Part shown: positions 1 to 34,526 of the stretch, in pieces
Layout of the letters: each line of letters opens with the position of its first letter
How positions within the stretch are numbered: position 1 is the stretch's first letter
Assembly (NCBI GenBank): GCA_030655835.1
Contig: JAUSPC010000082.1
Location: forward strand, 1 to 34,526
DNA: 34,526 nt
Source: Pelolinea sp.
GTDB lineage: Bacteria > Chloroflexota > Anaerolineae > Anaerolineales > Anaerolineaceae
Reading direction: 5' to 3'
The notes under the pieces: generated by a model
Told to the model about the DNA's origin: nothing
The model's input: the letters and a program-made list of their open reading frames with translations, nothing else
The model's database searches: none
Made by a program: the position numbers and the translations under genes

Positions 1-1
1 T

Positions 2-142
2 GTGGATGATTCTATCCGCTATATAATTCCTGTTATGCTTGATAAAGCTTCTGTCGAAATCGGCCCATGGAGTGGATACAATCTCTTGGCACAGTACCCC
101 AAATACGGTTTTTATGCAATTCAAGGGATTTTTAACAAGTAA
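2..142 (+). CDS. C-terminal end of an unidentified protein (5' truncated by window edge)
   Basis: An open frame enters from the left edge and ends at a TAA at 140-142, giving 46 residues that finish in YAIQGIFNK. The segment is rich in aromatic and hydrophobic residues (SGYNLLAQYPKYGFYAIQG). I do not recognise the family from this tail. It lies 81 bp upstream of the slipin gene on the same strand. Slipins often pair with NfeD proteins, but nothing in this tail looks like the NfeD OB-fold. Confidence 0.5.
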   Translation: MDDSIRYIIPVMLDKASVEIGPWSGYNLLAQYPKYGFYAIQGIFNK

Positions 143-223
143 TCAATGATGTTCAATAAGGATTAAATGATTTGATTTAAACTGGGTATGCACGGTACAA
201 TGAATTAAGGAATTGGAGGTAAG

Positions 224-982
224 ATGGAACTCTTATATTGTTTGTTGCCCATAGTAGTTGTTGTTGGATTTTTACTCTTCTCAGGTTTGAGGATGCTGTA
301 TCAATATGAACGCGGAGTGGTATTTACATTGGGTAAATTCAGCGGTATCCGTTCCCCAGGTCTAACCGTTGTGCTGCCGATCATACAGAGCATGCGCAAG
401 GTCGACATGCGCATCAAAACCGCTGAAGTTCCCCGGCAGGAAGTGATCACCAAAGATAACATCCCCATGCTGGTAAACGCGGTGGTGTATTTTAAAGTGA
501 TAAATCCTGAAAGCGCGATCATCAAGATCGAAGATTACATGTTCGCGATCAGGCAGTACACTCAGGCCGCCCTGCGTGATGTGATCGGTAATAACGATAT
601 GGATTTCTTTCTTCAGGAAAGAGAGAAGATCGCAGGAAGCATCAAGGAAATTGTGGATTCAGAAACCTCTGAGTGGGGTTTGGATGTGGAATCCATCAAG
701 ATCCAGGAAGTGGAATTGCCTGCTGAAATGAAACGTGCTATGGCGAAACAGGCTGAGGCAGAACGCAACCGCCGGGCTGTGATCATCGCTTCACAGGGTG
801 AATTATCCGCCTCGGAGAACTTGCAGAAAGCGGCTGAAAACCTGGCCAAAAGCAGCGGCGCGCTTCACCTGAGAACGTTGCAGACCATCAGAGATATTGC
901 GGCAGATCCTTCGGAAAAGATCGTTCTTTTCCTTCCAAGCGATCTTGGCGAAGTGGCTTCCAAACTGTCTGGTAAAAAATAA
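224..982 (+). CDS. Slipin / stomatin-like SPFH-domain membrane protein
   Basis: 252 residues, the usual slipin length. Residues 2-24 form one N-terminal membrane segment, and the YERGVVFTLGKFSG start of the SPFH (band 7) domain follows at once. Domain hallmarks visible are PGLTVVLPII, the VDMRIKTAEVPRQEV strand, VNAVVYFKV and the coiled-coil stretch MAKQAEAERNRRA. The tail ends in the slipin-type IVLFLPSDLG. Slipins form membrane-anchored oligomers linked to membrane microdomains and proteolysis. No NfeD-type partner or protease lies beside it here. The ATG has a good GGAGGT at 215-220. The next gene starts 8 bp after its stop, so the two are probably co-transcribed. Confidence 0.9.
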   Translation: MELLYCLLPIVVVVGFLLFSGLRMLYQYERGVVFTLGKFSGIRSPGLTVVLPIIQSMRKVDMRIKTAEVPRQEVITKDNIPMLVNAVVYFKVINPESAIIKIEDYMFAIRQYTQAALRDVIGNNDMDFFLQEREKIAGSIKEIVDSETSEWGLDVESIKIQEVELPAEMKRAMAKQAEAERNRRAVIIASQGELSASENLQKAAENLAKSSGALHLRTLQTIRDIAADPSEKIVLFLPSDLGEVASKLSGKK

Positions 983-990
983 AGCTGCCC

Positions 991-1656
991 ATGCTGGACA
1001 ATAAAACACGCTATCTTCAGATCGCATTCAATTTCGACGCCAATATGGTCAGATGGCTGCTGCCGCGCATTCCGCACAGCAACCGCATCATGATCGAGGC
1101 GGGAACACCCTATCTTAAACGGGAAGGAATGGCGGGAATCCGCTATATCCGCAGATTTTGGAGTGGCCTGATCGTTGCTGATTTAAAGATTGCGGATGGC
1201 GCTCTGGATGAGGTGCAGATGGCGCATTTTTCTGGCGCGAACGCTGTCACGGTGCTGGGCAATGCCCCCCGAGAGACGATCAATTTGTGCATTGAAGCAT
1301 GCAAGAACTACGGAATGATCTCAATGATCGATATGATTAGTGTGACTGATCCTTTGACCGTGATACGCGGGCTGCGAAAACCACCTGATGTGGTAGTTCT
1401 GCATCTTGGGCGGGATGAGGAAACCACGCGCGGCAAACTTATTCAATACCGACACGTCAACCGCATCAGAAGCAAATACTCTGTTCTCATTTCCGCGGCG
1501 GGTGGAGTGGGTGTCAAACAGGCCCGCAGCGCTATTTTCAATGGCGCTAATATTGTGGTGGCAAACATCATCCGACCGGGAGGTATCTGGAAGGGTATTT
1601 CTGCGGAAGAAGATGTTGGTGAGATGGCTAAAAAGTTCCTTAATGAAATTGAATAG
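991..1656 (+). CDS. Orotidine-phosphate decarboxylase superfamily protein (HUMPS-like: hexulose-6-phosphate synthase / keto-gulonate-phosphate decarboxylase type)
   Basis: 221 residues, a single TIM barrel. The family signature D-x-K-x-x-D is present as D64-L-K66-I-A-D69 within LIVADLKIADG. It is preceded by the IEAGTP strand, where the family has a conserved Glu-Gly-Thr-Pro, and followed by GANAVTVLG. The phosphate-binding end of the barrel (SAAGGVGVKQARSAIFNGAN) is recognisable. Members decarboxylate OMP or keto-gulonate-6-phosphate, or condense formaldehyde with ribulose-5-phosphate. Sequence alone does not choose between these, and no ribulose-monophosphate isomerase or pyrimidine gene is adjacent. 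The start has no clear Shine-Dalgarno. It follows the slipin stop by 8 bp, suggesting read-through from that gene. Confidence 0.75.
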   Translation: MLDNKTRYLQIAFNFDANMVRWLLPRIPHSNRIMIEAGTPYLKREGMAGIRYIRRFWSGLIVADLKIADGALDEVQMAHFSGANAVTVLGNAPRETINLCIEACKNYGMISMIDMISVTDPLTVIRGLRKPPDVVVLHLGRDEETTRGKLIQYRHVNRIRSKYSVLISAAGGVGVKQARSAIFNGANIVVANIIRPGGIWKGISAEEDVGEMAKKFLNEIE

Positions 1657-1674
1657 ACCGTAAAATAGGTACTG

Positions 1675-1701
1675 AGAACCTTCGTCTTGAAGGTTCTTTT
1701 T
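1675..1701 (+). terminator. Rho-independent terminator after the slipin-HUMPS pair
   Basis: A perfect 9-bp stem (AGAACCTTC / GAAGGTTCT) with a 5-nt loop is followed directly by TTTTT. It starts 18 bp after the stop of the upstream gene, and the next gene has its own ribosome site. Confidence 0.85.
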
Positions 1702-1732
1702 GTAAATATCACAATCGGGTTGGAGGTTGGTA

Positions 1733-3331
1733 TTGAAGAATGATTTTGTATGGTGGCGCGATGGGGTTATTTATCAGATCTATCCGCGCTCGTTTAAAGA
1801 TTCCACCGGCAGCGGTATTGGCGACTTGAAAGGTATTACCGAGAAATTAGATTATCTTTCCGATCTGGGAATTGATGCGATCTGGCTCTCCCCCATCAAC
1901 CCATCCCCGGATGTTGATTTTGGATATGATGTCAGTGATTACTGTGCAATTGATCCTAAATTCGGCACCATGCAAGATTTTGAGCATTTGATCGCTGAGG
2001 CGGATAAGTTGGGAATTCGCATTGTGATGGACCTTGTCCTCAATCACACCTCAGATCAGCATCCCTGGTTCAAATCTGCCCGAAGATCCAGGGATGACTC
2101 ATGCCGGGATTGGTACATCTGGCAGGATGCGGATCCATCTGGAAAACCACCCAATAATTGGCATGCAGTCTTTGGGGGATCAGGTTGGGAATGGGATTCG
2201 GAAACGGAACAATATTATTATCACATGTTCTATAAACAACAGCCGGATCTTAATTGGCGCAATCCGCAAGTACGCAATGCGCTCCTGGAAGTTTTTCGCT
2301 TTTGGCTGGACAAAGGGGTCAAAGGATTTCGGCTGGACGTATTTAATATGTATATTAAGGATGATCTTTTCCGGAATAACCCAACAAAGCTGATCGGGCG
2401 GCGTCCATTTGAACGCCAGATCCATCTATATGATTTTGACCGACCAGAATTGATGGGCGTCCTTTCTGATATTCGTCAGGTGGTGGATGCGTATGCTGAT
2501 ACCTATGTGGTTGGGGAGACCTTCCTGGGTACGCCTGAAAAGGCGGCAGGCTACTGCGGAGAAGAGTATTTACACGCTTGTTTTGATTTTAATTTTTTGG
2601 AATCGAAATACAAACCCCAGCCGTTATTGAAAGCGATCACAGAGTGGGAAAATGCTCTTGGCGGCTCTATTTGGCCGAATTATGTGTGCAATAACCATGA
2701 CAATCCCCGCACCGCCACACGTTTTGGGGTGGGAGAGGATGACGAGCGACTCAAAGTTGCCGCGGCTCTGATCCTTACTCTGCGTGGAACGCCTTTCCTT
2801 TATTATGGGGAGGAGATCGGGATGCGTGATATTCGTTTGAAGCGCAGCGATATCCTCGACCCAATCGGGAAAAGATATTGGCCTATATATAAAGGAAGAG
2901 ATGGATGCCGGGCGCCGATGCAGTGGAATGCGGAAAAAAACGCGGGCTTTTCATCAGCGACCCCATGGCTGCCTGTACACCCGGATTATCTAAAACGAAA
3001 TGCAGAAAACCAAACTGAAGAAAGATATTCCCTCTTGAATTTTTATAAACAGCTGCTTGTGTTTCGGAAAACCCATTCAGCGCTAATCTATGGAGATTTT
3101 CAGGTCGTTAGCGGGAACTCTCCGCATGTGCTCGCATTCAAGCGGTCCTATGCGGGCAGCACCATTATGGTTATTTTGAATTTCTCTGATAAGCCGCACG
3201 AAATCATTCTCCCGGAACAGATTGCCGATTACAGTATCGCTTTTTCCAGTATTGAAAGAACCCCGAAACTATTAAAAGAAAATTCAATTGGTTTGAGCGG
3301 TAGTGAAGTGTTAGTTTTAGTAAAGCATTAG
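1733..3331 (+). CDS. GH13 alpha-glucosidase / oligo-1,6-glucosidase
   Basis: 532 residues from the TTG at 1733. This start is preferred over the in-frame TTG at 1727 because the only Shine-Dalgarno, GGAGGT at 1722-1727, would overlap the latter. The four GH13 regions are intact: I DLVLNH (D100-H105), II GFRLDV with nucleophile D202, III VVGETF with acid/base E262, IV CNNHDNPR with H322-D323. The N-terminal WWRDGVIYQIYPRSFKDS is typical of the oligo-1,6-glucosidase / alpha-glucosidase / trehalose-6-phosphate hydrolase branch. No signal peptide is present, so it should act on imported alpha-glucosides in the cytoplasm. The exact linkage cannot be read from sequence. No sugar transporter is adjacent. 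The mutase gene follows after about 60 bp. Confidence 0.9.
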   Translation: MKNDFVWWRDGVIYQIYPRSFKDSTGSGIGDLKGITEKLDYLSDLGIDAIWLSPINPSPDVDFGYDVSDYCAIDPKFGTMQDFEHLIAEADKLGIRIVMDLVLNHTSDQHPWFKSARRSRDDSCRDWYIWQDADPSGKPPNNWHAVFGGSGWEWDSETEQYYYHMFYKQQPDLNWRNPQVRNALLEVFRFWLDKGVKGFRLDVFNMYIKDDLFRNNPTKLIGRRPFERQIHLYDFDRPELMGVLSDIRQVVDAYADTYVVGETFLGTPEKAAGYCGEEYLHACFDFNFLESKYKPQPLLKAITEWENALGGSIWPNYVCNNHDNPRTATRFGVGEDDERLKVAAALILTLRGTPFLYYGEEIGMRDIRLKRSDILDPIGKRYWPIYKGRDGCRAPMQWNAEKNAGFSSATPWLPVHPDYLKRNAENQTEERYSLLNFYKQLLVFRKTHSALIYGDFQVVSGNSPHVLAFKRSYAGSTIMVILNFSDKPHEIILPEQIADYSIAFSSIERTPKLLKENSIGLSGSEVLVLVKH

Positions 3332-3391
3332 GATGGCATGCGTGGTGTGGGCTGCCTAAGGTATACTTTCCATTATTTTCACACAGGTAAA

Positions 3392-5056
3392 ATGAAAATG
3401 GCGAAAAATACAAAAGATCTGAAACAGAAGTGGGAAAAAGATACGCTTGACCCAGTGATTAATAAATATCCAGAACGAAAAGAAAAATTCATCTCTACAT
3501 CTGGTATTGAAATACCGCGGGTCGCGTTTCCGCGTGAAGATCAAGATTATCCTGACGATATCGGCTTTCCCGGTCAGTTCCCGTTCACACGCGGCGTTCA
3601 GCCTACCATGTACCGCGGCCGATTCTGGACCATGCGCCAGTACGCTGGGTACGCCACAGCGGAAGAATCCAACCAGCGCTATCGTTTTCTTCTTGATCAA
3701 GGGCAAACCGGTCTATCCGTTGCTTTTGATCTGCCAACGCAGATCGGGTACGATAGCGATGACCCCTTTGCTGAAGGCGAGGTGGGTAAGGTCGGAGTGG
3801 CCATCTCTTCCCTTCACGATATGGAAAAGTTATTTGAGGGTATTCCTCTCGACAAAGTTTCGACGAGTATGACCATAAACTCACCGGCGGCGGTTTTGCT
3901 TGCAATGTACATTGCTGTTGCCGACAAACAGGGCGTCCGTCAGGAAAAACTGCGCGGGACCATCCAAAACGATATCTTGAAAGAGTATATCGCGCGGGGG
4001 ACGTATATCTTCCCTCCCAAACCGTCTATGCGTTTGATCACCGATGTGTTCCAATACTGTCAGACAAGTATTCCGAATTGGAACACGATCAGCATTTCCG
4101 GCTATCATATTCGTGAAGCGGGCTCTACTGCAGTGCAGGAACTCGCGTTTACATTCATTGATGCCATCGCGTATGTGGATGCGGCCATAAAAACAGGCCT
4201 AAAAGTGGATGATGTTGCGGCTCAGCTTTCGTTTTTCTTTGCCTGTCATAATAATTTCTTGGAGGAGATTGCTAAATTCAGGGCGGCTCGTCGTATTTGG
4301 GCACGCATCATGCGCGATCGTTTTGGTGCTGACCAACTCCGCTCCCAGATGATGCGTTTTCACACCCAGACCGGCGGCTCAACCCTCACCGCCCAGCAGC
4401 CGGAGAATAACATCGTTCGCACAACCATCCAGGCGTTGGCCGCGGTGATGGGCGGCACCCAATCACTGCATACAAACAGCATGGATGAGGCGCTTTCCCT
4501 CCCCACCGAAAAAGCAGTCCAGATCGCTCTGCGCACGCAGCAGATCATCGCGCTCGAATCGGGCGCGGCTGATACGGTTGATCCTCTGGCAGGCTCTTAT
4601 TTTATCGAACAGTTGACGGATGCGATCGAAGATGGTGTCAACACCTATATTAGCAGGGTGGATGAAATGGGAGGCGCGCTGGAGGCGATCGAAAACGGCT
4701 ATATTCAGCGCGAAATACAGGATTCCGCTTACCGCTACCAAAAAGCAATTGAAGCGAAAGAGGAAATTGTAGTGGGTGTCAATGCATTCGAGAATGATGA
4801 GAAAGTGGACCTTGAAATGTTAAAGGTTGACCCTGCTCTTGAGATGAACCGCCGAGTTGAATTGGCGCGCCTGCGTCAGACGCGCGATCAGGATACTGTG
4901 GAAGGTTTGCTAACCCGGCTCGAGAACGCTGCCCAAACTGAAGAGAATCTGATGCCGCTTTTCATTGAATGTGTCAGGCAGGATGTGACATTGGGAGAGA
5001 TCTGCGGGACCCTGCGGCGGGTTTGGGGAGAATATCAACCGCCGGTCTGGGCTTGA
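3392..5056 (+). CDS. mcmA1: Methylmalonyl-CoA mutase, large substrate-binding subunit (no B12 domain)
   Basis: 554 residues from ATG 3392. An upstream in-frame ATG at 3338 adds 18 residues ([11 protein letters not shown]...) that do not look like the family and overlap the spacer, so the later start is chosen. Family hallmarks are [20 protein letters not shown], the coenzyme-A barrel motif [30 protein letters not shown] with the active-site His, and [15 protein letters not shown]. The length fits the subunit type in which the cobalamin-binding domain is encoded separately. That partner and the MeaB chaperone are not in this window. It interconverts succinyl-CoA and methylmalonyl-CoA. The epimerase 16 bp downstream supports a propionate or branched-chain pathway. 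Confidence 0.93.
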
Positions 5057-5072
5057 AAAATAAAAAGGTGAA

Positions 5073-5501
5073 ATGGCAAAGATAATAAAACTAAACCACA
5101 TTGCGGTTGCGGTAACGGATATCGCAGAAGCGCTTGAATTCTGGGAAAATGCGCTGGGGATCAAACTGGATCATGTGGAAGATGTCCCCTCCCAAAAAGC
5201 GAAAGTCGCCTTCCTGCCGATTGGGGAGAGTGAGATCGAACTTGTCCAGCCCACTTCACAGGATACGGGCACCGCGAGATTCCTCGAAACGCGCGGTCCC
5301 GGCATGCACCATCTCTGTTTCGAAGTGGATGATATCGATGGGATGCTCGCGGACTTGAAAACCAAAGGAATTCGCTTAATAAATGAAGAACCTCTGGAAT
5401 TGGATGGCCGCAAATTGGCATTCATCCACCCCAAATGCGCGAATGGTGTCCTGATTGAATTGTATGAGATTACCAATAAAAAAATTCCTACTGACTCTTA
5501 A
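5073..5501 (+). CDS. mce: Methylmalonyl-CoA epimerase
   Basis: 142 residues with the two-module glyoxalase/VOC fold. It starts KLNHIAVAVTD with metal-ligand candidate H9, continues with IELVQP (E56), GPGMHHLCFEVDDI (H79/H80) and ends NGVLIELYE (E129), matching the metal-ligand pattern of this family. It converts (S)- to (R)-methylmalonyl-CoA and lies 16 bp after the mutase, so they form one operon. The RBS is AAGGTG just before the ATG. About 100 bp of a closely related gene (codons for residues 23-54) recurs as a fragment at 32244-32345. Confidence 0.93.
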   Translation: MAKIIKLNHIAVAVTDIAEALEFWENALGIKLDHVEDVPSQKAKVAFLPIGESEIELVQPTSQDTGTARFLETRGPGMHHLCFEVDDIDGMLADLKTKGIRLINEEPLELDGRKLAFIHPKCANGVLIELYEITNKKIPTDS

Positions 5502-5518
5502 TCAGAAAGTTGTGTTTT

Positions 5519-5767
5519 TTATCCCTCAGGCAACTTATATCCCTCTTTAAATATCTTCAAACATGTATCCACCACATCAGGGTCAAGCAATGTTTCTCTA
5601 TCTAGCCTGATTTGCTCTAATGCTTTTTCAACGCCCAAAGCCGGGCGATATGGGCAGTGGGAGGATATGGCTTCGACTACATCCACTACAGCCAAAATCC
5701 TGGCTTCGAGCAGTATTTCCTCACCTTTAAGACCATACGGGAAACCGGAGCGGGAAATTTCCGATTT
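5519..5767 (-). pseudogene. HD-GYP domain protein, C-terminal remnant
   Basis: The minus strand reads 82 codons without a start, ending at TAA (5519-5521). It contains SGFPYGLKGEEILLEARILA, then SSHCPYRPALGVEKALEQI and the end DPDVVDTCLKIFKEG. This is the C-terminal third of an HD-GYP cyclic-di-GMP phosphodiesterase, where SGFP-GLKG is the GYP region. The frame is closed by a stop just upstream (5768-5770), before the HHE part. The catalytic HD portion is gone, so this is a relic and not a gene. It fills most of the 360-bp gap between the epimerase and the Feo operon. Confidence 0.85.
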
Positions 5768-5785
5768 TTATCTCCGGAATATCAC

Positions 5786-5813
5786 TTGACAGAATTAATA
5801 AAACCTATAAAAT
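5786..5813 (+). promoter_or_regulatory. Sigma-70-type promoter of the Feo operon
   Basis: TTGACA (5786-5791), a 16-bp spacer and TAAAAT (5808-5813) lie 50 bp before the first Feo-operon start codon. The start point would fall inside the AGGTATACCT palindrome directly downstream. Confidence 0.75.
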
Positions 5814-5859
5814 AAGGTATACCTAAAAAATAAGATTATAATATTTAAGGCTAACCTAA
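5813..5859 (+). promoter_or_regulatory. DtxR/SirR-like metal-repressor boxes upstream of the Feo operon
   Basis: The perfect palindrome AGGTATACCT (5815-5824) abuts the -10 hexamer. A second box, TTAAGGCTAACCTAA (5845-5859), ends 4 bp before the start codon. The complement of the second box, TTAGGTTAGCCTTAA, matches the left part of the known DtxR/IdeR consensus TTAGGTTAGSCTAACCTAA. The position over the transcription start suggests iron-dependent repression, and the first gene of the operon is itself a DtxR-type protein, so autoregulation is inferred. Confidence 0.7.
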
Positions 5860-5863
5860 TATT

Positions 5864-6847
5864 ATGAATTCTCACGAATCAGCTCTTTCAAGCAGCATGC
5901 AGATGTACCTGGTAAAGATTAAACGTATGGAAAGTGAGGTTAATCCAGTACCTCTTTCCCTTCTTGCAGAATCTCTGCAGATCTCCTCAGTATCCGTCAA
6001 CGAGATGTGCCGGAAACTGGATGAGATGGAACTGATTCGGTACCAACCTTACAAAGGAGCCAGTTTATCGGATGAAGGGAATCTGCATGCTGAAAAAATC
6101 CTGAGAAGGCACCGGCTCTGGGAGGTTTTTCTGGTTGAAAAGCTGCATTTTGATTATCCAACAGCTCATCAAATGGCGGATGATTTGGAGCACGCAACCT
6201 CTAAAGAATTGTCTGATCAACTGGATGAATTTCTCGGCTGCCCAAAATTCAACCCGGAGGGAAAAGAGATACCTGTGGGAGATGGAACCAGTCGAAAAAT
6301 ACAAACGATGAAACTGTCGGAAATGGGCGTTGGATTTGAAGGCTATTATTTCAGTGATGAGCTAGATGTAAATATCGCTGAGTTTTTATCGGACATAAAT
6401 CTCAAAAAAGGAGAGCACCTTAAGGTGCTTGGAAAAACCTCCAGCCAAATGATCATTCTGGCCGGAGATAAGCCCATTCATATCAGCAAAGAGATCGCGA
6501 AAGAGATCGCGGTAGCCAAACTGGAGGCAAATCAGTTCAGCGAGGAGAGGACTCCTGGAGGAAAAATCAAAAATAAGGAGAAAGACGTGCAAGAGAAAAC
6601 AATTGAAATGAAAACATTGAAGGATTTAAAAATCGGTCAAACAGGTGTGGTTGTCCGTGTCAAAGGAAAGGGGTCCATCAAACAACGAATGATGGATATG
6701 GGGCTAGTGTCCGGAAGCGAAGTCAAAGTGATCCGCGTTGCTCCGTTGGGAGACCCGATTGAAATCAGCCTGAAGGGATATAACCTCTCGCTGCGTAAAA
6801 GTGAAGCCCAGGATATTGTGGTTGAAATTAACGGAGAGGGTGAATGA
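5864..6847 (+). CDS. DtxR-family metal-dependent regulator fused to a C-terminal FeoA domain
   Basis: 327 residues. Residues about 1-70 form the DtxR winged helix (LLAESLQISSVSVNEMCRKL, LIRYQPYKGASLSDEG). Residues about 75-140 form the metal-binding/dimerisation domain (HRLWEVFLVEKL, ADDLEHATSKELSDQLDEFL). About 145-220 is an SH3-like segment. Residues about 250-325 are a complete FeoA domain (LKDLKIGQTGVVVRVKGKG, RMMDMGLVSGSEVKV). The architecture suggests a ferrous-iron repressor carrying its own FeoA module. Metal-box-like operators sit upstream. The start has no strong RBS. An in-frame GTG at 6587 with AAGGAG in front may also yield the FeoA part alone. The stop overlaps the start of the next feoA. 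Confidence 0.85.
   Translation: MNSHESALSSSMQMYLVKIKRMESEVNPVPLSLLAESLQISSVSVNEMCRKLDEMELIRYQPYKGASLSDEGNLHAEKILRRHRLWEVFLVEKLHFDYPTAHQMADDLEHATSKELSDQLDEFLGCPKFNPEGKEIPVGDGTSRKIQTMKLSEMGVGFEGYYFSDELDVNIAEFLSDINLKKGEHLKVLGKTSSQMIILAGDKPIHISKEIAKEIAVAKLEANQFSEERTPGGKIKNKEKDVQEKTIEMKTLKDLKIGQTGVVVRVKGKGSIKQRMMDMGLVSGSEVKVIRVAPLGDPIEISLKGYNLSLRKSEAQDIVVEINGEGE
6575..6589 (+). promoter_or_regulatory. Internal ribosome site and in-frame GTG for a free FeoA domain
   Basis: AAGGAG (6575-6580), a 6-nt spacer and GTG (6587-6589) lie in frame inside the DtxR-FeoA gene. Initiation there would give 86 residues, 6587-6847, the size of an ordinary FeoA. It falls in the hydrophilic linker just before the FeoA domain. 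The site is better than the RBS of the full-length gene. Use is inferred. Confidence 0.55.
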
Positions 6848-7068
6848 TGCCGCTTAGTATGGCATCAGTAGGCACTAAGCTTGAGATTGTAGGATTCAGG
6901 GGAGGCTTTGGAATGCGGAGGCGCTTAGCTGATCTAGGTATGAATATCGGCATGGAAATATCCGTTGTGTCAACCCACCGACGGGGACCAATGGTGGTCT
7001 TGATGAAAGGATCGCGGTTCGCAATCGGGCGTGGAATTGCCCATCATGTTTTTGTCAAACCAAAATAA
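6844..7068 (+). CDS. feoA: FeoA, ferrous-iron transport accessory protein
   Basis: 74 residues, the normal FeoA size. It has the SH3-like pattern LEIVGFRGGFGMRRRLADLGMNIGMEISVV with the conserved RRLADLGM, then GPMVVLMKGSRFAIGRGIA. FeoA binds FeoB on the cytoplasmic side. Its start overlaps the stop of the DtxR-FeoA fusion (ATGATG around TGA, GGAGAG upstream), so translation is coupled. Together with the fused domain the operon encodes two different FeoA modules. Confidence 0.9.
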   Translation: MMPLSMASVGTKLEIVGFRGGFGMRRRLADLGMNIGMEISVVSTHRRGPMVVLMKGSRFAIGRGIAHHVFVKPK

Positions 7069-7092
7069 ATCATCAATAAGGAGTAGTTTGCG

Positions 7093-7587
7093 ATGAAAGA
7101 ATTCACAGTCGCGCTTGCGGGAAACCCCAATTGCGGTAAAAGTACGATTTTTAATGCTCTAACTGGATCCCGCCAGCACGTTGGAAACTGGCCGGGAAAA
7201 ACCGTGGAAAAAAAAGAAGGGTATTTCACTCATAACGGTAAAAAGGTTAAGGTCGTGGACCTTCCGGGAACCTATAGTCTCTCAGCTTTTTCTAAGGAAG
7301 AAATGATCGCAAGAGATTTTATCCTAGATGAACAGCCGGATATGGTCGTCGCGGTTGTCGATTCAACCAATCTCGAACGCAACTTATACCTGGTTGTACA
7401 ACTGCTTGAACTTGGCATCCGAGTGATTGTCGATCTGAATATGAGTGATCTGGCGAGAGCAAACCGCATCATAATTGACACCGATAAACTGGCTTTTGCG
7501 CTGCAATCTGAAGTGATTAAAACGATTGGAAGCAAAGGAGATGGTGTTGAGCAATTGAAAGAATTAATCTCAATATATTATCAATAA
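7093..7587 (+). CDS. feoB: FeoB GTPase domain as a separate polypeptide
   Basis: 164 residues covering only the G domain. G1 is GNPNCGKST (10-18), the switch region GNWPGKTVEKKEG carries the G2 Thr, G3 is DLPG (56-59), G4 is NMSD (116-119) and G5 lies in TIGSKGDG near residue 147. The protein stops right after the helix DGVEQLKELISIYYQ, the point where the G domain normally joins the GDI helical domain. A good AAGGAG precedes the ATG. The membrane half follows 10 bp later in another frame with its own RBS, so the split appears real and not a sequencing slip. Confidence 0.9.
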   Translation: MKEFTVALAGNPNCGKSTIFNALTGSRQHVGNWPGKTVEKKEGYFTHNGKKVKVVDLPGTYSLSAFSKEEMIARDFILDEQPDMVVAVVDSTNLERNLYLVVQLLELGIRVIVDLNMSDLARANRIIIDTDKLAFALQSEVIKTIGSKGDGVEQLKELISIYYQ

Positions 7588-7597
7588 ATGGAGAAGG

Positions 7598-9328
7598 ATG
7601 ATGAATAAACAAACAATCGAGAAACGCAGCTTCTCAATTCATTACGGCAAAGCAGTAGAGGAAGAAATTAGCAAACTAGTAAGCGAAATTGAAAAAAATG
7701 AGCATTTAACCTCGCGTTTTGAAAGCCGTTGGCTGGCGATCAAATTGATTGAAGGTGATCCCAATATCTTAGAAAAAACAATAGCAATAGAAAACACCAG
7801 CGAGGTGGTTGAATCATCAATAAAATCTGTTGAGAAGCTTAAGAAAAGATTCTCCGATGATCTGGATTCAATTTTTGCAGATAAACGATATGGATGGATC
7901 AACGGACTAGTACGAGAGATTGTTGACAAATCCCAAGCTGCCCGTATCTCGGTGAGCGACCGGATCGATAAAGTTGTTACAAACCGCATCCTTGGAATCC
8001 CAATTTTTCTGGCGATGATGTGGGTTGTCTTTAAATTTACAACCGATGGTTCTGGACCTTTTCTGGATTGGGTAGATGGGGTCATTGGTGGACCGATCAC
8101 CAATTGGGTGGGGAGTTTAATCAATCTCGTCGGTTTAGGCGGAACCTGGGTGGAAAGCCTTTTTATGAACGGTGTGATCGCGGGTGTGGGCGGTGTGCTG
8201 GTTTTTGTTCCCGTCATGCTTTCACTCTATTTTGCGCTGGCGATACTGGAGGATTCGGGCTATATGGCAAGAGCAGCATTTGTCATGGATCGCTTAATGC
8301 ACAGTCTCGGACTGCATGGAAAAAGTTTTATGTGCATGATCGTTGGCTTTGGCTGTACGGTGCCGGCCTGTTATGCAACTCGCACACTTGAAAATGAAAA
8401 AGACAGGATATTAACCGGTCTTCTGGTTCCTTTTATGAGCTGCGGTGCGCGCTTGCCTGTTTATGTGCTATTCGCATCCATCTTTTTCCCGCAAAACAGC
8501 GATACCGTCATTTTTTTACTGTATTTAACAGGCATTGTAGTAGCCATGTTGCTGGGTGTAATACTGAACGGAACACTTTTCAAAAAACGTGAACGGTCAC
8601 CTTTTGTATTAGAACTTCCCCCTTACCGCATGCCAACCCTGCGAAATATCTGGTTTTTGATGTGGGAGAGAACTTCCGCGTTCGTACGTAAAGCATTCTC
8701 ATTCATAATGATTACCAGCATTATCATATGGCTCCTAATGGCCATTCCGGTGAATGGGGGCTCATTTGCTGAGACTGAAGTGGAACACAGCAGTTTCGCC
8801 TACATAAATAGAGGAATATCACCGATTTTCCAACCCACAGGTTTCGCCAGCTGGCAGAATGCGGGAGCCATTGTTACTGGTTTTGTGGCTAAAGAAGTGG
8901 TTGTAGGCACGATGGGACAAATTTTCAAGGTGGAAGAAGCAGAAGAAGAATTGGCCGCAACATCATTTTTTGAAGACCTTGGCGAAGTGGTTTCCAGCTT
9001 TTTCACCGCAGTGGTGGATACCATAAAGTCGATTCCGCTGATTGTCGGTATAGATCTTTTTGAAGGTGAAGATGAAGATACGAATACTGAACTGATGGCT
9101 ATCGTTCAAATACATTTCGAAGAAGTCAGCGGCGGCCACGGCGCACTAGCCAGCCTTGCATTTATGGTGTTTGTACTGCTCTACACCCCCTGCATGGTTG
9201 CTGTTGCAGCCCAGATTCAGGAATTTGGCGCTAAATGGGCTATTTTCGGAGCTGTTTTACAGTTAGTCGTTGCATATATCTCTTCAGTCTTGGTTTTCCA
9301 GGGAGGTTTGTTACTGGGGTTAGGTTGA
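7598..9328 (+). CDS. feoB: FeoB membrane permease part (GDI helical domain plus transmembrane core)
   Basis: 576 residues. The first 110 residues form the helical GDI-type domain (SFSIHYGKAVEEEISKL) with no GTPase motifs. Membrane segments begin near residue 130. Both Gate motifs are present: GFGCTVPACYATR (C253) and SCGARLPVY (C282), followed by the FeoB nucleoside-gate-like repeats and TPCMVAVAAQIQEFG. It should form the Fe2+ channel and needs the GTPase polypeptide encoded just upstream. GGAGAAGG precedes ATGATG (7598 or 7601). An acidic insert (FEGEDEDTNTE) lies near residues 485-500. No FeoC follows. Confidence 0.92.
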   Translation: MMNKQTIEKRSFSIHYGKAVEEEISKLVSEIEKNEHLTSRFESRWLAIKLIEGDPNILEKTIAIENTSEVVESSIKSVEKLKKRFSDDLDSIFADKRYGWINGLVREIVDKSQAARISVSDRIDKVVTNRILGIPIFLAMMWVVFKFTTDGSGPFLDWVDGVIGGPITNWVGSLINLVGLGGTWVESLFMNGVIAGVGGVLVFVPVMLSLYFALAILEDSGYMARAAFVMDRLMHSLGLHGKSFMCMIVGFGCTVPACYATRTLENEKDRILTGLLVPFMSCGARLPVYVLFASIFFPQNSDTVIFLLYLTGIVVAMLLGVILNGTLFKKRERSPFVLELPPYRMPTLRNIWFLMWERTSAFVRKAFSFIMITSIIIWLLMAIPVNGGSFAETEVEHSSFAYINRGISPIFQPTGFASWQNAGAIVTGFVAKEVVVGTMGQIFKVEEAEEELAATSFFEDLGEVVSSFFTAVVDTIKSIPLIVGIDLFEGEDEDTNTELMAIVQIHFEEVSGGHGALASLAFMVFVLLYTPCMVAVAAQIQEFGAKWAIFGAVLQLVVAYISSVLVFQGGLLLGLG

Positions 9329-9568
9329 ACCCAGACTATAGATATTTTTACTGCCAATTAAACCAGCCGCAAGGAAGATAATGTGAGCATCTTTTGGTGT
9401 ATCAATATAGGATGATCATTTGAAAAAGAATGCTTTAGAGTTACTTGCATGGAAAGCCGAAAGGATAACATATTTACGAGGCTTGCAAGGCACTTTAGCA
9501 TAATATCCCAAAAGAATTAGAAAGTTAGTGCTTCTTTAACTTAGTTAAGTGGCTTGCAGGAGGAAAAA

Positions 9569-10144
9569 ATGAGTATAAAGAAAAGAGCAGAGCGAAGAGA
9601 ATCGGAAAAGATGTCCAGCTTCTCTTTTCATCTGATGGATCTCACCTTTCGTGTTGTAGATTTCTTCTTCCGTCCTTACATCGACAAGCGCGTCAAGAAA
9701 TTCGACATCAGGGAAGGTATGACTGTTGTAGACTATGGATGCGGTCCAGGGAGGTACACCATCCGGTTCTCACGAATTATGGGTGAAATGGGGAAGGTCT
9801 ATGCGGTGGATATTCACGATCTCGCAATCACGGCAGTGAAGAGAAAGATCACCAAGGAGGGCCTGGGGAACGTGAAGCCGGTATTGGCAAGTGGGTATGA
9901 TAGCGGACTTCCCGACTGTTGCGCGGACGTTGTATGTGCAATAGATATGTTTTTTGTCATCAAAAAGCCCAGCGAGTTCCTAGGCGAACTCAAGAGAATC
10001 GTAAAATCGGATGGAATGCTGGTTATTGATGATGGACATCAATCACGAGAAGAGACAAAACGGAAAATTTTGAATTCGGACCACTGGGAGATAAAAGAAG
10101 AGAGTAAGGATCATCTGAAGTGTATACTAGTATCCAGAGTTTGA
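9569..10144 (+). CDS. Class I SAM-dependent methyltransferase
   Basis: 191 residues from ATG 9569, chosen because GCAGGAGG lies just ahead; an upstream in-frame TTG at 9554 falls before that RBS. Motif I VVDYGCGPGRYT (54-64) and the acidic VYAVDIH end of strand 2 bind SAM. CAIDMFFVIKKPSEFLGEL and the SDGMLVIDDGH strand match the UbiE/menaquinone-methyltransferase type fold. The substrate cannot be told. It sits alone, 240 bp after FeoB and followed by a 730-bp gap with repeats, so it may be an independent cassette. No terminator is visible on either side. Confidence 0.85.
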   Translation: MSIKKRAERRESEKMSSFSFHLMDLTFRVVDFFFRPYIDKRVKKFDIREGMTVVDYGCGPGRYTIRFSRIMGEMGKVYAVDIHDLAITAVKRKITKEGLGNVKPVLASGYDSGLPDCCADVVCAIDMFFVIKKPSEFLGELKRIVKSDGMLVIDDGHQSREETKRKILNSDHWEIKEESKDHLKCILVSRV

Positions 10145-10253
10145 GGGTGTTGTATAGGGCGGCTAACCCCGCATACACTTGACCGGGCTTTTCCCGGAGG
10201 ATACGCGGTGATTTTCTCCCTCTCGAAAAAGATAAACTTAAGTTATTATTCTT

Positions 10254-10299
10254 CCGGCAAAACACCGATAAATGCTCGATAAGTAATGTGTCAAGTTGC
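10254..10299 (+). repeat. Dispersed repeat R1, copy A (46 bp)
   Basis: Matches 29284-29329 in direct orientation: the last 24 bp (ending GTGTCAAGTTGC) are identical and the first 22 bp differ at 7 positions. The two copies bracket the 19-kb nucleoside-related accessory segment. Its origin is unknown; it could be an insertion-sequence end or an attachment site. Confidence 0.75.
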
Positions 10300-10482
10300 C
10301 CTTCCTTCTTATGCAAATGGTGCAACCGTGATGCGACCTGAGTAGAAACTATAGAAACCACCTAAAGGTGGCGCCCAAAGGGTGCAGGCAGGCAATCAAC
10401 ACAATAGAGAGTTTTACCCCTGCTTTTGTCACTCTGTAGACACAATAGACGCTATATACAGGATAGAGTGAATCACGGATAA

Positions 10483-10550
10483 CTCTTAATCAGCAGATTT
10501 CATCAAGTGGAATTCCTGTGATCGTAAAGTTCGATTTCCTGGGGCATCAT
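10483..10550 (+). repeat. Dispersed repeat R2, copy A (68 bp, tRNA-Lys-like)
   Basis: 60 of 68 bases match 18871-18938 in the same orientation. It contains CTCTTAATCAG, which resembles a tRNA-Lys(CUU) anticodon loop, and GTTCGATT, which resembles a T-loop, but with about 20 extra bases between and arms that do not pair. It is not a working tRNA. Upstream of this copy TAGAG resembles a D-stem. The two copies flank the ECF/methylthioadenosine gene block. Confidence 0.75.
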
Positions 10551-10664
10551 GTTCCTATTTAATCAGCAAATTCATTGTTCCTTCAACTTGCCACTGGCAA
10601 GTTTTCAGTCTAACAATCCACAGTCCTGGCCTCAAATGTCTCATATGTATTGAACTTATACAAC

Positions 10665-10784
10665 GGAGGGTGTTGAAAAAGTCGCATTAATGAGCAAACG
10701 CAACATATTTCTAGGTAAAAACCACTATATACGGCAGCAAAATGAGGTTTTTCTCTTCATGAAACTTGTTTTTCAACACCCTCC
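10665..10784. mobile_element. MITE-like element, 120 bp, 16-bp perfect terminal inverted repeats
   Basis: GGAGGGTGTTGAAAAA (10665-10680) and its exact complement TTTTTCAACACCCTCC (10769-10784) bound a non-coding AT-rich core. The base triplet AAC occurs directly outside both ends and may be a 3-bp target duplication. Ends of the GGGTGTTGAAAAA type are common among IS4/IS5/IS1182-like transposons, which is why a non-autonomous derivative is proposed. No parent transposase is in the window. It ends 9 bp before the -35 box of the next promoter. Confidence 0.8.
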
Positions 10785-10793
10785 AACGACGGT

Positions 10794-10822
10794 TTGACAA
10801 TCCGACAAACATTGCCTATAAT
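10794..10822 (+). promoter_or_regulatory. Consensus sigma-70 promoter for the RpiR-ECF operon
   Basis: TTGACA (10794-10799), a 17-bp spacer and TATAAT (10817-10822): a full consensus match, 56 bp before the RpiR start. The tandem ATAATGTA/ATAATGCA just after it could be an operator, which is a guess. Confidence 0.85.
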
Positions 10823-10878
10823 AATGTAATAATGCAACATATTTATCCACTAGGAAGTAATATTACGACCAACTAATA

Positions 10879-11754
10879 ATGAATATGCCAAATACCTCAT
10901 CCAATAGTGATGTACTTTCTAAAGCAAGGGGTTTTTATGCATCACTCTCATCTTCCGAAAAAAAAGTTGCTGATTTTATTTTAAAGCAATATCAAGAAAC
11001 CATCCGTATGACTCTGGCTGATGTCGCCCAAGAAAGTGGCGTAAGTGATGCAACAGTTCTCCGTTTTTGCCGTTCGATTGGTTACAGAGGTTGGCTCGAA
11101 TTTAAAATTGACCTCACCCAATCACTTCCCAACCTACCCGAACAAATTTTAGATGAAGTTGTCGAGGGGGATTCACCGGGTACAATCGCTAAAAAAGTAT
11201 TCAACTGCTCAATCCAGGCCCTGACTGATACTATAGCGGTTTTGGATGAAACAAATTTCAAGCAAGCACTCGATTTAATCAACAATGCTAAGAAGATTTT
11301 GCTGATTGGTGTGGGCACCTCTGGTCCTATGGCCAATGAAATGCACAATCGCTTCCTGCGTCTCGGTCTGAATTGCCATGTTCAAACCGATTCTTATATT
11401 CAGGTGATGGAAAGTGCCCTACTCACTTCAAAGGATCTGGTTATCACAATTTCCCAAACCGGAGAATCAGAAGACCCACTGCGTACGACCGCTTTGGCAA
11501 AATCGAATGGCTGCGCCGTTATTGTCATCACCGGTAACACGGCTTCGAAATTGACTGATTACGCTGATATTGTGCTGCTGTCAGTATCTCGCGAAACCCG
11601 CATGGAAACTATCGCATCACGCATCGCGCAATATGCCATTATCCATGCCTTATATGTTGGGTTGGCCATGCAAGATATCCCCCGCACGTTAAATAAAGAG
11701 AAAAAGATTTGGGAAGCGATGATGAATATGCCGTCCTTTCAAAACTCAAAATAA
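10879..11754 (+). CDS. RpiR/MurR-family transcriptional regulator with SIS domain
   Basis: 291 residues. The N-terminal RpiR helix-turn-helix covers about residues 15-85: LSSSEKKVADFIL, TLADVAQESGVSDATVLRFCRSIGYRGWLEFK. The SIS sugar-phosphate-binding domain covers about 135-265: ILLIGVGTSGPMANEMHNRFLRLG, DLVITISQTGESEDPLRTTALAK and VIVITGNTASKLTDYADIVL. RpiR proteins usually sense phosphosugars. Here the natural effector would be a ribose-1-phosphate derivative made by the downstream phosphorylase (inference). It is the first gene after a consensus promoter and lies 18 bp before EcfA. The start has no obvious RBS at normal distance; AGGAAG is about 25 nt away. Confidence 0.92.
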   Translation: MNMPNTSSNSDVLSKARGFYASLSSSEKKVADFILKQYQETIRMTLADVAQESGVSDATVLRFCRSIGYRGWLEFKIDLTQSLPNLPEQILDEVVEGDSPGTIAKKVFNCSIQALTDTIAVLDETNFKQALDLINNAKKILLIGVGTSGPMANEMHNRFLRLGLNCHVQTDSYIQVMESALLTSKDLVITISQTGESEDPLRTTALAKSNGCAVIVITGNTASKLTDYADIVLLSVSRETRMETIASRIAQYAIIHALYVGLAMQDIPRTLNKEKKIWEAMMNMPSFQNSK

Positions 11755-11772
11755 TAAAATTTGGGAGTTTCA

Positions 11773-13467
11773 ATGTTAGATTCTATTGTGACAATCAAAG
11801 ATCTAAAATTCCGATATCGAGGGGAAAAGGAATTAGCTCTAGACGGTATAGTGCTGGATATTTCAAAAGGGGAGTTCTTGGTTGTTATGGGCGCCAGCGA
11901 GGCTGGGAAAAGTACGCTGATGGCCTGTTTTAACGGTCTAATTCCCCACTATACAAAGGGGACTATCAAGGGTGAGGTTATTGTTCTGGGTATAAACACA
12001 GCCAATTCTAGCGTGCCCCAATTGGCGGAAAATGTTGGCATCGTCTTCCAAGATTTTGAAGCTCAGCTATTCTCCACCAACGTAGAATTGGAGATCGCCT
12101 TCGGGCCGGAGAATTTCGCTGTACCGCGCGAAGAAATAAGGCGCCGGATCGAAGAAAACCTTGAATATGTTGGTCTGGAAGAATTTCGTCATCGGCCTCC
12201 TTTTACGCTTTCAGGTGGTCAGAAACAGAAACTAGCTATTGCCTCAGTGCTCGCTATGCAGCCAACTATATTGGTCATGGATGAGCCAACCACAGACCTG
12301 GATCCTATCAGCAAACAAGGTATCTTTGATATCACTAACAAATTGCGCCAGCGTGATGGTATGACCCTGATTGTGGTCGAACATGAAACCGAAGAAGCGC
12401 TGCATGCCGACCGGATTGCATTGATCAAAGATGGAAAATTAGTTCAGGTTGGCTCGGCTCAAGAAATTCTCAAACAGGTTGATCTGCTTGAAGAATTGGG
12501 TGTCATGCCCTTGGGTATTCCTAAATTCTTCAAAAATATAGGGGAGACTGATTTGCCACTCACTCCCGCTGAAGGCATTCAAACTTTCAGCAAGATCGGA
12601 TGGAAAATTTCAGATGACAAATATTCCCAACTACTTGAGAAAGAAAAACTTACTACTCAACACAACGAGCAACCCATCATCCAGTGCCGCGATCTGGAAT
12701 TCACTTACCCGAATGGAGTTAAAGCCCTCAATGGTATTGACCTTGATATTTACGAAGGTGAAATCGTAGCTATCGTCGGGCAAAATGGTAGCGGCAAAAC
12801 TACTCTTGCTAAAAGTTTCAACGGATTATTGATACCCACTAACGGCGATGTGATGGTAAACGGTTTACACACGAAAGAACAGGGTGTCTTCAAAATCGGC
12901 CAAAAAGTTGGTTATGTTTTCCAAAACCCCGACCATCAGATCTTTTCAGAACTCGTTTATAATGAAATCGCTTTTGGTCCGCGTCTGCGCAATGTCCCCG
13001 AAGAAGAAGTTGACAAAATTGTAAAGGAAGCATTGGAAGCAGTCGGGTTGACTGGCTTTGAAGAAGAAGATCCATTCAGCCTGACCAAGAGTGGCCGCCA
13101 GCGAGTTGCTGTGGCTTCAGTCTTGGCTGTCCAGCCTGACGTGCTCATCTTGGATGAACCTACAACCGGGCTGGATTATAAAGAACAGCGCAGTATGATG
13201 GACATGGTGCGACGCTTGAATGAACAGGGCAGTACGATAATATTTGTAACTCATCACATGTGGGTTGTGGCTGAGTATGCACAAAAAGTGTTCGTAATCA
13301 AAGATGGGCGCATCCTCCTAGATGGCACAACTCGAGAAATCTTTGCCAAGGAAGAAATCCTCAAAGCGTCTTATCTACGACCTCCACACTTCGTTCAATT
13401 CAGCAACCAGCTGGGAAAAACCTTCCTCAGCCCAAAAGAAATGATCTCTTGCATAGAGAGGAAATAA
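11773..13467 (+). CDS. ecfA: ECF transporter ATPase, fused two-domain EcfA (EcfA1-EcfA2)
   Basis: 564 residues from ATG 11773; an in-frame TTG at 11761 overlaps the GGGAG RBS. Two ABC domains lie in tandem. Domain 1 has Walker A GASEAGKST (40-48), VFQDFEAQLFS Q-loop, LSGGQ (146-150), LVMDEPTTDLD and VVEHETEEAL. Domain 2 has Walker A GQNGSGKTT starting at 336, YVFQNPDHQIFS, LILDEPTTGLD and THH. The Q-loops followed by QLFS/QIFS are typical of ECF ATPases. The second signature motif is degenerate, LTKSGRQR instead of LSGGQ. It powers uptake with EcfT and an S-component encoded in the same operon. EcfT follows after 3 bp. Confidence 0.95.
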   Translation: MLDSIVTIKDLKFRYRGEKELALDGIVLDISKGEFLVVMGASEAGKSTLMACFNGLIPHYTKGTIKGEVIVLGINTANSSVPQLAENVGIVFQDFEAQLFSTNVELEIAFGPENFAVPREEIRRRIEENLEYVGLEEFRHRPPFTLSGGQKQKLAIASVLAMQPTILVMDEPTTDLDPISKQGIFDITNKLRQRDGMTLIVVEHETEEALHADRIALIKDGKLVQVGSAQEILKQVDLLEELGVMPLGIPKFFKNIGETDLPLTPAEGIQTFSKIGWKISDDKYSQLLEKEKLTTQHNEQPIIQCRDLEFTYPNGVKALNGIDLDIYEGEIVAIVGQNGSGKTTLAKSFNGLLIPTNGDVMVNGLHTKEQGVFKIGQKVGYVFQNPDHQIFSELVYNEIAFGPRLRNVPEEEVDKIVKEALEAVGLTGFEEEDPFSLTKSGRQRVAVASVLAVQPDVLILDEPTTGLDYKEQRSMMDMVRRLNEQGSTIIFVTHHMWVVAEYAQKVFVIKDGRILLDGTTREIFAKEEILKASYLRPPHFVQFSNQLGKTFLSPKEMISCIERK

Positions 13468-13470
13468 GCT

Positions 13471-14253
13471 ATGAATATTGATTTTTATATTGAAGCTGAC
13501 ACCGTGATCCATCGCCTAGATGGCCGCACGAAAATCTTGCTTTTCCTCTTCTCATTTATTGTACTTGTGCTTTTCGAAGACCCTTTATTTATCTTACCCC
13601 TTGCGCTTCTAATCTTGCTGCAAAGTTCGCTGGCCCGGGCATGGGTAAATATCTGGCGCATCCGTTTCCTGCTGATTATTCTAACTATCTCCAGCGTGAT
13701 CATGTGGAACGTGTTTGCCAGTGGTGAGACACACTTATTCTGGTTCGTAGACCTTGAATCACTAGAATATAGCCTTGCCCGTACTATGGTGATGTTGTGG
13801 ATGATCATCAGCGGTATGAACTTGCTCAGTACTACTCTTAATGAGGAATTGGTGCTCGGCATGATCAAGCTTGGGTTACCCTACCGCGTCGGCTTTGCGA
13901 TTTCAACATCATTGCGCATGGTGCCTACGATTTCTTCCAACATCTACACCATCTCACAAGCCCAACGCAGCCGTGGCTTAGACCTGGAGACCGGAAGCAT
14001 CATCGAGCGCATCAAAAAATACATTCCATTGCTAATTCCGGTATTCATCTCAACAATTCGGGGCACGAACGTGTTTGGCATGGCCCTGGAGTCAAAAGGC
14101 TTTGGCGCAAGAGATGATCGTACTTTTTATCTTAAAATGGAAATGGAAAAAAGGGATTTTATCACCCTGGCCTTTAGCATTGCCTTAATGGTGTTTTGCT
14201 TATACATCAATTTTCTTGACTTCGGCAATATCGATGGGCTGACCAAGTTCTAA
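13471..14253 (+). CDS. ecfT: ECF transporter transmembrane subunit EcfT
   Basis: 260 residues with several hydrophobic helices. The two coupling-helix motifs typical of EcfT are present: QAQRSRGLD and ALESKGFGAR, the Ala-Arg-Gly type signatures that contact the two ATPase domains. The N-terminus DTVIHRLDGRTKILLFL is also typical. It links EcfA to the S-component. Only 3 bp separate it from ecfA, so it is co-translated. An 84-bp gap follows before the isomerase gene, with no terminator. Confidence 0.93.
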   Translation: MNIDFYIEADTVIHRLDGRTKILLFLFSFIVLVLFEDPLFILPLALLILLQSSLARAWVNIWRIRFLLIILTISSVIMWNVFASGETHLFWFVDLESLEYSLARTMVMLWMIISGMNLLSTTLNEELVLGMIKLGLPYRVGFAISTSLRMVPTISSNIYTISQAQRSRGLDLETGSIIERIKKYIPLLIPVFISTIRGTNVFGMALESKGFGARDDRTFYLKMEMEKRDFITLAFSIALMVFCLYINFLDFGNIDGLTKF

Positions 14254-14337
14254 ATATACGCCCCCATTCGTGATAAATAGTGAGTAAAATGATTAAAAAC
14301 TTATTTGAAAAGTTACTATCAAAAAAAAGGAACCCAA

Positions 14338-15381
14338 ATGGACCGGAAAGCGCTGGATAAACTATTACCATTTGTTCTAAAACGTAACAATGTAGCCTAC
14401 TACGAAGATGGCATTGTCTATATTGGTGATAGGCGCAAATATCCTTTTGAAAAAGTGTTTTTGCGCTGCAATGATGTCGAAGATGTTGCCCGTGCCATTG
14501 AAGATATGGTCACCCAGGGAGGCGGCCCCTATGTGGCGGCGGCTTTCGCTATGGTGATGGCAGCCAAAAAAGTTGAGGGAAAACCGGTCAATGAGATTTT
14601 TGATTATCTCCGCAAGGCCAAAATACGTTTGACCAACACCCGACCCACAAACACAGCCATGGCCCAACGCCTCGATGACATGCTGAAAATCGCCGAAACA
14701 GCTGGTAAAGAAGGGCAATCCATCGAAGAAAAACTCTTAGATTGGATTAGAGAGACTGACGACAAAATATATACAGACTATGAATATCGCGCTCGCCTGG
14801 GAGCCAGTTTAGTAAACGATGGCGACGGCATTCTGACGATGTGCTTTGCTGAGACTGCCTTCATCTTGGCCATGGCTTTTGCCATGCAAGATGGCAAAAA
14901 GATTCAAGTTTTCACGCCAGAGACACGCCCCTACCTCCAAGGGGCACGCCTCACCGCCCCCAGTCTGCACGAATTAGACATCCCGGTGCAAATTATCACA
15001 GACAATATGCCAGCGTATGTCATGTCACAGGGCAAGATCCAGAAATATTTCACTGCTGCAGACCTAATCACACTCGATGGGCACGTCTGTAATAAAATTG
15101 GCACTTTCCAAAACGCTATCGCAGCTCACCACCACGGCATCCCCTATTTCGTGTTTATGTGGGGTGCAGACCACAAAAGCCCCGACCGTGCTTCCATCGA
15201 AATCGAGAACCGCGATCCGGCAGAAATTAGAGCTTGTAGAGGCATTCCTACGACCATTGATGAAATAGATGCTTATTATCCCGCCTTCGATATAACACCT
15301 CCTTATATGGTTTCTGGTGTTATAACAGTGCACGGTATTTTAAGCCCATATGACTTGAAACGTCATTTCACCAAAGCCTAA
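14338..15381 (+). CDS. MtnA-like isomerase (methylthioribose-1-phosphate isomerase / eIF2B-alpha family), divergent
   Basis: 347 residues from ATG 14338, with AAAGGA 10 bp upstream; an in-frame ATG at 14305 has no RBS. Family motifs are clear: RPTNTAMAQRLD, GDGILTMC with C169 at the MtnA catalytic Cys position, RPYLQGARLTAPSL, ITDNMPAYVM and CNKIGTF. In MtnA the loop before NKIGT reads NGDVANKIGT with the catalytic Asp (Asp240 in Bacillus subtilis). Here it reads DGHVCNKIGT, so His249 replaces it. The Arg of the usual RGAPAIG motif is also absent (GGGPYVA). The operon context (phosphorylase next, deaminase later) fits isomerisation of a 5-modified ribose-1-phosphate. The substitutions leave the exact substrate or reaction open. 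Confidence 0.8.
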   Translation: MDRKALDKLLPFVLKRNNVAYYEDGIVYIGDRRKYPFEKVFLRCNDVEDVARAIEDMVTQGGGPYVAAAFAMVMAAKKVEGKPVNEIFDYLRKAKIRLTNTRPTNTAMAQRLDDMLKIAETAGKEGQSIEEKLLDWIRETDDKIYTDYEYRARLGASLVNDGDGILTMCFAETAFILAMAFAMQDGKKIQVFTPETRPYLQGARLTAPSLHELDIPVQIITDNMPAYVMSQGKIQKYFTAADLITLDGHVCNKIGTFQNAIAAHHHGIPYFVFMWGADHKSPDRASIEIENRDPAEIRACRGIPTTIDEIDAYYPAFDITPPYMVSGVITVHGILSPYDLKRHFTKA

Positions 15382-15400
15382 AATGATAAAGGAGTTATAA

Positions 15401-16150
15401 ATGTCTGTAGCAATCATTGCTGGTACCGCAATCTATGATATACCAGGTACCAGCCTCAAAGAAGAGATCATTGAGACACCCTATGGCAGGGCGCTTGTTT
15501 ATCGAGTACAGGGAGATTTTGAAGATTTTATATTTCTGGCCCGTCATGGCATCAAACACAATACCCCACCCCACAAAGTCAACTACCGTGCTAATATTAA
15601 AGCACTGGAGATACTGGGCGTGAAACGAGTTTTAGCCGCCAATGCGGTTGGATCAATCAACAAAGATATACCCCCTCTTGGATTGGCACTGGTGACTGAC
15701 TTTTTGGATTTTACATCCAATCGCGAAAACACATTCTTTGATGGAGGGGAAAGTGGCGTTAAACATGTCGATATGAGCATCACTTACTGCCCAATGCTAC
15801 GCAAACGACTTTTGGCATTGGCACCCAATTTTGACATTGCCCTTTATCCCAAGGCGATCTATGTTAGCGCCAACGGACCGCGTTTAGAATCACCTGCCGA
15901 AATTCGAATGTACGCCCAATTGGGCGGTGACGTGGTTGGTATGACAGGCATCCCCGAAGCCACCCTGGCCCGGGAGCTTGGTTTGTGTTACGCGGCGGTT
16001 GCATTCTCTGTCAATTGGGCCGCCGGCATCAAAGAGACGATCCGATTTGTAGCCGATTCAGCCAGATTTGACCAGATCAAAGCTAATATTCTGGCACTCT
16101 TTATCGAAACGTTAAAAACAACATCCGATGCGGATTGTTACGACTCATAA
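15401..16150 (+). CDS. 5'-methylthioinosine phosphorylase-type nucleoside phosphorylase (MTAP/PNP family)
   Basis: 249 residues, trimeric MTAP/PNP fold. Recognisable pieces: AGTAIYD (phosphate loop), FLARHGIKHNTPPHKVNYRANI, AANAVGSI, NGPRLESPAEIRMY and VVGMTGIPEATLAREL. The purine-binding end reads SVNWAAGI with N205, where adenine-specific MTAP enzymes carry Asp residues (TDYD). Asn and the AAG sequence are as I recall them in the Pseudomonas aeruginosa methylthioinosine phosphorylase. It would release hypoxanthine and a 5-methylthioribose-1-phosphate. This agrees with the deaminase encoded two genes downstream. The glycine-rich phosphate loop lacks one Gly of the common GGTG. RBS AAAGGAG; 19 bp after the isomerase gene. 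Confidence 0.85.
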   Translation: MSVAIIAGTAIYDIPGTSLKEEIIETPYGRALVYRVQGDFEDFIFLARHGIKHNTPPHKVNYRANIKALEILGVKRVLAANAVGSINKDIPPLGLALVTDFLDFTSNRENTFFDGGESGVKHVDMSITYCPMLRKRLLALAPNFDIALYPKAIYVSANGPRLESPAEIRMYAQLGGDVVGMTGIPEATLARELGLCYAAVAFSVNWAAGIKETIRFVADSARFDQIKANILALFIETLKTTSDADCYDS

Positions 16151-16175
16151 TCACGATATATAAATCAAACAAAGG

Positions 16176-16184
16176 AAAGGAGGT
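16176..16184 (+). promoter_or_regulatory. Orphan Shine-Dalgarno (AAAGGAGGT) in the EcfS leader
   Basis: A near-perfect anti-16S match lies 77 nt before the true start at 16261, which has its own AAAGGAG. No ATG, GTG or TTG lies at usable distance. The same arrangement recurs at 21686, 29457 and, on the minus strand, 34121-34130. Confidence 0.6.
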
Positions 16185-16260
16185 TTTATCGAAAGAAAAC
16201 AAGATATTTAATAAGCAGTCAATAACTATTCAACTATTAACTTATAAAGGAGATTATATA

Positions 16261-17097
16261 ATGAAAGAAGTAATTAGTATGTGGAAAAAAACCAGAATGA
16301 TTATTCTGGTATCATTATCAGCTGCCATTTATGCTGCCTTCTTGATCGCTTTCAAAGGCGGCATTGTTATTGTTCCTGGCATAACTGAGGTGCGTCCTGC
16401 CAATGTGTTCCCGCCAGTGTTCGGCCTGCTCTTCGGCCCTGCTGGCGCTTGGGGCGCCGCCATCGGTAACCTGATCGGCGATATATTTGGCGGCTCACTG
16501 GGCATCGGCTCCATATTTGGTTTCTTTGGCAACTTCTTCCTGGGTTTTGTACCCTACAAGATGTGGGGCGCAACCTTTGGTCTGGTTAAAAAAGATGATA
16601 TGTCCATGAAGATGAACAGCTGGCAGAAGATCCTGGCTTTCGAAATCGTCGCTCTGGTTGCTTCAGCAGCCTGTGCCATCATCATATCCTGGTACCTTGA
16701 TCTGGCTGGTATTGTACCTTTTGCTTTCCTGGGCGTTACCATCACTGTTAACAACTTTGCCGCTGCTGTTGTCTTGGGGCCTATCCTGCTGGGTTTGTTC
16801 TACCCGCGTGTGAAGCGCTGGGGTTTGCTTTGGACTGACATTATGGACAAAGAAGAAGTTGCTAAAGGGTTTGCCATCAATGTGGGCTCTGTCCTGATGA
16901 CTGTCGGTTCACTGGGCGGTCTGATCATTGGTATTTTGGTGGCTGTCGGCGCCGCTGGCCAGCAGCTTTATGGCTTTGCCGGAAGCTCCGGGCAGATGTC
17001 CGTCTGGTTGGCTGTTCTGCCCTTCTTGATTATGATTCTTGTTTCCAGCTTTATGCTTTCCGGGCGCGAACAGTTCACCACCGAAAAAGAACTATAA
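16261..17097 (+). CDS. ECF transporter S-component (substrate-specificity membrane protein)
   Basis: 278 residues from ATG 16261 with AAAGGAG ahead; an open frame extends upstream to 16135 but its extra residues are polar and not family-like. About six membrane helices are visible. The signature TEVRPANVFPPVFGLLFGPA, followed by GNLIGDIFGG, is of the QueT-like/ECF-S type. A C-terminal pair of helices (VLMTVGSLGGLIIGILVAVG) extends beyond the common 180-200 residue S-component. The substrate is inferred from neighbours to be a purine nucleoside such as 5'-methylthioadenosine or a deoxy analogue. It completes an ECF importer with EcfA and EcfT of the same operon. Confidence 0.85.
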   Translation: MKEVISMWKKTRMIILVSLSAAIYAAFLIAFKGGIVIVPGITEVRPANVFPPVFGLLFGPAGAWGAAIGNLIGDIFGGSLGIGSIFGFFGNFFLGFVPYKMWGATFGLVKKDDMSMKMNSWQKILAFEIVALVASAACAIIISWYLDLAGIVPFAFLGVTITVNNFAAAVVLGPILLGLFYPRVKRWGLLWTDIMDKEEVAKGFAINVGSVLMTVGSLGGLIIGILVAVGAAGQQLYGFAGSSGQMSVWLAVLPFLIMILVSSFMLSGREQFTTEKEL

Positions 17098-17119
17098 TAA
17101 CCGAAGTTCTTTCGAATTT

Positions 17120-17148
17120 CTTCAGGGCGGGTATATACCGCCCTGAAG
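17120..17148 (+). terminator. Hairpin between EcfS and deaminase genes
   Basis: A perfect 11-bp stem (CTTCAGGGCGG / CCGCCCTGAAG) with loop GTATATA is followed only by TTTATAT. The weak T-tract suggests a partial terminator or an mRNA-stabilising 3' end for the EcfS message. Confidence 0.6.
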
Positions 17149-17185
17149 TTTATATAAACACTAAGTGTCTTATGAAAGCACAAAC

Positions 17186-18493
17186 ATGGCCTCAGCACAA
17201 CAATATGATTTGCTAATTACCGGGGGAAAAATCGTTACTATGGACGCCAAGCGCCGCGTCATTGATAACGGCGCTATAGCAATCTCTAGCAATAGGATCC
17301 AAGAAATATTCTCAGCAGGGGAACTGCCCAGCAATTATAAGGCGCGTAAAACAATCAATGCGGATGGCAAAGTTATCATCCCTGGCTTGATCAACGCCCA
17401 CAGCCACATTGCTATGACATTATTCCGCGGCTTTGTGGAAGATTTAGTTCTGTACAAATGGCTGAAAAGAGTCTGGCAATATGAGCTATCGGCGCTCAAT
17501 GAAAACAACGTGCGCGCCGGTTCCAAACTGGCCTTCGCTGAAATGATCCGCAGCGGTGTGACCTGTGTCCACGACATGTATTGGCACTGTATGGCTACTA
17601 TCGATCTTGCTGAAGAAATCGGTTTCCGTCTGATTTCCGGCCCATCGATTACAGGAATTGGTGAGCCAGATTTTGACGAGATGATAAACACAGCGCGCTG
17701 CGTACTAGAAAAAATAAAAAATTATCGCTATGTTCACCCTGTTATTCAAGCTCACAGCACCTACACTACCACACCAGAGATGATGCATAAGGTATTTGAA
17801 TTCAAACAAGAATATAATATTCCCTTCACTACCCATGCATCTGAGAACCAAGCTGAAGTTGACGATGTGTGTGAGCGATACGGCAAAACGCCGATTGAAT
17901 TATTGCAATCATATAATCTGTTGGATAGCGGTACAATCTTGGCGCATTGTGTCAAACTACAAAATGATGAAATTACTCTTCTTAGCGAGAGTAGTACAAA
18001 CGTAGTCCACTGCCCTGAAAGCAACCTCAAACTGGGGTCCGGCATAGCTCGAATCGCCGAACTATTCGAGGCAGGTGTAAATATTTGTATTGGCACTGAC
18101 GGCCCAGCATCAAACAACAATTTGGATTTATTGGGCGAAATCAGAACGGCCGCATTATTACAAAAGGGTTTTTACGAAAATCCTGAAGTGCTCACTACTA
18201 TGCAGGCTATGGAAATGGCCACCATCAATGGGGCCAAAGCTTATGGGCTAGATAAGAAACTCGGGTCGCTGGAACCAGGCAAGCGTGCAGATATTGTAAT
18301 CATCGATTTCGATAAAAGCCATCTGACACCATGCCACGATGTATACGCACACCTGATCTATTCAGTCAACCAAGCTGATGTGGATACAGTGCTCATCGAT
18401 GGCAAAATCCTCATGGATGATGGAGAGCTGACTACCCTGGATGAAGAAACCATAAAAGCAGAAGTACGCGTTATAGGAGAACAATTCAAATGA
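17186..18493 (+). CDS. mtaD: 5'-methylthioadenosine / S-adenosylhomocysteine deaminase
   Basis: 435 residues from ATG 17186; an in-frame GTG at 17165 is an alternative. Amidohydrolase metal and active-site residues are in place: H72-S-H74 in NAHSHIAMTLFRG, H190 in QAHSTYTTT, H217 and E220 in TTHASENQAEVD, LAHCVKL, and D305 in GTDGPASNNNLDL. The C-terminus carries the LGSLEPGKRADIVIID composite-domain strand. MtaD-type enzymes deaminate MTA to methylthioinosine and SAH to inosylhomocysteine. Paired with the Asn-type phosphorylase in the same cluster, this gives a complete deamination-then-phosphorolysis route. Its stop overlaps the start of the truncated PLP-enzyme frame. Confidence 0.9.
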   Translation: MASAQQYDLLITGGKIVTMDAKRRVIDNGAIAISSNRIQEIFSAGELPSNYKARKTINADGKVIIPGLINAHSHIAMTLFRGFVEDLVLYKWLKRVWQYELSALNENNVRAGSKLAFAEMIRSGVTCVHDMYWHCMATIDLAEEIGFRLISGPSITGIGEPDFDEMINTARCVLEKIKNYRYVHPVIQAHSTYTTTPEMMHKVFEFKQEYNIPFTTHASENQAEVDDVCERYGKTPIELLQSYNLLDSGTILAHCVKLQNDEITLLSESSTNVVHCPESNLKLGSGIARIAELFEAGVNICIGTDGPASNNNLDLLGEIRTAALLQKGFYENPEVLTTMQAMEMATINGAKAYGLDKKLGSLEPGKRADIVIIDFDKSHLTPCHDVYAHLIYSVNQADVDTVLIDGKILMDDGELTTLDEETIKAEVRVIGEQFK

Positions 18494-18627
18494 AAAATAA
18501 CCCCCACAAACTTGGACTTGGCACACTAGTCACCCAATTCACCGAAAAGGAGAATCCCCATCACGCTCATGTTGCCCCTATTTACCAAACATCCACCTTT
18601 TCGTTCCCAGCGATAAAAATAAAGTAA
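18490..18627 (+). pseudogene. N-terminal stump of a Cys/Met-metabolism PLP enzyme (methionine gamma-lyase / O-acetylhomoserine sulfhydrylase type)
   Basis: The frame starts at an ATG overlapping the deaminase stop (ATGA) and runs 45 residues. GLGTLVTQF and AHVAPIYQTSTFSFP match the conserved N-terminus of this family (HxG... PPIYQTSTF). It then diverges to AIKIK and stops. The rest of the roughly 400-residue enzyme is missing, so this is a deletion relic. The overlap shows that the intact gene was once translationally coupled to mtaD. Such an enzyme could have recaptured methanethiol sulfur or made homocysteine. Confidence 0.8.
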
Positions 18628-18650
18628 AAGCGATTTCTAAAGGAGTTTAG

Positions 18651-18845
18651 ATGAAACAGAATTCGGAAAAGAGAGAAAACCCTCTTAAGGCAACGAATTT
18701 CACAGGGTCAGGGATGGCTATTTGGGCAGCCATAGGCATGGTATTTGGTTTGATGCTGTTCGAGAGCCAGGCGATTGGTTGTGCTTTCGGTGCTGCATTG
18801 GGTTTGGTTATTGGCGCAGCGATTGATGTGCAAGGGAGTCAATAG
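18651..18845 (+). CDS. Small glycine-rich (glycine-zipper-like) membrane protein
   Basis: 64 residues with AAAGGAG 12 bp before the ATG. A basic N-terminus (MKQNSEKRENPLK) is followed by two short hydrophobic stretches, SGMAIWAAIGMVFGLMLF and GCAFGAALGLVIGAAID, with G-x3-G/A spacings. No cysteine or charge pattern points to a function. It sits just inside the second R2 repeat. It may be a true small protein of unknown role. Confidence 0.6.
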   Translation: MKQNSEKRENPLKATNFTGSGMAIWAAIGMVFGLMLFESQAIGCAFGAALGLVIGAAIDVQGSQ

Positions 18846-18870
18846 ACCCAGTGGGCCATCCAGAAACCGG

Positions 18871-18938
18871 CTCTTAATCAGTAGATTTCCACAAGTGGGC
18901 TTCCTGTGATCGTAAAGTTCGATTCCCTGGTGCGTCAT
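18871..18938 (+). repeat. Dispersed repeat R2, copy B (68 bp, tRNA-Lys-like)
   Basis: Direct repeat of 10483-10550 with 8 differences. It starts 25 bp after the small membrane protein gene. A run of seven T (after GGGG) follows near 18950. It marks the right edge of the ECF/MTA block. Confidence 0.75.
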
Positions 18939-19045
18939 ATATATGGGGTTTTTTTGCTTTAATTTTATAATTATCATGTTCGTCTTCAATCCTGGCAATA
19001 TCGTCGACATTCTTAAGTATCTGTCATCCCCCTGAGTTCACCGAT

Positions 19046-19082
19046 ATGACATTTATCACCCGTATTACATGACATTCGTCAC
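19046..19082 (+). repeat. Short direct repeat upstream of the GntR gene
   Basis: ATGACATTTATCAC (19046-19059) and ATGACATTCGTCAC (19069-19082) recur at a 23-bp offset. They may be regulator half-sites or a relic of an insertion-sequence end. They lie about 40 bp upstream of the GntR operator array. Confidence 0.5.
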
Positions 19083-19121
19083 TAATATTTTATTTTCGGT
19101 ATAGTAATATATCTACAATGC

Positions 19122-19149
19122 TATAACGTTATAACGTTATAACGTTATA
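19122..19149 (+). promoter_or_regulatory. Three-unit palindromic operator (ATAACGTT x3) before the GntR gene
   Basis: Three exact 8-bp copies of ATAACGTT follow head to tail, and with the flanking bases the whole 28 bp is one perfect palindrome. It ends 14 bp before the start of a GntR-family gene. The overlapping AACGTT dyads allow several dimers to bind in register. Autoregulation is inferred. No second copy was seen elsewhere in the window. Confidence 0.75.
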
Positions 19150-19163
19150 ATAAATAAATTACA

Positions 19164-19922
19164 ATGGAACAGGAAATGTTTGATCGAGCAAAGGGCATCC
19201 CCGTTTACCGACAGCTGGCGGACTACATAAAAAAGCAGATTGCTTCCGATGTTTACAATCCCGGAGACATTTTACCGAGTGAGGCGGATTATATCCGCGA
19301 GTTCAACATTAGCCGAACAACGGTACGGTTGGCATTCGGGGTGATCACCAATGCCGGTTTGGTCCGTCGTGAACAAGGCAGGGGCACTATCGTGGTTTCT
19401 CAAGTACGCAGTAGTCTCCCCTACCTCTCTAGCTTCACAGAAGAGGTACTGCGGGTTGGACGCGAACCCGGCGTGGTATTGCTCAGCGGTGCGCAAGAGG
19501 AGACCAATCTTGAAGCCGCCAAAGCCCTTGCACTACCCGCAGAGGCCAAAATCTTGTATGTTGCCCGCCTGCGCTTGATCGACAACGAACCCTTTGGACT
19601 ATCGATATGCTGGCTGAACAACATCCAATTTCCAAAGTTAAAGCTCATGGATTATTCGGCATTGTCGCTTTACAAGATCATTGAGGATGGATTGGGCTTA
19701 TCCATCTTTCACGCAATCGAGAACATATATGCAGATCTGGCGAATGAAAATGAGGCGCAACAGTTGAAGATCAAAAGAAACACTCCAGTGCTTCGAATTA
19801 AGCGTATGACATCTATCAAAGACGAAAAAGGGATTACTTACCCGATAGATTATACCAAAGCAGTCTTCAATAGCAACATGTACAGTGTGGATGTTGAATT
19901 ATATCGTCAAAACAATAAATAG
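19164..19922 (+). CDS. GntR-family (HutC/UTRA) transcriptional regulator
   Basis: 252 residues. The N-terminal winged helix (residues about 8-78) reads GIPVYRQLADYIKKQI, PGDILPSEADYIREFNISRTTVRLA and LVRREQGRGTIV, the classic HutC-subfamily pattern. The UTRA ligand domain (about 95-245) has ILYVARLRLIDNEPFGLS and VLRIKRMTSIKDEKGITYPIDYTKA. The effector is probably a small metabolite of the downstream pathway. It is the first gene of the BtpA/ABC cluster and sits behind the ATAACGTT array. The gap of 51 bp to btpA holds only an RBS. Confidence 0.92.
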   Translation: MEQEMFDRAKGIPVYRQLADYIKKQIASDVYNPGDILPSEADYIREFNISRTTVRLAFGVITNAGLVRREQGRGTIVVSQVRSSLPYLSSFTEEVLRVGREPGVVLLSGAQEETNLEAAKALALPAEAKILYVARLRLIDNEPFGLSICWLNNIQFPKLKLMDYSALSLYKIIEDGLGLSIFHAIENIYADLANENEAQQLKIKRNTPVLRIKRMTSIKDEKGITYPIDYTKAVFNSNMYSVDVELYRQNNK

Positions 19923-19973
19923 AACCATGACCTTATTTCATTGAACAATCAATTTATTCAAAGGAGTTCCAGT

Positions 19974-20804
19974 ATGAAAAATCTTGATAAATTTGCAGAA
20001 TTAGAACGAATCTTTGGTACACGTAAACCAATCATCGGTATGGTACACCTGGCACCTCTCCCTGGCTCCCCCCGCCATGACGATATGAGCATGAAAGAAA
20101 TCACTGACTTGGCGCTTGAGGATGCCCATCTTTTATACAAGGCTGGTGTGGAAGGTGCCATCGTGGAGAACTTTGGAGATGTGATGTTTCATAAACACGT
20201 TCCCGATGAAACCATAGCCGCGATGACATACATTTCCACGATCATTGCCCAAGAAGTGCCCCGGCTCGTCCTGGGTATGTGCGTCCTCCAGTCAGATGCG
20301 ATTGCCGGCATGGCAATTGCCAACACGGTCGGGGCGAAATTCATCCGTGTTCCTTATTACACCGAGACATATGTGGTGGACGCCGGACTGATGGACAGCA
20401 TTGCCGCAGAAACTCTACGCTACCGCAAGTTCCTCAACGCCGATGTTAAAATCTTTGCCGATGTTCATATCAAGCATGGTTACCCCATTTCTCAGCGCCC
20501 GATCGGTCAGGCGGCTTATGATACCGTCCACCGCGGGCTGGCAGATTCCATTCTTGTGACCGGCATTGCCACCGGTGCTGAGACAAAATTTGACGATGTC
20601 AAAGAGGTGAAGGAAGCTGTCAGCCATACCCCGGTATTCGTTGCCAGCGGTGTGGACGAGAAGAACCTGCCTCAATTCAAAGAATACGCTGACGGGGTCA
20701 TCATTGGTACTCGCATCAAGATCAATAATGAATCCGAGGCGCCTATTGACCCTGTAAAGTTAAATTCATTTATGAAAGTGGCTCGAACCATCTGGCCGAA
20801 ATAG
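19974..20804 (+). CDS. BtpA/SgcQ-family TIM-barrel protein, copy 1
   Basis: 276 residues from ATG 19974 with AAAGGAG upstream; an in-frame TTG at 19941 is less likely. Family features: KPIIGMVHLAPLPGSP at the N-terminus, GVEGAIVENFGD, RKFLNADVKIFADVHIKHG and YADGVIIGTRIK near the barrel end, with a phosphate-binding look. BtpA was named for photosystem I biogenesis in cyanobacteria and SgcQ lies in an E. coli sugar operon, but the reaction of the family is not established to my knowledge. Beside a nucleoside importer, a PTE-like hydrolase and a PfkB kinase, an aldolase or isomerase role on a sugar phosphate is conceivable (inference). Confidence 0.85.
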   Translation: MKNLDKFAELERIFGTRKPIIGMVHLAPLPGSPRHDDMSMKEITDLALEDAHLLYKAGVEGAIVENFGDVMFHKHVPDETIAAMTYISTIIAQEVPRLVLGMCVLQSDAIAGMAIANTVGAKFIRVPYYTETYVVDAGLMDSIAAETLRYRKFLNADVKIFADVHIKHGYPISQRPIGQAAYDTVHRGLADSILVTGIATGAETKFDDVKEVKEAVSHTPVFVASGVDEKNLPQFKEYADGVIIGTRIKINNESEAPIDPVKLNSFMKVARTIWPK

Positions 20805-20816
20805 GAGACCATCATT

Positions 20817-21653
20817 ATGAGTATGTATCCTGACGATAATCGATATCAAAATTATTTAGACTTGTTCGGTGTAAAAAAACCGATCATCGGTATGCTTCAC
20901 CTGCTCCCGCTCCCCGGCTCGCCGGTTTACAATGGGAAAGGGTTGAAGGATGTAATCGAGCGTGCCCTTTACGATGCTAATGAACTCCAAGAGGGCGGTG
21001 TGGACGCCCTTGAAGTGGAAAACTTCTCCGATCCCACGTATTACCCCCATGAAGTTGGTCCGGAATTAACCGCCGCCATGGCAATCATCAGCGATCATAT
21101 CCGGCGGGCTGTCTCTAAACCGCTTGGTATTTGCATTCTGTCGGACCCCAAAGCTTCCCTTAGTGTTGCCCATGCTATGGGTGCGCAATTTATTCGCGCT
21201 ACCTTTTTCACCGAAGCCTCGGTAGATGTTTCGGGACTAGTATTGCCAAAGCCGCACGAATTGCTGCGATTCCGCAAATTTCTTGATCCATCGATCAAGA
21301 TCTTCACCGACGTGCACATCAAGCATTCTGCACCGCTGGTTAATCGCCCGATTGGTGATTCTGCACTCGACGCAAAATACTTCCTCTCGGATGCAATTAT
21401 CATCAGCGGCACCCATACCGGCAAGGAAACAAAACTAGATGACATCAAAGAAGCCAAGGCCTCTGTAGAGGAATTTCCTGTGCTTGTGGGCAGCGGTTTT
21501 AATAAAGAAGCGGCTGCGCGTATCTTCCAATATGCCGATGGCGCAATTGTCGGCACATCTCTCAAAAAAGACGGGGTGAGTTCTAATGTAGTTGATCGAA
21601 AGCGGGTGAAAGAATTAATGGATGTGGTCAAAGAGATCAGAGCCAGCGCTTAG
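20817..21653 (+). CDS. BtpA/SgcQ-family TIM-barrel protein, copy 2
   Basis: 278 residues, starting 12 bp after copy 1 with AGGAGA in the spacer. It shares with its neighbour KPIIGMLHLLPLPGSP, the VENFSDP strand, LRFRKFLDPSIKIFTDVHIKH, RPIGDSALDA and YADGAIVGTSLK, at roughly 40 percent identity by eye. This is an old tandem duplication and not a recent one. Two paralogues side by side suggest a hetero-oligomer or two related reactions. No membrane segment or signal is seen. Function unknown. Confidence 0.85.
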   Translation: MSMYPDDNRYQNYLDLFGVKKPIIGMLHLLPLPGSPVYNGKGLKDVIERALYDANELQEGGVDALEVENFSDPTYYPHEVGPELTAAMAIISDHIRRAVSKPLGICILSDPKASLSVAHAMGAQFIRATFFTEASVDVSGLVLPKPHELLRFRKFLDPSIKIFTDVHIKHSAPLVNRPIGDSALDAKYFLSDAIIISGTHTGKETKLDDIKEAKASVEEFPVLVGSGFNKEAAARIFQYADGAIVGTSLKKDGVSSNVVDRKRVKELMDVVKEIRASA

Positions 21654-21685
21654 TATGATCATTACAGAACAAATTCATCTTAGAA

Positions 21686-21694
21686 AAAGGAGGT
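21686..21694 (+). promoter_or_regulatory. Orphan Shine-Dalgarno (AAAGGAGGT) in the first BMP lipoprotein leader
   Basis: Lies 87 nt before the ATG at 21781, which has its own AAAGGAG. The nearest ATG after it (21709) is 14 nt away and opens only three codons. Confidence 0.6.
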
Positions 21695-21780
21695 GAAAGC
21701 ACAAGAATTTATGCTCACATGATTGCATTCCAACCAATCGTTATATCCAATTTTATTTATGTATATAAAGGAGTAGACCA

Positions 21781-22854
21781 ATGATTAGAAATAAGTATAT
21801 GATTGTTGTTTTTTTCTTAGTGATCATGTCCATGATCGCCGCATGTGCTCCCAAACCTGCTGCTCCGGCAGACACGTCGGTTGTTGCCGAAGTTCCTGTG
21901 GAAGAAGCTGAAGAAGAAGCAACGCTGAAAGTTGCAGTTGTTGCTGGTGGTGAAGTTGGTGATTTGGGTTTCATTGATTCTGCAAATGAAGGACTCGAAA
22001 GGATGACAGCCGAACTGGGTTTGGAAACTAGTATCATATCAAATCGTAATGATATGAACGTCAATTTAGATGTTTTAATCTCGGCAGCCGAACAAGCTGA
22101 TCTGATCTTCGTTGTGCCTGGTTACTTCTTTGACGAACAACTCAAACAGGTAATCCCAGAATTCCCGGATAAAACCTTCGTCTATGTCGACGGTGCCACG
22201 GGTATTGAGGGGATGACTTCCGTTGTCTTCATGCAGAACGAGGGTGCCTTCCTTGCTGGTGCTTTGGCTGCTCTGCTGACCACAGAAACTACGGATTTAC
22301 CAAGCATGGATGATGCCAAGAAGATTGCTTTCATGGGCGGTGCTGATATGCCCGTGATCCACGATTACCAGGTTGGTTTTAATCAGGGAGCCAAATATGC
22401 CGTAGAAGATATTGAGATCATTAATCAGTATGCTGGAACACACTTTGACCCAGCAAAAGGTAAGGAAACCGCACTGGCAATTTACGGCGCCGGAGCCGAC
22501 ATTATCTTCCAGGCAGCTGGCCCTACCGGTTTAGGTTTGTTTGAAGCTGCCAAAGATGTCAAGAAATATGCGATTGGTGTAGATACCAATCAGAAGGGTC
22601 TTGCCCCAGAATGGGTAGTCGCTTCGATGCGCAAGAACGTTGGCGATGCCATCTTCCAGTTTGCTGAATCCTTCATTGCAGGCGAGATCGAGACCGGTGA
22701 TGTAATGGCTTACGGTCTTTCAAAGAACGGTGTCGGTATCGATTACGGCGATATGGATCCGGATCTTGTTCCACAAAGAATTAAAGACATGATTGCGGAA
22801 TTCGCCCAGGAAATTATGGACGGAAAGATCGTCGTAGAGCAATATAACCAGTAA
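21781..22854 (+). CDS. BMP-family ABC transporter substrate-binding lipoprotein (nucleoside type), copy 1
   Basis: 357 residues. The signal peptide ends at the lipobox MIAAC, with lipidated C22, followed by a Pro/Ala/Glu linker (residues 23-48). The BMP/Med fold begins LKVAVVAGGEVGDLGFIDSANEGLERM. VPGYFFDEQLKQVIPEFPDKTFVYVDG and GADIIFQAAGPTGLGLFEAAK and AIGVDTNQKGLAPEWVVASMRKNVGDA are family-typical. BMP proteins (PnrA, BmpA) bind purine nucleosides, and related ones bind other small ligands. It pairs with the ATPase and two permeases that follow. A hairpin just after its stop probably enriches this cistron over the rest. Confidence 0.93.
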   Translation: MIRNKYMIVVFFLVIMSMIAACAPKPAAPADTSVVAEVPVEEAEEEATLKVAVVAGGEVGDLGFIDSANEGLERMTAELGLETSIISNRNDMNVNLDVLISAAEQADLIFVVPGYFFDEQLKQVIPEFPDKTFVYVDGATGIEGMTSVVFMQNEGAFLAGALAALLTTETTDLPSMDDAKKIAFMGGADMPVIHDYQVGFNQGAKYAVEDIEIINQYAGTHFDPAKGKETALAIYGAGADIIFQAAGPTGLGLFEAAKDVKKYAIGVDTNQKGLAPEWVVASMRKNVGDAIFQFAESFIAGEIETGDVMAYGLSKNGVGIDYGDMDPDLVPQRIKDMIAEFAQEIMDGKIVVEQYNQ

Positions 22855-22865
22855 TATAATATTAC

Positions 22866-22897
22866 GACAGGGTGGAGATATTATCTTCCACCCTGTC
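22866..22897 (+). terminator. Hairpin after the BMP lipoprotein gene
   Basis: An 11-bp perfect stem (GACAGGGTGGA / TCCACCCTGTC), 10-nt loop, then TAAATTTCTTT. It starts 12 bp after the stop. It is likely a partial terminator or 3' stabiliser giving more binding protein than membrane subunits. Confidence 0.7.
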
Positions 22898-22935
22898 TAA
22901 ATTTCTTTACAACCCGAAATCGAGAAGAAAAATTA

Positions 22936-24450
22936 ATGACCCTCGCCATCGAAACCCATCAGATCACCAAATTGTATGGTGACACCGTTGCCAATGATCA
23001 TATCGACTTTTCAGTGATTGAGGGTCATATCCATGCCGTGCTGGGAGAAAACGGGGCGGGAAAAACTACCCTGGTGAAAATTCTCTTCGGTGAAGAAATG
23101 CCCACCGAAGGTGAGATCAAGATTTTTGGCAAAACGGTGACCATTCACAACCCTGCGGAAGCGCTGGATCTTTCCATCGGATTCATTCACCAGCACTTTA
23201 CCCTTGTAAATGAATTTACAATCGCCCAGAATTTCGCTCTGGGTATAGAACCCTGTAATAATCTGTTCTTCTGCGACTATGATACCGTCAATAAAAAAGT
23301 TAAGAATATCCTTGATATGCTGGAAATGCCGCTGAAACTGGATGTTCCGGTGGGTTCGTTCTCGGTGGAAGAGCGCCAGATCATGGAGATCGGCAAAGCG
23401 CTTTACCGCGGCGCGCAAATCCTCATCCTTGACGAACCAACTTCAGTGTTGACACCACAAAAAATTGAAAAACTGCTTGATATTCTGCGCAAGCTTCGCC
23501 AGGAAGGTAAGACCATCATCATGATCACGCATAAACTGGAAGAGGCTTTCTCCATTGCAGATGAGATCAGTGTGCTGCGCAAGGGAGTTTTGGTGGCAAC
23601 GCTACCCCATGATCGGGTGAATAGGGAACAATTGATCCGAATGATGGTCGGAGAAGAACCTCTTATTACCCTGAAAAAGGAAGATCATCCTTTCGGGGAT
23701 GCATTGGTGCAGGTGAGAAATCTTTGTGTAAATAATTACGACAATCGAATAGTGAAAAACGTGAGTTTCGAAATTCACCGCGGTGAGATATTCGGTCTGA
23801 CCGGCGTGGGAGGTAACGGACAGGCTGAACTTGTGGAAGCGCTCATCGGTATGCGTCCGGCCAGCGAAGGAGATATCCGTTTTGATGGTAAAAGTGTGGT
23901 GCATTGGGACATTCAGAAACGACGCCTATCTGGTATGGCATATGTACCTGAGAACCGCATCGAACGTGGTGCGGCGGTATCCCTATCGATCTTAGACAAT
24001 CTGGTAATGGGACACCATTATCTCCCTGAATTCCATCAGGGATTATTACTGAAATACAAAAATTTGCAATCCTTCGCCCGTGACATCATAAAAGATTTTG
24101 AAGTGGTAGCCAGTTCGCTTGAGATCAATGCCGGTAGTCTTTCCGGTGGAAACTTGCAGAAACTGATCATCGGCCGCGAATTCTCGCTCAACACGCCATT
24201 TCTAATCGTGGCTTATCCCAGCCAGGGGATTGATATCCGCACCACAAAATATGTTCATTCAGAATTGATAAGGCGCCGTGACACCGGTTATGCCATTCTG
24301 CTTGTTTCCGGCGACATGGATGAGATTTTCAACTTAAGTGACCGTATCGGAGTGATGTATTCCGGTGAACTGGTTGCCATCACCAAACCTGAAGAGATCA
24401 ACCGCTTTGAACTGGGTCAATATATGGTCGGTTCTCGGAGAAATTGCTGA
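22936..24450 (+). CDS. Nucleoside ABC transporter ATPase (two-domain, RbsA/YufO type)
   Basis: 504 residues with tandem ABC domains. Domain 1: Walker A GENGAGKTT, the diagnostic IGFIHQHFTLV Q-loop, a degenerate signature FSVEERQ, and ILILDEPTSVLTP. Domain 2: the altered Walker A GVGGNGQAEL, signature LSGGNLQK and FLIVAYPSQGID, where the usual Walker B Asp/Gln position is changed as in this subfamily. Such proteins energise BMP-dependent nucleoside uptake. The stop codon overlaps the start of the first permease by one base (TGATG), showing tight coupling. Confidence 0.92.
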   Translation: MTLAIETHQITKLYGDTVANDHIDFSVIEGHIHAVLGENGAGKTTLVKILFGEEMPTEGEIKIFGKTVTIHNPAEALDLSIGFIHQHFTLVNEFTIAQNFALGIEPCNNLFFCDYDTVNKKVKNILDMLEMPLKLDVPVGSFSVEERQIMEIGKALYRGAQILILDEPTSVLTPQKIEKLLDILRKLRQEGKTIIMITHKLEEAFSIADEISVLRKGVLVATLPHDRVNREQLIRMMVGEEPLITLKKEDHPFGDALVQVRNLCVNNYDNRIVKNVSFEIHRGEIFGLTGVGGNGQAELVEALIGMRPASEGDIRFDGKSVVHWDIQKRRLSGMAYVPENRIERGAAVSLSILDNLVMGHHYLPEFHQGLLLKYKNLQSFARDIIKDFEVVASSLEINAGSLSGGNLQKLIIGREFSLNTPFLIVAYPSQGIDIRTTKYVHSELIRRRDTGYAILLVSGDMDEIFNLSDRIGVMYSGELVAITKPEEINRFELGQYMVGSRRNC

Positions 24451-25526
24451 TGAAGGCACCGCATATAGTTCGCAGAAAGATTGTTCAACATGCGTTGAGT
24501 TTTGTCAGCGCCATTATACTGGCGCTTGTTATCGGTCTGGCAATGCTTGCTCTGGATGGTTTCGCGCTTAAAGATGTGATCAACAGCGCCTTCTCCAGCA
24601 CATTTGCCTCCTCGTTCCGCTTTGCCAACATGGTTTCCCGCATGATCATCATCATTCTTGTTGCTCTGGCTGCGGCAATCCCCTTTAAAGCTGGTATCTG
24701 GAATATTGGCGGTGATGGGCAGTTGGCTGTGGGCGGCTTTTTGACGGCGCTGGCAGGTTTTTACATCATCGGGTTACCACCGGTGTTTCATGTGAGTTTG
24801 GCGATTCTGGCGGGAATGTTTGGAGGCGCATTGTGGGCTTCAATCTCCGCTTATATCCGGTTGAAATTCAACGCCAATGAGATCGTCACGACCATTATGA
24901 TGAACTACCTGGCTGTACTACTGACCGGTTATCTGGTCAATTATCCATTCCGCGCCCCGGGATCATCTAACGCAGAAACCTCGTTGATACGAGAATCTGC
25001 TATGCTTACCCGTATGCTGCCCTTATCAAATCTAAGCTCAGGCATGTATGTAGTGCTGGCTGCTTTTCTGATCATCTGCTTCATTGATTGGAAAACCAGC
25101 TGGGGGTACGAATGGCGGGTGCTGGGAGCCAACGATGAGTTTGCCCGTTATGGCGGAGTGAAGGATAAGAGAATGCGTTTTCTTTCCATGATCATCGGCG
25201 GCGCGCTGGCGGGGCTGGCTGGTGCCATCCTTGTTCTGGGTGTCAATCACAAATATATGCTTGGCATGGGCGGGGGTGTCGGATTTACCGGTGTGCTGAT
25301 TGCATTGATCGCGGCGAACAGTCCGATCCTGATCCTGATCGTTTCCATGATCTTTGCCATCCTTCAGAGTGGTATGATCGGTTTGGAATCGAAATTAGGC
25401 GTAGCAACCGAGTACAGCAGCATCTTGCAAAGCGTGATCATTTTACTCGTGATCACTCGCTCACAAGCATGGTCAAGCATCTCGAATTTATTAACCCGTA
25501 GGAGTTTGCATGGAAAACACGATTGA
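24450..25526 (+). CDS. Nucleoside ABC transporter permease 1 (YufP/NupP-like)
   Basis: 358 residues from ATG 24450 (GGAG upstream). About eight to nine membrane helices. The branched-chain-type permease motif EIVTTIMMNYLAVLLTGYLVNY and the EAA-like loop GYEWRVLGANDEFARYGGVKDKRMRFLSMIIGG are characteristic of the BMP-system larger permease. NIGGDGQLAVGGFLTALAG is also typical. It overlaps the second permease gene by 17 bp. Confidence 0.92.
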   Translation: MKAPHIVRRKIVQHALSFVSAIILALVIGLAMLALDGFALKDVINSAFSSTFASSFRFANMVSRMIIIILVALAAAIPFKAGIWNIGGDGQLAVGGFLTALAGFYIIGLPPVFHVSLAILAGMFGGALWASISAYIRLKFNANEIVTTIMMNYLAVLLTGYLVNYPFRAPGSSNAETSLIRESAMLTRMLPLSNLSSGMYVVLAAFLIICFIDWKTSWGYEWRVLGANDEFARYGGVKDKRMRFLSMIIGGALAGLAGAILVLGVNHKYMLGMGGGVGFTGVLIALIAANSPILILIVSMIFAILQSGMIGLESKLGVATEYSSILQSVIILLVITRSQAWSSISNLLTRRSLHGKHD

Positions 25527-26412
25527 ATTTTTGCGCGCATCCATCCGTTTGACAACCCCCCTGCTGATGGCAGCCCTGGGCGGTGCTTTTATGCAGGTCT
25601 CTGGTGTGCCCAACGTGGGCATGGAGGGTATGATGCTGATCGCCGCACTGGTGGGTTATATTTTTTGTTTCACCACCGGCAGCTGGGTGATGGGTCTGTT
25701 CTTTGGTGTTGCTGCTGCCGTGATCGTCGGGATTATCTATGCCATCTTTGTACTGCGCCTTAAAGCTGATATTTTTGCGGTAGGCATCACCCTGAACATC
25801 ATGATGGGCGGTATAGCCGCCTATATCATTCGCCGATATTATGATCAAATATCCATTCTGTTATCGCAGGATGCAAAATTACTGCCGATATTATCTTTTT
25901 CGTTTCTTGATAAGAGTCCCATACTCAATTTGCTTCTGAATAACTATTCGCTTCTGATCCCGATCTCCTTTTTGCTCGTTGCAGCCACATATATTGTCTT
26001 TTATAAGACTCCCTTTGGCTTCTGGCTGCGAGCTGCCGGATCGAATCCTTCAGCGGTCAGCGCCTCCGGAAAGAGCATTACAGGCATTCGTCTGTCTGCC
26101 TTTGTGATCAGCGCAGTGTTCTGCGGCATGGCTGGTGTCCATCTCTCGATGGGTTACCTGGGCATGTTCGCCCTTTCTCTGGTTGCAGGGCGCGGTTTTA
26201 TAGCACTGGCAATCGTCTTGTTTGGCAGCGGGAACCCTATCATAGTGTTAATCGCCAGCCTGATCTTTGGCATTGCAGATGCTGCCAGCCTTCGAATTCC
26301 GACAGAGGTCATCCCGCCGCAATTTCCGCTGATGCTTCCCTATATCATTACCATTCTGGCGATCATATTGATGAGCCGCTATGCCAGGTCATTTACCAGC
26401 AGCGAGCAATGA
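25510..26412 (+). CDS. Nucleoside ABC transporter permease 2 (YufQ/NupQ-like)
   Basis: 300 residues; starts inside the end of permease 1 with TAGGAG just ahead. The N-terminal ASIRLTTPLLMAALGGAFMQVSGVPNVGMEGMM, the loop GFWLRAAGSNPSAVSASGKSITGIRLSAFVIS and the end AGRGFIALAIVLFGSGNP are typical of the smaller BMP-system permease. It forms the heterodimeric channel with permease 1. The PTE-family gene follows after 61 bp. Confidence 0.92.
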   Translation: MENTIEFLRASIRLTTPLLMAALGGAFMQVSGVPNVGMEGMMLIAALVGYIFCFTTGSWVMGLFFGVAAAVIVGIIYAIFVLRLKADIFAVGITLNIMMGGIAAYIIRRYYDQISILLSQDAKLLPILSFSFLDKSPILNLLLNNYSLLIPISFLLVAATYIVFYKTPFGFWLRAAGSNPSAVSASGKSITGIRLSAFVISAVFCGMAGVHLSMGYLGMFALSLVAGRGFIALAIVLFGSGNPIIVLIASLIFGIADAASLRIPTEVIPPQFPLMLPYIITILAIILMSRYARSFTSSEQ

Positions 26413-26473
26413 TCTACCCAGGCAGGGAAATGTACATCATATACCCGTTTGATAAACTCCAGGAATTCATAGT

Positions 26474-27496
26474 ATGCCTTCTGTAATGGGTGTAAAAGGA
26501 CCAATAGCCGAAAGTGATCTCGGATTAACACTACCGCATGAGCATCTGTTTGTTGACCTGAGCTGTTACTGTCCGTCTGAACCGCAGAATGAAGTGGGAA
26601 AGGAGTTTTATCACAGGGAGGTATCGCTTTCGATCCGCGATCAGGTTGTTGATCACCCCTGGGACATTGTGGACAATACCCGCTTGAATAACCTCTCCAC
26701 AGCCATTGAGGAGGTGCTCTTGTATGCAGCGCTGGGTGGAAAAACGATCACCGATCTGTCTTGTTGCACAGCCATGGGTCGTTTACCGGAGGGGCTGCTG
26801 AAGGTGGCGGAAAACACAGGTATCAACGTGATCATGTCGTGCGGGCGGTATACTTTGCCTTCTATGACAGAGCAAGATAGGCGTATGAGCGTGGCTGATG
26901 TGGAAGCGCAGATATTTAATGAATTTATAAATGGCGCGAACGGCATCATGCCTGGTTTGCTCAAATCCGGTTTCACATCCAAAATTGACCATGATGCAGA
27001 AATCTGCACCTTGCGCGCAGTCGGACGTGTGCAATGCAGGGTGGGCTGTGCGGTCGCCATTCACCCGTATATTTGGGAATCTGAAAGCCACCTCATCCTT
27101 GACATCCTGGAAGAGGAAGGCTGCGACCTGAAGCGGGTCATCCTCTGCCATCAGGATTATCTGGGTATCAAATCCGATTACCTGAACTCGCTCTGCAAGC
27201 GCGGGGCTTATCTTGAATTTGACACTTTCGGCTGCGGTTGGATCAATGATGCGATGTGGCAGCAGACCGACGCTGTAAAAATTGGTTTCCTTAAAGAGCA
27301 GGTTAAATTAGGGAATGCGGACCATCTCCTGATCTCCGGTGATATTTGTTTGAAGATCATGCTTGCAACATGGGGCGGTACAGGATATGCACACATTCCA
27401 AAAACACTAATCCCTGCGATGCGGACAGCCGGTTTTAGCAATGATCTGATACATTTATTGACAGTTGAAAATCCTTCACGGGTTTATTGCCATTAA
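26474..27496 (+). CDS. Phosphotriesterase-family metal-dependent hydrolase
   Basis: 340 residues, amidohydrolase-type TIM barrel. Metal-ligand candidates are H22-E-H24 in LTLPHEHLFVDLS, the His of AIHPYIW, the His of ILCHQDYL and the Asp of LISGDICLK. The bridging Lys is probably in the GLLKSGFTSK strand. The AGGKTITDLS segment (LGGKTITDLSCC here) is typical of PTE homologues and lactonases. These enzymes hydrolyse lactones or phosphoesters. In this cluster a sugar-lactone or nucleoside-derived substrate is likely, but nothing in the sequence decides. RBS AGGAA; co-directional with the importer. Confidence 0.85.
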   Translation: MPSVMGVKGPIAESDLGLTLPHEHLFVDLSCYCPSEPQNEVGKEFYHREVSLSIRDQVVDHPWDIVDNTRLNNLSTAIEEVLLYAALGGKTITDLSCCTAMGRLPEGLLKVAENTGINVIMSCGRYTLPSMTEQDRRMSVADVEAQIFNEFINGANGIMPGLLKSGFTSKIDHDAEICTLRAVGRVQCRVGCAVAIHPYIWESESHLILDILEEEGCDLKRVILCHQDYLGIKSDYLNSLCKRGAYLEFDTFGCGWINDAMWQQTDAVKIGFLKEQVKLGNADHLLISGDICLKIMLATWGGTGYAHIPKTLIPAMRTAGFSNDLIHLLTVENPSRVYCH

Positions 27497-27518
27497 CCAT
27501 TCATTTAGAGGTGTATGT

Positions 27519-27545
27519 ATGACTGAGATACAAAAAAGATTATGA
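27519..27545 (+). CDS. Eight-codon mini-cistron coupled to the PfkB start
   Basis: ATG 27519 has AGAGGTG 5 nt upstream and reads eight codons before a TGA that overlaps the next ATG (ATGA at 27542-27545). The PfkB gene has no good Shine-Dalgarno of its own, so ribosomes may reach it by reinitiation from this frame. Function inferred from layout only. Confidence 0.4.
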   Translation: MTEIQKRL

Positions 27546-28513
27546 ATGTGGATATTTTGGGGATCGGTGATGCGCTGGTGGATCTCTCGACGCGTGCCTC
27601 ACAACTGCCCCCGCGCGGCGGTAACATCTGGAGCACAGCGGTCAGCCTCAGCCCTGGCGGAACAACCGCCAACATTGCCGCCAACGCTACTAGGCTGGGC
27701 ATCCGTTCTGGGTTTATCGGCTGTGTGGGGGATGATCCATACGGCCAGTACATCATCAGTGAATTCAATAAGGTGGGTGTGGATACAAGTGGGATCATCG
27801 TCCGACTGGGTACCTTTACCGGCATTGTCTTAGCAATCATTGATGATACCGGAGAGCGTACCTTTATTGCCTGCGCAAAAGGAGCCGCGCACACATTGCT
27901 GCGTGTCGAGGATTTGCAGGCGCTTGATCTTCAATCCATCCCGGTTGTGTATGCCACGGGTGTATGTCTGGTGGAGGAACCTGCCCGTACTGCACTGCTG
28001 GCTGCCCTTGAGCAGGCACACACCGCCGGATGTCTGGTTTATTATGATCCCAACTTACGCCTTGAGGGAAATATCTTTTCCTTTGAACTGCGTGAAGCAC
28101 AGTGGAAAGCCATTGCCCAGGCAGATGTGGTCTTGATCGGAGACGAAGAAATGCGGCTGATGTTTGAGGGTGTATCCTCCCGGGATGGGGTGGAAAGGCT
28201 GCGAAAGGTAGGAGTTGACATCGTGGTCATCAAGCAGGGCGAGCAGGGAGCCACACTGTACAGCAACGCCGGTGAAGATCACTGCCCTGCTTTCCAGGTG
28301 CCGGTGGTCAGCACGGCCGGCGCCGGCGATTCCTTCGATGCCGGCTTTATTGTCGCCCGCCAGTGCAACGCCAACCTTCATGATTCACTCGTATATGCCT
28401 GTGCCGTTGCAGCGATCAAAGTCACCCGCCACGGCTCACGTTCGGTTCCGGATCATGGCGAAGTAATGGCATTTCTGGCAGAGCGCGGACAGCCTATAAA
28501 TATGTTAAGGTGA
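27542..28513 (+). CDS. PfkB-family carbohydrate/nucleoside kinase (ribokinase-like)
   Basis: 323 residues. N-terminal strand DILGIGDALVDLS, the glycine pair signature SLSPGGTTANIAANATRLG (PfkB signature 1) and the ATP/anion-hole motif STAGAGDSFDAGF with catalytic D263 (signature 2). DVVLIGDEEMRLMF and VVIKQGEQGATLY are typical of ribokinase, adenosine kinase and pseudouridine kinase relatives. It likely phosphorylates the imported sugar or nucleoside after the PTE-like step. Start at 27542 overlaps the mini-cistron stop. Last gene before a decayed 1-kb gap. Confidence 0.9.
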   Translation: MNVDILGIGDALVDLSTRASQLPPRGGNIWSTAVSLSPGGTTANIAANATRLGIRSGFIGCVGDDPYGQYIISEFNKVGVDTSGIIVRLGTFTGIVLAIIDDTGERTFIACAKGAAHTLLRVEDLQALDLQSIPVVYATGVCLVEEPARTALLAALEQAHTAGCLVYYDPNLRLEGNIFSFELREAQWKAIAQADVVLIGDEEMRLMFEGVSSRDGVERLRKVGVDIVVIKQGEQGATLYSNAGEDHCPAFQVPVVSTAGAGDSFDAGFIVARQCNANLHDSLVYACAVAAIKVTRHGSRSVPDHGEVMAFLAERGQPINMLR

Positions 28514-28989
28514 CGAATCCATGATACCCGGCATTATACTAACACACCACTGATCAATCACCACAAACCTACTCAACTACACCATTTCAAATTAAACACG
28601 ACCACTGCCTCGAGCATCCTTTGCAGGTCAACCAGGTCCAATGAATAACCCAGCTCATCGACTACCACCATCCATTTATGTGATTTCACCAGCACAGTCT
28701 ACAGAACATCGACAACTGATATGTCAGGCGGGGCGGCAAGCGCTCTGGGAGATATAAACTCAGAGGCGCCGTTCCTTTTCCGTGAGGTGGATTGCAGATA
28801 ATACGCAGTGCCTCCAGCATCCCACGCCGTTTGGTCGGCTGAATCCGAGCAATCGCATCTGAATCGCTAAATAGACCAATGGCATTTTTCAGGTATCAGT
28901 AATCTGTGGTTTTCTGGCATTTCTACCTCCTTTTCCTATCGTTATAAATTGGCAAACGTATTAGATTCCATGAAAATTATCACCTGTTT

Positions 28990-29063
28990 GGGGTTTTGTG
29001 GCTCAGTGGTAGGCTTAGGGAATCCATAAGCCCTTTGTCATAGATTCAAATCATCCCATCGCC
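28990..29063 (+). pseudogene. Degenerate tRNA-like sequence (tRNA-Met-like)
   Basis: GGGG followed by TGGCTCAGTGGTAG, a typical tRNA D-arm, then GGCTTA/TAAGCC pairing around a loop that contains CCAT, and AGATTCAAATC like a T-loop. The acceptor ends do not pair, the anticodon loop is too long and the T stem is broken. It is probably a relic and not a functional tRNA. Confidence 0.5.
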
Positions 29064-29283
29064 TTTTTTGTTGCATGCCAGGGGAGGAAAAAAAGGACAG
29101 TATCTGACTTTTGTCCTTTCTTCAAATATCAGTCAAACCCCCAAATTTAATACCACTCATCAATAGATTTAAATACACGAAAATTTATGTTGCCTTTCCT
29201 GTTTTCATCCGCAACCCCTGCGAAAAAAAATTTTTATCTTGGACTAAAGAAAAAATATGGGTGTATCTCAGCTCGTTAAACTC

Positions 29284-29329
29284 TCGGTAAAACGCCAATT
29301 ATTGATCGATAAGTAATGTGTCAAGTTGC
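29284..29329 (+). repeat. Dispersed repeat R1, copy B (46 bp)
   Basis: Direct repeat of 10254-10299 (39 of 46 bases, last 24 identical). It lies between the tRNA-like relic and the second BMP unit. Confidence 0.75.
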
Positions 29330-29456
29330 AATCCGAATGAAATGGGCAGTGATAGCTCAGATCATACAATCTGTAAGCATTCATCAATTTAGAACCAAGA
29401 TATCATGCCAAAGTAGTCATGATCCGGTGTGGTCACTATTAGGTATTACCTAAAGA

Positions 29457-29465
29457 AAAGGAGGT
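29457..29465 (+). promoter_or_regulatory. Orphan Shine-Dalgarno (AAAGGAGGT) in the second BMP lipoprotein leader
   Basis: Lies 78 nt before the ATG at 29543, which has its own AGGAGA. No start codon follows at usable distance (the next bases are AAGGATAATAAG). Confidence 0.6.
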
Positions 29466-29542
29466 AAGGATAATAAGATAAACACAACATCACAACTCTT
29501 TCAAAAAAAGTATTACAGTCGATTAAACAAATAGGAGAAAAA

Positions 29543-30598
29543 ATGAATAAGTTTTTGAAGTATTTATCTTTAGCCCTGGTGTTGGTCTTTTTGATCACCG
29601 CTTGCGGTGCACCGGCACCAGAAGCTCCCGCCGTTGTTGAGGAACTGCCTGAAATCGAAGAGGTTGAGGAAGTTGAAGAATTGGTTGCTGTAGAACCGCT
29701 TACCGTAGCAGTTGTTTCGCCCAGTGCCATCAATGACTTTGCCTTCACTCAGAGCATTTATGACGGCATGGTCGCCCTCCAGGAATCAATGGGCGGACCT
29801 GATTCTTTAGATTTCGACTACTCAGAAAATATGTTTGTGGTTGATGATGCTGCCGCAGCCATTCGAGACTATGCTTCGCAGGGGTATGGCATGGTGATCG
29901 CTCACGGTTCCCAGTGTGGGTCCTCACTGCAGGAAATCGCGCCGGACTTCCCTGAGACCAGCTTTGCCTGGGGTACAACCGTCGACACCTTCGGTATCTC
30001 CAACATTTTCGCCTATGAAGCAGCTTCCCAACAGGGTGGCTATGTCAATGGCGTCATGGCGGCCCTGCTGACCAAGAGCAAGGTGATCGGTGTGGTTGGC
30101 CCAATTGAAACCGGTGATGCCAAACTGTACGTGGATGGTTTTGTGGCCGGTGTAAAGGCAACCGATCCGGATATTGAAGTGAGAGTAACTTATATCGGCT
30201 CTTTCTCTGATGTCGCTCTGGCATCTGAAGCCGCGACGACTCATATTGCCGCAGGCGCCGATGTATTGACTGGCACGGCACAGATGGTCGTCGGAGCCAT
30301 AGGCAAAGCTGAGGAAGCCGGTGCGTTATGGTTCGGCACCCAGTCTGACCAGTCATCTTTTGCACCGAATGCTGTAGTGGCAAGCCAGGTCTATCACTGG
30401 GAAGTGATCCTCAAGGAAATCGTTGCACTGAGGGCAGATGGGATTCTTGGCGGTCAATCGTTTATTGCCAGCCTGGAAAATGGTGGTCAGGTGATGGCAT
30501 TCAATTCAGATTTTGACCTGCCCGTAGACGTTAGGGCAGCTGCTGATGCGGCCATCCAGGGGATCATTGACGGCACCATCACGATCGAACTACCCTAA
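29543..30598 (+). CDS. BMP-family ABC transporter substrate-binding lipoprotein, copy 2
   Basis: 351 residues. Signal peptide with lipobox LITAC (C21), then a strongly acidic linker (residues 30-52, many Glu) before LTVAVVSPSAINDFAFTQSIYDGM. VVGPIETGDAKLYVDGFVAGVKA, GADVLTGTAQMVVGAIGKAEE and NGGQVMAFNSDFDLP are BMP-family segments. It is clearly diverged from copy 1, so it probably binds a different ligand. An ATPase gene follows, but no permease genes. RBS AGGAGA. Confidence 0.92.
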   Translation: MNKFLKYLSLALVLVFLITACGAPAPEAPAVVEELPEIEEVEEVEELVAVEPLTVAVVSPSAINDFAFTQSIYDGMVALQESMGGPDSLDFDYSENMFVVDDAAAAIRDYASQGYGMVIAHGSQCGSSLQEIAPDFPETSFAWGTTVDTFGISNIFAYEAASQQGGYVNGVMAALLTKSKVIGVVGPIETGDAKLYVDGFVAGVKATDPDIEVRVTYIGSFSDVALASEAATTHIAAGADVLTGTAQMVVGAIGKAEEAGALWFGTQSDQSSFAPNAVVASQVYHWEVILKEIVALRADGILGGQSFIASLENGGQVMAFNSDFDLPVDVRAAADAAIQGIIDGTITIELP

Positions 30599-30621
30599 GA
30601 GGTGACAAAGTAATTTAATTC

Positions 30622-30653
30622 GATTTCGGAAGTCCATCAGGACTTCCGAAATC
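30622..30653 (+). terminator. Long hairpin after the second BMP gene
   Basis: A perfect 14-bp stem (GATTTCGGAAGTCC / GGACTTCCGAAATC) with a 4-nt loop, followed by TTAAAAC with no long T-run. As after copy 1, it lies between lipoprotein and ATPase, so it more likely protects the upstream mRNA than stops transcription fully. Confidence 0.65.
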
Positions 30654-30680
30654 TTAAAACACAGTATCTAGGTTGGCACA

Positions 30681-32243
30681 ATGATTTATTTAAATAAACT
30701 TCCTTCCGGTCAAACACGAATTGATTTAATGGAAATGCGCGGAATCACCAAACGTTTCCCCGGTGTTCTCGCTAACGACAATGTGGACTTTGATGTCAGG
30801 TCGTCCGAAGTTCACGCCTTGCTCGGTGAAAACGGTGCCGGGAAGAGCACATTGATGAAAATTCTCTATGGTATGTATCAACAAAATGAAGGAAATATCT
30901 TTATCAATGGAAAGCGTGTCGATATTTCTTCACCAACGGATGCGATCAAACTTGGCATTGGCATGATCCACCAACACTTCATGCTGGTGCCCACTTTGAC
31001 TGTGGCAGAAAACGTGGCATTGGGGTTACCCTCGTCACGCGGCCCCCTGACCGATCTCGACCGCGTGTCCAAACGGATTCTGGATTTAGCTGATACATAC
31101 GGATTGCGGATCGAACCGGATGCCTATATTTGGCAGCTCTCCGTAGGTCAGCAGCAACGAGTAGAGATCATCAAAGCACTCTATCGCGGTGCTGCCTTGT
31201 TGATCCTTGATGAACCCACTGCCGTCCTCACTCCCCAGGAGGTGGACGAGCTGTTTGCGATCATGCACCAGGTGGTAGAAGATGGTTATGCACTCATTTT
31301 TATTTCTCATAAATTACATGAAGTGGTTGAAATCAGCAACCGTGTGACAGTCCTGCGCAATGGTCAAAAGATCGGGACGCGGCCGACTTCCAAGATAACA
31401 AAAAAAACCCTCGCCAAGTGGATGGTGGGGCGTGATATTGAATTCATTACCAGCACCGATCATGTGGTCATGGGTGAAATCCGTTTGAAACTTGAAAATG
31501 TTTCCTGTGAAAGTGACCGCGGTACACAGGGTTTACGCGATGTCAGTCTTGAAGTTCATTCCGGTGAGACCCTGGGAATTGCTGGTGTTTCCGGTAATGG
31601 TCAGCGGGAATTAGCAGAGGTGATGGCAGGCTTGAGAAGATCGACCGCTGGGTGGGTTTATTTAGAAGGTGAGGATGTGACTGGTTTTGCGGCAGGCGAA
31701 CTGATCGAGCGGATGTTATCCTATATCCCTGAGGAAAGAATGCGCGATGGTATGATCAAGAATTTTACCATCGCGGAAAACATGATCCTGCGTGAACACC
31801 ATAAATCGCACTTCTCCCAACATGGTTTCTTAAAATTAAAGGATATCGCCGTGCATACGGATAAATTGATTGATCGATTTCAAGTCAAAACACCTTCACA
31901 AAAAACACTGGCAAAAAGTCTATCTGGAGGCAATATTCAAAAAATCGTATTGGCGCGGGAGATTTCCAGAAACCCCCGCACCATCGTCGCAGCACAGCCA
32001 ACCCGAGGACTCGACATCGGTGCAACGGAATATGTTCGCGAACAATTGATAATACAGCGAAATAACGGTGCAGCTGTTTTACTGATCTCTGAAGACCTGG
32101 ATGAAATCCTGGCGCTCTCAGATCGCATAGCCGTGATCTATGAAGGCAAGATCATGGATATTCTTTCCCGGGAAGAAGCAACAAAGCAAAAACTTGGTTT
32201 GTTGATGGCTGGCGTGATTCCTGAAGAAACAGCCGCCGATTAA
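30681..32243 (+). CDS. Nucleoside/sugar ABC transporter ATPase (two-domain), second system
   Basis: 520 residues. Domain 1: Walker A GENGAGKST, IGMIHQHFMLVPTLTVAEN, signature LSVGQQQRVEI, LLILDEPTAVLTP. Domain 2: GVSGNGQRELAEVM, LSGGNIQKIVLAREI, VAAQPTRGLD. All are typical of BMP-system ATPases. Motifs are more canonical than in the first ATPase. M1 or the in-frame Met at 30729 could be the start; a weak AGGTTGG precedes the first. The gene stops at 32243 and a foreign epimerase fragment begins at the very next base, where the permease genes would be expected. It may use the permeases of the first system or be orphaned. Confidence 0.92.
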   Translation: MIYLNKLPSGQTRIDLMEMRGITKRFPGVLANDNVDFDVRSSEVHALLGENGAGKSTLMKILYGMYQQNEGNIFINGKRVDISSPTDAIKLGIGMIHQHFMLVPTLTVAENVALGLPSSRGPLTDLDRVSKRILDLADTYGLRIEPDAYIWQLSVGQQQRVEIIKALYRGAALLILDEPTAVLTPQEVDELFAIMHQVVEDGYALIFISHKLHEVVEISNRVTVLRNGQKIGTRPTSKITKKTLAKWMVGRDIEFITSTDHVVMGEIRLKLENVSCESDRGTQGLRDVSLEVHSGETLGIAGVSGNGQRELAEVMAGLRRSTAGWVYLEGEDVTGFAAGELIERMLSYIPEERMRDGMIKNFTIAENMILREHHKSHFSQHGFLKLKDIAVHTDKLIDRFQVKTPSQKTLAKSLSGGNIQKIVLAREISRNPRTIVAAQPTRGLDIGATEYVREQLIIQRNNGAAVLLISEDLDEILALSDRIAVIYEGKIMDILSREEATKQKLGLLMAGVIPEETAAD

Positions 32244-32345
32244 ATTTTTGGAAAAATGCGCTTGGCATCAAACTGGATCATGTGGAAGATGTCCCCTCCC
32301 AAAAAGCGAAAGTCACCTTCCTGCCGATTGGAGAGAGTGAATCGA
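32244..32345 (+). pseudogene. Fragment of a methylmalonyl-CoA epimerase gene
   Basis: About 102 bp align with 5137-5238 inside the epimerase gene at roughly 92 percent identity. In frame it would read FWKNALGIKLDHVEDV, then KVTFLPIGESE. Several differences are synonymous third-position changes (CTG/CTT, GGG/GGC, GGG/GGA), as between homologous genes under selection and not as random decay. Both ends break off inside the gene. It begins directly after the ATPase stop. Confidence 0.85.
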
Positions 32346-32592
32346 GGGTTACTCTTTTTCAGTCGATTGACTTTTGAAAAATTTCTTCAAACTCATCATA
32401 AACGACTTCAAAAATACTCCTTTTATGCGTTTGATCAAAACCACCTTCTCAATGATCTGATGCGTCCTGGGTCGTGTATCAAACTTTCTACACCATCAAA
32501 GAGCTGCACTCAGGTGGGTAACTTATTACTCCGAAAAGAATTACATTTATAACCTGGAATTGAAATAAAATTGGGTATAAGGTTATCTTCAT
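32346..32592. other. Non-coding or decayed sequence after the epimerase fragment
   Basis: About 250 bp with no frame I can assign. The minus strand has a short open stretch that ends around KKFFKSQSTEKE, without recognisable homology. I see no promoter or hairpin here before the terminator at 32593. Confidence 0.4.
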
Positions 32593-32628
32593 AAAGAAAA
32601 TGGAAGGTGCAGTGTATGCACCTTCCAT
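32593..32628 (-). terminator. Rho-independent terminator of the uracil/xanthine permease gene
   Basis: Perfect 12-bp stem (ATGGAAGGTGCA / TGCACCTTCCAT), 5-nt loop. Read on the minus strand it is followed by TTTTCTTT. It lies 23 bp beyond the stop of the minus-strand gene. Confidence 0.85.
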
Positions 32629-32651
32629 AGTTAGTTCGTTGTGCTTTTAGT

Positions 32652-34013
32652 TCAATCTTCCAAATCAACCACTTTAAGTTCCGCACCTTCTGGTGTCTTG
32701 AAGACCATGAAGACTAAGTTTAATACGATTCCAGCAACTGCGGCAAAGGCGATCGCTGGTAAACCATCAGGGAAAACTCCTGGAATCGGGAGTGGTATAT
32801 TACCGCCGAGACCAATATGCCCGCCGATGCCAAGCACGAGGATCGTAGCGCCGATTGCCAGCTGGCGGGGATCATATAGGTTGACTTTTTCAGCTTGTAT
32901 GAGGGCAACACCCTGCATGCCAATTAGGCCAAAGAAGTAGATTGCTAGACCGCCTGAAACTGCAATGGGAATTACGCCAACGGCTGCAGAAAGTTTTCCA
33001 ATGAAGCCAAGCATTATAGCCATAATACCGGCTGTTATTAGAGTCGGACCTGAGTAGTTGCGGGTAATCACCATCAGAGAATTGTTCTCACCATAGTTAG
33101 TTCCTGCAACACCACCGAACATACCATTGATCATATCTCCGAGGCCATCCAGAATCAGGTTCAGTCCGATCAATTCGCGCAAGTTATATTTCTTTTTTCC
33201 CATATTTGTGGCCAGGTTATCAACATACAAACTGATCTGATATAGGTGCGCTGTTGATTCAGGAATGGTAGCGATAGCGATGATCGCAATTGCGGCAACG
33301 GATTCCCATGCTTTTGGTGAAGTAAATGCCGGGAAAGTTATTTTCGGAAGCGCAAACCATGCGGCAGCGCCCACAGGGCTAAGATCAACCAGCCCAAACA
33401 ATGCACTGGCAAGGATCCCTACGAGTGCACCCAGCAGCACAGGGATTAGCCCGAGAAATCCTTTTCCCTGCAAATACACAGAGAAGATTATGGTTGCTAG
33501 TAATGTGATAAATGCAACCAGCCAGTTTGCTGCAGCCATATTCAAAGCAGCTGCTGATAGAGCAATGCCAATAACCGCAGCTACGGAACCTGTAATAATG
33601 GGCGGCAAGAATTTGTCAATAAATTTACGGCCCCCTGCACGACGTACAATGAGACCTACCAGGATGTTGACCACACCCGTGGCAACGATTCCGACTTGCG
33701 CAAGTGCGACCTTATCCTGTGCATACACGCCGAATTCAGCATTGGTAATTGCCAATGTGGCAGCAATGTAGCTGAAACTTGAGCCATAATACAAAGGAAT
33801 AAATTTGCCGGCAATCTGCTTGGAAAGGATAAGCGCAGTGATCGTTGCAAGACCGGAAACTGCCAATACGGTGCCAACGTCAAAGCCTACTAATAACGCG
33901 ACCAAGATCGTGGCCGGGAACATTGCCAGGACATGCTGGAAGCCAAGTACCAACATTCGCCCTAGTGGAGGTGTATCATTTGGTAGATACCCTACTATTT
34001 TCTTTTGTGCCAT
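32652..34013 (-). CDS. uraA: NCS2 uracil/xanthine permease (UraA-like)
   Basis: 453 residues with about 14 membrane segments. The NCS2 signature is present: TNYGENNSLMVITRNYS (UraA has TTYGENIGVMAITR). The Glu of the substrate site lies in ATIPESTAHLYQI, at the position of UraA Glu241. N-terminal PPLGRMLVLGFQHVLAMF, with QHVLAMF, is diagnostic of proton-nucleobase symporters. RBS AGGAGA on the minus strand. The Ser-Thr-Ala after the Glu differs from the EHIGHL of UraA, so uracil versus xanthine cannot be settled. It faces the other transport genes and supplies a fourth nucleobase/nucleoside import route. Confidence 0.92.
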   Translation of the reverse strand: MAQKKIVGYLPNDTPPLGRMLVLGFQHVLAMFPATILVALLVGFDVGTVLAVSGLATITALILSKQIAGKFIPLYYGSSFSYIAATLAITNAEFGVYAQDKVALAQVGIVATGVVNILVGLIVRRAGGRKFIDKFLPPIITGSVAAVIGIALSAAALNMAAANWLVAFITLLATIIFSVYLQGKGFLGLIPVLLGALVGILASALFGLVDLSPVGAAAWFALPKITFPAFTSPKAWESVAAIAIIAIATIPESTAHLYQISLYVDNLATNMGKKKYNLRELIGLNLILDGLGDMINGMFGGVAGTNYGENNSLMVITRNYSGPTLITAGIMAIMLGFIGKLSAAVGVIPIAVSGGLAIYFFGLIGMQGVALIQAEKVNLYDPRQLAIGATILVLGIGGHIGLGGNIPLPIPGVFPDGLPAIAFAAVAGIVLNLVFMVFKTPEGAELKVVDLED

Positions 34014-34120
34014 TTTTAATTCTCCTATTTTTTTATATTTTTATTTTTTCAATTATTAAACGTTGATATTTTGTATTGCAATTGAAATAATGCGTGAAGC
34101 ATATCTAATAATAAGAAATC

Positions 34121-34130
34121 ACCTCCCTTT
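34121..34130 (-). promoter_or_regulatory. Orphan Shine-Dalgarno (AAAGGGAGGT) in the uraA leader
   Basis: On the minus strand this lies 107 nt before the uraA ATG, which has its own AGGAGA. No start codon follows at usable distance. It is the fourth example of this leader layout. Confidence 0.55.
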
Positions 34131-34165
34131 GTAGTTGAATACACATTCTATTTACCCCCGTTAAT

Positions 34166-34184
34166 AACATTTCATTGAAATGTT
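34166..34184 (-). promoter_or_regulatory. Palindromic operator-like site upstream of uraA
   Basis: AACATTTCA and TGAAATGTT are perfect complements around one central base. On the minus strand it lies between a TATAAT (34211-34216) and the leader Shine-Dalgarno. The -35 at matching distance is poor. A second short inverted repeat, TTCTA...TAGAA, lies at 34223-34237. A regulator-binding role is inferred. Confidence 0.5.
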
Positions 34185-34350
34185 CTAATTTTGAAATCTC
34201 AGATGACCATATTATAAGCATATTCTATTTTTTAGAATCCCTTAATGCTGTTCATCGGGCTGCGGTTAAATAATTCGATGAAATTTAGAAAATACTTTAG
34301 ATGATTCTAAACTTGTATGTAGTATACATCTTACCTCTTGGATTCAAGTC

Positions 34351-34526
34351 TCAAGTGCAACCGTGATTATTTAAGAATACCATAGGTGATGTGAAAGACA
34401 GACACTTCTTGGGTCTTGTATTCAATCGATTTTCAGCAAATTGAATGTCCGCATTCGTTAATTTACTAAAATCAGTGTTTTTGGGAATGTATTGGCGAAT
34501 CAGCCCATTCGTATTTTCATTGGTCC
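34351..34526 (-). mobile_element. IS30-family transposase, C-terminal end (runs off the window)
   Basis: The minus strand reads 57 codons to TGA (34351-34353). It begins TNENTNGLIRQYIPKNTDF, then NRLNTRPKKCLSFTSP, the conserved end of the DDE domain of IS30-family transposases (NTNGLIRQYFPKGTDF, LNNRPRK). The N-terminal part lies beyond the right edge, so whether the element is intact is unknown. Its terminal inverted repeat should lie within 34240-34350, but I could not fix it. Confidence 0.88.

Follow-up and report, generated by a model that had tools for sequence, protein, structure and literature searches.

A divergent MtnA-like isomerase subfamily and its putative nucleoside salvage operon in Chloroflexota

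Introduction

Has an MtnA-family isomerase of Pelolinea sp. (Chloroflexota) lost its catalytic aspartate, and what might such an enzyme do? The question arose from a 34,526-nucleotide stretch of DNA (contig JAUSPC010000082.1, positions 1 to 34,526; hereafter the window), for which the original prediction placed His249 of the encoded protein at the catalytic Asp position, proposed altered chemistry or a different substrate, and raised the possibility of a new eIF2B-alpha/MtnA-fold subfamily. The analysis described here removes a false lead, as no catalytic Asp loss is found in the window protein, and defines a set of MtnA-like proteins (MtnAL) of relevance to annotators and to students of methionine salvage and SAM by-products.

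Results

The gene and the two codons at issue are as follows.

14338..15381, + strand: MtnA-like isomerase gene (MtnAL), 347 aa, from ORF, profile, alignment and structure-prediction evidence
15061..15063, + strand: codon of Asp242 (D of AAD), catalytic by alignment to R15P isomerase Asp204 and Bacillus subtilis MtnA (BsMtnA) Asp240
15082..15084, + strand: codon of His249, which aligns with BsMtnA Asp247, not with the catalytic Asp240

MtnAL starts at an ATG (14338) with a ribosome-binding-like AAAGGAA just 5' of it; the longest ORF at the locus begins at TTG 14305, a less likely start because relatives align from approximately ATG 14338. The product matches PF01008 (173.7 bits) and exceeds the cut-offs of PRK05720 (282.7 vs 271) and TIGR00524 (210.8 vs 185.85), falling below that of the canonical MtnA equivalog TIGR00512 (207 bits vs 279) and far below that of the ribose-1,5-bisphosphate isomerase model TIGR00511 (141.7 bits vs 314.1). 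Its AlphaFold model (42-row alignment as input) has a pLDDT of 93.7 and a pTM of 0.91, and the best PDB match is 2yvk, the product complex of B. subtilis MtnA (TM 0.89, 30% identity). The predicted ORF and MtnA/eIF2B fold are thus borne out by profile, model and structural match.

In the R15P isomerase of P. horikoshii (PH0208), mutagenesis identified Cys135 and Asp204 as the catalytic pair, and the D204N primer, GGAGCTAATTCTATAACAGC, encodes G-A-N-S-I-T-A (PMC5789824); Asp204 is therefore the D of G-A-D-S-I (also MGADSI). Asp242 of the window protein aligns both with this residue and with the Asp of G-A-D-R-I in BsMtnA. The BsMtnA residue is position 261 of a 374-residue tagged chain, or Asp240 after subtraction of a 21-residue tag. 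The subtraction is based on a native length that we take to be 353 aa, and the Asn-Lys pair after Asp240 then falls at 250-251, matching the published numbering.

The window segment reads AAD242LITLDGHVCNKIGT, so that the catalytic Asp lies seven residues upstream of the one chosen in the original prediction, the D of NGD in NGDxANKIGT. The alignment upholds the gap-free DGHVCNKIGT segment, the retention of Cys169 and the loss of the RGAPAIG Arg, where Gln60 stands. It does not uphold a His at the catalytic position or altered chemistry through catalytic Asp loss: His249 aligns with BsMtnA Asp247, and Cys169 and Asp242 are both present. The original prediction named another Asp in spatial replacement as a refuting outcome, and the result goes further, as the real catalytic Asp has been in place throughout. 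Position 249 is Asp in most MtnAs, and R15P isomerase is active with an Ala there. The window protein keeps the catalytic Cys169 and Asp242 and would be expected, from its sequence, to use ordinary Cys/Asp chemistry; as the catalytic Asp is not lost, His249 supports no inference of altered chemistry. A local sequencing error or pseudogene was ruled out, as relatives from different phyla share both the His and the remaining differences.

Residues were compared between 86 MtnAL relatives and 30 other proteins (canonical MtnAs from relatives, five structures, and the E. coli, Klebsiella and Priestia enzymes). No variation occurs in either set at Arg102, Cys169, Gln201, Asp242, Asn252 or Lys253. 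The sets differ at the RGAPAIG Arg site, which is Gln in 86/86 relatives vs Arg in 30/30 others, at site 172 (Glu in 82/86 vs Gly in 29/30), and at site 247 (Asp in 84/86 vs Asn in 28/30). Site 249, where conservation of the His had been put forward as a check, is His in 71 of the 86 relatives and otherwise Tyr (8), Ser (5), Phe (1) or a gap (1), vs Asp in 28 of the 30 others. Seven residues after the MtnA Cys loop are missing from the relatives. With Gln replacing the 1-phosphate Arg across the whole subfamily, substrate binding must differ in detail, and Glu172, a Gly in MtnA, could suit a polar 5-substituent.

In a phylogenetic tree, a branch supported at 100/100, with a stem of approximately 1.6 changes per column, sets the MtnAL relatives apart, and the window protein falls outside the characterised MtnAs, also with 100/100 support; a 109-row tree gave the same split (SH-aLRT 99). 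On these sequence comparisons MtnAL is a paralogous subfamily distinct from canonical MtnA, and the suggestion of a new subfamily is supported by the clade together with Gln60, Glu172 and Asp247. Members were found in Chloroflexota, Alpha- and Gammaproteobacteria, Bacillota, Fusobacteriota, Actinomycetota and others. Most of the relatives came from a scan that kept 80 of 556 confirmed ones; the subfamily is thus probably large, although some of the 556 may be canonical. Elsewhere in the window's genome (G000:C11) lies a gene for a canonical MtnA, in which the RGAPAIG, GADR and NGD motifs are all of the ordinary form, and several other MtnAL carriers also have one. The signature [TV]Q[GS]xGP, C[FWY][AG]E, AAD, DG[HYS] separates hundreds of genes, of a type at present annotated as MtnA, from true methionine-salvage enzymes.

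A sister group with QGGPP comprises L133 (on a Polaromonas plasmid), L008, L009 and L115, the last three placed by the 109-row tree. In Polaromonas two annotated ORFs together make up the relative, and its neighbours are an MTI phosphorylase, a nucleoside deaminase and an ABC importer.

MtnAL is the fourth gene of an operon in the window, with these further features.

10794-10822, 5' of the RpiR gene: sigma-70-like promoter, full consensus
10879..11754, + strand: RpiR-family regulator (HTH_6 + SIS), first operon gene, found upstream of MtnAL in approximately 10 related loci
11761..13467, + strand: double ECF ATPase (EcfA-A'), 62-75% identical in related Chloroflexota operons
13471..14253, + strand: ECF T component (CbiQ family), from profile match and related loci
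15401..16150, + strand: MTIP-type purine nucleoside phosphorylase, PRK09136 221.2 bits, just below the cut-off of 223; best PDB match 3ozb, 161 bits
16135..17097, + strand: ECF S component, QueT family, PF06177 1.2e-14, conserved in 18 loci
17120..17148, + strand: terminator-like hairpin between the QueT and deaminase genes, from a pattern scan only
17165..18493, + strand: MTA/5'-deoxyadenosine deaminase-type amidohydrolase, PRK09045 418.9 bits, below the cut-off of 540; best PDB matches 4gbd/4dyk, 280 bits

The PDB names are less specific than the functions used here: we take 3ozb to be the MTI phosphorylase, and 4gbd/4dyk the MTA deaminase, of P. aeruginosa. No riboswitch was matched by Rfam in the window and no aldolase is encoded within it; the best class II aldolases elsewhere in the genome are 29-34% identical to the operon-linked aldolase of relatives.

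Nucleoside and base transport genes are abundant in the window. A second co-directional block (19164-28513) contains a GntR/UTRA regulator, two BtpA/SgcQ-family genes, a Bmp-type nucleoside ABC transporter, a phosphotriesterase-family protein and a PfkB kinase, and has the look of a further cluster for nucleoside or sugar catabolism. At 29543-34013 lie a further Bmp substrate-binding protein and an ABC ATPase, followed by a xanthine/uracil-type permease on the - strand. FeoB (7093-9328) is present as two consecutive ORFs approximately 10 bases apart, which encode the G domain (164 aa) and the membrane part (576 aa).

The order RpiR-EcfAA-EcfT-MtnAL-MTIP-QueT-deaminase is conserved, whole or largely intact, in approximately 20 Chloroflexota loci. 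A phosphorylase is present at 54/79 MtnAL loci, and a phosphorylase, deaminase or aldolase at 65/79. FucA- or RhaD-type DHAP aldolases occur at 37/79 MtnAL loci vs 2/21 canonical mtnA loci (p = 0.002, uncorrected for relatedness and differing flank lengths), both of the latter from one family-level group. In the nearest relative (L060) the operon is complete and includes the aldolase as well, and at another locus (L089) the best PDB match of the aldolase is DrdA (6btd), a 5-deoxyribulose-1-P aldolase (PMC6079011). An mtnK-type kinase and a DrdA-like (FucA) aldolase flank or adjoin MtnAL in Lactobacillus, Enterococcus, Fusobacterium and Acetoanaerobium. In Tissierellia, MtnAL follows a PNP with Thr or Ser in place of the conserved His of solved PNPs (NHEEV, SHEEV in the latter). 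In human PNP this His is in contact with the 5'-OH of the ribose, and its loss suggests that 5'-deoxy substrates are favoured.

Two readings of neighbouring genes were discarded. A cluster of neighbours considered as MtnB dehydratase proved by NCBIfam and PDB to be a RhaD-type aldolase, and a bacterial microcompartment at the L091 group was rejected, as the neighbours, read by eye, are unlike shell proteins.

A Bacillota clade (L091, L092, L094, L096, L101) has Ser249 in MtnAL next to a phosphorylase in which the 5'-OH-type His (HEEV) is retained, so that the identity of residue 249 may follow that of the 5-substituent. A SpeD-like 127-aa protein is encoded approximately 4 kb downstream in four of these five loci. 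Separately, a methionine gamma-lyase-like PLP enzyme (414 bits vs an equivalog cut-off of 549.7) is encoded near MtnAL in 12 loci, including L089, L065, L069, L072 and L076, hinting at sulfur salvage from methylthio compounds.

Discussion

MtnAL is probably a catalytically competent aldose-ketose isomerase of the MtnA/eIF2B fold, paralogous to MtnA, that converts 5-methylthioribose-1-phosphate and/or 5-deoxyribose-1-phosphate to the ribulose-1-phosphate form via Cys169/Asp242; gene context points to these sugar phosphates as substrates. From the same context we infer the substrates and direction of the pathway and the role of transport. The QueT-family ECF transporter would import a 5'-deoxy- or 5'-methylthio-purine nucleoside, which the amidohydrolase would deaminate to the inosine form and the MTIP-type phosphorylase would split into hypoxanthine and a sugar-1-phosphate. 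MtnAL would then isomerise the sugar-1-phosphate by Cys169/Asp242 chemistry with a remodelled 1-phosphate site, and a class II aldolase, encoded in the same operon in relatives and elsewhere in this genome, would cleave the ketose product to DHAP and an aldehyde. The best reading of the whole route is a DHAP-shunt-like salvage of 5'-modified nucleosides left by SAM metabolism.

Several points weigh against this reading: the window has no aldolase, the best class II aldolases elsewhere in the genome reach only 29-34% identity to the operon-linked one, Gln stands at the 1-phosphate Arg site, and Glu172 could suit a polar 5-substituent. In addition, members of the QueT family usually carry the annotation of queuosine-precursor transporter. 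A literature search returned no paper linking QueT-type ECF transporters to methylthioadenosine. The operon putatively ties such a transporter to 5'-deoxynucleoside salvage. More tentatively, and with somewhat less than even confidence, MtnAL is proposed to be an uncharacterised subfamily whose 1-phosphate site has been re-engineered (invariant Gln instead of Arg, Glu172, Asp247/His249) and which is dedicated to ECF-fed catabolism of purine nucleosides, 5'-deoxy/5'-methylthio or in some clades plain, that QueT-family S components would import.

Four other explanations were weighed. That His249 replaced the catalytic Asp and altered the chemistry, as first proposed, is scarcely credible: the prevalence of His among relatives at a site that is Asp in nearly all comparison proteins speaks for it, but the mutagenised Asp of R15P isomerase (PMC5789824) aligns with Asp242, which is conserved in 86/86, and that active enzyme has Ala at the His249 site. 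The window protein would more readily pass for an ordinary methionine-salvage MtnA that has drifted, given its MtnA fold and its PRK05720 score. Against this, which we consider improbable, stand the TIGR00512 score, the separate canonical MtnA in the same genome, the long and fully supported stem, and residue changes that run through the whole subfamily.

The other two explanations concern the substrate. MtnAL may instead act on plain ribose-1-phosphate (from inosine/adenosine), yielding ribulose-1-phosphate that an aldolase would cleave to DHAP and glycolaldehyde, although we know of no such direct shortcut from bacteria. This is unlikely, but it draws on several observations: the L089 aldolase scores best with a haloarchaeal ribulose-1-phosphate aldolase model (166 bits vs a cut-off of 300), Glu172 lies near the 5-phosphate-binding residues Ser137/Lys138 of R15P isomerase, and the phosphorylase of the L091 group retains the 5'-OH His beside an isomerase with Ser249. 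It is opposed by the MTA-type deaminase and MTIP-type phosphorylase of the operon, the mtnK-type kinases of the Lactobacillales/Fusobacteria clusters, the His-to-Thr change in Tissierellia PNPs and the DrdA-like aldolases. Salvage of queuosine-type rather than 5'-deoxynucleosides, with MtnAL disposing of the sugar-1-phosphate, would account for the QueT-family S component. It is nevertheless very improbable, as MTI phosphorylase and MTA deaminase are what the neighbouring phosphorylase and deaminase most resemble, and Pseudomonadota have MtnAL with a phosphorylase but without QueT.

Comparison with known systems

With canonical MtnA (B. subtilis 2yvk/2yrf, T. maritima 1t9k), MtnAL shares the fold (TM 0.89), the catalytic Cys and Asp (BsMtnA Cys160 and Asp240), Arg102, Gln201 and the Asn-Lys pair. 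It differs in having Gln for the RGAPAIG Arg, which binds the 1-phosphate, C-F/Y/W-A/G-E where MtnA has C-N-A/T-G, a deletion of 7 residues that follows the Cys loop, DGH where MtnA has NGD, and a separate clade. The archaeal R15P isomerase (PH0208, 5yfj) likewise has the fold, the Cys/Asp pair, a shorter post-Cys loop and a non-Asp residue at the His249 site, but it keeps the 1-phosphate Arg22 (Gln in MtnAL), and its 5-phosphate ligands Ser137/Lys138 are unmatched in MtnAL. In eIF2B alpha the catalytic Cys is lost, with Ala or Gly instead (PMC5789824); unlike the eIF2B alpha/beta/delta regulatory subunits, all MtnAL proteins compared retain Cys169.

The drdKIA system for 5-deoxyribose disposal in B. 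thuringiensis, with its isomerase DrdI (PMC6079011), resembles the kinase-isomerase-FucA clusters with DrdA-like aldolases seen in MtnAL members, whereas the window operon has a phosphorylase and deaminase without a kinase. The isomerase at L139 is of the MtnAL type and adjoins a DrdA homologue 59% identical to B. thuringiensis DrdA, which makes it plausible that DrdI is itself of this type, and the MtnAL branch may include the DrdI clade. If so, the subfamily already has a characterised member, as DrdI has a Km of 22 mM on 5-deoxyribose-1-P (PMC6079011).

In M. jannaschii, 5'-deoxyadenosine is recycled by a DadD-MTIP-MtnA route (PMC6302742). The same enzyme order (deaminase, MTI/5'-deoxyinosine phosphorylase, isomerase) is inferred for the window operon, which adds an ECF importer and a divergent isomerase. 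The DHAP shunt is a known pathway model (PMC10986504, PMC12632272), and its MtnA in E. coli S88 (PMC10986504) carries out the same predicted step, ahead of a class II aldolase. The E. coli locus was located by position in strain S88, as DNA similarity to Klebsiella mtnKA gave no match. Its isomerase is of the canonical type (WVRGAP, CNAG, RGDVCNKIGT) and 28% identical to the window protein; the MtnAL branch would therefore be a second solution for the same step.
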